From Oribacterium parvum ACB1 (GTDB lineage Bacteria > Bacillota > Clostridia > Lachnospirales > Lachnospiraceae), in the NCBI RefSeq assembly GCF_000238055.2, contig NZ_KE148312.1:1546501-1610500 (forward strand): a stretch of 64,000 bases of DNA, written 5' to 3'. Below the pieces are notes generated by a model, which saw only the letters and a program-made list of their open reading frames with translations, was not told the DNA's origin and ran no database searches. The stretch's first letter is position 1, and the number at the start of each line of letters is the position of its first letter. The position numbers and the translations under genes are program-made. This document shows, piece after piece, positions 1 through 64,000 of the stretch.

Positions 1-12
1 CTTGTATGGTTT

Positions 13-321
13 ATGGGATATTATCTCTTCATAAATGGAGTGAAATTAGAAATTTATGAAAACGAAGTTGTTCAATACTATACTTATGGAAGTAGAGGAC
101 GGAGTGTATTACATTTTAAATTTAAACTTGATGACATAGAACAAATAAAAACGAAAAATCGTCCGTTTCATTGTCTGAAGATGACCATAAAAGTTAGGAA
201 TCCCATTTTTTGTGGTTTGTATGAGAAGAAACTCAATAAGCTGGAGAAGGTAAGCATCATCTTGGATAGAAAAAAAGCGGATTGTTTTATGCAAGAGATA
301 GAACAATTTCACAGAAAGTAA
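13..321 (+). CDS. Unrecognised small protein, possibly cut at its 5' end
   Basis: Codes for about 102 residues from the ATG at 13. The frame stays open to the left edge of the window (four more codons), so the true start may lie outside. The protein has no signal peptide or membrane segment. It looks like a compact beta-rich domain of alternating hydrophobic and charged strands, followed by a C-terminal helix rich in Lys and Glu (about residues 80-102). The fold resembles short PH-like or DUF domains, but I do not recognise a family. A weak hairpin and T-rich stretch follow it. No function is assigned. Confidence 0.5.
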   Translation: MGYYLFINGVKLEIYENEVVQYYTYGSRGRSVLHFKFKLDDIEQIKTKNRPFHCLKMTIKVRNPIFCGLYEKKLNKLEKVSIILDRKKADCFMQEIEQFHRK

Positions 322-342
322 ATGAATGATCAAGGTTTAGCG

Positions 343-372
343 GGAGCTTCATTTTATGCTCCTTATTTATTT
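343..372 (+). terminator. Weak possible terminator after the first gene
   Basis: A 5-bp stem GGAGC/GCTCC (343-347 with 358-362) is followed by the T-rich run TTATTTATTT, 21 bases after the stop of the first gene. The stem is short, so this is tentative. From here to about 540 the DNA is AT-rich and I see no gene in it. Confidence 0.3.
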
Positions 373-543
373 ATTAAAACTTATATTATGCCGATATAAA
401 ATTCAGGCGTATATTGGTGAAAACCATATATATTTTAAGATTTTTACCGATTCATCTGCCATGTAACACAGAAGGTAACATTTTGTTGAAGCTTAGATAC
501 GGAGTAATGAATGTGACGTTTTATTTAGTGTATTGTTTTATTC

Positions 544-635
544 TTAACAAGTGGCTAAGGCGAAGCCTGAGACATCTTGTTAATGGACTTTAGCCAGTAT
601 CGGAGCTGACATTTGAAAAATGTTAGCTCTGATAC
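544..635 (+). other. Densely structured segment abutting the IS left end
   Basis: Four sets of pairing arms lie within 92 bases. TTAACAAG (544-551) pairs with CTTGTTAA (576-583). TGGCTAA (552-558) pairs with TTAGCCA (590-596), which crosses the first stem as a pseudoknot would. AGGC/GCCT forms a small hairpin at 558-568. An 18-bp hairpin (597-614 with 618-635) has two mismatches that become G-U pairs only if the plus strand is transcribed. No T-run follows, so it is not an ordinary terminator. It could be a structured RNA, an insulator of the insertion sequence, or a repeat into which the element inserted. Confidence 0.5.
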
Positions 636-641
636 AAAAAA

Positions 642-660
642 CCACCCGCTATGCGGGTGG
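642..660. repeat. IS200 left-end palindrome
   Basis: Perfect 8-bp stem CCACCCGC/GCGGGTGG with a 3-base TAT loop. It matches the right-end palindrome in stem sequence and loop size and is the probable TnpA recognition hairpin. Confidence 0.8.
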
Positions 661-677
661 GAAACACTTGTTATACA

Positions 678-741
678 AAAATCACCTTTCCTAATACAAT
701 AAAGTTGTTCAAGCTATATTGTAGAAAAGGAAGGTGATTTT
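678..741 (+). promoter_or_regulatory. Hairpin burying the tnpA ribosome site
   Basis: AAAATCACCTTTCCT (678-692) pairs with AGGAAGGTGATTTT (728-741) with a single bulge, and TACAAT (695-700) extends it by pairing with ATTGTA (718-723). The right arm contains the GGAAGG ribosome-binding sequence and ends directly before the ATG at 742, so the folded mRNA hides the start. In IS200 a leader stem-loop of this kind is known to repress transposase translation; here it is inferred from the sequence. Confidence 0.8.
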
Positions 742-1197
742 ATGGCGAAGAAAGAATATGCATTGGCACATACGAAATGGATGTGTAAATATCATATTGT
801 CTTCACACCGAAGTATAGGCGAAAAATAATATATTATCAATATAAGTCAGATATTCGGGATATTATCAAGCAGCTCTGCGCCTTTAAAGGAGTGGAGATT
901 ATAGAAGGGCATTTAATGCCGGACCATGTACACATTCTGGTTAGTATTCCACCTAAGATTAGCGTTTCTTCTTTTATGGGCTATTTAAAGGGAAAAAGTG
1001 CCTTAATGATATTTGATAAACACGCAAATCTTAAATACAAATTTGGAAACAGACATTTTTGGGCCGAAGGCTATTATGTCAGTACAGTAGGTTTAAATGA
1101 AGCCACAATAAAAAAGTATATCCAAGATCAAGAAAAACACGATATAGCTTTGGATAAACTAAGTGTTAAAGAATATGAAGACCCTTTTAAGGGTTAA
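742..1197 (+). CDS. tnpA: IS200-family Y1 transposase TnpA
   Basis: The 151-residue protein has the usual length of an IS200 transposase. It carries the HUH metal-binding motif as DHVHIL at residues 61-66 (His62 and His64). The single catalytic tyrosine is probably Tyr126, in the C-terminal helix IKKYIQDQ, and the conserved HFWAEGYY segment lies at 105-112. These enzymes act as dimers that cut and join single-stranded DNA at hairpin ends next to a short target, without target duplication. The frame is intact and all key residues are present, so the element may be active. The start at 742 is fixed by the GGAAGG site seven to eight bases upstream, which is held inside a leader hairpin. Confidence 0.95.
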   Translation: MAKKEYALAHTKWMCKYHIVFTPKYRRKIIYYQYKSDIRDIIKQLCAFKGVEIIEGHLMPDHVHILVSIPPKISVSSFMGYLKGKSALMIFDKHANLKYKFGNRHFWAEGYYVSTVGLNEATIKKYIQDQEKHDIALDKLSVKEYEDPFKG

Positions 1198-1213
1198 AGT
1201 GCAGTAGTACCAA

Positions 1214-1353
1214 TACCCCTTTATGGGGTAGCGACGAGTCAAACGCAATATGGCTTGAATGGAGCTGTGGGAAGGTGCAAAGCAAACTTCCCATAGCCCA
1301 AAATGAAAGCCAGCGCCTTTAGACGCTGGCCAGTAGCAGGGGCTTATAGCCCC
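1214..1353 (+). other. String of stable hairpins in the IS right-hand region
   Basis: Four separate stems follow tnpA: TACCCC/GGGGTA (1214-1219 with 1225-1230), an 11-bp stem (1264-1274 with 1287-1297, one G-U), GCCAGCG/CGCTGGC (1309-1315 with 1324-1330) and GGGGCT/AGCCCC (1339-1344 with 1348-1353). The right-end palindrome comes next. No open reading frame of substance lies here. The array resembles the structured right ends of IS605 elements, which in tnpB carriers are transcribed as guide RNA scaffolds. Whether this one is transcribed is unknown. Confidence 0.6.
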
Positions 1354-1359
1354 GAGCAA

Positions 1360-1380
1360 ACCACCCGTTTGACGGGTGGT
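1360..1380. repeat. IS200 right-end palindrome
   Basis: Perfect 9-bp stem ACCACCCGT/ACGGGTGGT with loop TTG, the counterpart of the left-end hairpin at 642-660. Confidence 0.8.
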
Positions 1381-1425
1381 AGTGATTTAGCGCGTTCTTT
1401 CCGGAGTATGTAAGGCTGTTCTGTG

Positions 1426-1454
1426 CTACGTTTTTATGGTGATGAGAAACGTAG
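1426..1454 (+). promoter_or_regulatory. Leader hairpin touching the ribosome site of the wall-binding protein gene
   Basis: CTACGTTT (1426-1433) pairs with AAACGTAG (1447-1454). The right arm ends inside the GTAGGAGG sequence that serves the start at 1472, so folding could affect ribosome access. This is inferred from pairing only. Confidence 0.4.
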
Positions 1455-1471
1455 GAGGTAGGAAGAAAAAT

Positions 1472-3109
1472 ATGAACAACGTAAAACTCGGAACTGCTTT
1501 GTTTGCTGCAACTGTGCTTGTATCTACAAATGCTTTTGCAGGGAATTGGGTGCAGACAGGCAACACTTGGGAGTACCATGATAACGGAAGAAGAACTGCT
1601 AACACATGGGTTAAAGCCTCCGATGGACATTCATGGTTCTGGATTAATGATGCCGGAAAAATGTCTGTAAATGAATGGTTTATTCATAACGGACAGTGGT
1701 ATTTCACTAAGGCAGACGGCATAATGAGCGATAATGAATGGATTCAGTCTCCTCATTCCGGCCGTTGGTATTATCTTAACCAAGGCGGCGCAATGGCGGA
1801 AAATCAATGGCTTGATTATAATGGCCGGTGGTACTACCTTGGCAGTGATGGGGGAATGGTTACGAATGGAACGGTGGATGGTTATTATATAGACAGTTCC
1901 GGTGTATGGTCTGGTGATAGCAGTAAAATTGTAAATAATGCAAATGCTGCGATATCTTCCGGCGGCGGTTCGGGATTCTCCGGCGGAGGTGGAAGTTCCG
2001 GCGGCTCAAGCGGCGGTTCTTCCGGTGGTGGCGGAGGTAGCTTCTCCGGTGGAGGCGGTAGTTCCTCATCTGGTAGCACTTCATCTGGTGGTAGCGGTTC
2101 CTACAATGGTTCCAATAGTTCCTCTGACACAGGAAACACAAACTCTAAGTGGAACCCCTTCGACGGAACCTTTCACTTAAGATTTAGCGATAACCTTCAA
2201 GAAGCAAACAAGAAAGATGAATGGTCTAACAACAAACTTAGAGAACTACTTTCCAAATGGGACACAAGCAACATGTCCGAACTGGAAAAAGCTATGGTTG
2301 CACTTACTGTTACACACAACACAATTGACTATGAAGCTACTGACGACATAGTCCTTAGTTATCCGTGGGTATACACCGACTTTGTATATAAAACACTTAA
2401 AGAAGGTACCGGCCAGTGTCACCACTACGTAATCGTATATCAAAGAGCTTGTGAGCTTTTGGGCTTAAAGGCAGTCTACATAAGTGAAAAGGCTTATGAC
2501 CATTCTGTTGCCGGTGTAGAAATTGACGGCGAATGGTACATGGTTGACCCAACAAACGCAATCTTAAGAGCCGACGGTTCCGACGGCGCAACGGGTGCAC
2601 TCGACGTAATCCACGACTCACTAATTAACCCAAGCGTTGTAGACTATATCAGACAATACATGACTGACCCGGCGCAGAGCTACCATATCCCGGAATTTGC
2701 AAAGCCTCCGATTTCTGCGTTTACAAAGAAAAAGTCTATTACCCCGGAAATGCTTAGAAACGCGCTTTCCAAGGTCTTAACAGGGAAGACCTTAGATGAA
2801 ATCGCAGCAGATGAAGCTGAAGCTAAGCGTAAAACCTTGGAAGAAATCGAAAAGCGAGAAGAAGCACAACGACTTGTTGACGAAGCCAAAGCGCCGGCAT
2901 TTGCCGACGAAAAGCGTGCAGAAGGCTGGAGCGTTGTAGTCACATCCTCTGAAGGTGTAAAAACCGATCTCGAAGCACAGGAAAGAAATAGTAACGAACG
3001 AAACAGAATCAAAAATGAGAATGTTGAGGCAAACTCTAACCACAAGTTAGAAATCAATGCCAAGAAGTTCGGATACATCTACGTAATCTATTACAGAATA
3101 AACAACTAG
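1472..3109 (+). CDS. Secreted wall-binding transglutaminase-like protein
   Basis: I chose the ATG at 1472 (545 residues) because AGGAGG lies at 1453-1458 and the protein then begins with a clean signal peptide (residues 1-23, ending in AFA). Residues 24-150 hold aromatic-Gly repeats of the choline-binding/CW-binding type (GRWYYL, GQWYFT, GHSWFW), which attach proteins to the cell wall. A Gly/Ser linker spans about 163-215. A transglutaminase-like papain-fold domain follows (about 245-395), with the triad Cys316 (in GQCHHY), His344 and Asp359. Such domains act as peptidases or crosslinkers on proteins or peptidoglycan. The C-terminus (about 420-525) is charged and probably coiled-coil. The IS element lies directly upstream and no good promoter is visible between them. 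Confidence 0.85.
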   Translation: MNNVKLGTALFAATVLVSTNAFAGNWVQTGNTWEYHDNGRRTANTWVKASDGHSWFWINDAGKMSVNEWFIHNGQWYFTKADGIMSDNEWIQSPHSGRWYYLNQGGAMAENQWLDYNGRWYYLGSDGGMVTNGTVDGYYIDSSGVWSGDSSKIVNNANAAISSGGGSGFSGGGGSSGGSSGGSSGGGGGSFSGGGGSSSSGSTSSGGSGSYNGSNSSSDTGNTNSKWNPFDGTFHLRFSDNLQEANKKDEWSNNKLRELLSKWDTSNMSELEKAMVALTVTHNTIDYEATDDIVLSYPWVYTDFVYKTLKEGTGQCHHYVIVYQRACELLGLKAVYISEKAYDHSVAGVEIDGEWYMVDPTNAILRADGSDGATGALDVIHDSLINPSVVDYIRQYMTDPAQSYHIPEFAKPPISAFTKKKSITPEMLRNALSKVLTGKTLDEIAADEAEAKRKTLEEIEKREEAQRLVDEAKAPAFADEKRAEGWSVVVTSSEGVKTDLEAQERNSNERNRIKNENVEANSNHKLEINAKKFGYIYVIYYRINN

Positions 3110-3128
3110 CCGGTTAGAGCTTAAGTAT

Positions 3129-3164
3129 AAGCACCTGTTCTCATGAATGGGTGCTTGTTTTTTT
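3129..3164 (+). terminator. Rho-independent terminator
   Basis: AAGCACC (3129-3135) pairs with GGTGCTT (3150-3156), followed by a run of T interrupted by one G. It lies 20 bases after the stop of the transglutaminase-like gene. Confidence 0.85.
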
Positions 3165-3201
3165 CTAAGATGATATCCATTAAGAAAAGGATTCCGCTGC
3201 T

Positions 3202-3300
3202 ATGAGGGGTAAAAAGAAGAAAATCGACGAAACAGCAAAGCGTGTTGTGGAAATGAGACTCTGGCGAAGTTTTGTATGGTTCCTTATCTTGTGCTATTGA
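3202..3300 (+). CDS. Possible 32-residue small protein or gene remnant
   Basis: Open frame from ATG 3202 to TGA 3300, starting MRGKKKKIDE and ending in a hydrophobic stretch (FVWFLILCY). The first half is basic and helix-like. The ribosome site is weak (AAGG about 12 bases upstream). Its last codons overlap the -35 box of the ychF promoter. It may be the end of a lost gene. Very uncertain. Confidence 0.2.
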   Translation: MRGKKKKIDETAKRVVEMRLWRSFVWFLILCY

Positions 3301-3325
3301 GCTGAAAACTTGAAAATGCTATAAT
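3297..3325 (+). promoter_or_regulatory. Promoter for ychF
   Basis: TTGAGC at 3297-3302 and TATAAT at 3320-3325 with a 17-base spacer, a near-consensus housekeeping sigma promoter. It lies 89 bases upstream of ychF. Confidence 0.75.
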
Positions 3326-3413
3326 AGCTCGGATTTATTATGAATATGATTTCCTGATTTTTTTGATCAGATTCGAAAAAATACACAATAGAAAATAAGG
3401 AGTATACGAAGAT

Positions 3414-4508
3414 ATGAAGCTTGGAATTGTCGGTTTACCGAATGTGGGAAAGTCCACTCTTTTTAATGCAATCACGAAGGCAGGTGCGGAGTCGGCAAAC
3501 TACCCCTTCTGTACAATTGACCCGAATGTGGGGGTGGTGGCTGTTCCGGATGAGCGTCTACAGCTCCTTTCCGACCTTTATCATTCCGAGAAGATTACCC
3601 CGGCGGTAATTGAGTTTGTAGATATTGCGGGGCTCGTTAAGGGGGCATCCAAGGGAGAGGGCTTAGGCAATCAGTTCCTTGGAAATATTCGGGAAACCGA
3701 TGCCATCGTGCACGTGGTTCGTTGCTTTGATGATGACAATGTGATCCATGTGGACGGCTCCGTAGATCCGATTCGAGATATTGAGACGATTGAGCTCGAA
3801 CTCATTTTCTCCGATCTCGAAGTCTTAGACCGGAGGATGCAGAAGACAAAGAAGCTTGCGAACAACGATAAGGATGCGAAGAAAGAATACGCTCTTCTGG
3901 AAAAACTTCATACGCATCTGGAAGAAGGGAAGTTGGCAATCAACTTTGAAGCGGAAGAGGATGACGCGGAGCTTTTAGATAGCCTCGGTCTCCTTACCCG
4001 TAAACCGGTGATTTATGCCTGCAATGTAGCGGAGGAGAGCCTTGCCGATGACGGTGCATCGAATCTTTACGTACAAAAGGTAAGAGAGTACGCGAAGAAG
4101 AACCATTCCGAAAGCTTTGTGATTTCCGCACAGATTGAGCAGGAGATATCCGAGCTTTCTGATGAGGAAAAGGGAGAGTACCTAGAATCCCTAGGGCTTT
4201 CCGAGTCGGGCCTCGATAAGATTGTGCGTGCTTCCTATTCTCTTCTTGGTTTAATGTCCTACCTCACTGCCGGAGAGAAGGAAACCAGAGCGTGGACGAT
4301 TAAGAAGGGCACCAAGGCACCGCAGGCAGCCGGAAAGATTCACACCGACTTTGAAAGAGGTTTTATCAAGGCGGAAGTGGTAAACTACAAAGATCTTCTG
4401 GATAACGGATCGCTTTCCGCGGCAAGAGAAAAGGGGCTTGTGCGCATGGAGGGGAAAGAGTATGTGATGCAGGACGGCGATGTAGTCCTGTTCCGCTTCA
4501 ATGTATAA
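3414..4508 (+). CDS. ychF: Redox-regulated ATPase/GTPase YchF (OLA1 family)
   Basis: The 364-residue protein has the normal family length. The P-loop GLPNVGKST is at residues 7-15 and the switch II motif DIAGL at 70-74. The family-specific NVAE at 204-207 replaces the NKxD of true GTPases, which is why YchF proteins prefer ATP. A helical coiled-coil insert lies around 125-190, and a TGS-type domain forms the C-terminus (about 280-363). YchF binds ribosomes and is linked to translation and oxidative-stress responses. It has its own promoter, with a ribosome site AAGGAG ending about 12 bases upstream. It stands alone, followed by a foldback element. Confidence 0.97.
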
Positions 4509-4605
4509 ACTTGGCTTTTGTAGATAAATTTCCGGGTGGGGTAAAAATTGGGATTCTATCAAGGACCGGACAATTAAATCAGAATTAAAAGGATATCAGT
4601 CTGTG

Positions 4606-4812
4606 AAGGGGCTGTAAAAAAAATCAAAATAATAAAGTGATTTTTGCAATATAGGTCTGAATGTGGGGTAGTCTGAGCCCGTCGGTACTTGCGAAAAACA
4701 AGAGAAACGCAGTTTTTCGCTTAGTATCCGTTACGTGGCGAAGCTAGCGAGAGCGTGCCCAAGTTCAGACCTATATTGTTTAGAAAAATATTTTGATTTT
4801 TTACAGCCCCTT
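4606..4812. repeat. 207-bp foldback (MITE-like) element
   Basis: The two ends are inverted copies: AAGGGGCTGTAA at 4606-4617 and TTACAGCCCCTT at 4801-4812, extending inward to about 26 bases (4606-4631 against 4789-4812). A second perfect 15-bp inverted pair (4647-4661 and 4764-4778) lies inside it, and a 9-bp pair GCGAAAAAC/GTTTTTCGC (4691-4699 and 4712-4720) near the centre. It codes for nothing, and its outer right arm runs into seven T's. A small non-autonomous element or a large structured RNA/terminator are the two readings. The rest of the 503-bp gap holds only the mraZ control region. Confidence 0.7.
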
Positions 4813-4943
4813 TTTTGATGCCAAAATATCCGAAATGATACAAGAAATGGAAGCATAGCTTAAATTTTACTATTTGTATATTTTCCCTATCTCATGCAAC
4901 TAAAAAAACTACTTTTTAGGTCTATAAATTCTAGTATATTGTC

Positions 4944-4975
4944 TTGACTCTTCCCTAAAAATCATGCATTATAAT
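4944..4975 (+). promoter_or_regulatory. Promoter of the mraZ division cluster
   Basis: TTGACT at 4944-4949 is followed by CATTAT (4967-4972, 17-base spacer) overlapping TATAAT (4970-4975, 20-base spacer). One of these is the likely -10 box. The transcript would start within or just before the MraZ boxes. Confidence 0.65.
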
Positions 4976-4980
4976 GTAGA

Positions 4981-5010
4981 AGTGGGAAAAAGTGGGAGAA
5001 AGTGGTAGAT
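4981..5010 (+). promoter_or_regulatory. Triple MraZ operator boxes
   Basis: Three 10-base tandem units, AGTGGGAAAA, AGTGGGAGAA and AGTGGTAGAT, fill the space between the -10 box and the mraZ start at 5012. TGGG-type repeats with a 10-base period are the known binding site of MraZ, which represses its own operon. The same stretch supplies the ribosome site (GGGAG). Confidence 0.85.
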
Positions 5011-5011
5011 T

Positions 5012-5437
5012 ATGTTTACGGGAGAGTATCATCACAATTTAGATACTAAGGGCAGGATGATGATTCCTGCTAAATTCCGTGAGGATGGATATAACGAATT
5101 TACCCTTACCCGTTCCCTTGATGGTTGCCTTTCTCTTTATGCTGTTCCGGAATGGAAAGAACTGGAAGAGAAACTGCAGGCATTGCCCATGACAAGCAAG
5201 CAGGCAAGAACCTTAAAGAGATTTCTTTTGGGAAGTGCCATTTCCTGTGAGTGCGATAAGCAGGGGAGGATTTTGATTCCGCAGACACTCAGAGAGAAGG
5301 CCTCTTTGGAAAAGGATGTGGTTTTGCTTGGTGTGGGAGATCACGCGGAAATCTGGTCAGAGAGTTTATGGGAAGAGAACAATGATTTCTCCGATTATGA
5401 GCAATTGGCTACAGATATGGAAGGCTTGGGAATCTGA
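5012..5437 (+). CDS. mraZ: Transcriptional regulator MraZ
   Basis: 141 residues, normal length. It has two tandem SpoVT/AbrB-like half domains, each with the family signature ([13 protein letters not shown] near residues 11-23 and [13 protein letters not shown] near 81-93). MraZ forms a ring of subunits that binds tandem TGGG boxes and controls the division and cell-wall cluster. Three such boxes lie directly in front of this gene, so self-control is likely. Its stop overlaps the start of rsmH (TGATG), which suggests coupled translation. Confidence 0.97.
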
Positions 5438-6375
5438 TGGAATTTTCGCACAAAAGCATTTTACTTAACGAATGTATGGAAGGACTTTCAATAAAGCCGG
5501 ACGGTGTCTATGTAGACGGAACACTGGGCGGTGGTGGACATTCCTTTCATATACTGGAAAGGCTGAACGAAAAAGGACGTTTGATCGGGATTGATCAGGA
5601 TGAGGATGCGATAGAGGCTGCAACGAAGAGACTGGCACAATTTGAAAAGCAAGTCACGATAGTACGTGACAACTATGAACATTTTCAGGCAATCCTTTCT
5701 GCTCTTTCCATACCGGAGGTAGATGGGATTCTTTTAGACTTGGGCGTTTCCAGCTACCAGTTCGATGAAGCGGACAGAGGCTTTTCCTATCGCTTTGATG
5801 CTCCACTCGATATGAGGATGGATAATCGGCAGGATTTTACGGCTAAGGACCTGATTAACGACTACAGTGAGACGGAACTTTATCACATCATCCGGGACTA
5901 TGGAGAAGATAAGTTTGCAAAAAATATTGCCAAACACATCGTGCTGGAAAGAACGAAAAAACCGATTGAGACAACGGGAGAACTTGCGGAGATTATAAGT
6001 CATGCCATTCCTATGAAAATCAGAGTGGCCGGAGGACATCCGGCAAAACGAACTTTTCAGGCAATCCGCATTGCTTTAAACAGAGAACTGGATGTTTTAA
6101 AGGATTCTCTGGAGGGCATGATTCAGTCCTTAAAGCCCGGAGGAAGGCTTTGCATTATTACCTTCCACTCGCTGGAGGATCGAATTGTAAAGCAGAGCTT
6201 TCGAACAGCGGAGAATCCCTGTATTTGCCCGAAGGACTTCCCGGTTTGCAGCTGCGGAAGAAAAAGCTTAGGAAGAGTTATAACGAGGAAGGCTATCCTG
6301 CCAAGCGAGATGGAGCAGGAGGAGAATCCCCGTTCAAAAAGTGCAAAGCTCCGTATTTTTGAAAGAGGAGAATAA
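5437..6375 (+). CDS. rsmH: 16S rRNA m4C1402 methyltransferase RsmH (MraW)
   Basis: 312 residues, typical size. The SAM-binding loop GTLGGGGHS is at residues 28-36, followed by the family motifs LDLGVSSYQ and [15 protein letters not shown] and the C-terminal [12 protein letters not shown]. It N4-methylates C1402 of 16S rRNA in the small ribosomal subunit. The gene starts one base inside the mraZ stop codon and sits at its usual place in the division cluster. Confidence 0.97.
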
Positions 6376-6383
6376 AACGGAGT

Positions 6384-6417
6384 CGAAGCCTTGAAGGTTC
6401 AGAGCTTCAAGGTTTCG
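6384..6417 (+). other. 13-bp hairpin between rsmH and ftsL
   Basis: CGAAGCCTTGAAG (6384-6396) pairs with CTTCAAGGTTTCG (6405-6417) with one G-U pair. No T-run follows, so it is more likely an mRNA processing or stability element than a terminator. A second weaker stem, AAAATGTGA/TCACATTTT (6453-6461 with 6476-6484), ends in T's and could attenuate transcription. Confidence 0.5.
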
Positions 6418-6528
6418 GTAATACAGAGTGTAAAAATGAGTATATGAGTACGAAAATGTGAAAGAAGGGATGCTGTCACATTTTTATAGAGGAAATGTGG
6501 TTTTAGCGAAGGAATAAGAGGGAAGAGT

Positions 6529-7095
6529 ATGGCAAGGAAGCTGGCAAAGAGGCACGCAGGTTATATTGCCGGGTCAGTTGTGACAAAAGAAGAGCTTGCG
6601 CCGAGAAGAAAAGGAGTAAAGAGAATAAATCAATCGGCCGTTCCGAAGAAGACTGTGGTGAGAAAGCCAAGTCAGAAGAGGAGCGGAACGTTTACCAGAG
6701 AAGAGAGAGCCAGAATTCTCCGTGAAAGAGAGATAGGACATGAACTGCAGCAGGAAAGACTGCAGAACAAGACTTCGGCGAACTTTTTCCTGGTCTTTTC
6801 CGTTGCCCTTTTTATGGGAATCATGGGTGTACTTTGCTTTCATTACATCCAGTTACAGACCAAGGTCAATACAAGGATGCACCGCATTGAACAGAAAAAG
6901 AAAGAAATTGAAGTATTAAAGCAGAAAAATGATGCTTTACAAAATGCAATCAGCGCTGCTTTGGATCCGGAAAAAATCTTCACAATAGCCACAGAGGAGC
7001 TGGGAATGGTTTATCCGGGAGACCATCAGGTAATCGAGTATAAAAAGCAAGAAAGCGAGTACGTACGGCAATATGAAAACATCCCAAAGCACTGA
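6529..7095 (+). CDS. ftsL: FtsL/DivIC-like division protein
   Basis: 188 residues. A long basic cytosolic N-terminus (about 1-82) is followed by one membrane helix (about 85-107) and a heptad-rich coiled coil (about 108-142). The short extracytoplasmic tail contains ELGMVYPGDHQVI, the usual end of FtsL/FtsB-type proteins. Sequence is poorly conserved in this family; the assignment rests on topology and its place between rsmH and the septal PBP. It would join FtsQ and the FtsB-like protein in the complex that activates septal wall synthesis. The N-terminal extension is longer than in Bacillus FtsL. It overlaps the next gene by 23 bases. Confidence 0.85.
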   Translation: MARKLAKRHAGYIAGSVVTKEELAPRRKGVKRINQSAVPKKTVVRKPSQKRSGTFTREERARILREREIGHELQQERLQNKTSANFFLVFSVALFMGIMGVLCFHYIQLQTKVNTRMHRIEQKKKEIEVLKQKNDALQNAISAALDPEKIFTIATEELGMVYPGDHQVIEYKKQESEYVRQYENIPKH

Positions 7096-9331
7096 TGAGG
7101 AGCAGAAGAAAAAAAGACGGCAGACTAAGATTATGCCGTTTTATATGCAGGAAAAGCTGATGGTAGGATTTGTTTTTTTAATCCTGCTATTTGCTATTTT
7201 AAGCATTGTGATTTTTCGGATGGTGCAGAAAAACGGGGAGGAGTATAACCGTATCGTTTTGGGACAGAGGCAGTCCGGTTACGGCTCAAGAGCAATTCAG
7301 GCGAAGAGAGGGGATATTCTTGACCGAAACGGAACCGTTCTTGCGACGAGTCAGAAAGTCTACAATATTATAGTGGATCCGAAGGTGATCACCTCTCGTG
7401 CGGATGACCGCTATCTGAAAGCAAGTCTGGATGCCCTGCAGGAGTATTTTCCGGGAGATGAGCGTCTTTCTACTGTGGAAAATACTTTAAATCAACAAAA
7501 ATCTTTGGCGGGAAATAAGAAGAGTGCCTACCTTAAATTCAAAGAAGGCTTAAGTTTTGAAGAAAAGGAAGCATTTCAGAAGTTCATGGATGATAAAAAT
7601 GCCGCTTACAGAAAAAATGGAAATAAATACGAAATCAAAGGCATTTGGTTTGAGGATAAGTATAAAAGGAGCTATCCGTACAAGGATTTGGCCTGCAATA
7701 TCATCGGTTTTTCTTCCGCGGACAGCGAAGACGGAACAGGCGGAGTGGAGCAGTACTATAATCAGTCTCTTGTAGGTGTAAACGGAAGAGAGTACGGCTA
7801 TCTGGATTCCGACACTAAACTGCAGTCCGTGATTCGGGAAGCAACGGACGGAAACAGTATTGTCACAACGATCAATTTCAATATTCAGAGAACGGTAGAA
7901 AAGTATTTACAGGATTGGCAGAAAAATGATATCGGCTCCAAGATGGCAGCGGCAATTGTGATGAACCCGAAAAACGGGGAAATTCTTGCTATGGCAAGTA
8001 CCAATCAGTTTGACTTAAATCACCCGAGAGATCTGGATAAAAACGTATATCCCGATTCTCTGCTTCAGGAACTTGGTAAGAAAGAAGCCCTTGCAGAATA
8101 TAAGAGAGAGCATAACAATCAGAGTATTACGGAAGAGGAGATTCCTTCTCATTACAGTAATGAGGATATTCTTTCCTTGGGGACTCAGGTTGCCTGGAAT
8201 CAGATGTGGAGAAACGTGCCGATTTCCGATACCTATGAGCCCGGATCCACGGTTAAGCCTTTTACGATTGCCGGGGCACTGGAAGAAAGTGCCATTAAGG
8301 AAAGTACGCAATTTAACTGTGAAGGATTCATTACCTTGAGTGACGGGGTAAAGACCTGGACCATTCGTTGTCACAAAAGAGACGGGCACGGAACGTTGGA
8401 TGCAGAGCATGCTCTTATGCAATCCTGCAACGTCTATCTGATGAATACCGCCTTTCAAGAGGGGGCGGAAAATTTTGTAAAATATCAGCATATCTTCGGC
8501 TTTGGAGAGAAGACGGGAATTGATTTACCGGGAGAGGCGGATACTTCTGCTTTGGTATATAAGGCGGATAGTTTAGGAAAGACTTCCCTTGCAACGAACT
8601 CATTCGGGCAAAACTACAATGTAAGTATGATTCAGATGGCAGCGGCCTTTTCCAGTGCAATTAACGGCGGTTCTTATTTTAAGCCGCACGTTGTAAAGCA
8701 GATTTTAAATGCAAATGGTACGGTCATGAAAGAGATAGAACCGGAACTCTTACGTGTTACCTGCTCTCAGGCAACCAGCGATTTTTTAAAGGAAGCTCTT
8801 TATCAAACAGTAGAGCAGGGGACAGGAAGACCTGCAAAGATTAAGGGCTATCATGTCGGCGGGAAAACGGGAACAGCACAAAAGCTTCCGCGTTATGAGA
8901 AAAATTATCTGGTTTCCTTCTGCGGCTTTGCTCCGGTGGAAGATCCGGAAATCTTGGTTTATGTCATTGTGGATACACCGAATCTTGACGGAGAAGAACA
9001 GGCGAGTGCTTCCTTTGCAACGAAGATAGAGCAAAAAATCATGAATGATGCACTGCAATTCTTGAATATTCCTGCACAAGGAGAGACGGATCCCGAGGCA
9101 TCCTTAAATAAGGATTTGCAAGAAGGAATTCGAACCTTGGATGAAAGCGGAATCGTGGAAGGCGCTTCGGAAAGTGCGGCAGAAAGCACGGAACAGGCAA
9201 GTTTGGAAAGCGATGAAAAGCAGGACAATGAAGATAGTGTTCCGGGAGAACTTCCGGAGAGCGTTGCAACGGAAAGTAAAGCAATAAATAATGATGACAG
9301 AGAAGAAGATGAGTCGGAAAATGGAAATTAA
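7073..9331 (+). CDS. ftsI: Septal class B penicillin-binding protein (FtsI/PBP2 type)
   Basis: 752 residues with one N-terminal membrane anchor (about 31-50), a PBP dimerisation domain (about 75-240) and a transpeptidase domain. The three catalytic motifs are all present: STVK with Ser392, SCN at 451-453 and KTG at 598-600. It crosslinks peptidoglycan at the septum, working with FtsW. No PASTA repeats are visible, so it resembles a vegetative PBP2B/FtsI more than SpoVD. The last 75 or so residues form a Glu/Ser-rich acidic tail that would lie outside the cell. The start inside ftsL and the downstream mraY, 15 bases away, mark it as part of the operon. Confidence 0.95.
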   Translation: MKTSQSTDEEQKKKRRQTKIMPFYMQEKLMVGFVFLILLFAILSIVIFRMVQKNGEEYNRIVLGQRQSGYGSRAIQAKRGDILDRNGTVLATSQKVYNIIVDPKVITSRADDRYLKASLDALQEYFPGDERLSTVENTLNQQKSLAGNKKSAYLKFKEGLSFEEKEAFQKFMDDKNAAYRKNGNKYEIKGIWFEDKYKRSYPYKDLACNIIGFSSADSEDGTGGVEQYYNQSLVGVNGREYGYLDSDTKLQSVIREATDGNSIVTTINFNIQRTVEKYLQDWQKNDIGSKMAAAIVMNPKNGEILAMASTNQFDLNHPRDLDKNVYPDSLLQELGKKEALAEYKREHNNQSITEEEIPSHYSNEDILSLGTQVAWNQMWRNVPISDTYEPGSTVKPFTIAGALEESAIKESTQFNCEGFITLSDGVKTWTIRCHKRDGHGTLDAEHALMQSCNVYLMNTAFQEGAENFVKYQHIFGFGEKTGIDLPGEADTSALVYKADSLGKTSLATNSFGQNYNVSMIQMAAAFSSAINGGSYFKPHVVKQILNANGTVMKEIEPELLRVTCSQATSDFLKEALYQTVEQGTGRPAKIKGYHVGGKTGTAQKLPRYEKNYLVSFCGFAPVEDPEILVYVIVDTPNLDGEEQASASFATKIEQKIMNDALQFLNIPAQGETDPEASLNKDLQEGIRTLDESGIVEGASESAAESTEQASLESDEKQDNEDSVPGELPESVATESKAINNDDREEDESENGN

Positions 9332-9346
9332 GGGGGAGAGAATATT

Positions 9347-10315
9347 ATGCTAAGTAATACCATTGCACTCAGCATTGCCTTTTGTGTGATGCTTTTGATT
9401 TCTCCCAAGGGAATCAATATATTGCACCGCATGAAATTTGGTCAGGAGGTGCGAGATGACGGACCGCAGACACACCTGAAAAAACAAGGAACCCCTACGA
9501 TGGGCGGGATTCTTTTCCTGATTGCAATCAGTATCGGAATTCTTCCCTTTATAGGAGAGGTAAGCGGATTACTCCCTGCATATCTTCTTGGTTTAGGTTT
9601 CGGTATAGTTGGATTTGTGGATGATTATTTAAAGGTGGTAAAGCATCAGTCCGAGGGCTTTAACCCGAAACAGAAAATGGTATCGCAGATTGTGATTTCC
9701 CTTCTGTACATTGCGTTTTTGTATTTTTACAGTGGAAGGGCAAATGATTTCTTACTGCCTTTTGTAAAAGAAACAAGCTGGTCGTTAGGGATATTATTTT
9801 TCCCGGTATCGCTATTTATTATTACAGCTACGGATACGGGAGCGAATTTTACAGACGGAATTGACGGTTTGTGCAGTAGCGTAACAGCGGTGATTGTCTT
9901 TTTCCTTTTTCTTGTGGACAGGATAATCCTTGGCGGGGCGGAACTTGGTGCATTACCGGGTGCGGTACTGGGCGGACTGCTTGGCTTTCTTTGTTTCAAT
10001 GCTCACCCTGCAAAGGTATTTATGGGGGATACGGGATCCTTGGCTCTTGGTGGCTTTGTGGTTGCCATGGCAATCCAAACAGGAACCGCACTCTATATTC
10101 CGCTCTTTGCCTTTGTCTATTTTATGGAAGTGCTTTCGGTAATTATGCAGGTTACTTATTTTAAAATGACTCACGGAAAGCGTATCTTTAAAATGGCACC
10201 CATTCATCATCATTTTGAATTATTGGGTTGGTCGGAAACACAGGTAGTGACGATATTTACGATTATTACGATTTTGGCATGCTTCATCACGGGACTTGCT
10301 TTGGAAATGACATAG
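9347..10315 (+). CDS. mraY: Phospho-N-acetylmuramoyl-pentapeptide transferase MraY
   Basis: 322 residues and about ten membrane helices. The catalytic Asp pair is in GFVDDYLK (Asp92-Asp93). The loop NFTDGIDG and the HHHFELLGW motif near the C-terminus are diagnostic. It moves phospho-MurNAc-pentapeptide from UDP onto undecaprenyl phosphate to make lipid I. Ribosome site GGGGGAGAG lies just upstream of the ATG. It lies in its standard place between the PBP and murD. Confidence 0.97.
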   Translation: MLSNTIALSIAFCVMLLISPKGINILHRMKFGQEVRDDGPQTHLKKQGTPTMGGILFLIAISIGILPFIGEVSGLLPAYLLGLGFGIVGFVDDYLKVVKHQSEGFNPKQKMVSQIVISLLYIAFLYFYSGRANDFLLPFVKETSWSLGILFFPVSLFIITATDTGANFTDGIDGLCSSVTAVIVFFLFLVDRIILGGAELGALPGAVLGGLLGFLCFNAHPAKVFMGDTGSLALGGFVVAMAIQTGTALYIPLFAFVYFMEVLSVIMQVTYFKMTHGKRIFKMAPIHHHFELLGWSETQVVTIFTIITILACFITGLALEMT

Positions 10316-10318
10316 TAC

Positions 10319-10424
10319 TGCAAAAAGGCGCAAAAAAGCAAAAAAGGTGCAAATAAAAAGGCGCAAATATAAATGCGAAAAAAGTGCAAACAGAAAAGTG
10401 CAAACAGAAAAGCGCAAATATAAA
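10319..10424 (+). repeat. Degenerate A-rich tandem repeats between mraY and murD
   Basis: About 105 bases built from repeated words of the form AAAAGYGCAAA (GCAAAAAGGCGCAAA, AAAAGGCGCAAATATAAA, AAAAGTGCAAACAG twice, AAAAGCGCAAATATAAA). It codes for nothing on the plus strand. Similar words run on towards the murD start with AGGATATAA-type repeats. It lies inside the operon, so the mRNA must contain it. Confidence 0.7.
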
Positions 10425-10492
10425 GAAGAAACATGAACATAGGGATATAAAGAACATTAACATAAGGATATAAGGAACAGAGGGATTTTAGG

Positions 10493-11857
10493 ATGAACAG
10501 GCGGAAAGTTTTGGTATTGGGGACAGGCAGAAGTGGAATAGCATCGGCAAAGCAGATTCTTGCCATGGGAGGGGAAGTCATATTTTTTGACGCAAACCCG
10601 AAGTTGGATGAGAAAAAAATTCTGGCACAATTTAAGAAAAAAGAAGAAATGAAAATAAGCAAGATTTTAAAAGGAAAACTGTTTGAAAGAGATCTCTTAA
10701 AAATCGATGCTGCGGTAATCAGTCCCGGAATCCCTTTAGATGAACCTTATGTTCTATTGCTCAATGCTGCGAAGATACCGGTAATCGGAGAGATAGAGTT
10801 GGCATACCAGTCCCTTAAGGGAAAACTTTGCGCTGTGACGGGAACGAATGGTAAGACAACAACAGTCAGCCTTATCGGAGAAATATTAAAGAGCCAATAT
10901 GCGGATACTCATGTTGTTGGAAATATCGGAAATCCTTTTACGGCGGAAGCCTTGGATACGGAAGAGCAGTCTGCTACGGTTTGTGAAGTCAGTTCCTTCC
11001 AGCTGGAATCCATTGTGGATTTTCGTCCTCATGTTTCGGCAATCACCAATATTACACCGGATCATTTGGATCGTCACAAGACAATGAAAAACTACATTGC
11101 GGTAAAGGAATCCATATCCATTAACCAGACGGAAGAGGACAGCATCGTCTTAAACTATATGGATCCGGAGCTTAGAAAGTTCGGAAAAAAACGAAATTTA
11201 AAACCGAAGGTACTCTGGTTTTCTTCGGAAGAAGAGCCGAAAGAGGGTTTTTTCTTACGTGATGACGAGTTTATTTATAAGTCCAAAGACAAAGAAGAGA
11301 AGCTCTTTAAAACCAAGGATGTACAGCTTTTGGGTAAGCATAATTATGAAAATATTATGTGTTCTATGGCTGTAGCCTTGAAAATGGGTGTTCCAATGGA
11401 TAAAATCATAAAGGTCTGCAAGAAATTTAAGCCGGTGGAACACCGTATTGAGTTTGTGCGAGAGCGTTCCGGTGTGCGCTATTATAATGATTCCAAGGGG
11501 ACCAATGTGGATGCGGCAATTCAAGCTCTTCGTGCTATGCCGGGTCCGGTGCTTTTGATAGGCGGAGGTTATGATAAGCATGTCGATTTTGACGCTTGGG
11601 TTAAAGAATTCAAGGGTAGAGTAAAATACCTTGTACTGATCGGAGAAACCAGAAATCAGATTGCAGCCTGCGCAAAGAAGCACGGTTTCCATAACCTTAT
11701 GTTTGCGGAAGATATGGATGAGGCGGTAAAAGACTGTGCTGCCTATGCTGATCCGGGAGACTATGTACTGCTGAGTCCGGCCTGTGCCTCTTGGGGGATG
11801 TTCAAGGATTATGAGGAACGCGGAAGAGTTTTTAAAGACTGTGTAAAGAGTCTGTGA
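10493..11857 (+). CDS. murD: UDP-MurNAc-L-alanine:D-glutamate ligase MurD
   Basis: 454 residues, normal length. The N-terminal Rossmann-like start GTGRSGIA (10-17) is followed by the ATP-binding P-loop GTNGKTT at 117-123, the central-domain motif ITPDHLDRH, and the C-terminal domain with YYNDSKGTN and IGGGYDK. It adds D-glutamate to UDP-MurNAc-L-Ala in the cytosol. Ribosome site GAGGGATTTTAGG precedes the ATG. No other mur ligase is in the window. Confidence 0.97.
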   Translation: MNRRKVLVLGTGRSGIASAKQILAMGGEVIFFDANPKLDEKKILAQFKKKEEMKISKILKGKLFERDLLKIDAAVISPGIPLDEPYVLLLNAAKIPVIGEIELAYQSLKGKLCAVTGTNGKTTTVSLIGEILKSQYADTHVVGNIGNPFTAEALDTEEQSATVCEVSSFQLESIVDFRPHVSAITNITPDHLDRHKTMKNYIAVKESISINQTEEDSIVLNYMDPELRKFGKKRNLKPKVLWFSSEEEPKEGFFLRDDEFIYKSKDKEEKLFKTKDVQLLGKHNYENIMCSMAVALKMGVPMDKIIKVCKKFKPVEHRIEFVRERSGVRYYNDSKGTNVDAAIQALRAMPGPVLLIGGGYDKHVDFDAWVKEFKGRVKYLVLIGETRNQIAACAKKHGFHNLMFAEDMDEAVKDCAAYADPGDYVLLSPACASWGMFKDYEERGRVFKDCVKSL

Positions 11858-11877
11858 TCGGTAAGCTGCGATAGGAT

Positions 11878-13074
11878 GTGAAGTCATTAAAAAGACGTAG
11901 TAAACGGGTAGGAAAAGGAAAGGGCAGGAAAGTGTCAAAAAAGAAAAAGCTGAAGCATTTTTATGATTTTTCCTTGGTGGTGATGGTTTTTTCCATTACT
12001 CTCTTTGGCTTACTGATGTTGTACTCCGCATCGGGATACATGGCGGCAAAGAGTGATCTTGGCGATATGTATTATCTTACAAGACAGGGAATATTTGCTT
12101 TGGCGGGGTTCCTTATCATGCTGTTTCTTTCCCGTTTTTTTGATTACCACTGGCTTTCCAAGTTGAATATTTTAATCTATGTTGCGGCATGGGGCGCTCT
12201 TATTGCTACCTTTGTTATGGGAGTGGCATCCCATGGGTCCAGTCGTTGGATTAGAATCATGGGGGTACAGTTTCAGCCGTCGGAGCTTATGAAGCCGGCT
12301 GTGATTATTATGCTTGCTACTTTGCTTACGGATAAAGGCTATCGCATTAATTCTTTGAAAGCCATGTTTCGATGTGCTTTGTATGCTTTGATCCCTGCAG
12401 CTGTAGTGGCACTGACCAACCTTTCCACCGGAATCATTATTGTCAGTATTGCGATTTTTATGCTATTTGTTGCGGTGAAGAGTTATCGCTACCATTTAGC
12501 CTTATTATTTGCTACCGTATTGGGGTACATCGGTGCCTATCCGCTTGCCCTTTTTTTACAAAAAGTAAAAATACTGCATGAATACCAGATTACCAGAATC
12601 CTTGCATGGAGAGATCCGGCTTCTTTTCCGGATGATACCTATCAGACAAGACAGGGACTTTATGCTATTGCGTCCGGAGGAATTTTCGGGAAAGGACTTG
12701 GCGAAAGCATACAGAAATTCCTGATGCCGGAGGCCCAGAATGATATGATTTTTACCATTATTTGCGAAGAGCTTGGACTCGTTGGCGCTGTAGGATTGAT
12801 GCTGGTCTATGCTCTGATTTTATCCCGCTTATATGAAATTGCCAAAAATGCAAAGGATCTTTTCGGATCCTTTCTTGTTATCGGCGTTATGGCGCACATT
12901 GCCTTGCAGGCCATTTTGAATATTGCGGTAGCGAGCAATTCCATTCCGAATACCGGAATCACGCTTCCTTTCGTAAGCTATGGCGGAACCTCTCTTTTGA
13001 TTCTTCTTGCAGAGCTCGGGCTTTGTCTGAATGTGTCTTGGCAGACCACCTTGGATGTGGAAAAAGGAGAGTAG
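11878..13074 (+). CDS. ftsW: Lipid II polymerase FtsW (SEDS family)
   Basis: 398 residues from the GTG at 11878. A very basic N-terminus of about 30 residues precedes about ten membrane helices. SEDS hallmarks include NDMIFTIICEELG and LPFVSYGGTSL near the C-terminus. FtsW polymerises glycan strands at the septum together with the class B PBP encoded two genes before mraY-murD. The start is uncertain: neither GTG 11878 nor the in-frame GTG at 11932 (which would begin MSKKKKLKHF) has a well-spaced ribosome site. The operon position, between murD and ftsQ, favours FtsW over RodA or SpoVE. Confidence 0.93.
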   Translation: MKSLKRRSKRVGKGKGRKVSKKKKLKHFYDFSLVVMVFSITLFGLLMLYSASGYMAAKSDLGDMYYLTRQGIFALAGFLIMLFLSRFFDYHWLSKLNILIYVAAWGALIATFVMGVASHGSSRWIRIMGVQFQPSELMKPAVIIMLATLLTDKGYRINSLKAMFRCALYALIPAAVVALTNLSTGIIIVSIAIFMLFVAVKSYRYHLALLFATVLGYIGAYPLALFLQKVKILHEYQITRILAWRDPASFPDDTYQTRQGLYAIASGGIFGKGLGESIQKFLMPEAQNDMIFTIICEELGLVGAVGLMLVYALILSRLYEIAKNAKDLFGSFLVIGVMAHIALQAILNIAVASNSIPNTGITLPFVSYGGTSLLILLAELGLCLNVSWQTTLDVEKGE

Positions 13075-13077
13075 GGT

Positions 13078-13803
13078 ATGACGGACAGAAGAAGGAGAAA
13101 GGAAATTACCATTTACGGAATTTTGCTTTTCTTCTTATTACTTATCCTTTTGCTCTTCAGTACCAGGGTAAATAAGATTACGGTTCTGGGGAATAAACAG
13201 TATACGGAAAAAGAGCTTACGAAGATGATTTTAACCAAGGAACTGGACTATAACAGCTTCTATGCCTTTATCAAGGACAAAATTCGTCCTCATAAGACCA
13301 TTCCTTTTGTGGAAAAATATGAGCTCCACTGGAAGGATCCTTTTGCTTTGGAAATTATTGTTTACGAAAAAAATATGGTGGGATATGTGGAATATATGTC
13401 CAGCAATCTTTATTTTGACGGAGACGGGATTGTGGTGGAATCGACTAAAAAGAAGATTCCCGGGATTCCGCGAATAACCGGACTTAAGTTTTCCAAGGTG
13501 AGTCTCTATAAGGCGCTTCCGGTAGAGAACAAAGCGATTTTTCAGGATATTCTGAATCTGGGGGCAGCGCTCAGGTTGGAAGAAATCGATTGCGATCATA
13601 TTGAATACAGTTCCTCTTATACGGCAACGCTTTACATAGGAGATATAAAGGTTCTCATTGGAGATAATGAAGATATGGAGCAGAAGCTCATGAGTCTCAA
13701 GGATATTCTTCCGGCTCTGAAGGGAAGAAAAGGAACATTGGATTTAAGCCGGTATCAGGGAAGAAAAGAGAAGGAAGCTTATGTTTTCAAGGAAAATAAG
13801 TAA
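13078..13803 (+). CDS. ftsQ: Cell division protein FtsQ/DivIB
   Basis: 241 residues: a short basic cytosolic start, one membrane helix (about 10-29), then a POTRA-type domain (about 32-100, beginning ITVLGNKQYTEKEL) and the FtsQ beta domain. It links early and late division proteins outside the membrane. It starts three bases after the ftsW stop. In many Firmicutes murG lies between ftsW and ftsQ; here it does not. The protein is short but intact. Confidence 0.9.
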   Translation: MTDRRRRKEITIYGILLFFLLLILLLFSTRVNKITVLGNKQYTEKELTKMILTKELDYNSFYAFIKDKIRPHKTIPFVEKYELHWKDPFALEIIVYEKNMVGYVEYMSSNLYFDGDGIVVESTKKKIPGIPRITGLKFSKVSLYKALPVENKAIFQDILNLGAALRLEEIDCDHIEYSSSYTATLYIGDIKVLIGDNEDMEQKLMSLKDILPALKGRKGTLDLSRYQGRKEKEAYVFKENK

Positions 13804-13843
13804 AAATTCTTTTCTTCTTTACAAATTTGTCCCTTCTTTCCCC

Positions 13844-13871
13844 TTTACAAAATGCCTAAAGTTCATATAAT
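13844..13871 (+). promoter_or_regulatory. Promoter for ftsZ
   Basis: TTTACA at 13844-13849 and TATAAT at 13866-13871 with a 16-base spacer, inside the 135-bp gap between ftsQ and ftsZ. It would let ftsZ be transcribed separately from the cluster. Confidence 0.75.
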
Positions 13872-13938
13872 GGTATAGTTAGGATAGATGTGAATAGAAT
13901 TCCTAAACGGAATAAGAGATAGATTGAAGGAGGAAGAC

Positions 13939-15168
13939 ATGATAGAAATCCAGCTTCCCGAGTCAGAAGCGGCGGCAAAGATTATAGTTGTTGGTGTTGG
14001 TGGCGCAGGAAATAATGCAGTAAACCGTATGGTGGATGAGGGAATCGCCGGCGTTGAGTTTATTGGAGTAAATACAGATAAGCAGGCCTTGCAGTCCAGT
14101 AAGGCATCAACTTCTATGCCCATTGGGGAGAAGCTGACCAAGGGACTGGGCTGTGGCGGTAAGCCGGAGATCGGAACCAAGGCGGCTGAGGAGAGTGCGG
14201 AGGAGATTACCGCAGCTCTGCAAGGAGCGGACATGGTCTTCGTTACTTGCGGTATGGGAGGCGGTACCGGTACGGGTGCAGCTCCTGTTATTGCTAAAAT
14301 TGCAAAGGATATGGGAATCCTCACTGTTGGTGTAGTGACTAAGCCCTTCCGTTTTGAAGCAAAGCAGAGAATGAAGAATGCCTTAGCGGGTATTGATTCA
14401 CTGAAGAGTGTTGTAGATACCTTGATTGTGATTCCGAATGACAGACTCCTGGAGATTGTAGAGAAGAAGACTTCTCTTCCGGAGGCCTTGAAGAAGGCGG
14501 ATGAAGTATTGCAGCAGTCCGTTCAGGGAATCACGGATTTGATTAATGTTCCGGGACTCATTAACCTCGACTTTGCGGATGTTTCTGCCGTTATGAAGGA
14601 CAAGGGTGTTGCCCATGTCGGTATCGGTAAGGCTAAGGGGGATGATAAGGCAATCGAGGCTGTTAAGACAGCTATTTCTTCTCCGCTTTTGGAGAGCACC
14701 ATCGAAGGCGCTACCGATGTTATCATCAACATTTCCGGAGATATCAGCCTGATTGAAGCGAATGATGCGGCTTCTTATGTAGAAGAGCTTGTTGGCGAGA
14801 ATGCAAATATCATCTTCGGTGCGATGTACAATGAAGATGCGCAGGATGAAGTTTCCATCACTGTTATTGCAACCGGTATCAAAGAGAAAAAGCCTGCTGA
14901 GCAGAAGCCGGCTGTACAGGAGACAAAGAGTCAGCTCGGATTACACAGTAACTTCGGTACTATGCCACAGAGCTTGAGCGGAACCAGTTTTCTGAATAAT
15001 CAGAGACCTTCTTCCCCGGTTCTTACGGAGAGATTGGAGGTTCCTCTTGAAACACAGGGTTCCGGTGCTTTAAGAACGGGCGAAACTGTAGATCGTGATG
15101 TACAGAACAAAGCAAGACTCGGAAGAGAAGGCGGACTTGAGATTCCTGACTTCCTGCGTAGAAAATAA
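13939..15168 (+). CDS. ftsZ: Cell division GTPase FtsZ
   Basis: I set the start at ATG 13939 (409 residues) because AAGGAGG lies at 13927-13933; a TTG fifteen bases earlier would overlap that site. The tubulin signature GGGTGTG is at residues 107-113 and the T7-loop region contains NLDFADV. The C-terminal peptide IPDFLRRK (402-409) binds partner proteins such as SepF or FtsA. FtsZ assembles the Z-ring at mid-cell. The linker between core and tail is about 75 residues. A terminator follows at once, so no sporulation genes (spoIIGA, sigE, sigG) follow it as they do in many spore formers. Confidence 0.98.
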
Positions 15169-15180
15169 AACTAAAGTGCA

Positions 15181-15210
15181 GGCTATGTCCCAGGGGCATA
15201 GCCTTTTTTT
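15181..15210 (+). terminator. Terminator after ftsZ
   Basis: GGCTATG (15181-15187) pairs with CATAGCC (15197-15203), followed by seven T's. It ends the division cluster. The 170 bases that follow are AT-rich and I see no confident promoter for prfC in them. Confidence 0.92.
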
Positions 15211-15382
15211 AAGACGGGGAAAGTTCGCTTGGCGTATTTTTCCTCGTTTCCTAGCTTATTAAGGCATATGCTTTGAAGTGTTTGGGTGCTTATGCCGTAG
15301 AAAGAGAAAATGTCGAAATTATTTTAAGTAAGATTATTTAATAAAATGCAGTTTAAGAATAATAGAGGATAGTGGGAGACAG

Positions 15383-16975
15383 ATGGCGAACTTAAGAGAA
15401 GAAATAGAGAAGAGAAGAACCTTTGCGATTATTTCTCACCCCGATGCGGGTAAAACGACCTTGACGGAGAAATTTCTTCTCTATGGAGGGGCAATAAACC
15501 TTGCGGGAACCGTAAAGGGAAGAAAGTCGGCAAAGCATGCGGTTTCGGACTGGATGGAAATTGAGAAGGAGAGAGGGATTTCCGTTACTTCTTCCGTTTT
15601 ACAGTTTAATTATGACGGAAGATGCATCAATATCCTGGACACGCCGGGACACCAGGATTTCTCGGAGGATACCTATAGGACGCTTATGGCAGCCGACAGT
15701 GCGGTCATGGTTATTGACGGAGCAAAGGGTGTGGAGCCGCAGACGATTAAGCTCTTCAAGGTTTGCGTGATGCGTCATATCCCCATTTTCACTTTCATCA
15801 ATAAGTTTGACCGTGAGGCAAGAGATCCGTACGAGCTTTTGGATGAGATTGAAGAAGTGCTTGGAATCCGTACTTGCCCGATTAACTGGCCTATCGGTTG
15901 CGGTCACAACTTTAAGGGCGTTTTTGACAGAGAAAAGGAAGAAGTGGATCTTTTCCATGCTGCAGGCGGCGGTAAAAAAGAAGTAGAAAAGGAAGTCTAT
16001 TCGAAGGACGATCCTAAATTAGAAGGGGTTATCGGAAAAGAGTATTTTGACAAATTGCAGGACGACTTGGAGCTTTTAGAGGGGGCAGCGGAAGTCTTTG
16101 ATGAAGAGAAGGTCGATGCCGGTCTCCTTACTCCTGTTTTTTTTGGCTCTGCTCTGACGAACTTTGGTGTGGAAACTTTCTTGCAACATTTCCTGAAAAT
16201 GACGAAGTCTCCGCTTCCGAGAATGTCAGACCAAGGACTTATCGACCCGGTAGAGGAAGAGTTTTCCGCCTTCGTCTTTAAGATTCAGGCCAATATGGAT
16301 CCGAAGCACAGAGATAGAGTGGCTTTCATGCGCATCTGCTCCGGTGAGTTTGATGCGGGAATGGAAGTGACACATATTCAGGGAGGCAGAAAGGTAAAGC
16401 TTTCTCAGCCGACCCAGATGATGGCGGATGAAAGAAAGATTGTGGAAAAGGCTTACGCGGGAGATATCATCGGCATTTTTGATCCGGGGATTTTCTCGAT
16501 AGGTGATACTCTGGAGCTTTCCGGAAAGAAATTTGCGTATGAGGGCATTCCGACCTTTGCGCCGGAGCATTTTGCAAGGGTAAGACAGATTGACACCATG
16601 AAAAGAAAGCAGTTTTTAAAGGGAGTATCCCAGATTGCACAGGAGGGTGCCATTCAGATTTTCCAGGAATACAATACCGGTATGGAGGAAATCATCGTCG
16701 GTGTAGTCGGAAGCCTGCAGTTTGAGGTCTTGACCTACAGACTGAAAAATGAATACAATGTAGAGGTACGTTTGGATATGCTTCCCTATGAGCATATCCG
16801 CTGGATTGAAAATTATACCGAGATTGCGGTCAGCGAGATTTCCGGTACCTCTGACATGAAGCTTGTAAAGGACTTAAAGGATAGACCCCTGCTTCTTTTC
16901 GCTCATCCCTGGTCCATCGGCATGGTATTAGACCGTAATAAGGACCTGCATTTGACTGAATTTTCCAGAAATTAA
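15383..16975 (+). CDS. prfC: Peptide chain release factor 3
   Basis: 530 residues, normal length. The translational GTPase domain begins with SHPDAGKTT (18-26), followed by the switch II motif DTPGHQDFSEDTYR and NKFDRE. The short DTYR/F segment separates RF3 from EF-G. Beta-barrel and C-terminal domains follow. It recycles RF1 and RF2 from the ribosome after termination. It is transcribed alone. Confidence 0.96.
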   Translation: MANLREEIEKRRTFAIISHPDAGKTTLTEKFLLYGGAINLAGTVKGRKSAKHAVSDWMEIEKERGISVTSSVLQFNYDGRCINILDTPGHQDFSEDTYRTLMAADSAVMVIDGAKGVEPQTIKLFKVCVMRHIPIFTFINKFDREARDPYELLDEIEEVLGIRTCPINWPIGCGHNFKGVFDREKEEVDLFHAAGGGKKEVEKEVYSKDDPKLEGVIGKEYFDKLQDDLELLEGAAEVFDEEKVDAGLLTPVFFGSALTNFGVETFLQHFLKMTKSPLPRMSDQGLIDPVEEEFSAFVFKIQANMDPKHRDRVAFMRICSGEFDAGMEVTHIQGGRKVKLSQPTQMMADERKIVEKAYAGDIIGIFDPGIFSIGDTLELSGKKFAYEGIPTFAPEHFARVRQIDTMKRKQFLKGVSQIAQEGAIQIFQEYNTGMEEIIVGVVGSLQFEVLTYRLKNEYNVEVRLDMLPYEHIRWIENYTEIAVSEISGTSDMKLVKDLKDRPLLLFAHPWSIGMVLDRNKDLHLTEFSRN

Positions 16976-17124
16976 GTCTCTTGCGGAACGGTAGTAGGAG
17001 ATTTTATCTTTTCCTATCTTACAATGTAGAGTTTTATAACGGGTGTTGCCGAAAAAACGTGCATCATTTCGTTAGAAGAAAAGCAAATATAAGCATTTTT
17101 ACAGTACAAGGAAGGACAAAAACG

Positions 17125-18507
17125 ATGGAGAAAACAATTAAAGAGTGGCTGTTGGAACATGAGGATGAGTTTTTAAAGGACTTGTTCACCTTGATTCGGA
17201 TTGATTCCGTTCGGGGAGAGGCTAGAGAAGGTGTGCCCTTTGGAGATGGCCCGAAGGAAGCTTTGGAAGCGGGTTTAAAGATATGTGAAGGCTATGGCTT
17301 CCATACAAAGAACTGGGAAAATTATGTGGGTACGGTGGATTATTCTCCGGAACTTCCGCATACACTCGATATTTTAGGACATCTGGATGTGGTTCCTGCG
17401 GGAGAGGGATGGGAAGTAACCGGTCCGTTTGAGCCGCTTGTCAAGGGAGAAAATGTTTACGGAAGAGGTGTAAGTGACGATAAAGGTCCGATTCTTTGTG
17501 CGCTTTACGCTATGCGTGCCGTAAAAGAACTGGGATATTCCTTGAAAAAGGGAGTTCGTCTTATCCTTGGAACGAACGAAGAGACAGGCTCTGCCGATCT
17601 TGCTTACTATTATAAGAAGGAAAAGGCGGGAGAGATGAGCTTTACTCCGGATGCCGAGTTCCCGATTATCAATATTGAAAAGGGTGCCATCAAGGGTACT
17701 TTGAAAAAGAATAGAACTGCCAAGGGATCTCTTCTTTCCTTAAAGGCGGGTGTTGCTGTCAATGCCGTTCCGCAGAAGGCAGTTATGGAATTTAGTACTT
17801 TATCCGAAGAAGAATTTAAGCATGCAAAGGATGCTGTAGAAAAGGAATGCGGTGTTCGTTTGGAAAGATCCGGCAATACTGTGACTGTAATCGGTGTAAG
17901 TGCACATGCTTCCACTCCGCATCTTGGAAAGAATGCCGGTCTTGCCGCTTTATCTTTTGCTGTAAAGCTTCCTTCTCTCAGTGCAGAAGATAAAGAAGCT
18001 TTTGAAGCCATTTTAAAGCTCTTCCCATACGGTGTGACGGACGGCTCCGGCCTTGGTATCAAGATGAACGACGAGGAAAGCGGAGACTTAACCTGCACTT
18101 TGGATTTGTTTGCAGTGGATGATAAGGAAATGAGCTTTACCTTTGACAGCCGTGTTCCCATCTGTGGCAATAAGGAAAATTGTGAAGATGTGGCAAGAAA
18201 GTCCAGTGAAGCCAAGGGCTTTGTTTTCGAAACAAACGGCATGATTCCGCCCCACCACGTTCCAAAGGATTCCGATTTCATTAAGGCTTTACTTTCCTGC
18301 TATGAGAAAGTTACCGGAGAAAAGGGAGAGTGTATTGCCATTGGTGGAGGAACCTATGTGCATGAGGTAGAAAACGGAGTTGCCTTCGGTGCAATTCTTC
18401 CGGATGTAGATACACACATGCATGGTGCAGACGAATGGATTAAGGTAAAAGATCTTCTTCTTGCAGCTGAGATTTATGCGGAGTCAATCCTGGCCCTTTG
18501 CAGTTAA
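17125..18507 (+). CDS. pepV: M20 family dipeptidase, PepV type
   Basis: The start at ATG 17125 (460 residues) is supported by AAGGAAGGAC upstream; earlier in-frame codons code for an unlikely, cysteine-rich leader. Metal-site motifs of the family are clear: GHLDVVPAGEGW (His86, Asp88), GRGVSDDKGP (Asp118/Asp119) and GTNEETGS (Glu152/Glu153). The length matches PepV from lactic acid bacteria, a zinc dipeptidase that works in the cytosol on peptides with varied N-terminal residues. It is followed by the methionine transporter, but a 109-bp gap with a small hairpin (18520-18538) separates them. Confidence 0.92.
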   Translation: MEKTIKEWLLEHEDEFLKDLFTLIRIDSVRGEAREGVPFGDGPKEALEAGLKICEGYGFHTKNWENYVGTVDYSPELPHTLDILGHLDVVPAGEGWEVTGPFEPLVKGENVYGRGVSDDKGPILCALYAMRAVKELGYSLKKGVRLILGTNEETGSADLAYYYKKEKAGEMSFTPDAEFPIINIEKGAIKGTLKKNRTAKGSLLSLKAGVAVNAVPQKAVMEFSTLSEEEFKHAKDAVEKECGVRLERSGNTVTVIGVSAHASTPHLGKNAGLAALSFAVKLPSLSAEDKEAFEAILKLFPYGVTDGSGLGIKMNDEESGDLTCTLDLFAVDDKEMSFTFDSRVPICGNKENCEDVARKSSEAKGFVFETNGMIPPHHVPKDSDFIKALLSCYEKVTGEKGECIAIGGGTYVHEVENGVAFGAILPDVDTHMHGADEWIKVKDLLLAAEIYAESILALCS

Positions 18508-18616
18508 CCATATCTTAATAGAAGTTTGGGAAACTTCTTCGAGAAGCACATTCGAGACTTTTTTGATTGTTTAAGAAATAGGCTTCACTCAAAATATTTT
18601 TGTCTGAAGGAGCAGA

Positions 18617-19765
18617 ATGGAAGAAAATATCATATCAATACAAGGTTTGGGAAAGGTATTCCATACCGGATCCGGGGACTTTACAGCTCTGGAAGACATC
18701 CATTTGGAAATTAAAAAAGGGCAGATTCAGGGAATCATCGGACTTTCCGGAGCCGGAAAGTCCACCCTGGTCCGCTGTATTAATTATTTGGAAAGACCGA
18801 GTAGCGGTCAGATATTCTTTCGTGGGAAAAGTTTGAGTACCATGAAGGAGAAAGAGATTCTTGCCATGCGTCAAAACATGGGCATGATTTTTCAGCAATT
18901 TAATCTTCTGGAGCAGAGAAATCTGCTCCGGAATGTTTGTTTCCCTCTGGAAATTGCCGATAGCGGCTGTATTTCCCGGGCATTGAAGGAGTGGAAGGAA
19001 AAAAAGAAAGAAAACAAAGAGAAGAGGGCAAAAAGCGAGGTTAACGATTCCAAGTTGAGCTCCACTCCGTTAGGAGTCATTATAAAAACTGTACTTCAAG
19101 GAAAAGCGCGGAAAAAGAAAAGAATCGAGAGAGCGAAGGAGCTTTTAAAGCTCGTCGGTCTTGAGGGAAGAGAAAAAAGTTATCCCTCTCAGCTTTCCGG
19201 GGGGCAGAAACAGAGAGTTGCGATTGCAAGAGCACTGGCTACGAGTCCCGAGGTCTTGCTCTGTGATGAGGCGACTTCAGCACTGGACCCGAAAACCACG
19301 GAGCAGATTCTTGCTCTTCTGAAAGAGATTAATGAAAAATTGGGTGTTACCATTATAATTATCACCCATCAGATGAGTGTTATTGAGTCTGTCTGTGATG
19401 AGGTGGCGATTATCGACCACAGTAAGATTGCGGAACATGGCCCGGTAAAGGAGATTTTCCGTTCTCCTAAGACGGAAATCGGAAAGAGACTGATTTTAGG
19501 TGAAGGAGAGAAAGAAGCTTTCTTCGGAGGCGGAAGACGCTTCCGTATTGCCTTTGACGGTAAAAATGCGCATGATCCGATTCTTTCGGAACTCATTCTT
19601 GCCCTGCATACCCCGGTAAACATCCTCTTTGCCAATACCAAGGAGGTGGACGGCATGGCGGTTGGACAGATGGTTATTGAACTTCCCGAAAATATGGAGG
19701 ATATCCTTCGTGTTACCCAATTTATGAAGGAGCGGGGAATTCCTTTTGAGGAGGTGCATGCATAG
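18617..19765 (+). CDS. metN: Methionine ABC transporter ATP-binding protein MetN
   Basis: 382 residues. Walker A GLSGAGKST (42-50), Q-loop FQQFN (92-96), signature LSGGQ (193-197) and Walker B LLCDEAT (214-220) are intact. The C-terminal NIL domain (about 300-382), which senses methionine, is present. Unusually, about 54 extra residues (about 116-169), rich in Lys and Glu, sit between the Q-loop and the signature helix, in the helical subdomain that normally contacts the permease. The ribosome site AAGGAG precedes the start. I saw no SAM riboswitch or T-box upstream. metI follows after two bases. Confidence 0.95.
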   Translation: MEENIISIQGLGKVFHTGSGDFTALEDIHLEIKKGQIQGIIGLSGAGKSTLVRCINYLERPSSGQIFFRGKSLSTMKEKEILAMRQNMGMIFQQFNLLEQRNLLRNVCFPLEIADSGCISRALKEWKEKKKENKEKRAKSEVNDSKLSSTPLGVIIKTVLQGKARKKKRIERAKELLKLVGLEGREKSYPSQLSGGQKQRVAIARALATSPEVLLCDEATSALDPKTTEQILALLKEINEKLGVTIIIITHQMSVIESVCDEVAIIDHSKIAEHGPVKEIFRSPKTEIGKRLILGEGEKEAFFGGGRRFRIAFDGKNAHDPILSELILALHTPVNILFANTKEVDGMAVGQMVIELPENMEDILRVTQFMKERGIPFEEVHA

Positions 19766-19767
19766 CT

Positions 19768-20433
19768 ATGAGTATGAAAGAGTTAATCCCCTTATTTCAA
19801 ACGGAAACTGTGGCGACACTTTATATGGTGAGCATTTCCACCTTGATTTCCTATTTAATCGGAATTCCTCTCGGAGTAATTTTGGTAGTAACGGAAGATG
19901 GAGGACTTTATCCCTTAAAGCTGGTTCATGGAGTCCTTGGTTTTATCACCAACATTTTTCGAACCATTCCCTTCCTGATTCTTTTGGTTATGGTTTTACC
20001 TCTAACAAAATTTTTGGTAAAAACAACTTTGGGACCGAATGCCATTATTCCTCCACTCGTTATTGCGGCAGCCCCTTATATTGCCAGAATGGTGGAGTCT
20101 TCCTTAAAGGAAGTGGATGCGGGTGTGATTGAGGCGGCACGTTCGATGGGAGCAAACAGACTGCAAATCATCTTAAAGGTTTATCTTCCTGAAGCAAAAC
20201 CGAGTCTCTTTATCGGTGCGGCAATCTGCATTACTTCGATTCTTTCCTACTCCGCTATGGCGGGATTCGTAGGAGGAGGCGGACTTGGAGCCATTGCGCT
20301 GAATTATGGTTATTATCGTTACAAGACGGATATCATGATCATTGCGGTTTTAGTACTGATTATTATCGTGCAGATTATTCAGGAATTCTGGATGAGGCTT
20401 GCAAAGTACAGTGATAAGAGAAAAAGAGTTTAG
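19768..20433 (+). CDS. metI: Methionine ABC transporter permease MetI
   Basis: 221 residues with about five to six membrane helices and the binding-protein-dependent transport domain. The EAA loop that docks on the ATPase reads EAARSMGANRLQIILKV. Conserved MetI features (NIFRTIPFLILL near the N-terminus, SYSAMAGFVGGGGLG near the C-terminus) are clear. It forms the membrane channel for D- or L-methionine with MetN. It lies two bases after metN and is probably translationally linked to it. Confidence 0.95.
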   Translation: MSMKELIPLFQTETVATLYMVSISTLISYLIGIPLGVILVVTEDGGLYPLKLVHGVLGFITNIFRTIPFLILLVMVLPLTKFLVKTTLGPNAIIPPLVIAAAPYIARMVESSLKEVDAGVIEAARSMGANRLQIILKVYLPEAKPSLFIGAAICITSILSYSAMAGFVGGGGLGAIALNYGYYRYKTDIMIIAVLVLIIIVQIIQEFWMRLAKYSDKRKRV

Positions 20434-20658
20434 GAAAAGAAAAAGAGTGCAGGAAAAAATTTGCAATATTTCTGATTCTGTACTATTTTTGTATACTGGA
20501 CTGTACGCATAAAGCAGAGGGAAAAATAGCTTAAGGCTATTCGAAGGGAAACCTTCTTTAGCATAGATACTTGTTGTGGTTTAGGCTTACAGCAGATTAT
20601 TTCAGAAAATTTTCGTTATAGAGTAAGGAGAGTTTTCAAAGTAGAAAAGGAGAAAATT

Positions 20659-21558
20659 ATGAAAAAAAGAGTAGCAGCGCTGCTCCTTGGTTTAGCGGTA
20701 GCTTCTTTAGCAGCTTGCGGAGGACAGAAGGCGGAAACAAAGGCGGAGTCTCAGGTAGAGACAGAAGCAGGCAGTGAAAAAGCTGCGGAGACCGAGAAGG
20801 CAACGGAAGCTGCTAAGGCTGAGGGGGAAGCAGTGAAGATTAAGATCGGTGCGACTCCGAGCCCGCATGCGGAAATCTTGGAAGCGGCTAAGGACGCTTT
20901 AAAGAAAAAAGGCGTGGAGATTGAGATCGTAACGTACAACGATTACGTTCAGCCGAATCTCGCAACAGATCAGGGACAGATTGATGCAAACTATTTCCAG
21001 CATCTTCCCTACCTTGAGGATTTCAATAAGGAAAACAATACTCATGTTGTTTCCGTAGGAAAGATTCACTATGAGCCGTTTGGGATTTATGCAGGTAAGT
21101 CCAAGGATTTGAAAGCTATCCAGGACGGTGCTAAGATTGCGGTTCCGAATGATACAACAAATGAAGCAAGAGCGCTTCTTCTTTTGGAAGCGAACGGCAT
21201 CATTAAGTTAAAGGACGGAGCAGGACTTACGGCAACAAAGCAGGATATCGCAGAGAATCCGCACAATGTGGATATTTATGAAGTAGAAGCGGCACAGATT
21301 CCTCGTTCTTTAGATTCCGTAGACTTTGCCTGCATGAACGGGAACTTCGCTATTCAGGCAAATTATAAGCCGAGCGATGCCTTAGCCACAGAGGATGCCA
21401 AATCCGAAGCGGCACAGACCTATGCCAACATCATTGCCGTATCGGAGAAGAATAAGGATGCGGAATGGGCAAAGACTTTGGTAGAAGTTTTACACTCTAA
21501 GGAGATTCAGGATTTTATCAATAAGAAGTATGAAGGTGGAGTAGTACCTATCGAATAA
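20659..21558 (+). CDS. metQ: Methionine-binding lipoprotein MetQ (NlpA family)
   Basis: 299 residues. A lipoprotein signal ends in the lipobox LAAC with Cys20, followed by an Ala/Glu-rich linker (about 23-53). The NlpA core starts at KIKIGATPSPHAEIL and holds DYVQPN, VDANYFQH-type and YEPFGIY motifs. It captures methionine outside the membrane for MetN-MetI. The 225-bp gap from metI holds two small hairpins (ATAGC/GCTAT and GAAGG/CCTTC near 20527-20555) and a TATACT hexamer at 20492. The gene may therefore have its own promoter or be set apart for higher expression. Confidence 0.95.
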   Translation: MKKRVAALLLGLAVASLAACGGQKAETKAESQVETEAGSEKAAETEKATEAAKAEGEAVKIKIGATPSPHAEILEAAKDALKKKGVEIEIVTYNDYVQPNLATDQGQIDANYFQHLPYLEDFNKENNTHVVSVGKIHYEPFGIYAGKSKDLKAIQDGAKIAVPNDTTNEARALLLLEANGIIKLKDGAGLTATKQDIAENPHNVDIYEVEAAQIPRSLDSVDFACMNGNFAIQANYKPSDALATEDAKSEAAQTYANIIAVSEKNKDAEWAKTLVEVLHSKEIQDFINKKYEGGVVPIE

Positions 21559-21568
21559 ATCCTACAGG

Positions 21569-21660
21569 GAGCTGCAGAAATAGAAGGAGAGAGATCCCCG
21601 TTAACGGGGAGAGAACTGCCTTTTGCTTTCTGCGGCTCTTCTTATAAAAATGTTTATAAG
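21569..21660 (+). terminator. Nested hairpins after metQ
   Basis: A 12-bp stem (21569-21580 with 21627-21638, one G-U) encloses the perfect palindrome TCCCCGTTAACGGGGA (21595-21610). A second palindrome, CTTATAAA-AATG-TTTATAAG, lies at 21641-21660. T-runs are short, so it is an atypical terminator or a 3' end protecting structure. Confidence 0.55.
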
Positions 21661-21747
21661 GCCTTTTTATTTGTTTGATTCATTTTTAGACTGATTATTG
21701 TGATTTTCGAGAACAGATACTGCGTTTTGAATTAAAGGAGTTACAAA

Positions 21748-22899
21748 ATGAATGATAAAGACTTGAGAAGATTTGCCATAGGAAAGTGGAGAAAGAACTG
21801 GCCAACCATGCTGGTAGCCATTCTTTTGCAATTCTCCGTGTATATTGCTGTGGTAATATGCTTTTCTTTTGTCTTTAGTCCTTTCTTGGCATCGACTATG
21901 ATATCGCAAACGGAAGGATTAAGGAGAGGAATCGGTCTTACCGTCTCGGGAATCATGCTTGCTCTTTTGGTTTTTATTTTGGTAATCTATCTGATTGTGA
22001 GCTCTTTTTCCTTTATCTATATGGCATTAAAGTTGGTGCGGGGAGAAAAGATATCTCCATTTGACGTTTTTTATACTTTGCAGCCGAAGATTTTTCCGAT
22101 GCAGGTGCAGCTTTTGGTATACAGCATTTTCTATGCTTTTTTCCCATGGCTCTTTACGTTTTTGTTTTATTTCTTTTTTAAATCAGCTGATCCGATTTTG
22201 AATTTTGTGGAAGAAATCATTTTTAATATTTTTATCTCGCTTTTCTTACTGTTCTTTTTATGTACCCCTTTTCTTATTCTGGAAAAGAAAGCAAGAACTC
22301 TTGGTGCAGCTATGAAGAAAAGTATCAAAATGATGCGTCATGAAAAGCACCGCTTTATTCGACATTTATTGTACTTTATGGGAATTAGAGTAATAATGAA
22401 CATTTTGGCTTCCATGTGGAGCTTTAGTTTAGATGACAGCATTCTTCCGGGAATTTTACTGGGCATATTCCTCTACTTTTATCTGACTCCCTGCTTTATT
22501 CTTGTACAGGCCGGCTTTTATCAGCAAATTGTAAATAAGGAGAAGAAAGCGGCAGAAACGGCAAAGGCCTTTGTGGCATCGTTTAGCAGCGAAGAGAGAG
22601 AAGGAGATGACACACAAAATGAGAGCATCGTAGCGGAAGTCTCTGAGAAGGGGATAGAGGAAGATGCCGAAGCAAAGATAGAGGAAAGCGATATTGAAAC
22701 GACTAAAGAAGCGATAGAGAAAAATCCGGAATCAAAGCTAGAAGGAGTTGCAGTACAAACGGTAGAGGAACGTACTGTGAAAAAGGAAGATACTACGGAA
22801 TCCAATTCCGTTGAGGATGCGGCAGAAGAAGAAAAAAGCGAAAAGTTGAGCTTTGAAGAAGCCAGAAAGCGATATACAGACTACAAGGAGGAATCATGA
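21748..22899 (+). CDS. DUF975-like integral membrane protein with acidic tail
   Basis: 383 residues. The N-terminus (RRFAIGKWRKNWPTM) and the segment LKLVRGEKISPFDVF recall DUF975 membrane proteins of Firmicutes, whose function is unknown. About six membrane helices lie between residues 20 and 255. The last 120 or so residues are cytosolic, dominated by Glu, Lys, Ser and Thr, and look disordered. The stop overlaps the nrdR start by four bases (ATGA), so the two are probably co-translated, although no functional link is obvious. Confidence 0.7.
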   Translation: MNDKDLRRFAIGKWRKNWPTMLVAILLQFSVYIAVVICFSFVFSPFLASTMISQTEGLRRGIGLTVSGIMLALLVFILVIYLIVSSFSFIYMALKLVRGEKISPFDVFYTLQPKIFPMQVQLLVYSIFYAFFPWLFTFLFYFFFKSADPILNFVEEIIFNIFISLFLLFFLCTPFLILEKKARTLGAAMKKSIKMMRHEKHRFIRHLLYFMGIRVIMNILASMWSFSLDDSILPGILLGIFLYFYLTPCFILVQAGFYQQIVNKEKKAAETAKAFVASFSSEEREGDDTQNESIVAEVSEKGIEEDAEAKIEESDIETTKEAIEKNPESKLEGVAVQTVEERTVKKEDTTESNSVEDAAEEEKSEKLSFEEARKRYTDYKEES

Positions 22900-23372
22900 A
22901 GTGTCCATTTTGTAATGCGGAAGACACCCGCGTAATTGACTCAAGACCTGCAGATGAAAATACCGCTATTCGAAGACGCAGACAATGTGAGGTCTGCGGA
23001 AAGCGCTTTACAACCTTCGAAAAGACGGAAACCCTTCCCTTTATGGTGGTAAAAAAAGACCAAAGCCGTGTTCCATATGATCGAGCTAAGCTGGAGGGCG
23101 GTGTTTTACGATCCTGTCATAAACGCCCCATTTCACCGCAGCAGATAGCAGAGCTTGTGGACGATATAGAAAACCATATTTTTAAGCATGACAGCAAGGA
23201 AGTCAGTACGGAAGAAATCGGGGAAATGGTTATGGAACGCCTAAAGAGCCTGGATCAGGTTGCTTATGTTCGTTTTGCTTCCGTCTATAGAGAGTTTAAA
23301 GATATCAATACCTTCATGGAAGAAATCGGGAAACTCCTAAAAACGCATGGGAAGGGAGAAGGAAAGGGATGA
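22896..23372 (+). CDS. nrdR: Ribonucleotide reductase repressor NrdR
   Basis: 158 residues. An N-terminal zinc ribbon uses Cys3, Cys6, Cys31 and Cys34 (CPFC and CEVC), with the basic DNA-binding loop RRRRQ before the second pair. An ATP-cone domain (about 49-139) binds ATP or dATP. NrdR represses nrd genes when dATP is high. No nrd genes lie in this window. It overlaps its neighbours on both sides by four bases. Confidence 0.97.
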   Translation: MKCPFCNAEDTRVIDSRPADENTAIRRRRQCEVCGKRFTTFEKTETLPFMVVKKDQSRVPYDRAKLEGGVLRSCHKRPISPQQIAELVDDIENHIFKHDSKEVSTEEIGEMVMERLKSLDQVAYVRFASVYREFKDINTFMEEIGKLLKTHGKGEGKG

Positions 23373-23899
23373 AGAAAAGAAACGGATCCTCCTTCTATCC
23401 AAGCTACTCTATAGCATCAGTCTACGACTTGGATTTTCAAAAGCTATATGAGAAGGGCTACCGTGCGCTTTTTTTTGACATTGACAATACTTTGGTTTTG
23501 CATGACGCTCCCGCAGAAGAAGAGACTAAAGCTTTTTTCGAAAGGCTTAGGGAGATTGGATTTAAAACAGCGATATTATCGAATAACGGAAAAGAAAGAG
23601 TGGAGCAGTTTGCCTCCAAGGTAGGGGCGATGTACTACCGCGAACATGCAGGGAAGCCTTCTGCCAAGGCTTATCTTGATGCGGCGGAAACACTGGATAC
23701 GGATAGGAAAAAATGTCTCTTTTTCGGAGACCAGATTTTTACGGATATACTTGGAGGAAACCGAGCAGGAATTCCTACAGTTTTGGTTCGTCCAATGGGA
23801 AGGGAGAAGTATTTTCATATTGTTTTAAAGAGAATGCTGGAAAAGCCCTTTTTGTTCTTATATAAAAGAAAAAATGCGCTTTGGAAAAATGAACCCTAA
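23369..23899 (+). CDS. yqeG: YqeG family HAD-type phosphatase
   Basis: 176 residues, typical for the HAD-IIIA YqeG family. The nucleophile motif is FFDIDNTLV with Asp37 and Asp39. Motif II is LSNNG and motif III/IV is FFGDQIFTDILGGNRAG. YqeG proteins are putative phosphatases often found beside shikimate genes in Firmicutes, and here the aroD-aroK fusion follows after 15 bases. The substrate is not known. Confidence 0.9.
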   Translation: MKKRNGSSFYPSYSIASVYDLDFQKLYEKGYRALFFDIDNTLVLHDAPAEEETKAFFERLREIGFKTAILSNNGKERVEQFASKVGAMYYREHAGKPSAKAYLDAAETLDTDRKKCLFFGDQIFTDILGGNRAGIPTVLVRPMGREKYFHIVLKRMLEKPFLFLYKRKNALWKNEP

Positions 23900-23914
23900 A
23901 GGAGAGGGAAACAA

Positions 23915-25165
23915 ATGGGTATGATTGTACCAATACAGGGTAAGACGGAGAAGGAGTGCCTGGATATCCTGAAAAAGCTTAGAGAGGATCAATATTTTCC
24001 ATATCTCTACGCAGTAGAGCTTCGCTATGACTTTTTGGAAAAGAGAGTCGAGAAACTCGCTGATTTTTTACAAGGAGTAAGAAATCTGATAGGAGAGAAA
24101 AAGCTGATTTTCACAATTCGTACCAATCGTCAGGGGGGATTCTATCCCTTTGGAAAAAGCTATTTTCAGGAAAATATACTGGCGATGGAAAGCGGTATAC
24201 CGGACTATATTGACCTTGAAGTAGAGTGCGGGATTTCCGGGCGTGAATCCTGGAAAGAATGTATTGCCATGGTAAAGAGACTTGGAGGAAAAGTCATTGC
24301 CTCTTACCACGACTTTCATAGAACACCGGACTTAAAAGAGTGTGAGGCTATCCTGGAGAGGCTTTCCTCTTATTCTCCGGATATAGTGAAAATGGCTTTC
24401 ATGCCTAAAAAGCAAGAGGATGTTTTAAATCTTCTTTTTGCAGGAAGAAGGTGGAGAGACAAATATCCGAAAAAAGAACTTATCACAATCTCCATGGGGG
24501 AAATGGGAAAACTCAGTCGCTTGTGCGGTGACTTGTCCGGCTCCTCACACAGTTTTGTGCAGATTTTCGGAGAGTCCGCACCGGGACAGTGGAAAATAGA
24601 AGAGTATCTAAAGCTTCATCGAGCACTTTCCGCACGAAAAGGAATTGCCTTACTGGGCTTTATGGGAAGCGGGAAATCGACTCTTGCAGGACAGTTGGCT
24701 GTAATGGGAGACCTGCCCTACTTTGAGACGGATGCAGTCCTAGAGCAGGAATTTTCCATGTCTATAAAAGAATATTTTCAAAAATTCGGAGAGGAAAGTT
24801 TTCGACGTGAAGAAAGCAGAGTCCTTAAGAAGATGTCCGGAAGAGAAATGATTCTGTCACCGGGCGGCGGTATCGTGTTGAAAGAGGAGAACAGAAACTT
24901 TTTAAAGAACTATTTTTTCTGTGTTTATCTTAAGGTAAGTCCGGAAACGGTTTTGCAACGTCTATCCGGTACTAAAAATCTGCGACCGCTTTTACAAGAT
25001 AAAATGAATCTGACAGATATTACGGAAATGATGGAAAGACGTAGCGCTTTCTATGAGGAAACAGCGGATTACATTCTCGAGGGGGACGGAAAAAGTATTT
25101 CCGAATGCCTTACGGAACTTCAGTCTGTACTTCTGGAAAATGCCTTTTTCCCGGCGCAAGTTTAG
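23915..25165 (+). CDS. aroDK: Fused 3-dehydroquinate dehydratase (type I) and shikimate kinase
   Basis: 416 residues with two enzymes in one chain. Residues 1-238 are a type I AroD: RTNRQGG (69-75), the catalytic His132 in SYHDF, the Schiff-base Lys159 in IVKMA, Arg202 and SAPGQW (221-226). Residues 244-416 are a shikimate kinase with Walker A GFMGSGKST (248-256), FETDAV, SPGGG and the LRPLL lid. The two do not act on consecutive steps: dehydratase makes 3-dehydroshikimate, AroE reduces it, then the kinase acts on shikimate. AroE is absent here. No stop or frame break separates the halves. Ribosome site AAAGGAG is well placed. Confidence 0.93.
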   Translation: MGMIVPIQGKTEKECLDILKKLREDQYFPYLYAVELRYDFLEKRVEKLADFLQGVRNLIGEKKLIFTIRTNRQGGFYPFGKSYFQENILAMESGIPDYIDLEVECGISGRESWKECIAMVKRLGGKVIASYHDFHRTPDLKECEAILERLSSYSPDIVKMAFMPKKQEDVLNLLFAGRRWRDKYPKKELITISMGEMGKLSRLCGDLSGSSHSFVQIFGESAPGQWKIEEYLKLHRALSARKGIALLGFMGSGKSTLAGQLAVMGDLPYFETDAVLEQEFSMSIKEYFQKFGEESFRREESRVLKKMSGREMILSPGGGIVLKEENRNFLKNYFFCVYLKVSPETVLQRLSGTKNLRPLLQDKMNLTDITEMMERRSAFYEETADYILEGDGKSISECLTELQSVLLENAFFPAQV

Positions 25166-25322
25166 AAATTAAATAGAAATAGATGGAAGGAAGCAGAGTA
25201 TTTTGTAAAAGAAAGTTAAAAATTGAATCTTGAAGAAATAGCTAGTCATAGTGTATTCTGAGTTCTTGGAAAGAATTAATAATAGGAATCAATGTAGAAA
25301 TACAGAGAAAGAAAGGAAAATT

Positions 25323-25949
25323 ATGTTGCAATTTAAAAAATGGATTCTTCCGGTAGTGCTTGCCGGTGTAACTGTTCTTAGTGCCTGCGGAAATTCCGGA
25401 AATAGCGGAAGTGCTGTAGAAACAACGGCACAGAGCGATTCAGTGAAAGAAGAGGGAAGTACTGCGGTAGCTTCCGAAAAGGCGGCAGAGGACAATGCTT
25501 ATGCTGTTTCGGAAGAGAAGCTCAGCTTTAAGACAAAAAACCTCAACAAAGAAGATGTCGATGATTCGATTTTTGCTGATAAGGATTTGACGATTTTAAA
25601 TGTTTGGGGAACCTTCTGCGGCCCCTGCATTAATGAGATGCCCGAGCTTGGCGCATGGGCAAAGGAAATGCCGGATAATGTGCAAATTATCGGTTTGGTA
25701 GCGGATATTGCCGGAGAGACGGATGAGCAACAGATTGATACAGCGAAAACCATTTTGGAAAAGACCGGTGCGGACTTCCAAAACATTATTCCGAACTCGG
25801 ATTTTTCAGATCTCCTTTCGAATGTAGTGGGAGTTCCGACAACCTACTTCATCAATAAAGAAGGAAAAATCGTGGGTAAGCCGATTGTGGGAGCACAGGT
25901 ATCAAAGTATAAGTCCTTTGTGGAAGGTTATCTTGCATCCTTATCCTGA
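25323..25949 (+). CDS. Thioredoxin-like lipoprotein (TlpA/ResA type)
   Basis: The start at ATG 25323 (208 residues) follows AAAGGA and gives a proper lipoprotein signal with lipobox LSAC (Cys22). A Ser/Ala/Glu-rich linker leads into a thioredoxin fold with the redox motif WGTFCGPC and the cis-proline segment GVPTTYF. It probably sits on the outer face of the membrane and reduces or exchanges disulfides. No ccdA or cytochrome genes are nearby to hint at its partner. A poor promoter candidate (TTGAAT at 25223, CATAGT at 25247) lies upstream. Confidence 0.88.
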   Translation: MLQFKKWILPVVLAGVTVLSACGNSGNSGSAVETTAQSDSVKEEGSTAVASEKAAEDNAYAVSEEKLSFKTKNLNKEDVDDSIFADKDLTILNVWGTFCGPCINEMPELGAWAKEMPDNVQIIGLVADIAGETDEQQIDTAKTILEKTGADFQNIIPNSDFSDLLSNVVGVPTTYFINKEGKIVGKPIVGAQVSKYKSFVEGYLASLS

Positions 25950-26079
25950 TAAAGATATTGGGCTAGGGGATAGCGAAAAAAGTATGAAAACAAAAAACGA
26001 GATTTCAGATAAGAAAAAATGAGTTTTTGATACAAAATAAAGAGCTATATAAAGAGCTAAATAAAGACAAAATTAATTG

Positions 26080-26108
26080 TTGACAAAGTCTATTCGTTTT
26101 AGTATCAT
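26080..26108 (+). promoter_or_regulatory. Promoter of the tRNA genes
   Basis: TTGACA at 26080-26085 and TATCAT at 26103-26108 with an ideal 17-base spacer, 26 bases upstream of tRNA-Val. Confidence 0.85.
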
Positions 26109-26134
26109 TTACTGGTCGCCTAAGAGGTGACTAC

Positions 26135-26207
26135 GGGGTCTTAGCTCAGCTGGGAGAGCATCTGCCTTACAAGCAGAGGGTCACAGGTTCGAGCCCTGTA
26201 GGCCCCA
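26135..26207 (+). tRNA. tRNA-Val (anticodon TAC)
   Basis: 73 bases with a full cloverleaf. The acceptor stem GGGGTCT pairs with AGGCCCC (one G-T pair), the anticodon stem TCTGC/GCAGA carries loop CTTACAA, and the T-arm has GGTTCGAGC. The discriminator is A. CCA is not encoded. Confidence 0.97.
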
Positions 26208-26210
26208 GTA

Positions 26211-26257
26211 TTCGGTCCGGTCTGCGTTTTATACGCAGCCTGGGTCGGAATTTTTTT
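26211..26257 (+). terminator. Terminator-like hairpin between the tRNAs
   Basis: A stem centred on CTGCG/CGCAG (26222-26226 with 26233-26237), extended with mismatches from TTCGGTCC to GGTCGGAA, is followed by seven T's (26251-26257). It could end most tRNA-Val transcripts; read-through would reach tRNA-Met, which has no promoter of its own in the short gap. Confidence 0.65.
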
Positions 26258-26286
26258 AAACAGTACCTGCAAGGTGAACTGTTTAA
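26256..26286 (+). other. Hairpin directly in front of tRNA-Met
   Basis: TTAAACAGT (26256-26264) pairs with ACTGTTTAA (26278-26286), with an inner ACCT/AGGT pair. The stem ends at the base before the tRNA starts, a plausible processing signal for the tRNA 5' end. Confidence 0.5.
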
Positions 26287-26360
26287 GGCGAGATAGCTCA
26301 GCTGGCTAGAGCACACGGTTCATACCCGTGGTGTCGAGGGTTCAAGTCCCCCTCTCGCTA
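26287..26360 (+). tRNA. tRNA-Met (anticodon CAT, elongator type)
   Basis: 74 bases. Acceptor GGCGAGA pairs with TCTCGCT (the first pair is G-T), anticodon stem CACGG/CCGTG with loop TTCATAC. The pattern matches Bacillus elongator tRNA-Met and lacks the three G-C pairs and C1-A72 mismatch of initiators. A tRNA-Ile2 modified at C34 cannot be fully excluded. CCA is not encoded. Confidence 0.93.
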
Positions 26361-26366
26361 GAGTCG

Positions 26367-26412
26367 AGGAGTTGGAACATTCTTTAGAAGATGTGTTTCA
26401 ACTCCTTTTTTT
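26367..26412 (+). terminator. Terminator after tRNA-Met
   Basis: AGGAGTTGGAACAT (26367-26380) pairs with ATGTGTTTCAACTCCT (26391-26406) with small bulges, followed by seven T's. Confidence 0.88.
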
Positions 26413-26451
26413 CAATATGTAGGTGTGTGGGGAAACAAGAATAAAGAAAGA

Positions 26452-27231
26452 ATGGGAAAATTTTGGAATAGTTTATATCAGAAATATCGAGGGAGTAAGC
26501 TGTATTGCTATGCAGAAAAACATCCGCGATGGAAGAGTTTTTTAGAGATTTTATATCGCTATCGCTATGGAAATGTACTGTGGATAGGCATTATTTATCC
26601 TATTTGGTTTAAGTCATTGGAAAGTCGAATTACAGTCAGTACCGGCTACCACATCATGCATACGCATATGGATGACCTGATTCCTTTTTGCGAATGGTTT
26701 ATTGTACCGTATTTTCTTTGGTTTATTTATATTTTTGCGGGACTGGTCTACTTTATGTTTACGAATAAGGAGGATTTTTATAAGGTCAGCCTCTTTCTTT
26801 TCATCGGGATGATAGCGAGTCTTGTTATTTGCGAGATTTATCCCAATGGTACAGATTTCCGTCCGGCATACTTAAGCGAGAAAAACATTTTCATGATTAT
26901 GGTAAAGAATCTGTATCGAGTGGATACTCCGACCAATGTCTTTCCCAGTATTCATGCCTACAACTCTTTGTGCATGCATATCGCGTTATTAAAAAGTAAG
27001 GAGCTTCGTGCTGCAAGATATGGGAAGTTTGTTCGCTATTTTTCCTGTTTTCTCTGTATATTTATCTGCATAGCAACCTTGGTTCTCAAGCAACATTCCG
27101 TTTTGGATGTAGGTGGAGCTATTCTTCTTTGCTTTATTACTTACGGCTTTGTCTATGGTTATCCGAGCTTTGCCCTAGGAGAGTATTGGGAGAAGAAAAG
27201 CGAAGGGAAAGAGACAAATACAATTAGATAA
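26452..27231 (+). CDS. PAP2 family membrane phosphatase
   Basis: I prefer ATG 26452 (259 residues); an in-frame GTG at 26425 lies very close to the tRNA terminator. About six membrane helices are visible. PAP2-type motifs are PSIHAY (catalytic His) and KQHSVLDVGGA (second His/Asp) near residues 165-225. These enzymes remove phosphate from lipids such as phosphatidic acid or undecaprenyl pyrophosphate at the outer membrane face. The N-terminal half, rich in aromatic and basic residues, is longer than in minimal PAP2 enzymes. The ribosome site is weak. Confidence 0.82.
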   Translation: MGKFWNSLYQKYRGSKLYCYAEKHPRWKSFLEILYRYRYGNVLWIGIIYPIWFKSLESRITVSTGYHIMHTHMDDLIPFCEWFIVPYFLWFIYIFAGLVYFMFTNKEDFYKVSLFLFIGMIASLVICEIYPNGTDFRPAYLSEKNIFMIMVKNLYRVDTPTNVFPSIHAYNSLCMHIALLKSKELRAARYGKFVRYFSCFLCIFICIATLVLKQHSVLDVGGAILLCFITYGFVYGYPSFALGEYWEKKSEGKETNTIR

Positions 27232-27273
27232 AGAAACGGATTTATTTGCTAAAGAAAAAGAGATACGAAAAAG

Positions 27274-27846
27274 ATGGAGAAAGAAAATTTTTGGAAGAAT
27301 GCCGTCGGACATTTTAAGACGATTACAAAACATAAGCTTCTGGTTATGCGCTATTGCTTTGCGATAGGCTTATACAAGCAAGGGCTCTTGCATGACTTGT
27401 CAAAGTACAGCTTTACGGAGTTTCGTACGGGGATTCGTTACTATAGAGGTTATAAGAGTCCGAACGGTGTAGAGAGAATCAAGACCGGGACATCGGAGGC
27501 TTGGTTGCACCACAAGGGAAGGAATAAACATCACTTTGAGTATTGGTGTGACTATGATTTGGAAAATGTGCATAGGATGATTGGCTGTCGCATGCCTTAC
27601 CGCTATGTGGCAGAGATGTTTTGCGACCGGATTGCGGCATCTAAGAATTATCAAGGGGAAAAGTATACGGATGCAAGCCCTTATATCTACTATGAAAAAA
27701 TGATTGGAACTCCTCTCATTCATGAGAAAACAAGGGAGGAACTCGAATTTCTGCTCCGCCTTTTAAGAGATAAGGGAGAGGAGGAGGCCTTATCCTACCT
27801 TCGAAAAGAAATAAAAAGGAGAAGAAAAGAAAAAGATTTTTTCTAA
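27274..27846 (+). CDS. DUF5662-like protein (HD-type His/Asp motifs)
   Basis: 190 residues. I recognise it from memory as close to DUF5662, a family of unknown function in Clostridia. His and Asp residues typical of an HD-like metal site occur at GLLHDLSKYS, WLHHKGRNKHH and the following CDYD. No signal peptide or membrane helix is seen. It follows the PAP2 gene by 42 bases and could share its transcript. The C-terminus is basic (RRKEKDFF). A metal-dependent hydrolase role is only inferred. Confidence 0.7.
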   Translation: MEKENFWKNAVGHFKTITKHKLLVMRYCFAIGLYKQGLLHDLSKYSFTEFRTGIRYYRGYKSPNGVERIKTGTSEAWLHHKGRNKHHFEYWCDYDLENVHRMIGCRMPYRYVAEMFCDRIAASKNYQGEKYTDASPYIYYEKMIGTPLIHEKTREELEFLLRLLRDKGEEEALSYLRKEIKRRRKEKDFF

Positions 27847-27910
27847 TCCATGAAAATTTTGCATCTTTTTAAGGAAAGCTTTTTAAGTGAAAAAATCAAA
27901 GAAAAAATGA

Positions 27911-27941
27911 GATTTTCAAAGAGAAATACCCTTTGAAAATC
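27911..27941. promoter_or_regulatory. 11-bp inverted repeat over the rpiR -35 box: probable operator
   Basis: GATTTTCAAAG (27911-27921) and CTTTGAAAATC (27931-27941) are perfect inverted copies separated by nine bases. The right arm contains the -35 hexamer of the regulator promoter. No T-run follows, so a terminator is less likely than a protein-binding site. Confidence 0.65.
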
Positions 27942-27960
27942 ATTTCCTTATTGCTATAAT
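27933..27960 (+). promoter_or_regulatory. Promoter for the RpiR-type regulator
   Basis: TTGAAA at 27933-27938 and TATAAT at 27955-27960 with a 16-base spacer, 45 bases before the ATG. Confidence 0.75.
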
Positions 27961-28004
27961 GAAATACAATGTAAAAGAAAAAAGCATTGGAGGAAAGCAC
28001 CTTT

Positions 28005-28859
28005 ATGCAAGAAGATTTTTTGACCAGAATACGCTCTTCTTACAATCAATTCACGAAGGCCGAACGAAGAGTGGCTGATTTTATATTGCAAAATCCGAAC
28101 AAGGTTTTGTTTATGTCTATCTCCGACTTGGCAGAGACCTGCGACGTGGGAGATACTTCCGTTTTCCGTTTTTGCAAAACGATGAATGTGAAAGGCTATC
28201 AAGAGTTCAAGATGACTCTTTCACTTTCGATGCGTGGAAAAGAAAAGGCGGAAGGACTAGAGGATAATGGGGAGGTTACACTGGGGGACAGTATTTCCGA
28301 TTTGGCTGCCAAGGTTTTACAGGATACGATTTCCTCGATTCAGGAAAGTTTTTCTCTTTTGGATTTTTCCAAAGTCAGCTTGGCGATGGACGCTATGTCT
28401 AAGGGAAGACGCGTTCTTTTCTTTGGTGTGGGTGCATCGATGCTTACGGCTATGAAAGCCATGAATAAGTTTCACCGGATTGAGCCGAAGGTTTACTGTT
28501 CGGAGATGGTCAGTCAACAGCTGATGAGTGCAGCTACCATGGAAAAAGGTGATGTGGCTGTGATTTTCTCTTATTCCGGTGCGACACGGGATATTGTAGA
28601 GATTGCAAGGCTTGCGAAAAAGAGTGGTGCAACCGTCATTGCCATCACTCGTTTTCAGAAGTCGGCTCTTACCGAATATACGGATATTTCGCTCTTATGC
28701 GGTGCAAATGTCGGCTCACTGCAGAAGGGATCGACTTCTGCGGAAATCAGCCAGCTATTCCTCGTGGATATCATGTATACGGAGTATTATCGCCGGCATT
28801 TCGAAAAATGCAGTCAGATTTTGGAAAAGACCAGCAAGGCCATTTCCGATAGGAATTAG
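28005..28859 (+). CDS. MurR/RpiR family transcriptional regulator
   Basis: The start at ATG 28005 (284 residues) fits GGAGG at 27989-27993. Residues 1-77 form the RpiR helix-turn-helix domain (FTKAERRVADFIL, MSISDLAETCDVGDTSVFRFC). A SIS sugar-phosphate-binding domain follows (about 115-250, with FFGVGASM and FSYSGATRD). Such regulators sense phosphosugars or amino sugars. No sugar genes lie nearby, so its target set is unknown; the inverted repeat over its own promoter suggests self-control. It is convergent with uvrB. Confidence 0.92.
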   Translation: MQEDFLTRIRSSYNQFTKAERRVADFILQNPNKVLFMSISDLAETCDVGDTSVFRFCKTMNVKGYQEFKMTLSLSMRGKEKAEGLEDNGEVTLGDSISDLAAKVLQDTISSIQESFSLLDFSKVSLAMDAMSKGRRVLFFGVGASMLTAMKAMNKFHRIEPKVYCSEMVSQQLMSAATMEKGDVAVIFSYSGATRDIVEIARLAKKSGATVIAITRFQKSALTEYTDISLLCGANVGSLQKGSTSAEISQLFLVDIMYTEYYRRHFEKCSQILEKTSKAISDRN

Positions 28860-28864
28860 AGAAA

Positions 28865-28902
28865 GAGAAGCCTTTCTCAATGGTTTTTCTCCAAGGCTTC
28901 TC
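28865..28902. terminator. Shared hairpin at the rpiR-uvrB convergence
   Basis: GAGAAGCCTT (28865-28874) pairs with AAGGCTTCTC (28893-28902). The right arm lies within the last codons of uvrB. T-runs are weak on both sides, so termination strength is uncertain. Confidence 0.5.
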
Positions 28903-30859
28903 TTAGTTCGGCAATTTTATCACGACATTTTGCCGCGTCTTCGAAGTTGAGTTCAGCTGCGAAGGCGCGCATTTTTTTGGAAAGCTCACGAATCATTTTA
29001 TCGATTTCCATCTTAGACATGGATTCGATATCCATTTGGATGCCCTTATTTTCATCCTCTAAAACTCTGGAGATGGCGATCAAGTCTCTTACCGCCTTTT
29101 TGATGGTGGTCGGCGTGATACCGTGCGCTTCGTTGTATTCAATCTGAAGCTTTCTTCTTCTTGTGGTTTCGGAAATGGTGCGCTGCATCGAATCCGTGAT
29201 GGTATCCGCGTACATGATAACGTGTCCTTCCGCATTTCGTGCGGCACGTCCAACAGTCTGGATGAGGGAGGTTTCCGAACGGAGAAAGCCCTCCTTATCC
29301 GCATCTAAAATGGCAACCAAGGTGATTTCCGGGATATCCAGTCCCTCTCTGAGAAGGTTGATTCCAACCAAAACATCAAATTTATCCAGTCGCATATCCC
29401 GAATGATTGCGGCTCTTTCCAAGGTGTCTATATCGGAGTGGAGGTATTTTACACGTACTTGATTTTCCTGAAGATATTTCGTGAGATCCTCTGCCATTTT
29501 TTTGGTAAGAGTCGTAATCAGGACCTTATGCTTTTTGTCTGTTTCCTTATGAATTTCTATGAGAAGATCATCAATCTGTCCTTTGGTGGGGCGCACTTCG
29601 ATTTCCGGATCTAAAAGTCCGGTCGGGCGAATGATCTGCTCTGCCCTTAGAAGCTCATGCTCCGCCTCGTACTCTCCGGGAGTTGCGGAAACGAAGAGCA
29701 TCTGATTGATTTTTCCCTCAAATTCCGTGAAATTTAAGGGGCGATTATCCAAGGCGGAGGGAAGACGGAAACCGTAATCCACGAGGGTGGTTTTTCGGGA
29801 AAGGTTTCCGTTATACATACCGCGAATCTGCGGAAGACTGATGTGACTCTCATCCACGATGATAAGAAAATCCTCGGGAAAATAATCGATCAAGGTGTAG
29901 GGAGGTTCTCCGGGCTGTGCGAAATTCAAGTGTCTTGTGTAGTTTTCTATGCCGGAGCAGACTCCGGTCTCTCGAATCATTTCCACATCAAAGTTGGTTC
30001 GCTCGGAGATTCGCTGTGCTTCCAAGAGTTTATCTTCTTCTTTAAAATACTGTACTCGCTCGTCCAGTTCCGAAAGGATATTCTTGCAGGCGATACGGAG
30101 TTTATCCATAGGAATGACATAGGGGCTTGCCGGGAAAATCATCGTGTGCTCAAGCTTTGCCTTGGCTTTCCCTGTTAAAACATCAATTAACTGGATTTCT
30201 TCTATCTCGTCCCCGAAGAAAATGACACGAATCGCCTGTTCTCCTTCCGATGCGGGGAAAATATCCACCGTATCCCCCTTTACGCGGAAGGTTCCTCTGC
30301 GGAAATCCATGTCATTTCTGTTATATTGAATTTCAATGAGATTCCGCAGTAAAGCATCTCTGTCCCGAAGCTGTCCCGGACGAAGGGAGATTGCCATATT
30401 CAGGTATTCCGTAGGCGCACCCAAGCCGTAGATACAGGAAACCGAAGCCACGACTACAACGTCTCTTCTTTCGGAAAGGGCTGCCATAGCGGAGTTTCTG
30501 AGCTTGTCAATCTCCTCGTTGATATCGGAATCCTTCTCAATATAGGTGTCCGTACTGGGGACATAGGCTTCCGGCTGATAGTAGTCGTAGTAAGAAACAA
30601 AGTATTCCACTGCGTTTTCCGGGAAAAATTCTTTCATTTCCGAGTAGAGTTGTGCAGCCAGAGTCTTATTGTGGGAAATTATTAAGGTCGGCTTTTGGAT
30701 TTTCTCGATGACATTTGCCATGGTGAAAGTTTTTCCGGAGCCGGTTACGCCAAGTAGGGTTTCAAATTGATTTCCCTCCTTGAGACCTTGCACCAGTTTT
30801 TCAATAGCCTGTGGCTGGTCACCGGTTGCCGCGTAATCCGAATGCAGTTTAAATTCCAT
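28877..30859 (-). CDS. uvrB: Excinuclease ABC subunit B
   Basis: 660 residues, normal length. Walker A GVTGSGKT is at 37-44. The strand-separating beta-hairpin region begins [13 protein letters not shown], and helicase motifs such as [27 protein letters not shown] and QTVGRAARN are present. A C-terminal UVR domain (about 620-655) contacts UvrC. UvrB verifies damage and loads UvrC in nucleotide excision repair. uvrA is not adjacent. The start codon faces a 305-bp gap towards leuB. Confidence 0.98.
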
Positions 30860-31164
30860 AGGTTCTCCTTTTTGTATTACATCAAAGATTTTTTGGCTGA
30901 TTCCATCGATGCATTCTGTATTTCACATTTTCTGCCAATGTATTTTTTCTATTCCTATCAGCTATCTGACTTATATCTTTTTCGAAAAATTCCGTTAGTG
31001 TATTGCATGGCTAGTATAGCAAAAAAGCATACGAAAAAAAATAAAACTCATGTACAATGGTTTGCAAGAATCGCAGATTGTTAAAGGGTTTCGTTTGTAA
31101 GTGTATTTGTATTTTCATTTATATAGGCATTCTGTGAAAAACCGGAGAAAAAGGGGGATAAGCT
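30860..31164. other. 305-bp divergent gap between uvrB and leuB
   Basis: AT-rich and non-coding. It must hold the uvrB promoter (minus) and the leuB promoter (plus). A minus-strand TATACT lies at about 31013-31018 and a plus-strand TTGTAA/TATATA pair at 31095-31125 with a long 19-base spacer. Neither is convincing. I see no SOS box, T-box or repeat. Confidence 0.5.
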
Positions 31165-32259
31165 ATGCAGTACAAGATTACAGTTCTTGCCGGAGACGGA
31201 ATCGGACCGGAGATTACGAAAGAAGCCCGAAAAGTCTTAAGGAGGGTGGCGGAGCAGGAAGACTTTTCTCTAGCGTTTCGAGAGGAGCATTTTGGCGGTG
31301 CGGCAATTGATGCCGTGGGAGAGCCTCTTCCGGAAAAGACTTTAGAGGCTTGCAAAACCGGTGATGCCGTGTTAATGGGGAGTATCGGTGGCATTGTAGG
31401 CGTTTCCCCTTGGTACAAACTTCCGGTAGAAAAACGCCCTGAGGCAGGACTGCTTCGACTTAGAAAGGAACTTGGTCTTTTTTGTAATCTTCGCCCCGCA
31501 AAGCTTTATTCGGAATTAAGAGCAGCCTCTCCATTAAAGGAAGAGGTTCTTGGGGAAGGCTTTGAGATCATGATGATTCGAGAGCTTACGGGAGGCCTTT
31601 ACTTTGGAGAAAAGTCTCTTCGCATGGAAAAGGGGGAAGAGGTTGCTCGTGACGAATTAATTTACCGTGCACACGAAATTGAGCGAATTGCGGAAATTGC
31701 CTTTTCCCTTGCAAAGGAAGGAAGGGGAGAGCTGGTTTCCGTGGATAAGGCAAATGTCTTGGAAAGCTCTCGCCTTTGGAGAAAGATTTTTACAAAATAT
31801 GGAGAAGACGAGCAGGATGTAAAGCTCGAGCATGTTCTTGTGGATTCGATGGCGATGCAGCTCGTTCGTAATCCCGGAAAGTTTTCCGTAGTTGCTACGG
31901 AAAATATGTTCGGAGATATTCTTTCCGATGAAATGGCGGAAATCACGGGATCCCTAGGCATGCTACCCTCTGCGTCTTTGGGAGAAAATGCTTTCGGGCT
32001 CTATGAGCCGAGTGGAGGCTCTGCGCCGGATATTGCGGGGCGGAACATTGCGAATCCCATCGCCGCGATTTTATCCGCTGCGATGCTGCTTCGCTATTCT
32101 CTGAAGGAGAAAGAAGCCGCAAAGAAGATAGAGAGAGCGGTAGAAAAGGTGCTTGCTAAAGGATATAGAACCAAAGACATTTTCCCTAAAAGAGATGCGG
32201 AAGGTCTTAAGCTTCTTTCCTGCTCGGAAATGGGAGATGCGGTTTGTGCGGAATTGTAG
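31165..32259 (+). CDS. leuB: 3-isopropylmalate dehydrogenase
   Basis: 364 residues, normal length. It has the isocitrate/isopropylmalate dehydrogenase fold with GDGIGPEI (10-17), the substrate-binding arginines in LRLRKELGLFCNLRP, DKANVLESSRLWR and the NAD-binding loop EPSGGSAPDIAGRNIANP. It oxidises and decarboxylates 3-isopropylmalate in leucine synthesis. leuA, leuC and leuD are not in the window, so the gene stands alone here. A related decarboxylating dehydrogenase remains possible, but GGLYFG and the overall pattern favour LeuB. Confidence 0.9.
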   Translation: MQYKITVLAGDGIGPEITKEARKVLRRVAEQEDFSLAFREEHFGGAAIDAVGEPLPEKTLEACKTGDAVLMGSIGGIVGVSPWYKLPVEKRPEAGLLRLRKELGLFCNLRPAKLYSELRAASPLKEEVLGEGFEIMMIRELTGGLYFGEKSLRMEKGEEVARDELIYRAHEIERIAEIAFSLAKEGRGELVSVDKANVLESSRLWRKIFTKYGEDEQDVKLEHVLVDSMAMQLVRNPGKFSVVATENMFGDILSDEMAEITGSLGMLPSASLGENAFGLYEPSGGSAPDIAGRNIANPIAAILSAAMLLRYSLKEKEAAKKIERAVEKVLAKGYRTKDIFPKRDAEGLKLLSCSEMGDAVCAEL

Positions 32260-32520
32260 AGTGAATATAAAGATAAAAAAATAACGGAAAAAGGATAAAG
32301 CTTAAAACAAACAAGTAAAAGAGTAAAGGAATACAAAATACCGACCCTGGATGCCGAGGAAATTCAGCTTGCCTGTTTCCTGCCCCTTCCGTATAATGAT
32401 AGATATGGATTACAGATGAGATTTCCTTTCAGATTTAAGTTTTTTCTCTTCGGCGAAAAAGGAAGTCTTCTTTGTGCCGAAAATCGGGAAATGATAAACC
32501 GAGTTCTGAAGGAGAAAGAA

Positions 32521-34656
32521 ATGGACAATAAAGATTTAAAGGATGGGGATAACGGCGGCTTCTCCAATATGGGGCAGACGATTCTCATCATTTTAATAGC
32601 GGCAACAGTGACTTTTTTTATTTACAGTTTGTCGCAACGACTTACAGGAAACGGAGCAACGCAAGAGCTGACATATACTCAGTTTTTATCCATGGTGGAT
32701 AGGAACCTTGTAGAAAAGGTAGAGTGGAGTGACGGACAGATTACGGTCTATCCGAAGTACAATGCAAAAAATGCAGACGGTCCGGCCGAAAGCGATGCTG
32801 CTTCGAAGAACGGTTCGGCGACTGAGGATCTTTTTTCGGGGCTTGGACAAAGACAGGGAAGGATTTATTTTGTTATTCCGGTTGGCGCAGATGCGGAAAA
32901 ACTGGTTGAACGACTCTATCTGCACAATGTGGATATTGTTAAGAAAAGACCGAACAATTCCGGCTTTATTTTACAGATTGTACTGAGCGTGGTTTTGCCC
33001 TTTGTGCTTCTCTTTTGGTTTATGAACTGGATGGCAAAGCGCGTGGGGGGATCCGGCGGCGGTCTTATGGGAGTTGGAAAATCCAACGCCAAGATGTATA
33101 TGCAAAAGGAAACCGGAATCAGCTTTAAGGATGTTGCGGGAGAGGACGAGGCGAAGGAAAGCTTGGTAGAGATAGTGGACTTCCTGCATAATCCGACAAA
33201 GTATACCGCCATTGGTGCAAAATTACCAAAGGGTGCGCTTCTTGTAGGACCTCCCGGAACAGGAAAAACACTTCTTGCAAAGGCTGTTGCGGGAGAGGCA
33301 CATGTGCCGTTTTATTCCATTTCCGGATCGGATTTTGTAGAAATGTTTGTGGGTGTCGGAGCAAGTCGTGTACGTGATCTTTTCAGGCAGGCAACCCAGA
33401 CTGCGCCCTGTATCATCTTTATTGATGAGATTGATGCTATCGGAAAGAGCAGAGATAACCGCTATGGCGGAAATGATGAGAGAGAGCAGACCTTGAATCA
33501 GCTCCTTTCCGAGATGGACGGCTTTGATGCGGCAAAAGGAATTATGGTTATGGGGGCAACCAACCGCCCTGAGATTTTAGACCCTGCCCTTCTTCGCCCG
33601 GGACGTTTTGACCGTAGAATTATTGTAGAAAAGCCCGATTTAAAGGGCAGAGTGAATATCCTAAAGGTTCATGCCAAGGATGTAAAGCTCGACGAAACGG
33701 TCAATTTTGATGAAATAGCCTTAGCTACCAGCGGCGCTGTAGGTGCAGATCTTGCCAATATGATGAACGAGTCCGCAATCACCGCAGTAAAGCACGGAAG
33801 AGAAAAGGTGAGCCAGAAGGACCTTTTTGAGGCGGTAGAAGTGGTTCTTGTCGGTAAGGAGAAGAAAGACAGAATTCTTTCCAAGGAGGAGCGGAGAATC
33901 GTTTCTTACCACGAGGTAGGGCATGCTCTTGTTGCGGCGATTCAGAAGGATTCCGAGCCGGTGCAGAAGATTACCATTGTGCCGAGAACCATGGGTACCC
34001 TGGGATATGTAATGCAGGTTCCGGAGGAAGAAAAGTATTTAAATACCAAGTCGGAACTGCATGCCATGATTGTGGAATTTTTGGCAGGAAGAGCAGCGGA
34101 AGAGCTTGTTTTTGAGACTGTCACCACAGGGGCAAGCAATGACATCGAAAAGGCAACAAAGATTGCAAGAGCCATGGTGACGCAGTACGGCATGTCCAAG
34201 AAGTTCGGTCTTATGGGCTTGGCACGTCAGGAAAATATGTACCTTGGCGGAAGAGCGGTTCTGGAATGTGGAGATGATACGGCGACAGAAGTGGATGAGG
34301 AAGTTTCCCGTATTTTAAAAGAATGTTATGAGGAATCCAAAAAGATTCTTTCCGAAAACCGCTATGCCTTGGATGAGATTGCCGAGTTCCTGATTGAAAA
34401 GGAGACCATCACCGGCAAGGAGTTTATGAAGATTCTTTCCGAAGTAAAGGAAAAGAGGAAGAAAGAACTTGCAGGGTCGTCTGTAATGGAAAAAGGAACT
34501 GCAGAGACAACGGATGTAGAGAAAAAGGCAACTGTAGAGGAAAACGAAGTAGAGAAAATCGAAGTAGAGAAAATCGAAGTAGAGAAAATCGAAGTAGAGA
34601 AAATCGAAGTAGAGAAAAAAGAAAGCACTGCGGAAGCCGAATCCACGGAAGAATAA
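32521..34656 (+). CDS. ftsH: Membrane-bound ATP-dependent zinc metalloprotease FtsH
   Basis: I chose ATG 32521 (711 residues) because AAGGAG sits at 32509-32514; an in-frame ATG 105 bases earlier has no such site. Two membrane helices (about 20-37 and 150-168) flank an extracytoplasmic domain. The AAA module has Walker A GPPGTGKT (243-250) and Walker B IIFIDEID (298-305), followed by the zinc motif HEVGH (464-468). It degrades misfolded membrane proteins and short-lived regulators. The last 60 residues are a charged tail, including five EVEKI-like pentapeptides coded by a tandem DNA repeat. Confidence 0.97.
34546..34620 (+). repeat. Five 15-bp tandem repeats in the ftsH tail
   Basis: Unit GAAGTAGAGAAAATC four times, then a fifth copy ending AAAAAA. 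It codes for EVEKI repeats. Perfect identity of the units suggests recent expansion or ongoing slippage; since 15 is a multiple of three the frame is kept whatever the copy number. Confidence 0.95.
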
Positions 34657-34673
34657 AAGGGAAGAAAAATAAA

Positions 34674-34721
34674 AAAGATAAAAGGTCCGATGGAGGAATC
34701 TCTATCAGACCTTTTATCTTT
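34674..34721. terminator. Terminator between ftsH and the XRE gene
   Basis: A perfect 14-bp stem (34674-34687 with 34708-34721), AAAGATAAAAGGTC/GACCTTTTATCTTT. AT-rich arms supply T-tracts on both strands, so it could end transcripts from both sides. Confidence 0.75.
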
Positions 34722-34771
34722 AAAACTGTCCCACTACTTTATACTGCAGTAATTGCTTTGTTATTACCTTT

Positions 34772-34969
34772 TCACAGTACACACTCCATAATATCGGATA
34801 CATTACAGGAGAAAAGCAGACAGATTTGTCGGATACTTTCTGTGGATACCGGTTGGTTGTTTCGCAGTCGGTTGAGAAGACTGGCAGACAGTTTTTGTTC
34901 TCGTATAAGGCGGTATTGGCTCATTTTTTTCTTCTTCATCAGTTTCCAAAAAGGAGCATAACTAATCAT
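34772..34969 (-). CDS. Small XRE-family DNA-binding regulator
   Basis: 65 residues from the ATG at 34969, which follows GGGAGG; an in-frame ATG at 35020 would add 17 residues that look unlike the family. It is a single helix-turn-helix domain of the short Cro/C1 type (MSQYRLIREQKLSASLLNRLRNN region), ending CNVSDIMECVL as is usual for these 65-75 residue proteins. It is a likely repressor of unknown target. It is transcribed divergently from the metallophosphoesterase gene. Confidence 0.85.
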   Translation of the reverse strand: MISYAPFWKLMKKKKMSQYRLIREQKLSASLLNRLRNNQPVSTESIRQICLLFSCNVSDIMECVL

Positions 34970-35062
34970 AACCCTTCCTCCCTTGTGCCTTGGATAACAA
35001 GAAGTATTCTGTTTCGACATTAGCTTATCATAGAGAAATTAAAAATCGTAGAAAGGGGCAAA

Positions 35063-36052
35063 ATGTTAATAGTATTAACTTTTTGTGTTATAGGCTTCCT
35101 ATGCCTTATCTATTCCCATTGGGAAAGAAATCAACTTAAAACGGAACAATATTTGATATTTTCCAAGAAAATAAAAAAGAAGTTTCGCTTTGTTTTTTTG
35201 ACGGATCTCCATGAAAAAGAATTCGGAGTAGACAATGCTGTCTTGCTAAAAAAAATTCGTTCTCTAAAGCCGAATTGTATTTTGATCGGAGGAGATTTTC
35301 CCATCAGTCACTCATCGGAAGAAACGGATATTCGAGATGAGGTGGAAAAAGGAATTGCATTACTGCAAAAACTGAAAGAGGAATATAAAGTATATTATTC
35401 CTTCGGAAACCATGAGGAGAAATTATTTACAAAAAAAGAGCTAAAGGGTAGAAAAACAGCTTTTCGAAATGCTTTGGAAGGGGTAACACTGATCGATGGA
35501 AAGGGTATTTTTATGGATGAGGGAATTTCCCTTTCCGGTTTTCCCTTGGATATTTCTTATTACCGTCCACTTTATTTTAAGGAGAAGAAGCCGCTGGAGG
35601 AAGAAATTAGAGAAAAATGGAAAAGTGCTATAGCGGATTCTAAAGCAAAGGGTGTGCAGGAATCTTCCGATTTCGAAGCGAAGACTAAACAAGGAATTTA
35701 CATATCGGAAGAGGAAAACTGCCGAGATAGCTCCAAAAAAGGGAAAGAAGAGAAGAACACGGGAGTCTTTCGTATTGCCATGCTGCACAGTCCTTTTTAT
35801 AGAGAGGAAGCCTTATCTTTAGGAGTGGACCTGCTTCTTTCCGGGCATTTTCATGGAGGTGCCGTGGGAATTCCGTTTATTGCACTGATGACTCCGCAAT
35901 TTCGTTTTTTTGTTGGAAAACCAAGAGGACTCTTTAAAAGAGGAGAGAAGTATTTCTTTATTAGTAGGGGACTTGGAACGCATACAATTAATGTGCGAAT
36001 TCATAATTTTCCGGAACTTTCCTGCTTTGACTTGTGTCCTGTGAAAGAGTAA
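35063..36052 (+). CDS. Membrane-anchored metallophosphoesterase
   Basis: 329 residues. An N-terminal membrane helix (about 2-18) is followed by a calcineurin-like domain with all metal motifs: TDLH (Asp48, His50), GGD (76-78), GNHE (115-118) and GHFHGG near residue 260. This is the YkuE/YaeI layout, enzymes that act on lipid-linked or nucleotide phosphates at the membrane. A charged insert of about 50 residues (about 180-232, rich in Lys, Glu and Ser) separates the GNHE and GHFHGG blocks. Ribosome site AAAGGGG precedes the ATG. Confidence 0.88.
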   Translation: MLIVLTFCVIGFLCLIYSHWERNQLKTEQYLIFSKKIKKKFRFVFLTDLHEKEFGVDNAVLLKKIRSLKPNCILIGGDFPISHSSEETDIRDEVEKGIALLQKLKEEYKVYYSFGNHEEKLFTKKELKGRKTAFRNALEGVTLIDGKGIFMDEGISLSGFPLDISYYRPLYFKEKKPLEEEIREKWKSAIADSKAKGVQESSDFEAKTKQGIYISEEENCRDSSKKGKEEKNTGVFRIAMLHSPFYREEALSLGVDLLLSGHFHGGAVGIPFIALMTPQFRFFVGKPRGLFKRGEKYFFISRGLGTHTINVRIHNFPELSCFDLCPVKE

Positions 36053-36096
36053 AATATACAGGTCAAATTATCTGACTTCAAAATTCGGGGGAAGCC

Positions 36097-36903
36097 ATGC
36101 TGGAAGAAAAAGCAAAGAGTATTTCTTATAAATTGGATGCTTTTGAGGGGCCTTTGGACCTCCTCTTGCATTTAATAGAGAAAAATAAGATCGATATCTA
36201 TGATATTCCCATTGTCCAAATTACGGAACAGTATCTGGAATATATCAACCAATTGGAGGAAGAGGATTTAGAAATTGTCTCCGATTTTTTGATTATGGCA
36301 GTTACTCTTCTCGAAATGAAGGCGAAGATGCTCCTTCCGAAGAATGAAGAAGATGAAGAAGAACCGGATATCCGAGAAGAGCTGGTACAGCGTCTTTTGG
36401 AATATAAAAAATATAAGAGGATCAGTAAGCTTTTAGAGAAGAAGGAAGAGTTTGCTCCTTTATGTATTAGGAAAGAAGCGAGTATTCCGGAAGAGGTGGA
36501 ACGCTACAGCCCGCCTTTGGATGTGGAGTATCTTTTGAAGGGTATCGATTTGCTGCGCCTTCGGGAAACTATGAAGGAAGTTTTGCGACGCAGGGAAGAC
36601 AGAAAGGATAAGTTGCGCTCCAATTTCGGGAGAATCAAACGAGAAAAAATCAGCCTGGAAGGAAAAATCAAAGATGTGCTTGCGTATGCAAAGAAACATG
36701 GACGTTTTTCTTTCCGTCAGATGCTAAAGAATACGAAGGGGCGAACGGAAACGGTGGTCAGTTTCCTGGCAATTTTGGAACTGATGAAAATGGGGAAAAT
36801 CAGCCTTACGCAGGAGAGGGCATTTTCGGATCTTGATATAGAGGTTCGAGAGGGAGAAGATCCGGACAACTTGGATTTGGCAGAAATAGAAGATTTTGAC
36901 TAG
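36097..36903 (+). CDS. scpA: Segregation and condensation protein A
   Basis: 268 residues, normal. The N-terminus FEGPLDLLLHLIEKNKIDIYDIPI binds the SMC neck (the quoted stretch spans residues about 14-37), and the C-terminal winged helix (about 190-260) closes the ring at the SMC head. As the kleisin subunit it acts with ScpB and Smc in chromosome segregation. scpB follows after 73 bases. smc itself is not in this window. Confidence 0.96.
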   Translation: MLEEKAKSISYKLDAFEGPLDLLLHLIEKNKIDIYDIPIVQITEQYLEYINQLEEEDLEIVSDFLIMAVTLLEMKAKMLLPKNEEDEEEPDIREELVQRLLEYKKYKRISKLLEKKEEFAPLCIRKEASIPEEVERYSPPLDVEYLLKGIDLLRLRETMKEVLRRREDRKDKLRSNFGRIKREKISLEGKIKDVLAYAKKHGRFSFRQMLKNTKGRTETVVSFLAILELMKMGKISLTQERAFSDLDIEVREGEDPDNLDLAEIEDFD

Positions 36904-36976
36904 AGAGATATTTTTATTTTAAGAATCACAAAGGGGAATGGAGTATTTTCGAAAATAAAATCGAAGGAGGCTTTAT

Positions 36977-37816
36977 TTGGAAGAATTAGGACAGATTTCT
37001 TTACTCCCGGATTTGGAAGAAGAAATTGAAGAAGAGGATAGAATTAGGTTACGGGAAGAGGAAGACCTTGTTGAAGCGCTTCTCTTTTCCTTGGGACGTT
37101 CCGTTTCTGCAGAGGAAATCGCTATTTGCCTAAATATGGGAAGGGACGGTGCTCTTCTTGCGGCAGAGCGACTCAGAATACGATATGAGGAAAGCCAGGG
37201 GGGACTTTTAATTAAGAAATTGGAAGACCGCTATCAGATGGTGAGTCATCCGAAAACCTATGACGGTCTTATTCGAGTCGTGAAAAGTCCAAGGAAACCG
37301 GTGCTTTCGGATGTGGCTCTGGAGACACTTTCCATTATTGCCTATTGTCAGCCTGTGACGAAAGTGGAAGTGGAACGAATCCGTGGCGTGAAGTCCGATC
37401 ATGCGGTAAATCGCTTGGTTGAGTTTGGACTCATAGAAGAGGTTGGAAGACTGGACGCTCCCGGGAGACCGATGCTCTTTGCTACAACGGAAGAATTTTT
37501 AAATCGTTTCGGCGTGGATTCTCTTAAGGACTTACCGGCTCTGCCGGAAGGCGTGGAAAAGCTCTTAAGGGAGGAGGTAACAGAGGAATTAAAGGATGGC
37601 TTCGGCTTGGAAGCGGAAGAGGAAAGTGAAGAAGCTGTCGTAAACAACGAAGAAGCCATCGCAAACAACGAAGAAGCTGGTGTAAACAACGAAGAAGCGG
37701 AGGGGGAAGGGATTGATAAGGAAGAGCCGTTTACAAAAGATTATTTTGACATTGAAGATAGAAAAGACGAGGAGGCAGTAAAGGAGGAAGCGAAGGCAGA
37801 AAGCCCGGAAACTTAG
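36977..37816 (+). CDS. scpB: Segregation and condensation protein B with long acidic tail
   Basis: 279 residues from TTG 36977, chosen because AAGGAGG lies six bases before it. The conserved part (about 25-200) has two winged-helix domains with VKSPRKPVLSDVALETLSIIAY-type sequence, PVTKVEVERIRGV and GRPMLFATTEEFL. ScpB dimers bind ScpA. Typical ScpB ends near residue 190-200; here a Glu/Asn-rich tail of about 75 residues follows, partly built of a 21-bp repeat. The stop at 37814-37816 may not be the ancestral end: coding-like sequence continues downstream in another frame. Confidence 0.95.
   Translation: MEELGQISLLPDLEEEIEEEDRIRLREEEDLVEALLFSLGRSVSAEEIAICLNMGRDGALLAAERLRIRYEESQGGLLIKKLEDRYQMVSHPKTYDGLIRVVKSPRKPVLSDVALETLSIIAYCQPVTKVEVERIRGVKSDHAVNRLVEFGLIEEVGRLDAPGRPMLFATTEEFLNRFGVDSLKDLPALPEGVEKLLREEVTEELKDGFGLEAEEESEEAVVNNEEAIANNEEAGVNNEEAEGEGIDKEEPFTKDYFDIEDRKDEEAVKEEAKAESPET
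37631..37693 (+). repeat. Three 21-bp tandem repeats in the scpB tail
   Basis: Units at 37631-37651, 37652-37672 and 37673-37693, of the form GAAGCTGTCGTAAACAACGAA with up to four changes, coding for EAxxxNNE. The repeat length keeps the frame. Confidence 0.9.
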
Positions 37817-38167
37817 GCAGGTTCATTTCCGAGGATGAGGACAGCGATGCATTCATTGAGGCCTATCTACTGGAATCGGAAAAGGTCGAAGCAAAAGAGC
37901 AAGCTGAAGATGAAGCAAAAGAGCAAGTCGAAGCTGAATATGAAGCGGAAGCAATAGATCAAGCGGAAGCAATAGAGAAAGATGAAGCGGAAGCGGACGC
38001 AGCGGAGCAAGCTGAATATGAAGCGGTAATGGAAGCAATGGAGCAAGTTGGAAGTGAAGCGGAGTGGCGGGAAGTCGTACCGCTTGAAACGAATCCGTAT
38101 CGGAATAGAATCTGCCGTAGAAGACAATATAGGGAAGAAGTTGGAAGACAAAGAAATTCCTGGATAA
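37817..38167 (+). pseudogene. Out-of-frame extension of scpB (broken or frameshifted tail)
   Basis: After the scpB stop, the -1 frame is open from 37762 to 38196 and reads GRFISEDEDSDAFIEAYLLE and then an acidic run rich in EAKEQ, EAE and EAI, much like the scpB and ftsH tails. It has no ATG before 38029 and no ribosome site. From about 38030 scpB's own frame is open again and, from about 38100, reads a normal-looking end (GIESAVEDNIGKKLEDKEIPG would be its last 21 residues) to TAA 38165-38167, eight bases before dut. Two compensating small indels, programmed shifting or a sequence error would all explain this. Confidence 0.6.
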
Positions 38168-38174
38168 GGGGAGT

Positions 38175-38618
38175 ATGGAAATGGAAGAAAAGATAAAGAT
38201 TAAATACCATGTAAAAGAATTGGAGAAATTACGTTATATTGACGGAAAAAGTGATTGGATTGATCTACGTGTTGCAGAGGAAGTAAGCATGAAGGCCGGA
38301 GAATTCCGTCTTATTAGCATGGGGATTTCCATAGAGCTTCCGAAGGGATATGAGATGTGGATTTTACCAAGAAGTTCCGCATTTAAGAATTTTGGAATTA
38401 TCCAAACGAACGCTATGGGTGTGGTTGATGAGTCGTTTTGTGGAGACAATGATATTATCCATATGCCGATTCTTGCCATGCGTGACACGGAAATTCATGT
38501 GAACGATCGTATAGGCCAATTTCGTATTATGCAGCACCAACCGGTGGTGAATTTTGTAGAGGTAGAGCATTTGGGAAATGACAATCGTGGAGGTTTTGGT
38601 ACAACGGGAAAGGCATAA
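38175..38618 (+). CDS. dut: dUTP diphosphatase
   Basis: 147 residues, typical trimeric dUTPase. All five motifs are visible: DWIDLRVAE (27-35), PRSS (65-68), GVVDESF (82-88), RIGQFR (112-117) and the glycine-rich C-terminal arm RGGFGTTG (138-145), which closes over the active site. It hydrolyses dUTP to dUMP, keeping uracil out of DNA. Ribosome site AAGGGGAG lies just before the ATG. Its start follows the broken scpB tail. Confidence 0.95.
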   Translation: MEMEEKIKIKYHVKELEKLRYIDGKSDWIDLRVAEEVSMKAGEFRLISMGISIELPKGYEMWILPRSSAFKNFGIIQTNAMGVVDESFCGDNDIIHMPILAMRDTEIHVNDRIGQFRIMQHQPVVNFVEVEHLGNDNRGGFGTTGKA

Positions 38619-38657
38619 CTCCTGAACTGATCTTGCAAAGAGTAGAAAGGAAGAATA

Positions 38658-39341
38658 ATGAAGAAAAAAATTTATTTTGCGCTACTGACCATGGGACTGA
38701 GCTTAAATCTGTTTGCCTGCAAAAATGAAGTGAAGGCCTATCGAATGGAGGGCATTACTGCATTGGAAAAGGGAGAAGCGGAAAAGGCCTTGGAGAATTT
38801 TGACCTCGCTTTGGAAAAGAGTAAGGGAAGAGTAGGAACTTTACAGTATGATATTTTGGCTTACAAGGTGGAAGCGGAGATTCAACTGGGGAAGCTGAAT
38901 GAAGCCGAAGAGAATCTGAAAAATCTCGGGACGCTTTCCGGAAAAAGTTATGAAAAATTGCAGAATCTGATTTCCGCAAAGAAGCTGATTGTATCTGCGG
39001 GAAATGCTTTAAATGAAAATGACTTGGAATCGGCAAGAAGCGCTTTGGATGAAGCAAAAGAAAAAGGGCTGACAGCAGATCGGGAATTGGAGTATAATGA
39101 AGCGGTTTACCTAGAAAAAAACGGGGAATGGCAGAAAGCCTATGATTCTTTTTCGCAGTATTGCAATCGTTATCCTGAGGATACGGAGGCGGCCAGAGAG
39201 TTGACATTTTTGGAGAACCGAGTAAAGGCTCTTGGAGCAAATCCTTTGCTTTCCGCTACAGAGCAAAGAACAGGAAAGCGACACCATAAGTATGTTCGAA
39301 AAAACAGAGTCAAGAAACCTGCACCATCTCCATGGGATTAA
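38658..39341 (+). CDS. TPR-repeat lipoprotein
   Basis: 227 residues. The signal ends in the lipobox LFAC (Cys21). The rest is helical with tetratricopeptide-like repeats (GITALEKGEAEKALENFDLAL, AEIQLGKLNEAEENL, EWQKAYDSFSQY), and a basic, proline-containing C-terminus (KKPAPSPWD). It probably lies on the outer membrane face and scaffolds other proteins. Exact role unknown. It is preceded by AGAAAGGAAG and has dut and an aminotransferase as neighbours. Confidence 0.82.
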   Translation: MKKKIYFALLTMGLSLNLFACKNEVKAYRMEGITALEKGEAEKALENFDLALEKSKGRVGTLQYDILAYKVEAEIQLGKLNEAEENLKNLGTLSGKSYEKLQNLISAKKLIVSAGNALNENDLESARSALDEAKEKGLTADRELEYNEAVYLEKNGEWQKAYDSFSQYCNRYPEDTEAARELTFLENRVKALGANPLLSATEQRTGKRHHKYVRKNRVKKPAPSPWD

Positions 39342-39473
39342 TAGGAGAAGAGTAACATGCAAAAACAGAAGGCGGATGGGAAAAGAGCCGGTATTAAGAA
39401 ACTTGAAAAAGGAATAGTTGAAAACAAGAAGCATACTAAAGAAAAGGATAGAAGAGTAAAAAAGGAGATGCGC

Positions 39474-40787
39474 ATGGGAAGGTATGAGGATTTATCCGTT
39501 GAAGAACTGGAAAGCTTACGAAAGGAATTAAAGCAAAGCTATAGAGAATACCAGAATATGGATCTGAATTTGGACATGAGTAGAGGTAAGCCCAGTCTTG
39601 ACCAGTTGGATTTAAGTAATGGAATGATGGACGCTCTAAACAGTGAGGCGGATATGTATTCCAGTGACGGCTTTGACGTAAGAAATTATGGTGTTTTGGG
39701 CGGCATTGCAGAAGCGAAGGAGTTGCTCTCCGACATGATGGAGAACAATCCGGACAATATCATTATCTTCGGAAACTCTTCCTTGAATGTGATGTATGAC
39801 TCCATTTCCCGTTCTTACTCCCATGGTGTAATGGGAAACACACCTTGGTGCAAGCTCGATAAAATCAAGTGGCTTTGTCCTGTTCCGGGCTATGATCGTC
39901 ACTTTGCCATTACCGAGTATTTCGGTATTGAAATGATTAATGTGCCTATGACGGAAAAGGGACCGGATATGGACATCGTAGAGGAACTGGTAGCCTCTGA
40001 TGAGAGTATCAAGGGAATCTGGTGTGTTCCGAAATACAGTAACCCGCAGGGATACAGCTACTCCGATGAAACGGTACGCCGCTTTGCAAGACTGAAGCCG
40101 GCTGCAAAGGACTTCCGTATTTATTGGGATAATGCTTATGGAATGCATCACCTTTATGACCATGACCAGGACTATCTGATTGAGATTTTGGCAGAATGTA
40201 AAAGAGCGGGAAATCCTGACTTAGTATATAAGTTCGCTTCCACTTCCAAGATTTCCTTCCCGGGCTCCGGTATTGCTTCCATGGCAACCAGCTTAAACAA
40301 CCTGGAAGACATCAAGAAGCAGATGCAGTACCAGACTATCGGACATGATAAGGTGAATCAGCTTCGCCATGTACGCTTTTTTGAGGACATCCACGGTATG
40401 GTGAAGCACATGATGAAGCATGCAGATATAATTCGTCCGAAGTTTGAAATGGTGGAAAGTGTTTTTGAAAAGAATTTAAACGGCTTGGATATCGGCTCTT
40501 GGACCAATCCGAAAGGGGGATATTTTATCAGCTTTGAGACGCTTCCGGGCTGTGCGAAAGAGGTTGTGGACAAGTGTAAAAAGGCAGGTGTGAAGCTGAC
40601 TTCTGCAGGAGCAACTTTTCCCTACGGAAAGGATCCGGAAGACAGCAATATCCGTATTGCGCCTACCTATCCGCCATTGGAAGATTTACGGATTGCGACA
40701 GAGCTTTTCTGTCTTTGCGTGAAGCTTATCAGTGTAGAGAAGCTTTTAAAGAAAAAGACAAGCGGTTTGGAGGCTTGCACGATTTAG
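39474..40787 (+). CDS. Subgroup 1c aspartate aminotransferase-like enzyme
   Basis: Start at ATG 39474 (437 residues), six to seven bases after AAGGAG (39462-39467); ATG 39468 is too close to that site and the first in-frame ATG (39357) would add a lysine-rich leader. It is a fold-type I PLP enzyme. The PLP lysine is in FASTSKISFPGSG, and the Asp/Tyr pair in IYWDNAYGMHHL. N-terminal LDMSRGKPSLDQLDLS and VPKYSNPQG fit the AspT group seen in Corynebacterium and many Clostridia (PF12897, from memory). It probably interconverts aspartate/2-oxoglutarate and oxaloacetate/glutamate; other amino donors are possible. Confidence 0.85.
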   Translation: MGRYEDLSVEELESLRKELKQSYREYQNMDLNLDMSRGKPSLDQLDLSNGMMDALNSEADMYSSDGFDVRNYGVLGGIAEAKELLSDMMENNPDNIIIFGNSSLNVMYDSISRSYSHGVMGNTPWCKLDKIKWLCPVPGYDRHFAITEYFGIEMINVPMTEKGPDMDIVEELVASDESIKGIWCVPKYSNPQGYSYSDETVRRFARLKPAAKDFRIYWDNAYGMHHLYDHDQDYLIEILAECKRAGNPDLVYKFASTSKISFPGSGIASMATSLNNLEDIKKQMQYQTIGHDKVNQLRHVRFFEDIHGMVKHMMKHADIIRPKFEMVESVFEKNLNGLDIGSWTNPKGGYFISFETLPGCAKEVVDKCKKAGVKLTSAGATFPYGKDPEDSNIRIAPTYPPLEDLRIATELFCLCVKLISVEKLLKKKTSGLEACTI

Positions 40788-40820
40788 ATAGTTGGCTAAG
40801 CACGTAATATAGAAAAGAAA

Positions 40821-40860
40821 AAGGGAGTACCGTGATTGTTTCTCGGTACTCCTTCCTCTT
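40821..40860. terminator. Bidirectional terminator
   Basis: GGAGTACCG (40824-40832) pairs with CGGTACTCC (40844-40852). A-rich sequence on the left and a T/C-rich stretch on the right give tails for both the aminotransferase and the minus-strand DUF4364 gene. Confidence 0.8.
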
Positions 40861-40920
40861 TCTTGGTCTTGGATTCGCCCTATTCCGTATTCTTATAATT
40901 CCGTATACTCTCTATACTCT

Positions 40921-41454
40921 TTATTTATTCTCTTCATCCTCTACGAGCTCGGAAAGCAAAAAGGAGTATATCTTTCCGCTTTTTTTCTTCCATGCCTTGC
41001 AGATTGCCTGTGCGATTTCTTCATCCGGTACATCTAAATCCAGTCGACAGAGAAGGCTACTGCTTTCCCTTAATTCAAGTTGCACCGAAAAATCCTGCTT
41101 GTCCGTCTGCGAATAATCAGTGTAAACGGAGGATTCATGTTGCAGTCGTAATTTGTTCTTGGAAAGGAATTGTTCCATATCGTCTTTCACTATGGAAGGG
41201 ATTTCATTTTCAAAAAATTGTAAAGTTTGTTTTCCCTCGTCGCTTATTTCGTAACGCGTGGTACTGCGACTCTGATGAGAGCTGATAAGATGCGCTTCGA
41301 CCAAGTCGGAAATGCACTGTTGCAAGGTAAAGTAGGTAGTGTATTCATTGTCTAAAAAAAATCCGCTTAACTGACTGTTGCTAAGGGGATAACTTACAGA
41401 ATGAAGTAAGTAAAGAATCATTAATTTATATTGCGTTAGGGCTTCTGTGTTCAT
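40921..41454 (-). CDS. DUF4364 family winged-helix protein
   Basis: 177 residues. The N-terminal 85 residues form a winged-helix domain of PadR/MarR character (TQYKLMILYLLHSV, LSNSQLSGFFLDN, RYEISDEGKQTL). The C-terminal half is a beta-rich domain that ends acidic (SELVEDEENK). I recognise the DUF4364 pattern, found widely in Clostridia; it is presumed to be a transcription factor but no targets are known to me. It is transcribed away from the large gene starting at 42058. Confidence 0.82.
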   Translation of the reverse strand: MNTEALTQYKLMILYLLHSVSYPLSNSQLSGFFLDNEYTTYFTLQQCISDLVEAHLISSHQSRSTTRYEISDEGKQTLQFFENEIPSIVKDDMEQFLSKNKLRLQHESSVYTDYSQTDKQDFSVQLELRESSSLLCRLDLDVPDEEIAQAICKAWKKKSGKIYSFLLSELVEDEENK

Positions 41455-41613
41455 AGATATTCCTTTTATTGCTTATCAATCTTTATTTAAAATAAGTAAA
41501 CAAGCAAATCTCATAAAATCACTTTCCCGAAAGAGGGGAGAGCATCTTCAATTCGCATTTTATTGCAGTTTAAGTACCTAGTTTAGCAGATTATTACGGA
41601 GATAGGCAATAGG

Positions 41614-41656
41614 AAGAAGAGCTATTCTGTTTTCAAAGAAGAGCTATTCCGTTTTC
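41614..41656. repeat. Two 21-bp direct repeats
   Basis: AAGAAGAGCTATTCTGTTTTC at 41614-41634 and the same with one change at 41636-41656, period 22. They lie in the long gap between the DUF4364 gene and the next operon, upstream of its likely promoter. The gap also has a stem AAGGGAAA/TTTCCCTT at about 41687-41718. Confidence 0.7.
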
Positions 41657-41715
41657 TAAGAAGGAATATTGCATTTCAAAAAAGAAAGGGAAAAAGGAAT
41701 GAAATAGGCTTTCCC

Positions 41716-41745
41716 TTGCACTAAGGGCATGTTTTAAAGTATACT
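41716..41745 (+). promoter_or_regulatory. Likely promoter of the DUF5717-DUF5716-TPR-valS operon
   Basis: TTGCAC at 41716-41721 and TATACT at 41740-41745, 18-base spacer. It would give a leader of about 300 bases. A second candidate is the extended -10 TGCTAAAAT at 42027-42035, close to the start. Confidence 0.55.
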
Positions 41746-41897
41746 CTTTCCTCGGGTACCTTGTTTCATGGCTATCCTACATTGATTTTTAAAAGTTTTA
41801 TCCTTCTATTTCGGAAAGATTTCGAACAAAGGCGGAAAAAGAAGGTTTTAGGCATAGTAAATATAAAGATAGAAGTATTGAGATGGAAATATAGTAT

Positions 41898-41939
41898 AGC
41901 AATATAAATACAGCAATATAGATGCAGTAATATAGATGC
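41898..41939 (+). repeat. Three 14-bp tandem repeats in the leader
   Basis: AGCAATATAAATAC, AGCAATATAGATGC and AGTAATATAGATGC follow each other without gaps. They are non-coding and lie about 120 bases upstream of the start at 42058. Confidence 0.85.
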
Positions 41940-42057
41940 AGAACAAAGAATGATTGAGATGGATGAAGCAAAGGGGAAGGGAAACTGAGGTATGGAAAAT
42001 TCTATCTTTTTAGAACGGCTTTCCTATGCTAAAATAGAGCCCTATGGAGTGTTTGCT

Positions 42058-44685
42058 ATGAGAGAAAAGATTAACAAATTAGCCAGAGGTATCGTGGACC
42101 AGGAAAAGCCTTCTACTCATTTTTCGGAAGAGTATATCGAAGGTAAGATTCCTTTTTTGGAGACGAAGACATTTGAAATATTTATACAATCCTTGAACGG
42201 AATTCCTATGCGGGGCTTGGTATATTGTAAGGAGCCTTTTATTGTTTTGCACAAAAATGCGTTTGGAGGTGTAAGAACCAAGGTAAGCTTTTCGGTGAAT
42301 ACCGAGGGGATGGATGAGGAGACGGAACTCCATGGAGAGTTGGACTTCGTTTATTTGGGTGGGGAAAAGCGGATTCCCTATCATTTTGTTTTGGAAAAAT
42401 CTCCCTCTGCTCAGCAAATCAAAGAGATTCGTCATTGTCATGACTTAAAAGAACTGACGGAAGAGGATAAAGCGGCAGCAGTTCGCCTTTTTGACTATCG
42501 TGACTTTCCGTCTGCCCCCCTGATGCAAAACGGAGAGGCGGCAAAGCTCTATTCTCTTTTGAAGCCCTGTGTGAATCGTACTCTTGCATTGGAAGAGTTT
42601 TTAACATATTTTTCGGAAAGACCGAGGAATGCGCAAAACCGAAACAGTAGGGCGTTTGTATCCGGAGAGAAAGAAGAAAAGCATCTGGAATTTCCGGAAG
42701 GGATGTCGCTGGAAGATAAGATTACACAGTGCATTCGAAACGGAGAAAGAGGAGAAGAAGCATTTTCCCTTTACAAACAGGGTGTTGAGGAAAATATAAA
42801 GCTGACCAATCTCTATGAGAATCTCCTTTATTCCATGAAAAGGGGCTATAAGGAGGAATTACCGAAAAGCGTTTATCTCTATTTTTCTTATGAGTATCGT
42901 GTAGAAGAAGGCTTAAGACTGGCTTTGTATTACAATATTCTACATAATTTCCGGGAAAACTCCGATATCTACCAGAAGTTTGCAAGGCAAATGCAGGATT
43001 TCGCGATAGAATCACTTTTGGAAGGAAGAATGAATGAAGAGTTGGGCTTCCTTTATCAGAATCTGATTTTTCCGGATATGGTGGATGAAAAAATGGCGGA
43101 GGTGCTTCCTAAGATTCTTCGTTCATATAAGGTCGTGGTAGAGGATACTGAGATTGAGAAGATCGTGCTTTCCCATCCTGCCTTGGAAGGGGAAGAAATA
43201 TACAGCCTCGAAAACGGAGAGGCCTATGTTCCCATGCCGTATAGGGATATGATTCTTCTCTTCCAAGATGATAGGGGCAATCGTTATTGTCGTGTAAATT
43301 ATAGAAAAACCAAGGTTTTTGAAGGTGCAGAACTGGAACGAAAGGTAGAAAAGCTTTTTGGCTCCGGCTCTGTCTTCCTTCTGCAAAAAGCATTGCTTTT
43401 ACAAAAAGAGGGAATGAAGACGGAAGAGGATCTGGAACTAATGGAAAAAGTATTCCAGAATCCGGCTTTTTCCGCTGCTTTTCGCATGGAGATTTTAGGG
43501 GAGATTCTCGCTTATCACAGAAAGGAAAACGCTGTATTTTTCCACGAGGAAAGCCTGCAATTTTTACTTAAAATTCCCACAAAAGGAATGAATCGGAAGG
43601 AGAAAGAGAATTATCTTTCCGCTCTTTTATTCAGGGGAGAAATGGAACGGGCGATTTCTTTCTATAAGGAAAACCCGTATCTAAATATTGAAAAGGAACT
43701 TTTAGCGGATTTTGTGGATGCAGCGATAGACCGTGGGGAGAATGCGCTTTCCCTGTATCTTTCATTTATTGCTTTTCAGGAGCACAAAATCAGTGACAAG
43801 GCCTTGGCTTTTCTTCTCGAAGAGTGGAATGGTGCGAGTGTAGAGATGTATTCCATTTTGAAAAGAGCTGAAAAGCGGAGAGAAGAGAAGGGAAAGATTG
43901 CCTCCGCTCAGCTTTTAAACATGGCTGAACGCCTTTTAGCGCAATGCCTGTTTACAGAGCAAAGAAGGGAAGCGGAAGAGGCCTTTTCTCTTTACAGAAG
44001 TTTTTCGGGGAATGAGCCCTTGCTCATGCGAGCCTTTTTAACCAGTTATGCCGTTTCCGTTTTCTTGTATCAGAAAAAAGAAAATCCTGAATTTACCCGT
44101 TTGCTTTATGAGGAAGTAAGAGGGGAGTCTTACAAGGAAAGAGTCCCGCTTATCAGTCTTTTGGCTTTGAGTTATTCTTTTTCCAAGAGGAAATCTTTGA
44201 CGGAAGATGAGAAGGAAGTTTTAAATGATATCCTGCCGATTCTTTTGGATAAGAATTATGTCTTCTCCTACACAAAAGATCTGGCTAAGTTTGTTCCGCT
44301 TCCTAAGGCAGTCATGGAAAAAACAGTTGTGGAATACCATGGGAAAATAGAAGAAAAGCCTTATTTTTCCGTGCGAAATCAAGGAGAGAAGGAGTTCCAC
44401 AGAGAAGAATTGCAACACAGTTATCATGGAATTTATACTGCATCCTTCCTTTTATTCCCGGGTGAGAGCATGGAATATCGCTTTACCATCGGAAAAGAGG
44501 ATAAGCTTCTCTATGAGTCTGTCTTGAAAAAGGATGGAACACATATAACAGATGGAGAGGATGCCTATTCCGCTCTGTGCAGGATGTCTTCACTTCTTAT
44601 GGAAGGAAATAGGGAAGAGCTGCGTCCTCTTATGGAAGAGTATGAGGAAAAGGAACTGGCGTTAAGCAGAGTTTTAATGGAGTAA
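42058..44685 (+). CDS. Large cytosolic protein of unknown function (DUF5717-like)
   Basis: I favour ATG 42058 (875 residues): TGGAG lies eight bases before it and the protein then starts MREKINKLARG, the way I recall DUF5717 proteins starting. An in-frame ATG at 41992 has a poor site. No signal peptide or membrane helix is seen. Residues 1-125 look like a beta-sandwich, about 215-640 are helical and TPR/HEAT-like, and the C-terminal part (about 770-860) looks beta-rich (EYHGKIEEKPYFSV, ESMEYRFTIGKEDKLLYES). It resembles a helical-repeat scaffold capped by beta domains. Function unknown. It heads a run of three genes ending at valS. Confidence 0.75.
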   Translation: MREKINKLARGIVDQEKPSTHFSEEYIEGKIPFLETKTFEIFIQSLNGIPMRGLVYCKEPFIVLHKNAFGGVRTKVSFSVNTEGMDEETELHGELDFVYLGGEKRIPYHFVLEKSPSAQQIKEIRHCHDLKELTEEDKAAAVRLFDYRDFPSAPLMQNGEAAKLYSLLKPCVNRTLALEEFLTYFSERPRNAQNRNSRAFVSGEKEEKHLEFPEGMSLEDKITQCIRNGERGEEAFSLYKQGVEENIKLTNLYENLLYSMKRGYKEELPKSVYLYFSYEYRVEEGLRLALYYNILHNFRENSDIYQKFARQMQDFAIESLLEGRMNEELGFLYQNLIFPDMVDEKMAEVLPKILRSYKVVVEDTEIEKIVLSHPALEGEEIYSLENGEAYVPMPYRDMILLFQDDRGNRYCRVNYRKTKVFEGAELERKVEKLFGSGSVFLLQKALLLQKEGMKTEEDLELMEKVFQNPAFSAAFRMEILGEILAYHRKENAVFFHEESLQFLLKIPTKGMNRKEKENYLSALLFRGEMERAISFYKENPYLNIEKELLADFVDAAIDRGENALSLYLSFIAFQEHKISDKALAFLLEEWNGASVEMYSILKRAEKRREEKGKIASAQLLNMAERLLAQCLFTEQRREAEEAFSLYRSFSGNEPLLMRAFLTSYAVSVFLYQKKENPEFTRLLYEEVRGESYKERVPLISLLALSYSFSKRKSLTEDEKEVLNDILPILLDKNYVFSYTKDLAKFVPLPKAVMEKTVVEYHGKIEEKPYFSVRNQGEKEFHREELQHSYHGIYTASFLLFPGESMEYRFTIGKEDKLLYESVLKKDGTHITDGEDAYSALCRMSSLLMEGNREELRPLMEEYEEKELALSRVLME

Positions 44686-44704
44686 ACGAAGGAAAGAGGT
44701 TTTT

Positions 44705-45946
44705 GTGAAAATAATCGGAATCGCGCTAAGCGATGAATATACGGATATTTCCTTGGTAAAAGAAGAGTATACCTATCGCTTTCCTACTCTTTTAAGCAGG
44801 GAAAGACAGGAGAATCGCTTTTATATCGGAGAAGAAGCGTACAAGAAGAATCTGGATGGCGGTGTTATCCTGGTTGATAAACTGCTCTCTCTTTTTAAGA
44901 AAAAGGGAAGTGCTACTCTGGCAGAGAAATGTTATGATGCCGGAGAACTTTTGGCTATATTTTTAGAGCAGCTTCTTATAGAAGGAGAGAATCGCATAAA
45001 GGGGAAGGAGATTCCTGAAGAAGATGGCAAAGATGTTCTTGTACTCAGTGTTCGAGATGCAGAGCCGGAAGTGATGCATTCGCTTAAGGCTCTTCTAAAC
45101 AAGACCTTTTCCGACAGATATGAAATCCGTTTAGTCAGCCATGCGGAAAGCTTTGCACACTATATTTTAAGGCAGGAAAAGAAGCTCTACAATCGTTTGG
45201 TGGGAATGTTTGAATTTTCCTCTCAGGTGCTGTACTACTATGAGATGCAGGTGTCCAAAGGCAGTAAAAAGTACGCTATCTCTGTTGGGGAAGCACAGCC
45301 GGATGCCTTATCCTCTGGTATACTGGAAAACCCCATAGGAAGGAAGATGACGGATCAGGTGCTCTCCGGTGTCACGGATCGTATTACCAAGGCTAAGGTC
45401 TATAGTGCATTCTTCCTTTCAGGAAAAGGTTTTGAAAATACGGAGCTCTTTCCAGAGTTTATGAAGAAGCTGCTTCGGGGAAGAAGGGTTTGTGTAGAAT
45501 CCTTTCTTTTCTCTATTGGCGCTTTGGAATACGGAAAGCTGATTGGCAAGGGAGAAGAAGAGGAATACTTACTTCTCTGCGATACTCGGATTTCTCATGA
45601 AATCAGTATTAAGGTAAGCCAGAAGGAAAGAGAATTCCCTCTTTATCTTGCTCATGCCGGAGATCCTTGGCTTGAGGAGAGAAAGGACGTATATCTTCTT
45701 TTGGATAATCAGGACTATATTGATTTTCAGGTACATAAGTTAAGTGGAAGTGCCAGAGCTAAGCAATACAGGATGAGCCTAAAGGAGTTTCCGAAGAGAG
45801 AGCGTCGTTGTACTAAAGTTTCCTTGCATACCCGTTTTTGGGGAAATGAAACAGCCGTCATTAAACTTACGGATTTGGGCTTTGGAGAGCTTTGGAAGGG
45901 GACTTATCAATCCATTGAAGAAAGTATTCCCCTAGGAAAGGAGTAA
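44705..45946 (+). CDS. Degenerate Hsp70/actin-fold protein (DUF5716-like)
   Basis: 413 residues from GTG 44705, with AAAGAGG upstream. The layout follows the ASKHA fold: a phosphate-1-like start IIGIALSDEYTDISLV (3-18), ESFAHYIL (148-155) like the Hsp70 EPxAA helix, a phosphate-2-like GMFEFSSQVLYYYE (167-180) lacking the glycines of DLGGGT, and an adenosine-like FFLSGKGFENTELF (226-239) with SIGALEYGKLIG (260-271). The end (TRFWGNETAVIKLTDLGFGEL) recalls an Hsp70 substrate-binding beta domain. Missing glycines suggest lost or altered ATPase activity. I know it only as a DUF5716-like family of Lachnospiraceae. It is 19 bases after the previous gene. Confidence 0.72.
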   Translation: MKIIGIALSDEYTDISLVKEEYTYRFPTLLSRERQENRFYIGEEAYKKNLDGGVILVDKLLSLFKKKGSATLAEKCYDAGELLAIFLEQLLIEGENRIKGKEIPEEDGKDVLVLSVRDAEPEVMHSLKALLNKTFSDRYEIRLVSHAESFAHYILRQEKKLYNRLVGMFEFSSQVLYYYEMQVSKGSKKYAISVGEAQPDALSSGILENPIGRKMTDQVLSGVTDRITKAKVYSAFFLSGKGFENTELFPEFMKKLLRGRRVCVESFLFSIGALEYGKLIGKGEEEEYLLLCDTRISHEISIKVSQKEREFPLYLAHAGDPWLEERKDVYLLLDNQDYIDFQVHKLSGSARAKQYRMSLKEFPKRERRCTKVSLHTRFWGNETAVIKLTDLGFGELWKGTYQSIEESIPLGKE

Positions 45947-45947
45947 G

Positions 45948-46733
45948 ATGGCGCTGATTTTATGCAAAGCGGAGGCAAAAACGCCCTATTATTATGAAAG
46001 ACTGGATTTGCACATATACTCTCTGGAAGAACTTGCCTATGCTCTGGGGCATTATCTTTATCTGGTGCCGGAACATTTTGTCGGGAAGGAACTTTGTCAC
46101 TGGATTATAGACAGTTTGGGCGAGCAGACCTTCGGCGAGAAGCTTCTTTCGCTGATAGAAATGGGGGAAAAAGAAGAGCGACTGCTCTTTCGCCTGATTC
46201 GGGAATCCGGATATTATACGGAAAAAGAAGTGGATGAGCTCAGTATGGAATGGAGAAGAATCCATGCTTTAAGTGAAGCGGAAAGAAGAGAAAAGATGGG
46301 AGACAGCCTCTTTTCTTTAGGGAAATACGGTAAGGCTCTGGATGCGTATCAGGACGCCTTGCATTTTGAGGAAAATGGTCGCAGAATCCGAAAAATCGGA
46401 GAGAGCTATATTCACACAAAGGAATTCCAGCGTGCAGCGGAAAGCTATAGAAAACTTTATGAAAGAAATCACGATAAGATGGCGGCAAGAAGACTGTATT
46501 TTCTTTCTAAAATGTGCTTCCCGAAAGATAAATTCAAAGATGTTTTTTCGGAGCTGGATGAGGGCGTGACCGATTCCTGGGAAAAGGAGTGGGAAGACAG
46601 TCTGAAAGCGGCAAGAGTAAGCTCGGAAAGAAAAGAAATTGACGGGGCGTATAGAGAGGGAAAGGAAGTCTTTCTTTCCTTTGCAAGAAAAAAAATCGAA
46701 TCGTGGAAAGAAGAGATTCGAGGTAGAGCGTAG
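45948..46733 (+). CDS. TPR protein of the DUF5717-DUF5716 module
   Basis: 261 residues, starting one base after the stop of the Hsp70-like gene, with AAGGAG inside that gene's last codons. The N-terminal 110 residues (ALILCKAEAKTPYYYERL, SLEELAYALGHYLYLVP) look like a helical domain. Two to three TPR units follow (GDSLFSLGKYGKALDAYQDAL, GESYIHTKEFQRAAESYRKLY), and the C-terminus is charged and helical. No signal or membrane segment. Tight spacing points to a complex with the preceding protein, much as TPR co-chaperones pair with Hsp70. The pairing is inferred from context only. Confidence 0.75.
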   Translation: MALILCKAEAKTPYYYERLDLHIYSLEELAYALGHYLYLVPEHFVGKELCHWIIDSLGEQTFGEKLLSLIEMGEKEERLLFRLIRESGYYTEKEVDELSMEWRRIHALSEAERREKMGDSLFSLGKYGKALDAYQDALHFEENGRRIRKIGESYIHTKEFQRAAESYRKLYERNHDKMAARRLYFLSKMCFPKDKFKDVFSELDEGVTDSWEKEWEDSLKAARVSSERKEIDGAYREGKEVFLSFARKKIESWKEEIRGRA

Positions 46734-46750
46734 GATAGGAGGAAGAGGGA

Positions 46751-49453
46751 ATGAAAGAACTCGCAAAACAGTATAATCCGGAAGAGGTTGAGGACAGAAT
46801 ATATGAAAAGTGGCTGAAGGGGAATTATTTTTCAGCAAAGGTCAACCATGCCAAGAAGCCTTTTTCCATTATGATGCCGCCTCCTAATGTTACGGGACAG
46901 CTTCATATGGGGCATGCTTTAGATAATGCTTTGCAGGATACACTAATTCGTTTTAAGAGAATGCAGGGCTATGAAACGCTCTGGCAGCCAGGAACGGACC
47001 ATGCAGCCATCTCTACGGAAGTTAAAGTGATCAATATGCTGAAGGAACAGGGCATAGATAAGCATGATCTCGGAAGAGAGGGATTTCTGAAGGAGGCTTG
47101 GAAGTGGAAGGATAAATATGAGAAACGAATCGTAGACCAGCTCCATAAGATGGGTTCCTCTCCGGATTGGAACAGAATTCGTTTTACCATGGATGAGGGC
47201 TGCTCTCATGCGGTTCTACAGAGTTTTATCCACCTCTATGAAAAAGGCTATATCTATAAGGGTTCCAAAATCATCAACTGGTGCCCTGTTTGTCAGACTT
47301 CCATTTCCGATGCGGAGGTGTTGCATGAGGAGAAAGAAGGTTCTTTCTGGCATATTCTTTATCCCATTGTCGGAGAAGAGGGAAAGTATGTGGAAATCGC
47401 AACGACCCGTCCGGAAACTCTCCTTGGTGATATGGCGGTTGCCGTAAATCCTGAGGATGAGCGCTACAAGGATCTTGTGGGGAAAGAGCTTCAGCTTCCT
47501 TTGACAGATAGAACAATTCCCGTTATTGCCGATCAGTATGTAGACAAAGAATTCGGAACCGGCTGTGTAAAGATTACACCGGCTCATGATCCCAATGACG
47601 CTATCGTGGGAGAACGCCATAATTTAGCAGTGATGAACATCTTAACGGATGATGCAAAGATTGATTTACCGGGTTCCAAATACCACGGCATGGATCGTTA
47701 TGAGGCAAGAAATGCCATGGTTTCGGATCTTGAGGCGCAAGGGCTTTTAAAGAAAGTGGTACCGCATATCCATAATGTGGGAATTCATGATCGCTGTGGG
47801 ACAACCGTTGAACCAATGGTGAAACCCCAGTGGTTTGTAAAAATGGAAGAGATGGCAAAGCCTGCTATTGAAGCCTTAAAGAACGGAGAGCTACAATTTG
47901 TTCCGGAAAACTACGGAAAGACCTATCTCCATTGGCTTGAAAATATCAAAGACTGGTGTATTTCCAGACAGATTTGGTGGGGACATCGTATTCCTGCCTA
48001 TTATTGCGATTCTTGCGGGGAAATGCTGGTGAGTGAAGAAATGCCTAAAAGCTGTCCGAAATGCGGCGGAACACATTTCACACAGGATGAGGATACCCTG
48101 GATACCTGGTTCTCCAGTGCTCTTTGGCCTTTTGAAACGCTGGGCTGGCCGGAAGATACCGAAGATTATCGCTATTTTTACCCCACGGATGTACTGGTTA
48201 CCGGATATGACATTATCTTCTTCTGGGTTGTTCGCATGGTTTTCTCCGGAATCGAGCAGACCGGAAAAGTACCGTTTAAAAAGGTACTCATTCACGGACT
48301 GGTTCGAGATGATCAGGGAAGGAAGATGAGTAAGTCTCTCGGAAACGGGATCGATCCTTTGGAAATCATTGCCGAATATGGTGCAGACGCGCTTCGAATG
48401 ACGCTTCTTACCGGTAATGCGCCCGGAAATGACATGCGCTTTTACCATAGCAGAGTCGAAGCCAGTCGAAACTTTATGAATAAGGTTTGGAATGCTTCTC
48501 GCTTCCTTTTCATGAATTGTAATGAAGAGGAGTGCAAGGCTCTTTCAATGCTGTCTTCTCTTGAAAATCCGACCCTTGCCGAGCTTTTAGACAAGGTTCC
48601 GGAGAATTTGGAGATGGCGGATAAGTGGATTCTTTCCAAGTTAAACAGCGTTGTAGCGGAAGTGACGAGAAATCTGGAGTCCTTTGACCTCGGTATTGCT
48701 TTGGATAAGACACAGAGCTTTATCTGGGAGGAGTTCTGTGACTGGTACATCGAGATGGTGAAGCCGCGTCTCTATAACGAGGGGGGAGAGAGTAAGCGTC
48801 TTGCTTTATGGACTTTATTGAAAGTCCTTAAGACTTCCTTAAGCTTGCTTCATCCCTTCTGCCCCTTCATTACGGAAGAAATATATGAGACGGAGAAGTC
48901 TTTATTTAGAGACGATGAGAAACCTCTAATCATTTCCGAGTTTCCGAAATATACGGAAACACTGGATTTCGATACCGAAGAGAAGGAAATAGAGGAGATT
49001 AAGGAGGCGGTTCGTGCTGTCCGAAATATTCGTACGGAAATGAATGTACCCCCATCTAAAAAAGCTACAATTTATCTCGTTTCCGAGGATGAATCGTTAA
49101 GAAAATCGTTCCAACATAGTAAGGTATTCTTTGCTACCCTTGCTTTTGCTTCCGATGTTATAATACAGGAGAATCGGGACGGCATTCCGGAGAATGCCGT
49201 ATCCGTTCTCATTCCGAAGGCGAATCTGTTCATTCCCTTCAGTGATCTTGTGGATATCGAAAAAGAGCGCGAGAGACTGGAGAAGGAAGAAGAGAGGCTG
49301 AAGAATGAAATACAACGTGCAGAAGGAATGTTGAAAAACGAGCGATTCCTTTCCAAGGCGCCCAAAGAAAAGGTTGCAGAAGAAAAGGAAAAGGCAGATA
49401 AGTACAGACAGATGTTAGAGCAAGTTAAAGAGAGAAAGGGAATGCTTTCCTAA
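46751..49453 (+). CDS. valS: Valyl-tRNA synthetase
   Basis: 900 residues, normal length. The class I signatures are HMGH (52-55, variant of HIGH) in PPPNVTGQLHMGH and KMSKS (525-529). The editing CP1 domain (about 190-370), a zinc-type CxxC pair (YYCDSCG, CPKCG), the anticodon-binding domain and the C-terminal coiled coil (about 835-898) are all visible. It follows the TPR gene by 17 bases and has no T-box leader of its own, so its transcription seems tied to the module upstream. Ribosome site AGGAGGAAGAGG. Confidence 0.98.
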   Translation: MKELAKQYNPEEVEDRIYEKWLKGNYFSAKVNHAKKPFSIMMPPPNVTGQLHMGHALDNALQDTLIRFKRMQGYETLWQPGTDHAAISTEVKVINMLKEQGIDKHDLGREGFLKEAWKWKDKYEKRIVDQLHKMGSSPDWNRIRFTMDEGCSHAVLQSFIHLYEKGYIYKGSKIINWCPVCQTSISDAEVLHEEKEGSFWHILYPIVGEEGKYVEIATTRPETLLGDMAVAVNPEDERYKDLVGKELQLPLTDRTIPVIADQYVDKEFGTGCVKITPAHDPNDAIVGERHNLAVMNILTDDAKIDLPGSKYHGMDRYEARNAMVSDLEAQGLLKKVVPHIHNVGIHDRCGTTVEPMVKPQWFVKMEEMAKPAIEALKNGELQFVPENYGKTYLHWLENIKDWCISRQIWWGHRIPAYYCDSCGEMLVSEEMPKSCPKCGGTHFTQDEDTLDTWFSSALWPFETLGWPEDTEDYRYFYPTDVLVTGYDIIFFWVVRMVFSGIEQTGKVPFKKVLIHGLVRDDQGRKMSKSLGNGIDPLEIIAEYGADALRMTLLTGNAPGNDMRFYHSRVEASRNFMNKVWNASRFLFMNCNEEECKALSMLSSLENPTLAELLDKVPENLEMADKWILSKLNSVVAEVTRNLESFDLGIALDKTQSFIWEEFCDWYIEMVKPRLYNEGGESKRLALWTLLKVLKTSLSLLHPFCPFITEEIYETEKSLFRDDEKPLIISEFPKYTETLDFDTEEKEIEEIKEAVRAVRNIRTEMNVPPSKKATIYLVSEDESLRKSFQHSKVFFATLAFASDVIIQENRDGIPENAVSVLIPKANLFIPFSDLVDIEKERERLEKEEERLKNEIQRAEGMLKNERFLSKAPKEKVAEEKEKADKYRQMLEQVKERKGMLS

Positions 49454-49487
49454 AATTTCAACCTTCCTTCAGAAAACGGGAGGTTCT

Positions 49488-50063
49488 ATGAAGAGGTTAA
49501 TAAAATTAAGTTTTCTTACGGCAGCTTTATTGTTTTGCCTTGCCTTTACGGTAACGGCGGAAGAAAGAGCTGCAAGTAATGAAGAAATTGCTGCGGTAAA
49601 GAGCGGACATAGTACGGCATACAGCTGGGAAAACAGTGGAAATCACTGGAAGCTGCTGTACTTGGATGTGAAGGGAAAGTCTTGGAAGTATGCAAAGGAT
49701 CGTTGGGTGCAGATTGGCAGTCGCTTTTACTATTTCGATGGAGAAGGCAATGCGGAAGAAGGCTGGTTCCGGCTTGAAGGAAAGTGGTATTTTGCGGAAT
49801 ATGATTCCACAATGAGAAACAGTGAAACGGCCTGCGTGGTTCGTACAGGCTGGGCAAGTATTTCCAACGACAGAGGTCGCTACCATACCTTCTACTTTGC
49901 AACGGATAAGGATGGAAGACCAAGCGGCATGCTGCAGGGGGATGCGGGACGCTATGATGCGTTCACCATCGACGGCAGAGAGGTTTATTTTGATGACCAG
50001 GGCTATGCGGATACACGGACCGCTCCGGGAGATGTGCAGAAGTTCTCGGGAAAGAGAGTGTAA
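49488..50063 (+). CDS. Secreted protein with wall-binding repeats
   Basis: 191 residues. A signal peptide (about 1-24, ending TVTA) precedes aromatic-Gly repeats of the choline-binding/CW type: WVQIGSRFYYFDGEGNAEEGWF, LEGKWYFAEYDS and YHTFYFATDKDGRPSG regions. No catalytic domain is seen, so it is made almost only of wall-binding units. It is the second such protein in the window (the other is at 1472). It lies between valS and rlmH with tight spacing, an odd place for a surface protein. Confidence 0.8.
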   Translation: MKRLIKLSFLTAALLFCLAFTVTAEERAASNEEIAAVKSGHSTAYSWENSGNHWKLLYLDVKGKSWKYAKDRWVQIGSRFYYFDGEGNAEEGWFRLEGKWYFAEYDSTMRNSETACVVRTGWASISNDRGRYHTFYFATDKDGRPSGMLQGDAGRYDAFTIDGREVYFDDQGYADTRTAPGDVQKFSGKRV

Positions 50064-50064
50064 G

Positions 50065-50544
50065 ATGACTTTAAGAGTCTGTGCTGTTGGTAAAATCAAA
50101 GAGAAATTTTTTAAAGAGGCACTTTCCGAATATGGAAAGCGCCTCTTTAAGTATTGCAAATTAGAAATGATAGAAGTAGCAGACGAGAAGACAAGGGAAG
50201 GAGCAAGTTCTCTAGAAGAGCAAATGGTCCTCGATAAAGAAGGGAAGAGGCTGATGGAAAAGATTCCGGAACGCTCCTTTGTCATTGCTCTTGCAATAAA
50301 AGGAAAAGAAATGGATTCTCCTGAATTGGCAAAGAATATGGAGAAACTTTTTCTGGAAGGGAAAAGTGATATTACTTTTGTTATAGGCGGTTCCTTGGGG
50401 CTTAGTGAAGAACTCTATCAAAGAGCGGATCTTTTGCTCAGCTTTTCGCGAATGACGTTCCCGCATCAGTTGATGCGTGTTATTTTATTGGAGCAGATTT
50501 ACAGAAGCTTTCGTATTAATTCGGGAGAGCCCTATCATAAATAA
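50065..50544 (+). CDS. rlmH: 23S rRNA pseudouridine-1915 N3-methyltransferase RlmH
   Basis: 159 residues, exactly the family length from ATG 50065, which follows the preceding stop by one base. It has the SPOUT knot fold with FVIGGSLGLSEEL (about 106-118) and the C-terminal QLMRVILLEQIYRSFRI and GEPYHK, all hallmarks of RlmH. It methylates Psi1915 in helix 69 of 23S rRNA on the assembled 70S ribosome. A longer in-frame reading from 49822 would run through the previous gene and is not real. Confidence 0.96.
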   Translation: MTLRVCAVGKIKEKFFKEALSEYGKRLFKYCKLEMIEVADEKTREGASSLEEQMVLDKEGKRLMEKIPERSFVIALAIKGKEMDSPELAKNMEKLFLEGKSDITFVIGGSLGLSEELYQRADLLLSFSRMTFPHQLMRVILLEQIYRSFRINSGEPYHK

Positions 50545-50767
50545 CAAAAAATATGCCAAAGAATAATTGTTTTTATAAATCTTATTTATTTATAACAGAC
50601 AAAGATTTTATTTTCGTGTAATTCGGCTGGAATCTTCTTCCGAAAAATGATAGACTTGTTACAGAAATTTGTTCGTGACAGGCTTTATTTTTTTACTCTG
50701 TATTTAAAAAAATAAGCTGTCCGAAAAGTGAAAAAAGTGAGGAAAATTTAAAGAAAAGGAGGGGAAA

Positions 50768-51265
50768 ATGTTTCAGTCAGGCACGTATGTGGTTTATGGC
50801 TGTAAGGGGGTTCATAAGATTCTTGGAACCACTCATCTGAACTTGGAAGGGATTCCGAAAGACCGGGAGTACTATGTGATGCAGGCAGTAAAGAAACCGG
50901 CCGGAGCAGTATATGCTCCTGTGGAAGCCGGCAAGACGAATATGCGATCGGTAATGACCAGAGAGCAGGCAGAGATTTTTCTGCATACCGCAGAGCAGAT
51001 TCACGCATTATGTTGTAAGACACCGAAGCAAAGAGAAGAGAACTGTCGGGAAGGAATAAAGAGTTGTTCTCCGAATGCATTGCTGCAAGTGATTAAAACG
51101 GTGAAAGAGAGAAGGGAAGAAAGAGCCAGGCAGGGAAAGAAGCTTACACTTTTAGATCTGCATTTCATGGAACAGGCGGAAGATATACTGTATGAAGAAC
51201 TGGCGATTTCTCTGAGTATTTCCAGAGTAGAGGTAGAAGAGAAGATTCGAGCTTATGCGTCATAA
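50768..51265 (+). CDS. CarD/CdnL family transcription regulator
   Basis: 165 residues. The N-terminal RNA-polymerase-interacting domain (about 1-65) begins MFQSGTYVVYGCKGVHKI, and a helical DNA-binding C-terminus follows. CarD proteins bind the RNA polymerase beta subunit and stabilise open promoters. The usual HG in this N-terminal motif is KG here. It is a stand-alone gene with AAGGAGGGG upstream; the 223-bp gap before it is AT-rich and shows no clear promoter. Confidence 0.85.
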   Translation: MFQSGTYVVYGCKGVHKILGTTHLNLEGIPKDREYYVMQAVKKPAGAVYAPVEAGKTNMRSVMTREQAEIFLHTAEQIHALCCKTPKQREENCREGIKSCSPNALLQVIKTVKERREERARQGKKLTLLDLHFMEQAEDILYEELAISLSISRVEVEEKIRAYAS

Positions 51266-51327
51266 GGGCAAGAGTAGGAATCGGGAGATAAAAGCTGACT
51301 TGTAAGGAATAAAGCAGAGTATTAGAG

Positions 51328-51358
51328 GGGATAAGGTGTATGCCTTATTCCCTTTTCC
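51328..51358 (+). terminator. Probable terminator after the CarD gene
   Basis: GGGATAAGG (51328-51336) pairs with CCTTATTCC (51343-51351), followed by the mixed C/T tail CCTTTTCCC. Moderate. Confidence 0.55.
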
Positions 51359-51369
51359 CATTCTGGGCA

Positions 51370-51398
51370 TTGCCATTAAAGATGCTTTTTCGTATACT
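51370..51398 (+). promoter_or_regulatory. Promoter for gtrA-yfhO
   Basis: TTGCCA at 51370-51375 and TATACT at 51393-51398 with a 17-base spacer, 64 bases before the GTG start of the GtrA gene. Confidence 0.7.
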
Positions 51399-51462
51399 TG
51401 ACATTGGATTTTAAAAAGACTTAAGAGAAAGTCGGTCTATTCCGGTTTTATTTGGAGGGGTC

Positions 51463-51867
51463 GTGAAAAAAAACATACTGGAGGAAGGCGTACGTTATAT
51501 CATTGTGGGAGTACTCACCACGGCGATAAATTATATTGTTTATGCCGGCTGCGATTTTCTGTTCGAAAGAATGGGAATTCCGCCTTTTTTTTCTTATAAA
51601 ATTGCGTATCTGATTGCGTTTGTTATAGCGGTGTTTTTTGCTTATTTTGCGAATAAATATCTGGTATTTCAAAAGTCGGGCGGGAATAAAGGAAGAGAGC
51701 TTTTTTCTTTTTTTAGCCTCCGTATCGGATCGGGTATTCTCAGCTTTTTGCTTTTGATGTTTTTTGTGGATTTTCTGCATTTTACGCATACTCCGGGCTG
51801 GATTCTCAGTTCCGGAATCAATCTGGTATTAAACTATATCGGAAGTAAGTTCTTTATTTTTAAATGA
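51463..51867 (+). CDS. GtrA family membrane protein
   Basis: 134 residues starting with GTG, with GGAGGG before it. Four membrane helices in the GtrA pattern: RYIIVGVLTTAINYIVY at the start, FAYFANKYLVF in the middle and INLVLNYIGSKFFIFK at the end. GtrA-type proteins are thought to flip or assist lipid-linked sugars in glycan decoration. The YfhO gene follows after about 16 bases, so the two likely serve wall or teichoic-acid glycosylation. Confidence 0.9.
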   Translation: MKKNILEEGVRYIIVGVLTTAINYIVYAGCDFLFERMGIPPFFSYKIAYLIAFVIAVFFAYFANKYLVFQKSGGNKGRELFSFFSLRIGSGILSFLLLMFFVDFLHFTHTPGWILSSGINLVLNYIGSKFFIFK

Positions 51868-51883
51868 GGTTTTTGAGGTGAAA

Positions 51884-54610
51884 ATGAAAATGACAAAGAA
51901 GTGGATTCGGAAAGAGGATATGCTATCTTTCCTTTTGCCCCTTGTGACCATGCTACTTATTTTTATTGTAAAAGGAATCTTCCCTTTCGGGCAGGAGAGC
52001 TTTCTAAGGACGGATCTCTATCATCAATACGCTCCGTTTCTCAGAGAATTTCAAGCGAAATTGCAGAGTTTTTCCTCTCTAAAGTATAGCTTCAATATCG
52101 GTTTGGGCGTTAACTTTACTTCTCTTATTGCTTATTATTTGGCAAGTCCTCTGAACTTCTTTGTAATTCTGTTTCCAAAAGGGCTTGTAGTAGAATATAT
52201 CAGCTATCTCATTATCTTAAAGATAGCACTTTCCGGAATGACCGCTTCCATTTATTTGAGAAAGCATTTTCAGAAAAATGGTCTTTTTGCCGTTTTATTT
52301 TCTATGCTCTATGCACTTTCCGGTTATGTCGCCGCCTATTCTTGGAATGTGATGTGGTTGGATTGTATTTTTCTCTTTCCTCTGATTCTTTTAGGGCTGG
52401 AGGAGCTTATGGATGAGGGAAAGCCCATTCTCTATACCGTGAGCCTGGCACTCGCAATTTTATCCAATTATTATATCAGTATCATGATCTGCCTTTTTCT
52501 GATTCTCTATTTCGTGAGCAGGCTTTTTTATGCTGCAGTAACAGACGTAAGGGACTTGGGAAGGCAAACAGGACGCTTTGCTTTGTACTCGCTCCTTTCC
52601 GGAATTATGGCCGGCATCCTGCTTTTACCTGCTTTTTTTGCTTTGCGTTTGACTGCATCGGCAAGTATTTCCTTTCCGAAGACCCTGATTCAGTATTTTA
52701 GCATTATCGATATGATGGCAAGACTCTTTCCTTTTGTGGAAACAGAGCAGGGCTTAAAGCATTGGCCCAATATCTATGCAGGAACCTTGAGTTTGTTTAT
52801 TTTACCCTTATACTACAAAAATCCCGCCATCCAGAAGAAGAAAAAAATCATTTACGCTGCTTTTATGCTCTTTTTCTTCATGAGTTTTTCCGTAAATGCT
52901 TTGAATTTTATCTGGCACGGCTTCCATTATCCGAACAGTCTGCCGGCAAGACAAAGCTTTATTTTTATATTCCTTCTGATTATGCAGGGGGCGGAGTGGT
53001 TTTTGAAACGAAAGACCAGTGCTAAGAAAGATCTTTCATTTGCTTTGTTTTTAAGTTTTTCCTTTGTGATTCTTTGCCAGAAGCTGATTACGGAGGAGGC
53101 ATTTCACTGGTCTGTATTTTACCTGACTCTCCTTTTTCTTTTTCTCTTTTATCTGCTCTTTTATCTTGAAAAGAGAGGTATGGAAGTACGGATTACTGAG
53201 ATTCTGTTGATTGCACTTTGTTTTGTGGAACTAAGCATCAATATGGCGGTGACTTCCGTTCCGACGACGAGTCGAGCAGCGTATCTCGAAGGATCGAAGG
53301 AAAGTTCTAAGATTTTGAAGGAGCTTCGAAGAGAAGATTCCGGATTTTATAGATTTATTCGGGAAGATGCGAAGACCAAGGATGACGGTGCATTGATGCA
53401 ATACCACAGTGCGTCCGTCTTTTCATCGACAGCTTATGGAGATATGTCGGATTGGTATACGGAGCTAGGGATGGAGGCCTCTACCAATGCATATTCAATC
53501 AATGGGGCCAGTCCTCTGATGAAGAGCTTATTGGGCATAAAATATGAAATTTTGAAAAAAGAACCGAAGCATGCGGAAGATAAGGGTCTTTCCTACCTGT
53601 CCGGAGTAGGAGAGTATCGTTTATATGAAAATCACTTCGCGCTTCCCTTGGCCTATCTTCTTAGTAAAAAGGAGTTGGACGCTTTTGATCTTCATGCAGG
53701 GACTCCTGCATTGGTACAGAATTCTATTTCCGGAGCACTCGGTGCAGAGGATATATTCACAACCATACTCGGGAAAATGGATTCTTCCTCTTATTACTTT
53801 ACTGTAGAAAAGTCGTCGGAAATTTATGTTTATGTCAATAATGATAAGGTAAAGGAAGTGAAGGCAATCCTTCCCGGCGATGAAAAGAACTTTGAACATG
53901 TTGACCGGGGATATTTTCTTTCCCTCGGATATTTGGAGGCCGGTACGGAAGTGGAGCTGAAATCACTGACCACGGGTGAAAATATGGACGCGACGGTATA
54001 TTCCTTTTCCTATGAGGTACTTGGAGAAATTACGGACATGCTTTCCGGCCGTGCAATGGAATTGGATAAGTGGAGGGATGGCTATGTGAAGGGAAAAATT
54101 ACTGCAGGATCCGATGCGGTTCTTTTCACATCTATCCCTTATGATCCGGGCTGGAAGGTCAAGGTTGACGGTAAACGCATCGAGACGGAAAAAAGCTTTT
54201 CCGCATTTTTGGGAATTCCGTTAACTGCAGGTGATCACGAAATCGAGATGCGTTTTGTACCGGAGGGATATTATTTAGGAATTCTTTTCAGTATCGGTGC
54301 AATCCTATTCTTTGTTTTGCTTCTCTTTATGAAGAAAAGGTGGGATAGCGAGGAGGCGTACTACATAAGACCGGAGCGAATAGAGAGAAGACCGGAAAGA
54401 CGAGAGAAAAAAGAGGAAAGAAAAGAAGAGCTTTCTAATGAAAGTAAGAATCAGGAAGCTTTGGAGGAGGAAGAAAAAAACAGTAATGTGCCTGTCGGAG
54501 CCAATGGACGAAGTCGAAAAAGAGGCAATGAACTTGCCCCGTACCGAGGAAATCTGCCAAGAGGAAGAAGCCGCTCACAAGTAGTGGAAAAAATGGAAGT
54601 AAAAGAGTAG
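51884..54610 (+). CDS. YfhO family multi-pass membrane protein
   Basis: I favour ATG 51884 (908 residues), five bases after GAGG; GTG 51878 and ATG 51890 are also possible. About twelve to fourteen membrane helices fill residues 10-470, and the early motif FLRTDLYHQYAPF is typical. A large outside domain (about 475-790) and a last helix (about 800-820) follow. YfhO proteins resemble GT-C glycosyltransferases and in Bacillus and Listeria are linked to teichoic acid glycosylation. The final 85 or so residues are a highly charged cytosolic tail with RRPERREKK and GRSRKRGNE, longer than I expect for the family. Confidence 0.9.
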   Translation: MKMTKKWIRKEDMLSFLLPLVTMLLIFIVKGIFPFGQESFLRTDLYHQYAPFLREFQAKLQSFSSLKYSFNIGLGVNFTSLIAYYLASPLNFFVILFPKGLVVEYISYLIILKIALSGMTASIYLRKHFQKNGLFAVLFSMLYALSGYVAAYSWNVMWLDCIFLFPLILLGLEELMDEGKPILYTVSLALAILSNYYISIMICLFLILYFVSRLFYAAVTDVRDLGRQTGRFALYSLLSGIMAGILLLPAFFALRLTASASISFPKTLIQYFSIIDMMARLFPFVETEQGLKHWPNIYAGTLSLFILPLYYKNPAIQKKKKIIYAAFMLFFFMSFSVNALNFIWHGFHYPNSLPARQSFIFIFLLIMQGAEWFLKRKTSAKKDLSFALFLSFSFVILCQKLITEEAFHWSVFYLTLLFLFLFYLLFYLEKRGMEVRITEILLIALCFVELSINMAVTSVPTTSRAAYLEGSKESSKILKELRREDSGFYRFIREDAKTKDDGALMQYHSASVFSSTAYGDMSDWYTELGMEASTNAYSINGASPLMKSLLGIKYEILKKEPKHAEDKGLSYLSGVGEYRLYENHFALPLAYLLSKKELDAFDLHAGTPALVQNSISGALGAEDIFTTILGKMDSSSYYFTVEKSSEIYVYVNNDKVKEVKAILPGDEKNFEHVDRGYFLSLGYLEAGTEVELKSLTTGENMDATVYSFSYEVLGEITDMLSGRAMELDKWRDGYVKGKITAGSDAVLFTSIPYDPGWKVKVDGKRIETEKSFSAFLGIPLTAGDHEIEMRFVPEGYYLGILFSIGAILFFVLLLFMKKRWDSEEAYYIRPERIERRPERREKKEERKEELSNESKNQEALEEEEKNSNVPVGANGRSRKRGNELAPYRGNLPRGRSRSQVVEKMEVKE

Positions 54611-54681
54611 AATGGAGGGAAAGAAGAGACTGTATCTAGACTTATGCTGTGAACTCAAAAAACATAAAGGAGGAAGACTGA

Positions 54682-55338
54682 ATGGAGAAGCAGTATGGAA
54701 GTACGGAAATGCAGGAACGTTTAGGAGAAGAGAAGATTAAGGATTTTTTGGAGGCCCTTTCCTCTAAGAGTCCGGTTCCGGGCGGAGGCGGTGCGGTAGC
54801 GCTATCGGCAGCCTTGGGATTTTCTCTTGCACTCATGGTGGGAAATCTCACCCTGGGCAAGAAGAAATATGCCGATTATGAAGAATGTCTGCAGGGAAGG
54901 ATGAAGGAATGGGAAGAAGCGAAGCAATCCGCTTTACGATTTGCCAAGGCGGATGAAGAAGTATTCTATCCCTTGTCTCAGGCTTATTCTCTTCCGAAGG
55001 AGACAGAAGAAGAAAAAAAGCATTATGAAGAGCAGATGGAAGAGTGTCTTAAGAAAGCCTCTCTTGTTCCCTTGCATCTTCTACAGCTTTGTGCAGGAAA
55101 GGCAGACAGTTTCTTGGAATTGGCAAAGAACGGATCTCGAATTGCTATCTCGGACGTTGGGGTAGGGGCATCCTTTCTCATTACCGCTATGCGTGGAGCA
55201 GCTTTGAATGTACGCATTAATACCAATCTTATGAAAAATGCGGAAACGAAGAAGAAGAGAGAAGACGCGGTTGAAGAAGCCTTACAGAAGCTAAAGGTTT
55301 TGGAAGAGGCAATTCAGACAGTAGAAAAAGCAATCTAG
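54682..55338 (+). CDS. fchA: Methenyltetrahydrofolate cyclohydrolase FchA
   Basis: 218 residues, all helical, matching the cyclodeaminase/cyclohydrolase family. The signature SPVPGGGGAVALSAALG near residues 31-47 and the VGNLTLGKKKY segment are clear. It hydrolyses 5,10-methenyl-THF to 10-formyl-THF. folD lies 45 bases downstream and its protein lacks the usual cyclohydrolase lysine, so FchA probably carries that step. Ribosome site AAAGGAGGA. Confidence 0.93.
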   Translation: MEKQYGSTEMQERLGEEKIKDFLEALSSKSPVPGGGGAVALSAALGFSLALMVGNLTLGKKKYADYEECLQGRMKEWEEAKQSALRFAKADEEVFYPLSQAYSLPKETEEEKKHYEEQMEECLKKASLVPLHLLQLCAGKADSFLELAKNGSRIAISDVGVGASFLITAMRGAALNVRINTNLMKNAETKKKREDAVEEALQKLKVLEEAIQTVEKAI

Positions 55339-55383
55339 CCGGGGATTTTCCCCTATTTTATACATAGCAGAAAGGGAAGCACT

Positions 55384-56226
55384 ATGGAAGAATTAAGAGG
55401 AAAAGAGTTAGTAGAGAAAATCAAGGCGGAATGTCTCGGCTTTGTGCAAGAGCATCATTGTATTCCGACTCTGGCAGTTTTGAGGGTAGGAGAGAAAGAA
55501 TCGGATATTGCTTATGAGCAGTCCGTTAAGAAGCGCTTTCAGGGTTTTGGCTTGGAGGTAAAGGACTATCATTTGGATGCGAATTGCAGTAATGAAGAAT
55601 TCATGAAGGTCTTTCGTTTTTTAAACGACGATCCGGAGATTCACGGTATTTTGGTATTCCGTCCTCTTCCGAAGCAGATCAATGAAGAAGAAATGCTGCG
55701 TTACATGAAGAAAGAGAAGGATTTGGACGGCATTACGAGAGAGAATCTTGCAGGTCTTCTCCTACAGGACGAAAATGCCTTTGCACCCTGTACTGCCGAG
55801 GCGGTTATGCAGCTTTGCAAGCATTTTGAAATCCCGCTTGCCGGAAAAGAGGTCTGCATTATCGGACGTTCTCTCGTGGTAGGAAAGCCCTTGGCGATTT
55901 TGATGCTCAATCAAAATGCTACGGTTACCGTCTGCCATTCCAAGACGGAAAACATCAAAGAGGTTTGTAAGAGAGCCGATGTTTTGGTTGCGGCAATAGG
56001 TAGAGCCAAAGCCATCGGATCCTCCTATTGTAAGGAAGGCGCTACCGTAATCGACGTGGGAATCAACGTGGATGAAGAAGGGAACCTTTGCGGAGACGTA
56101 GACTTTGATACCATGAAGACGGTGGCGGATAAGCTTACACCGGTTCCGGGAGGCTTGGGACTTGTGACAACGGCTGTTTTGGCGCAGCATCTCGTGAGGG
56201 CTTATCAGCTTCTAGAAGAAAAATAA
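55384..56226 (+). CDS. folD: Methylenetetrahydrofolate dehydrogenase FolD
   Basis: 280 residues, normal length. The dinucleotide-binding motif IGRSLVVGKPLAILML (160-175 region), HSKTENI, DVGINVDEEGNL and VPGGLGLVTTAVL are conserved. In bifunctional FolD the catalytic Lys sits four residues after the Tyr of the SxxYxxxK motif (E. coli Lys54, human Lys56). Here that position, counting from Tyr44, is Val48, with Lys at 49 and 50. I infer it is mainly a dehydrogenase, with the cyclohydrolase step done by the adjacent FchA. Confidence 0.94.
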   Translation: MEELRGKELVEKIKAECLGFVQEHHCIPTLAVLRVGEKESDIAYEQSVKKRFQGFGLEVKDYHLDANCSNEEFMKVFRFLNDDPEIHGILVFRPLPKQINEEEMLRYMKKEKDLDGITRENLAGLLLQDENAFAPCTAEAVMQLCKHFEIPLAGKEVCIIGRSLVVGKPLAILMLNQNATVTVCHSKTENIKEVCKRADVLVAAIGRAKAIGSSYCKEGATVIDVGINVDEEGNLCGDVDFDTMKTVADKLTPVPGGLGLVTTAVLAQHLVRAYQLLEEK

Positions 56227-56270
56227 ACTTAGTCTTGTAAAGATTGTTAAATACTGAATCCATAATAAAG

Positions 56271-56321
56271 CGATTTCCCGGTTGCCGGGGTGAAAAACCG
56301 GCAATTGGGAGGTCGTTTTTT
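56271..56321 (+). terminator. Strong terminator after folD
   Basis: An 18-base arm (56271-56288) pairs with 56298-56315 (CGATTTCCCGGTTGCCGG with CCGGCAATTGGGAGGTCG, a few G-U pairs and mismatches), followed by T's. Confidence 0.92.
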
Positions 56322-56558
56322 GTGTAGGAAGGATGTTGGGAACTTTACAACCTCATTTTCATAACAATTACAATATTTGAAAAAGGACTCAAATTGTTGA
56401 TTCCATGCGAAATAGTAGAGGATATGGAGAGAGGTTTTGTGAATAATGAAGAATACTGCATTTAATTTAGTGCATACTTTGTGCATTAGTGAATTTTGCT
56501 CTGCTTCATAGTATAATTCATTTTGGTTTATTTATTGATTTTTTTGGGAGGTAAAAAG
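56322..56558 (+). promoter_or_regulatory. Upstream region of the rnf operon with a -10 box
   Basis: About 240 AT-rich bases without a gene. A perfect TATAAT lies at 56512-56517, 42 bases before rnfC, but no good -35 box is in place, which suggests an activator-dependent promoter. Two GTGCAT words (56470-56475 and 56481-56486) lie in the -35 zone. I found no complete Rex operator. Confidence 0.5.
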
Positions 56559-57962
56559 ATGGGTGTTTCCACTTTTAAGGGTGGTGTCCACCCCTATGAT
56601 GGAAAAGAATTGGCGATGGATAAAGCCATTGTCGATTTGCGTCCTGAGGGGCTGATGGTCTATCCCCTGTCTCAGCATATAGGTGCTCCTGCAACACCTC
56701 TTGTACAAAAGGGTGATAGAGTGCTGATGGGACAGAAAATAGCAGAAGCGACAGGTTTTATTTCTGCCCCGGTGATTTCTTCCGTTTCCGGTACGGTGAA
56801 GAGCATTGAAAAGAGACTGACCGTAGGCGGTAGCATGGTGGAGTCTGTTGTGGTAGAGAACGACCAGGAATATGAGACGATTCCGGGCTTTGGGGAGAAG
56901 AGAGATTATACCAAGCTTTCTAAAGAAGAAATCGTGCAGATTGTAAAAGATGCCGGTATCGTAGGCTTAGGCGGAGCAGGATTTCCTACTTCCGTGAAGC
57001 TTTGCCCGAAGAATCCGGATAAGATTGATTATTTCTTGGCTAATGCAGTGGAGTGTGAGCCTTATCTTACTTCCGACTACCGAGATATGCTGGAAACACC
57101 GGAAAAGCTTATCGGCGGTTTAAAGGTCGTGCTTTCTCTTTTTCCGAATGCGAAGGGAAAGATTTGTATTGAGGACAACAAGCCGGAAGCCATTCGCATT
57201 TTGACTGAGATGACGAAGGATGAAGCGAATATCGAAGTCGTTTCTTTAAAAACTCGCTATCCGCAGGGAGGAGAGCGTCAGCTGATTTATGCTGTTACAG
57301 GAAGAAAGATTAATTTCTCTATTCTTCCGGCAGATAAGGGCGTACTGGTAAACAATACAGATACGCTTATTGCGATCTATGAGGCAGTTTGCGAATCAAA
57401 GCCTCTCGTAAGAAGAATTCTTACGGTTACGGGAGACGCTGTGGCGCATCCCGGAAACTTCCGTGTACCTCTCGGAACTAATTATCAGCAACTCGTGGAT
57501 GCTGCGGGCGGATTTACCGAAGAGCCGGAAAAAATCATTTCCGGAGGACCTATGATGGGGATGTCTTTATTTAAGCTGGATGTTCCCGTGACAAAGAATT
57601 CCAGCTCGATTTTGGCATTTAAAGAAGATCAGGTTTCTAAAGAGCCTGTTACCCCTTGCATTAACTGCGGTCGTTGTGCTGTTGCTTGTCCGACCAATTT
57701 GATGCCGGTCATGATGATGAAGGCTGTTTTACAGAAGGATATCAATCGCTTCACGGCTCTCTATGGAACAGAGTGTATTGAATGCGGATGTTGCGCCTAT
57801 GTTTGTCCGGCAAAACGGCCTTTGACACAGGGCTTTAAAGAAATGAAGAGAAGAATCAAGTCGGAAATGGCTAGAAAAGCCGCAGCGGAAAAGAAAGCTG
57901 CAGAAGAAAAGAAAGTTGCAGAGGAAAAGAAAGCCGCAGAAGAAAAGAAAGGGGAAGCTTAA
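56559..57962 (+). CDS. rnfC: Rnf complex subunit C
   Basis: Start at ATG 56559 (467 residues), six bases after GGGAGGT. RnfC starts with the MGVSTFKGGVHPYDGK segment and has a Complex I 51-kDa-like core with VGLGGAGFPTSVKL (NADH/FMN site) and VNNTDTLIAIYEAV. Two [4Fe-4S] motifs follow: CINCGRCAVACP and CIECGCCAYVCP. The lysine/alanine-rich tail repeats EEKKxAEEKK. It is the electron entry or exit subunit facing the cytosol, coupling ferredoxin to NAD. Confidence 0.97.
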   Translation: MGVSTFKGGVHPYDGKELAMDKAIVDLRPEGLMVYPLSQHIGAPATPLVQKGDRVLMGQKIAEATGFISAPVISSVSGTVKSIEKRLTVGGSMVESVVVENDQEYETIPGFGEKRDYTKLSKEEIVQIVKDAGIVGLGGAGFPTSVKLCPKNPDKIDYFLANAVECEPYLTSDYRDMLETPEKLIGGLKVVLSLFPNAKGKICIEDNKPEAIRILTEMTKDEANIEVVSLKTRYPQGGERQLIYAVTGRKINFSILPADKGVLVNNTDTLIAIYEAVCESKPLVRRILTVTGDAVAHPGNFRVPLGTNYQQLVDAAGGFTEEPEKIISGGPMMGMSLFKLDVPVTKNSSSILAFKEDQVSKEPVTPCINCGRCAVACPTNLMPVMMMKAVLQKDINRFTALYGTECIECGCCAYVCPAKRPLTQGFKEMKRRIKSEMARKAAAEKKAAEEKKVAEEKKAAEEKKGEA

Positions 57963-57965
57963 ATT

Positions 57966-58904
57966 ATGAAAATGTTACAAATTTCATCCAGTCCCCATAT
58001 TAGAGAGGACGTGCGTTCTTCAGAACTTATGCGGGATGTTGTGATTGCCATGCTTCCAACAGCAATTTACGGTAGTTTGCAATGGGGCTTCCATGCTTTC
58101 TTTGTTGTGGTTTTGACTACCTTGGCGGCAGTTTTGACGGAACTTGTGTATCAGAAAGCGATGAAGCTTCCCGTGACGATAAACGATTGGTCCGCAGCAG
58201 TAACAGGTATGATTCTTGCTTTAAACTGTCCGCCAAACATTCCGTTTTGGATTCCTGTTGTAGGATCTGTTTTTGCCATTATTGTGGTGAAGCAGCTTTA
58301 CGGAGGGCTGGGGGCTAACTTTATGAATCCGGCTCTTGCGGCACGTTGTTTTCTTCTCATTTCCTTTGCGGGAAAGATGACAACCTTTACCGGAGTGGGA
58401 ACGGATGCAGTAGCTACCGCGACTCCGCTTGCGGTTTTAAAGGCGAGTCCCACAGCAACACCGGATTTAATGAATATGTTCCTTGGCAGAATTCCGGGAA
58501 CAATCGGAGAAGTTTCGAAGATCTGTCTCCTTATCGGTGCACTCTACTTAATTATTCGGAAGGTGATTTCTCCAAAGATGCCTTTAATCTATATCGGAAC
58601 AGTTGCCCTTTTTACCTTACTTTTCGGAAAGGGAGGGGCAAGTCCCGAGTATCTCTTTTCGGAAATTCTTGGCGGAGGTCTGATCTTTGGTGCCTTTTTT
58701 ATGCTGACGGATTATGTAACTTCTCCGATTACACCCCTGGGACAAGTGATTTTCGCTGTTCTTGCCGGTCTTTTAACCGGGCTTTTCCGTTTGTATGGCG
58801 GATCGGCAGAGGGAGTATCCTACGCGATTATCCTTTCCAACATTGTAGTTCCGATTATCAATAATAAGACAGTCCCGAAGGCATTTGGAAGGGAGGGTAA
58901 ATAA
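57966..58904 (+). CDS. rnfD: Rnf complex subunit D
   Basis: 312 residues, about nine to ten membrane helices. The covalent FMN threonine lies in ATATPLAV, and GGLGANFMNPALAARCF is a family landmark. It is a membrane core subunit of the ion-pumping ferredoxin:NAD oxidoreductase. It starts three bases after rnfC. Confidence 0.96.
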   Translation: MKMLQISSSPHIREDVRSSELMRDVVIAMLPTAIYGSLQWGFHAFFVVVLTTLAAVLTELVYQKAMKLPVTINDWSAAVTGMILALNCPPNIPFWIPVVGSVFAIIVVKQLYGGLGANFMNPALAARCFLLISFAGKMTTFTGVGTDAVATATPLAVLKASPTATPDLMNMFLGRIPGTIGEVSKICLLIGALYLIIRKVISPKMPLIYIGTVALFTLLFGKGGASPEYLFSEILGGGLIFGAFFMLTDYVTSPITPLGQVIFAVLAGLLTGLFRLYGGSAEGVSYAIILSNIVVPIINNKTVPKAFGREGK

Positions 58905-58905
58905 G

Positions 58906-59514
58906 ATGAAGAAAGATTCCTTTATCAAAGATGCACTTGTTTTAACGGCAATTACCCTCATTTCCGGTTTGCTTCTCGGTGCGGTTTACGGAGCAACAAA
59001 AGATACTATTGCGGAAGCAATCAGGCAGAAGACGAATGCTGCCTATAAAGTAGTTCTCGATGCACATGATTATGATGCGGACAGTCTTAAGGAAAAGCTG
59101 GAACAGGCAACAACGGAGGGAAAACTTGCCGCAAACAACGGTAATGCAAGCCTTTCCGAAGCCATTCTTGCGAAGGATGAGTCCGGAAATATTGTAGGCT
59201 ATGTACTTAAGGGACAAGCTGCCGGCTACGGCGGAGCGGTTGTGGTCGTAGTGGGGGTAAGCAGTGATTTAAAGGTGACGGGCATTTCCTTCCCGGAGAC
59301 ACTTCCTGAGACTGCCGGTCTTGGACAGAAGGCGACTCTTCCGGAGTTCTATGAGCAGTTCAAAGGAAAAGGCACGAAACTTTCCGTAAAGAAGGGCGGC
59401 GGAGCCGGTGAAAATGAAATTGATGCCATATCCGGTGCGACGATTACGAGTACCGCTGTTACCAATGTAGTCAATGCTGCCACGGAGTTTGTGGAAGAAT
59501 ATGCGGAAAAGTAG
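58906..59514 (+). CDS. rnfG: Rnf complex subunit G
   Basis: Start at ATG 58906 (202 residues), after GGGAGG; a start 21 bases earlier would overlap rnfD. One N-terminal membrane helix (about 10-30) anchors an extracytoplasmic FMN-binding domain. The flavin is held by the threonine of SGATITSTAV near residue 178. It passes electrons between RnfD and the rest of the complex. Confidence 0.95.
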   Translation: MKKDSFIKDALVLTAITLISGLLLGAVYGATKDTIAEAIRQKTNAAYKVVLDAHDYDADSLKEKLEQATTEGKLAANNGNASLSEAILAKDESGNIVGYVLKGQAAGYGGAVVVVVGVSSDLKVTGISFPETLPETAGLGQKATLPEFYEQFKGKGTKLSVKKGGGAGENEIDAISGATITSTAVTNVVNAATEFVEEYAEK

Positions 59515-59524
59515 GGAGGGGATT

Positions 59525-60220
59525 ATGAATAAATATTTAGAAAGAATTACAAACGGAATATTTAAAGAGAACCCGACCTTTATCATCATGCTGGGAATGT
59601 GTCCGACTTTGGCAACTACGACCAGTTCGATGAACGGACTTGGAATGGGACTTTCCACACTGGCAGTTCTGATGTTTTCGAACTTGGTCATCTCCGCCTT
59701 AAGAAAGGTCATTCCGGAGAGAATGAGATTACCCGGAGAAATTGTTATAGTGGCATCGTTGGTGACCATTGTGCAGCTCCTTATTCAGGCCTATGTGCCA
59801 TCTATATATGAGGCGCTGGGTATTTATATTCCGCTTATTGTGGTAAACTGCATTATTTTAGGAAGAGCAGAGTCCTATGCACTCTTTAACGGACCCTTAC
59901 TTTCTTTCTGCGACGGACTCGGTATGGGACTCGGCTTCACCTTTGCATTAGTGATTATCGGTACGGTGCGTGAGCTTATCGGATCCGGAAGCATTTTCGG
60001 CTTTCGTATCATTCCGGAAGCGTACAATATCAGTATCTTTGTTTTGGCACCGGGAGCGTTCCTCGTTTTGGCGATGCTGACCGCGATCCAAAACAAACTT
60101 CGTCTGCCCTCCGCGACGAACGGAGATGCCGTGCAGAGCGAGTTCGTATGTAGCGGAAATTGTATGGGATGTTTCTCGGATTGTAAGACGGAAAATAAGG
60201 AGAAGGAGGAGACGGTATGA
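59525..60220 (+). CDS. rnfE: Rnf complex subunit E
   Basis: Start at ATG 59525 (231 residues), preceded by GGGAGGGG. Six membrane helices, with NPTFIIMLGMCPTLA near the start and the paired-cysteine region conserved in the RnfA/RnfE pair. The C-terminus has several cysteines (FVCSGNCMGCFSDC), an unusual tail that could hold a metal or disulfide. It overlaps rnfA by four bases. Confidence 0.95.
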   Translation: MNKYLERITNGIFKENPTFIIMLGMCPTLATTTSSMNGLGMGLSTLAVLMFSNLVISALRKVIPERMRLPGEIVIVASLVTIVQLLIQAYVPSIYEALGIYIPLIVVNCIILGRAESYALFNGPLLSFCDGLGMGLGFTFALVIIGTVRELIGSGSIFGFRIIPEAYNISIFVLAPGAFLVLAMLTAIQNKLRLPSATNGDAVQSEFVCSGNCMGCFSDCKTENKEKEETV

Positions 60221-60831
60221 AAGACTTACTCTTAATTGCCATTAAGTATTCCTTGGTGAGCAACGTAGTACTTTCCCAATTCTTGGGAATCTGTCCCTTC
60301 CTCGGTGTTTCCAAGAAGACGGAGTCCTCAAAAGGTATGGGAGGAGCGGTTATTTTCGTTATTGTAATCGCGTCCGTCATTACACACGGGATTTATGTGA
60401 CTTTCCTTGCGGCTTCCGGCCCGCTTTGTCAGGCCCTTGGCTTAAAGGACGGTCTGGAATATTTAAACACCATTGTATTTATCTTGGTGATTGCCGCTCT
60501 TGTGCAGTTTGTAGAGATGTTTTTAAAGAAAAATATTCCTTCTCTCTACGAGTCTTTGGGAGTATATCTTCCCTTGATTACGACAAACTGTGCGGTACTT
60601 GGTGTAGCTTTAAACAATGTCTCTTATGGTTATAACTTGGCGGAGAGCTTTGTCTATGGACTGGGAATTTCGGTGGGGTTTGCTTTGGCACTCCTTCTTA
60701 TGGCGGGGATACGAGAAAATATTATCGAAGGAAATGATCGTATTCCTCATTCTTTCCAAGGATCACCCATCGTTTTGATTACAGCTTGTCTTATGGCGAT
60801 TGCTTTCTTCGGCTTCGGCGGATTAATTTAA
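60217..60831 (+). CDS. rnfA: Rnf complex subunit A
   Basis: 204 residues, six membrane helices, homologous to RnfE but in inverted topology. The motif VVLSQFLGICPFLGVSKK and TTNCAVLGVAL, each with a cysteine near the membrane middle, match the RnfA/E site of a membrane [2Fe-2S] cluster. Start overlaps the rnfE stop by four bases (ATGA). Confidence 0.96.
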   Translation: MKDLLLIAIKYSLVSNVVLSQFLGICPFLGVSKKTESSKGMGGAVIFVIVIASVITHGIYVTFLAASGPLCQALGLKDGLEYLNTIVFILVIAALVQFVEMFLKKNIPSLYESLGVYLPLITTNCAVLGVALNNVSYGYNLAESFVYGLGISVGFALALLLMAGIRENIIEGNDRIPHSFQGSPIVLITACLMAIAFFGFGGLI

Positions 60832-60840
60832 GGAGGGATT

Positions 60841-61689
60841 ATGAGTTTAATGACTACTCTGATTCTGGTTGCCGCAGGCCTTGTGGGAGCAACCGGATTG
60901 ATATTGGGTTTATTCTTAGGCGTTGCCTCGGAAAAATTTAAAGTTGAAGTAGACGAGAGAGAGGCGGAGGTTCGTGCTGCTCTCCCGGGAAGTAACTGCG
61001 GTGCCTGCGGTTTTCCCGGCTGTGACGGATGTGCAAAGGCGATTGCAAAGGGTACAGCTCCGGTCAATCAGTGTCCTGTAGGCGGAGCTCCTGTTGCGGA
61101 GAAGATTGCAGCCATTATGGGAACAGACTCTGTTTCTACGGATAACGTAAAAAAAGTAGCGCATGTGCATTGTCAGGGCGACTGTGATAAGGCAAAGCAG
61201 CAGGCACATTACAGCGGAATTGCCGATTGTAATGACCTTGTGGTAGTTCCGGGCGGAACGGAGAAGGCTTGTCCTTATTCCTGCTGCGGCTACGGTTCCT
61301 GCGTAAAGGTTTGCGCCTTCGACGCCATTCATGTGATTAACGGTGTAGCGGTAGTGGATAAGGAAAAATGTACCGCCTGCGGTGCCTGCGTAAAGGCTTG
61401 TCCGAAGTCCTTGATTGCCTTAGTTCCCTATAAGAAAAAACACATCGTTTCCTGTAAAAATCATTTGAAGGGAAAACAGGTTAAGGATTCCTGCTCCATC
61501 GGCTGTATTGCCTGCGGAATGTGCGAGAAAAACTGTCCTTTCGATGCCATTCATGTCATTGATGATCTTGCAGTGATGAATGAGAAGTGTAAAGATTGCG
61601 GAATCTGTGCACAGAAGTGCCCAACCTCCGCAATTACCGGAAAGAGACCGAAGAAGGAAGAAACAAAAGTCGCAATGGAAAAAGCGTAA
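60841..61689 (+). CDS. rnfB: Rnf complex subunit B (ferredoxin-type)
   Basis: 282 residues. An N-terminal membrane helix (about 5-28) is followed by the CGACGFPGCDGC cluster motif near 53-64, then several CxxCxxCxxxC sets (CCGYGSCVKVC, CTACGACVKACP, CIACGMCEKNCP, CKDCGICAQKCP). It takes electrons from reduced ferredoxin in the cytosol. It completes the order C-D-G-E-A-B typical of Clostridia. A strong terminator follows. Confidence 0.97.
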   Translation: MSLMTTLILVAAGLVGATGLILGLFLGVASEKFKVEVDEREAEVRAALPGSNCGACGFPGCDGCAKAIAKGTAPVNQCPVGGAPVAEKIAAIMGTDSVSTDNVKKVAHVHCQGDCDKAKQQAHYSGIADCNDLVVVPGGTEKACPYSCCGYGSCVKVCAFDAIHVINGVAVVDKEKCTACGACVKACPKSLIALVPYKKKHIVSCKNHLKGKQVKDSCSIGCIACGMCEKNCPFDAIHVIDDLAVMNEKCKDCGICAQKCPTSAITGKRPKKEETKVAMEKA

Positions 61690-61716
61690 TGCAGCTTAGG
61701 AAACCCGGAGTATAAG

Positions 61717-61765
61717 AATAGCTTGTGAAGCGGAAAAGAAACTGTTTCACAAGCTATTTTATTTT
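61717..61765 (+). terminator. Terminator after rnfB
   Basis: A perfect 13-bp stem AATAGCTTGTGAA/TTCACAAGCTATT (61717-61729 with 61746-61758) followed by a T-rich tail. Confidence 0.92.
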
Positions 61766-61876
61766 ATATATATCTTTTAAAATCTCAAATTATGACGATA
61801 TTATAGAGCGTACAGATTTCTTAGAGCCCTTATATTGCATTTTACTATAGTAATCTACTGCTTAGCTTCTTGAATA

Positions 61877-61907
61877 ATCATTTTGGCTAGTGTAGAATCA
61901 AAATGAT
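61877..61907. promoter_or_regulatory. 9-bp inverted repeat upstream of the ATP synthase operon
   Basis: ATCATTTTG (61877-61885) and CAAAATGAT (61899-61907), spacer 13 bases, with no T-run after it. Possible operator. The rest of the 322-bp gap between rnfB and 62012 holds AT-rich sequence with several TATA-like words but no convincing promoter pair. Confidence 0.45.
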
Positions 61908-62011
61908 ATTGTTTTGTCACATTCACTTTCGAATAGATGGAGAGTGAGGTGTAGAGTAAGAAGGAGAAGAATCTATAGGAAAACTATAGACTCTTAATCA
62001 AGGAGGGTGGC

Positions 62012-62278
62012 ATGAAGGAATGGTCAAAGGCCTTAAAGAATCTGTCGATTCTGACACAGTTAGGACTATCCCTTGCGATGCCGCTTTTACTTTGCCTATT
62101 TTTGGTATATCGCTTAAGAGAAGCCTTTTCTCTGGGCTATTGGATATACATTCCCGCTTTTTTCTTTGGCTTAGGTGGTTCATGTATGACGGCATATAAA
62201 GTCTACCTTTCCGTTTGTAAAAAGGAAGAGGAAGAAAAGAAAAGTAAGGACAAGGCATTTAACGAACATAAGTCCTGA
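62012..62278 (+). CDS. AtpZ/AtpI-like small membrane protein
   Basis: 88 residues with two membrane helices (about 19-34 and 42-66) and a charged cytosolic tail. The size, topology and place ahead of the atp genes match the AtpZ family, which is found with sodium- or magnesium-linked F-type ATPases. GGAGGGTGG lies just before the ATG. It starts the ATP synthase operon in this window. Confidence 0.78.
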   Translation: MKEWSKALKNLSILTQLGLSLAMPLLLCLFLVYRLREAFSLGYWIYIPAFFFGLGGSCMTAYKVYLSVCKKEEEEKKSKDKAFNEHKS

Positions 62279-62351
62279 GAAGGAGAGAATCTGTCCGAAG
62301 AAGGATGTTTTGTTTATTGCGAAAGTCTCTTACCTATGGAAAGGAAGAAAA

Positions 62352-62786
62352 ATGAGGGTTCAGGAAACTGTGAAGAAGGAAAGTCTGCAGATTGCCGTGC
62401 AAAGCGGCATAGCCACGCTTATTATGTGGATTTGCATTTTCATTCTTCACCATTTTATTCCGGAGAAAGTGAGCTTTGATTATCGGGTGATTTTGTCCGG
62501 ACTGCTTGGAACAGTTGTGGCTGTAATGAATTTTTTGCTTATGGGGATTACAGTTCAGAGTGTTCTTAGCGTAGAAAATCAGGAAGAGGCCTACCAGAGG
62601 ATGCGGCTCTCTTACCGAAAACGTACCATGTTGCAGCTTGGTTGGATTATTCTTGCTATTGTGGCACCATGCTTTCAAGCCGTACCGGGTATTATTCCTT
62701 TACTTTTTCCGGGAGCATTTCTCAGAATAAGAGGAATTGTAGAGTGGAAAAAGGGAAAAAAACAAAAACAAGGAGGTGAAAACTAG
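62352..62786 (+). CDS. ATP synthase subunit I-like membrane protein
   Basis: Start at ATG 62352 (144 residues), preceded by AAGGAAG; an upstream in-frame TTG has no ribosome site. Four membrane helices (about 13-33, 41-61, 90-108, 112-126) in the AtpI pattern. AtpI helps assemble the c-ring in several bacteria. The stop lies three bases before atpB, whose ribosome site AAGGAGGTGA falls within the last codons of this gene. Confidence 0.82.
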   Translation: MRVQETVKKESLQIAVQSGIATLIMWICIFILHHFIPEKVSFDYRVILSGLLGTVVAVMNFLLMGITVQSVLSVENQEEAYQRMRLSYRKRTMLQLGWIILAIVAPCFQAVPGIIPLLFPGAFLRIRGIVEWKKGKKQKQGGEN

Positions 62787-62789
62787 AGT

Positions 62790-63551
62790 ATGAATTTTGA
62801 TATTTCCGGTGCAAAGATATTCTTAAAAATTCCTACGGGGATTCCTGTTTTAGGGGACTTTTTGCTTTCGGAAACCCTAGTCGTCAGCTGGGTGGTTATG
62901 CTCATCATTACCGGTCTTTGCATTTTCCTGACAAGAAATCTGAAGGTGGAAAATATCGGTAAGAGGCAGGCTATAGCGGAGCTAATTGTGGAAAGTGCGA
63001 ACAATCTTGTTCGGACCAATACGGGAGGAAATCGTTTTGACAAGATGATTCCTTTTGTGGCGGCACTCTTTGGAACAAGTATTGTTTCGAACTTAATCAG
63101 CTTGACGGGCTTACGAAGCCCCACAGCAGATTTATCGACGGAAGCGGCTTGGGCCATCGTCGTATTTACCATGATTACGGCAAATAAGATTAAGGCCGGC
63201 GGATTTTTGGGCTACCTAAAGGGCTTTACTACCCCGATTTTCATTATGACACCCTTCAATATCCTTTCGGAGATTGCTACCCCCATTAGTATGGCGTGTC
63301 GTCATTTTGGAAATATTTTATCCGGCATCGTTATTAACGGATTGATTTACACTGCGCTTGCGCTTGCGTCATCCGCGTTACTGGGACTCATTCCGGGAGC
63401 TGTTGGAGCGTTTTTATCCCATATTCCTATCTTGAGTGTAGGTTTACCGGCTATTTTATCTTTTTATTTTGACTGGTTCTCCGGAGCCATGCAGGCATTC
63501 ATCTTTACGATGCTCACGATTATGTATATCGCCAATGCAGCGGAAGGATAA
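62790..63551 (+). CDS. atpB: F-type ATP synthase subunit a
   Basis: 253 residues, about five to six membrane helices. The essential arginine is in ISMACRHFGNILSG, and the last helix contains AFIFTMLTIMYIANA. It forms the ion half-channels beside the c-ring. It is preceded by a perfect AAGGAGGTGA site. About 200 bases without a gene separate it from atpE. Confidence 0.95.
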   Translation: MNFDISGAKIFLKIPTGIPVLGDFLLSETLVVSWVVMLIITGLCIFLTRNLKVENIGKRQAIAELIVESANNLVRTNTGGNRFDKMIPFVAALFGTSIVSNLISLTGLRSPTADLSTEAAWAIVVFTMITANKIKAGGFLGYLKGFTTPIFIMTPFNILSEIATPISMACRHFGNILSGIVINGLIYTALALASSALLGLIPGAVGAFLSHIPILSVGLPAILSFYFDWFSGAMQAFIFTMLTIMYIANAAEG

Positions 63552-63612
63552 ATACTTCTGAAAATAAATACTTGAGAAAATACATACTTGAGAAAATACA
63601 TACTGCAGAGAG
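63550..63612 (+). repeat. Four 16-bp degenerate tandem repeats before atpE
   Basis: Copies of the form AATACTTGAGAAAATA repeat with a strict 16-base step, the CTT or CTG core falling at 63555, 63571, 63587 and 63603. More distant copies (GATAAATACTGCAGAAG) follow to about 63660. Non-coding. Confidence 0.75.
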
Positions 63613-63693
63613 ATAAATATTATGGAAGGATAAGTCGGCGAAAGATAAATACTGCAGAAGAATAAATCTTGTAGAAGAAAAGTTAATTTAAAA

Positions 63694-63720
63694 TAAACAG
63701 GACACATGAGAGCCTGTTTA
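63694..63720 (+). other. Hairpin upstream of the atpE ribosome site
   Basis: TAAACAGG (63694-63701) pairs with CCTGTTTA (63713-63720), 20 bases before AGGAGG (63740-63745). No T-run follows. It may be a processing or stabilising stem that raises atpE expression. Confidence 0.5.
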
Positions 63721-63733
63721 GTATAGGAAATGA

Positions 63734-64000
<267 letters not shown>

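Follow-up and report, generated by a model that had tools for sequence, protein, structure and literature searches.

The window analysed here is a 64,000-nucleotide stretch of the genome of Oribacterium parvum ACB1. It contains a compact module of three genes, with the following features in and around it.

40921..41454, minus strand: DUF4364 protein, divergent neighbour (Pfam PF14277, E 5.9e-54)
42058..44685, plus strand: DUF5717 protein, 875 aa (Pfam DUF5717_N and DUF5717)
42094..42399, plus strand: PapD/MSP/ASH-like domain of the DUF5717 protein, residues 13-114 (fold searches)
44705..45946, plus strand: DUF5716 protein, 413 aa, a degenerate Hsp70 without lid and without subdomain IIB
44714..44755, plus strand: eroded phosphate-1 loop, IGIALSDEYTDISL versus IGIDLGTTNSCVAV in the genome's DnaK (alignment)
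45203..45244, plus strand: eroded phosphate-2 loop, GMFEFSSQVLYYYE versus MVYDLGGGTFDVSI in the genome's DnaK (alignment)
45566..45931, plus strand: retained SBD-beta-like beta sandwich, residues 288-409 (DSSP of the model and structural alignment)
45948..46733, plus strand: TPR protein, 261 aa, with a lineage-specific N-terminal domain (about residues 1-110; alignment A9) followed by TPR repeats (weak Pfam matches)
46751..49453, plus strand: valS, downstream neighbour, counted outside the system

The three genes lie on the plus strand with gaps of 19 and 1 bases, exactly as an earlier note on this DNA had placed them, and 17 bases separate the TPR gene from valS. An alternative in-frame ATG of the first gene is located at 41992; the start at 42058 is backed by an N-terminus of the loose form M-[RK]-E-[RK]-I-N-R-L-A in 47 of 55 aligned homologues. 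Over stretches of 19 residues, the Kyte-Doolittle means of the three proteins peak at 1.13, 1.27, and 0.69, respectively, and with such low maxima the note's prediction that all three are cytosolic is reasonable. The first protein matches the Pfam profiles DUF5717_N and DUF5717 (PF18984 and PF18983) with E-values of 2.8e-115 and 3e-49 and scores of 386.5 and 168.3 bits (cut-off 25 each), and the second matches DUF5716_C (PF18980; E 1.1e-75, 254.9 bits versus a cut-off of 34.7). Both are thus members of families that are names without function. The TPR matches of the third protein are weak, the best being TPR_1 (E 4.5e-6, 26.7 bits versus a cut-off of 27.8), and none of the three scores above the cut-off of an NCBIfam model. 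In the open-licence PMC literature, a single paper was found to contain one or the other family name, and it deals with an unrelated subject, curcuma derivatives.

The single-chain model of the DUF5716 protein consists of an Hsp70-type ASKHA nucleotide-binding domain (NBD) followed by SBD-beta, as identified by fold searches. Structural alignment pairs 380 residues between positions 1 to 412 of the model and 2 to 505 of DnaK. Each search listed proteins of Hsp70 type as its 50 best matches, and Hsp110/Sse1 is among the matches listed. The layout of an Hsp70/actin ATPase with an Hsp70-like beta end, proposed earlier for this protein, is therefore borne out by the modelled fold, as well as by the profile comparisons and the tree described below. 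A model lacking the ASKHA fold would have refuted the note's proposal, which withstood this check. The window protein has no match to Pfam HSP70 (PF00012) at E <= 1; its homologue in G042, a genome from outside the window's family, matches the same profile with an E-value of 1.9e-16.

The eroded phosphate-binding glycines read from the sequence are confirmed by alignment with DnaK: DUF5716 has lost both phosphate loops. Specifically, DLGTTN (phosphate-1) and DxGGGT (phosphate-2) are replaced by IGIALSDEYT and FEFSSQVL in the window protein. The equivalents of the catalytic residues Lys70 and Glu171 (E. coli numbering) are changed in the alignment columns; all these motif assignments derive from a multiple alignment, as distinct from a residue-level structural overlay. 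Subdomain IIB of the NBD is missing, with no counterpart to positions 206-284 of the genome's DnaK. The IIB helix column is filled in all ten homologues from outside the family, including that of G039, and empty in all 13 family rows (the full IIB stretch was inspected in three homologues and three family rows). The SBD-alpha lid is also missing, as the chain stops after the beta sandwich.

The NBD is not drifting. Preferential conservation of SBD-beta was tested and not found: mean information within the family is 2.53 bits for the NBD and 2.43 bits for SBD-beta, so the NBD is no less conserved and may retain some binding role. Two glycines aligned with the adenine side of DnaK, G240 and G272, show no variation in the family, and the equivalent of Asp7/Asp8 is nearly invariant. 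These features would suit a DUF5716 protein that binds nucleotide or another small ligand in a modified cleft without hydrolysis and thereby sets the state of a complex, in the manner of Ssz1; according to PMC7083937, this Hsp70 has no lid and is able to bind ATP but unable to hydrolyse it. Such ligand binding is nevertheless quite unlikely. DUF5716 lacks the GTTN and GGGT loops as well as subdomain IIB and has other residues at the Lys70 and Glu171 positions, and in the window copy the Asp is lost too.

The single-chain AlphaFold model of the DUF5717 protein (pLDDT 89.1, pTM 0.74) contains an N-terminal PapD/MSP-like beta domain, a long alpha-solenoid, a beta insert at residues 356-419, and a C-terminal beta domain at residues 755-824. 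The helical scaffold suggested for this protein in the earlier note thus holds in the form of a modelled solenoid, to which the PapD/MSP-like domain has to be added. Whole-chain Foldseek matches are weak (E about 2e-4 and worse), and the VIA rows of the fold search cover mainly residues 13-114. The window protein has 875 residues, and the open frames of most homologues in named genomes have about 1160-1250. An apparent fusion of DUF5717 to DUF5716 in a 1637-residue open frame (L080) was rejected: its DUF5717 end turns non-homologous-looking before DUF5716 begins, and by eye it was taken as a metagenome-assembly frameshift. Its DUF5716 part was kept in alignment A5, and the locus was left out of alignment A6 and of the rate tests.

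Because actin and MreB also have the ASKHA fold, and because the scaffold is a large solenoid, a complex for cell architecture can be envisaged, in which the ASKHA subunit would polymerise or position something on the scaffold. The SBD-beta in the model, the Hsp70s as sequence relatives, and the Hsp70-type fold matches all argue against such an actin-like role, which we regard as highly improbable.

The distribution of the genes was determined in the window's genome and 60 relatives, of which 37 (the window's genome included) belong to the window's family and 24 fall elsewhere in the order. Among these 61 genomes, 45 have both DUF5717 and DUF5716, two have DUF5717 alone (G003, G041), two have DUF5716 alone (G006, G036), and 12 have neither (Fisher p 4e-9, uncorrected for kinship). 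Contig ends are close to the matches in G003, G006, and G041, and the completeness of G036 is 67%. Of 245 genomes sampled evenly from the class, the same nine contain DUF5716, DUF5717, and the N-terminal domain of the TPR protein (A9); all nine are of the window's family, with the window's own among them, and the other 236 contain none of the three. The TPR gene is present at each of 30 relative loci inspected with flanks of about 1.5 kb, and DUF5717 at 23 of them. A scan of named genomes gave 352 confirmed stretches, and at the best 80 of these DUF5717 lies upstream in 77 and the TPR gene downstream in 78, all on the module's strand. The exceptions are two loci that start within the module (L071, L106), one that ends within it (L104), and a sole clear orphan (L101). 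Named carriers are mostly labelled Lachnospiraceae, a large family of mostly gut bacteria, or its genera, for example Oribacterium sp. WCC10 (L095). Co-occurrence far beyond chance is therefore confirmed; the earlier note had named genes that do not co-occur as grounds for giving up its proposal, and they co-occur almost perfectly.

The three module genes also evolve at linked rates. Given valS, partial correlations of rates within the module are 0.77-0.85 over 25 loci and 0.68-0.81 over 35 loci; between the module and DUF4364, a control gene that is itself a neighbour, they are 0.50-0.63 over 25 loci. One control of the rate test is thin. A score limit was applied to valS, since a synthetase judged from its sequence to be of isoleucyl type had passed as valS at L059, and L034, L035, L075, L080, L092, and L096 were left out, mostly for a cut DUF5717.

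The module occupies a recurring genomic address. DUF4364 lies upstream in 36 of the 66 loci with at least 3 kb of upstream sequence, on the opposite strand in 35; it is conserved context, and its membership of the system is uncertain. Further upstream genes that recur, in 8 to 15 of the 80 loci each where flanks permit, encode trigger factor, ClpP, ClpX, Lon, and an EngB-type GTPase. On the other side, genes of FolC, SpoIIAB, and sigma-factor type and a gene for a zinc-ribbon TPR protein are each present in 16 to 28 of 80, and the downstream gene order of G042 is similar. One representative of each type was scanned with Pfam. Downstream of the TPR gene, valS is found on the same strand in 35 of the 57 loci with at least 6 kb of sequence there, and it also follows the gene clusters of G039 and G042.

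With 17 bases between the TPR gene and valS in the window, this adjacency could suggest a functional tie of the module to translation, through shared regulation or a tRNA-linked role. The tie, as put forward in the earlier note, is not backed and appears very improbable. At the remaining 22 of the 57 loci there is no valS at E < 1e-100 in the available sequence, with a partial match about 8.5 kb away in one (L064), and a T-box stands between the TPR gene and valS in three of 14 other loci scanned for RNA families, at a short distance from valS in L063 and in L066, and 0.8 kb upstream of valS in L037. The flanks form a recurring block, so position alone can explain the adjacency, and the shared address seems to reflect an old order of genes. 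Regulation of the module itself by a T-box was rejected, as a search of positions 38000-52000 of the window at E <= 1 gave four matches, all below gathering scores and none a T-box. Promoter-like patterns (9 versus a shuffle mean of 12.7) and terminator-like patterns (13 versus 7.9) fall below and above expectation, respectively, and were given no weight.

Two cellular programmes were rejected as the sole role of the module. For sporulation, SpoIVA exceeds its cut-off in none of 17 genomes of the window's genus, each with at least one of the two DUFs, and in 35 of 61 overall. For flagella, PF00771 is missing in 15 of 61 genomes, including G007, G008, G019, G023, G026, and G028, which carry both DUFs.

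Outside the window's family, DUF5717 is found in 12 of the 24 order genomes, and 15 stretches from these genomes plus three more were inspected. Here the counterparts of the module lie in a larger cluster with further Hsp70s, which we name HspA, HspB, and HspC, something that a single window could not reveal. The fullest cluster, in G042, contains in order a gene for the first third of DUF5717_N, DUF5717, HspA, a GrpE-domain protein (E 1.8e-14), the DUF5716 homologue, HspB, HspC, and a TPR protein. The separate first third corresponds to the PapD-like domain region of the window protein, and HspC combines an Hsp70 with a VWA domain in one chain. Every one of these genes has a counterpart in G039 (the TPR gene recognised by eye). 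There, however, HspC and the TPR gene are each broken into two open frames and the HspA match contains a stop codon, so the cluster may be in decay or wrongly assembled. Scans of the three window proteins and of ten cluster proteins (eight of G042, two of G039) gave no J-domain match. Searches of the open-licence PMC literature found no description of a cluster that unites several Hsp70s, one of them fused to VWA, with a GrpE-domain protein, and the main text of PMC11019930, which concerns DnaK duplication, contains neither 'Clostridi' nor 'Lachnospir'.

Pairwise profile comparison connects the two arrangements. DUF5716 matches its homologues with an E-value of 2.6e-35 and HspB with 5.4e-17, and the homologues match HspB with 2e-70; the third gene matches the cluster TPR protein (E 2.3e-28), and family DUF5717 matches two separate cluster genes (E 4.7e-75 and 4.9e-31). 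In genome-wide searches (thresholds 1e-60, 1e-80, and 1e-80 for HspA, HspB, and HspC), HspA is present in 11 of the 12 carriers outside the family (not G051), and HspB and HspC in ten (not G041, G051). The HspC profile also catches other Hsp70s, at about 320 bits or less and ending before the VWA part. The cluster of G041 runs off its contig. All three Hsp70s are absent from the 37 genomes of the window's family, and at the named loci the module genes are spaced too closely to have them in between. The GrpE-domain gene is likewise missing from the family locus, as judged at the locus only, which is coherent with the loss of IIB from DUF5716, since GrpE acts through subdomain IIB according to PMC10825016.

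A tree of 47 rows was calculated, comprising 13 of 70 family sequences (the window's and 12 at even steps), ten homologues, eight HspA, eight HspB, seven HspC, and DnaK. It joins DUF5716 to the Hsp70s on the HspB side. Within DUF5716, nine homologues (99/95) split from a group of the G039 homologue and all family rows (100/100), and the family rows alone form a group with 100/99. The tree is midpoint-drawn, and its direction assumes a root among the Hsp70s. The loop motifs fit this order. GIDLGTTN-like and DxGGGTxD loops are retained in HspA, HspB, and HspC; homologues outside the family have loops like GIDIGN and DFGSRELRG, and the G039 homologue and the family rows have loops like DLCDDYT and FDLSDEGLYYYE. 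As clusters with the Hsp70s occur on both sides of the DUF5716 split, a single loss, placed on the stem leading to the window's family, is the most parsimonious account. Among the nine homologues, G051 has DUF5717 and the DUF5716 homologue and none of the three Hsp70s, which suggests a second, separate reduction, held loosely because its row (D_L121) is the longest of the tree at 3.09. Another long row is D_L126, at 1.89. By computational comparison, DUF5716 shares descent with the Hsp70s and is nearest to HspB. Profiles, tree, and model agree, and its description as a degenerate Hsp70, by fold and by descent, is right.

The window's genome has one full-length Hsp70 match, DnaK, and TPR proteins are common partners of Hsp70s. 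With Hsp110/Sse1 among the fold matches listed, DUF5716 could accordingly be a co-factor of canonical DnaK, such as an Hsp110/Sse1-like exchange factor or a recruiter, to which DUF5717 and the TPR protein would deliver clients. We consider this unlikely. A PF00012 match is present in 60 of the 61 genomes regardless of the module, so the distribution gives no specific link to DnaK, and DUF5716 is without the lid and the phosphate loops, whereas Hsp110 depends on its lid and on ATP binding.

Among known systems, DnaK, HscA, and HscC are the three prokaryotic types of Hsp70, ATP-dependent and with a lid, according to the review PMC8215388. DUF5716 shares with them the common descent of NBD and SBD-beta, DnaK being the one of the three in the tree, but it has neither their ATPase motifs nor their lid. 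The clusters of HspA, HspB, HspC-VWA, and the GrpE-domain protein are linked to the module by being encoded beside homologues of its three genes; the difference is that these Hsp70s keep canonical ATPase motifs and are confined to genomes outside the family. The nearest working analogy may be Ssz1 of the eukaryotic ribosome-associated complex (RAC), which PMC7083937 describes as an active chaperone for transient, low-affinity binding, stabilised by partner strands. DUF5716 is similarly lidless, and its motifs suggest that it is without hydrolysis. However, Ssz1 binds ATP and partners a J-domain protein at the ribosome; DUF5716 for its part lacks subdomain IIB and the phosphate loops, and the three window and ten cluster proteins scanned are without a J-domain match.

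We lean towards the explanation that the module is what remains of an Hsp70 chaperone machine, a reduced core that works independently of ATP. The identity of DUF5716 as a degenerate Hsp70 is nearly certain; the mechanism has about an even chance of being right. In this mechanism the three proteins would assemble into a stable complex in the cytosol, with DUF5716 as a subunit that has given up its ATP cycle. SBD-beta would bind client segments or a partner strand constitutively, with low affinity and without need of ATP, a binding subunit on a scaffold being proposed from the properties of Ssz1 (PMC7083937). The NBD shell would serve as a docking face, DUF5717 as the platform that holds DUF5716, and the TPR protein might recruit clients or a partner, possibly the cell's DnaK. 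The earlier reading of the module as a complex for protein handling or cell architecture is thus partly supported.

A bolder and improbable version of the ATP-independent core would make the module a bacterial counterpart of RAC: an Hsp70 machine reduced on the family stem, and apparently again in G051, to a dead Hsp70 and a scaffold that act as an ATP-independent holding or relay platform. If so, the dead paralogue, and not the engines, would be the indispensable part. Two protein families that are widespread in Lachnospiraceae-type bacteria, and still unnamed, thus receive an evolutionary identity, and the cluster of several Hsp70s with its GrpE-domain protein and VWA fusion comes to light. 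In these bacteria a machine is seen to shed its ATP-driven members and to keep the dead one, and the role of pseudo-Hsp70s thereby becomes testable in bacteria.

DUF5717, the scaffold protein of the module, begins with a conserved stretch that lies ahead of its PapD-like domain.

Window 42058-42099, plus strand: start of DUF5717, conserved in the homologues, approximately M-[RK]-E-[RK]-I-N-R-L-A-[RK]-G

A loose form of this motif matches 47 of the 55 aligned rows, and the conserved start is possibly a docking helix.

Two sampled loci depart from the order of separate DUF5717, DUF5716 (degenerate Hsp70) and TPR genes.

L101:9998-11233: lone DUF5716
L080:6353-11263: DUF5717 and DUF5716 as a single open frame

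Neither a DUF5717 nor a TPR gene was found within 10 kb on either side of the L101 DUF5716, and the adjoining gene on the opposite strand is CTP-synthase-like, as judged from the start of its sequence. A frameshift in the metagenome assembly probably accounts for the joined frame in L080.

In other families of the order, homologues of the three genes lie in a larger cluster that also encodes Hsp70s (HspA, HspB and HspC, the last an Hsp70-VWA fusion) and a GrpE-domain protein.

L113:12511-14673: Hsp70 with a VWA domain in the lid position (PF25106, E = 1.3e-10; HSP70, E = 2.5e-95)
L113:7351-9309 and L115:8517-9368: GrpE-domain proteins of the cluster

The Hsp70-VWA protein is present in 10 of the 24 genomes of the order outside the family of the window. 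The two GrpE-domain proteins differ in length (652 versus 284 aa, respectively), with the GrpE domain at the end in both. Locus L121 (genome G051) has DUF5717 and a fast-evolving DUF5716 homologue in a genome without HspA, HspB and HspC, possibly a second reduction of the Hsp70 cluster. The HspA, HspC and TPR reading frames of L115 (genome G039) are broken or split, reflecting either assembly errors or a decaying cluster.

The module of the window is flanked by a divergent gene upstream and by valS downstream.

Window 40921-41454, minus strand: DUF4364 gene, divergent from the module

DUF4364 is upstream of DUF5717 in 36/66 eligible loci, on the opposite strand in 35 of the 36, and its protein is a candidate regulator. 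Downstream of valS, a TPR gene recurs in 28/80 loci, and also in genome G042; its product has a zinc-ribbon-like start, as judged by eye.

L089:17823-19565 and L130:8060-9472: zinc-ribbon-like TPR protein

Only 17 bases separate the module end from valS (window 46733-46751), and no T-box was found in window 38000-52000. A T-box ahead of valS is retained in three other loci (L037, L063 and L066), and the regulation of valS may have changed in the lineage of the window.
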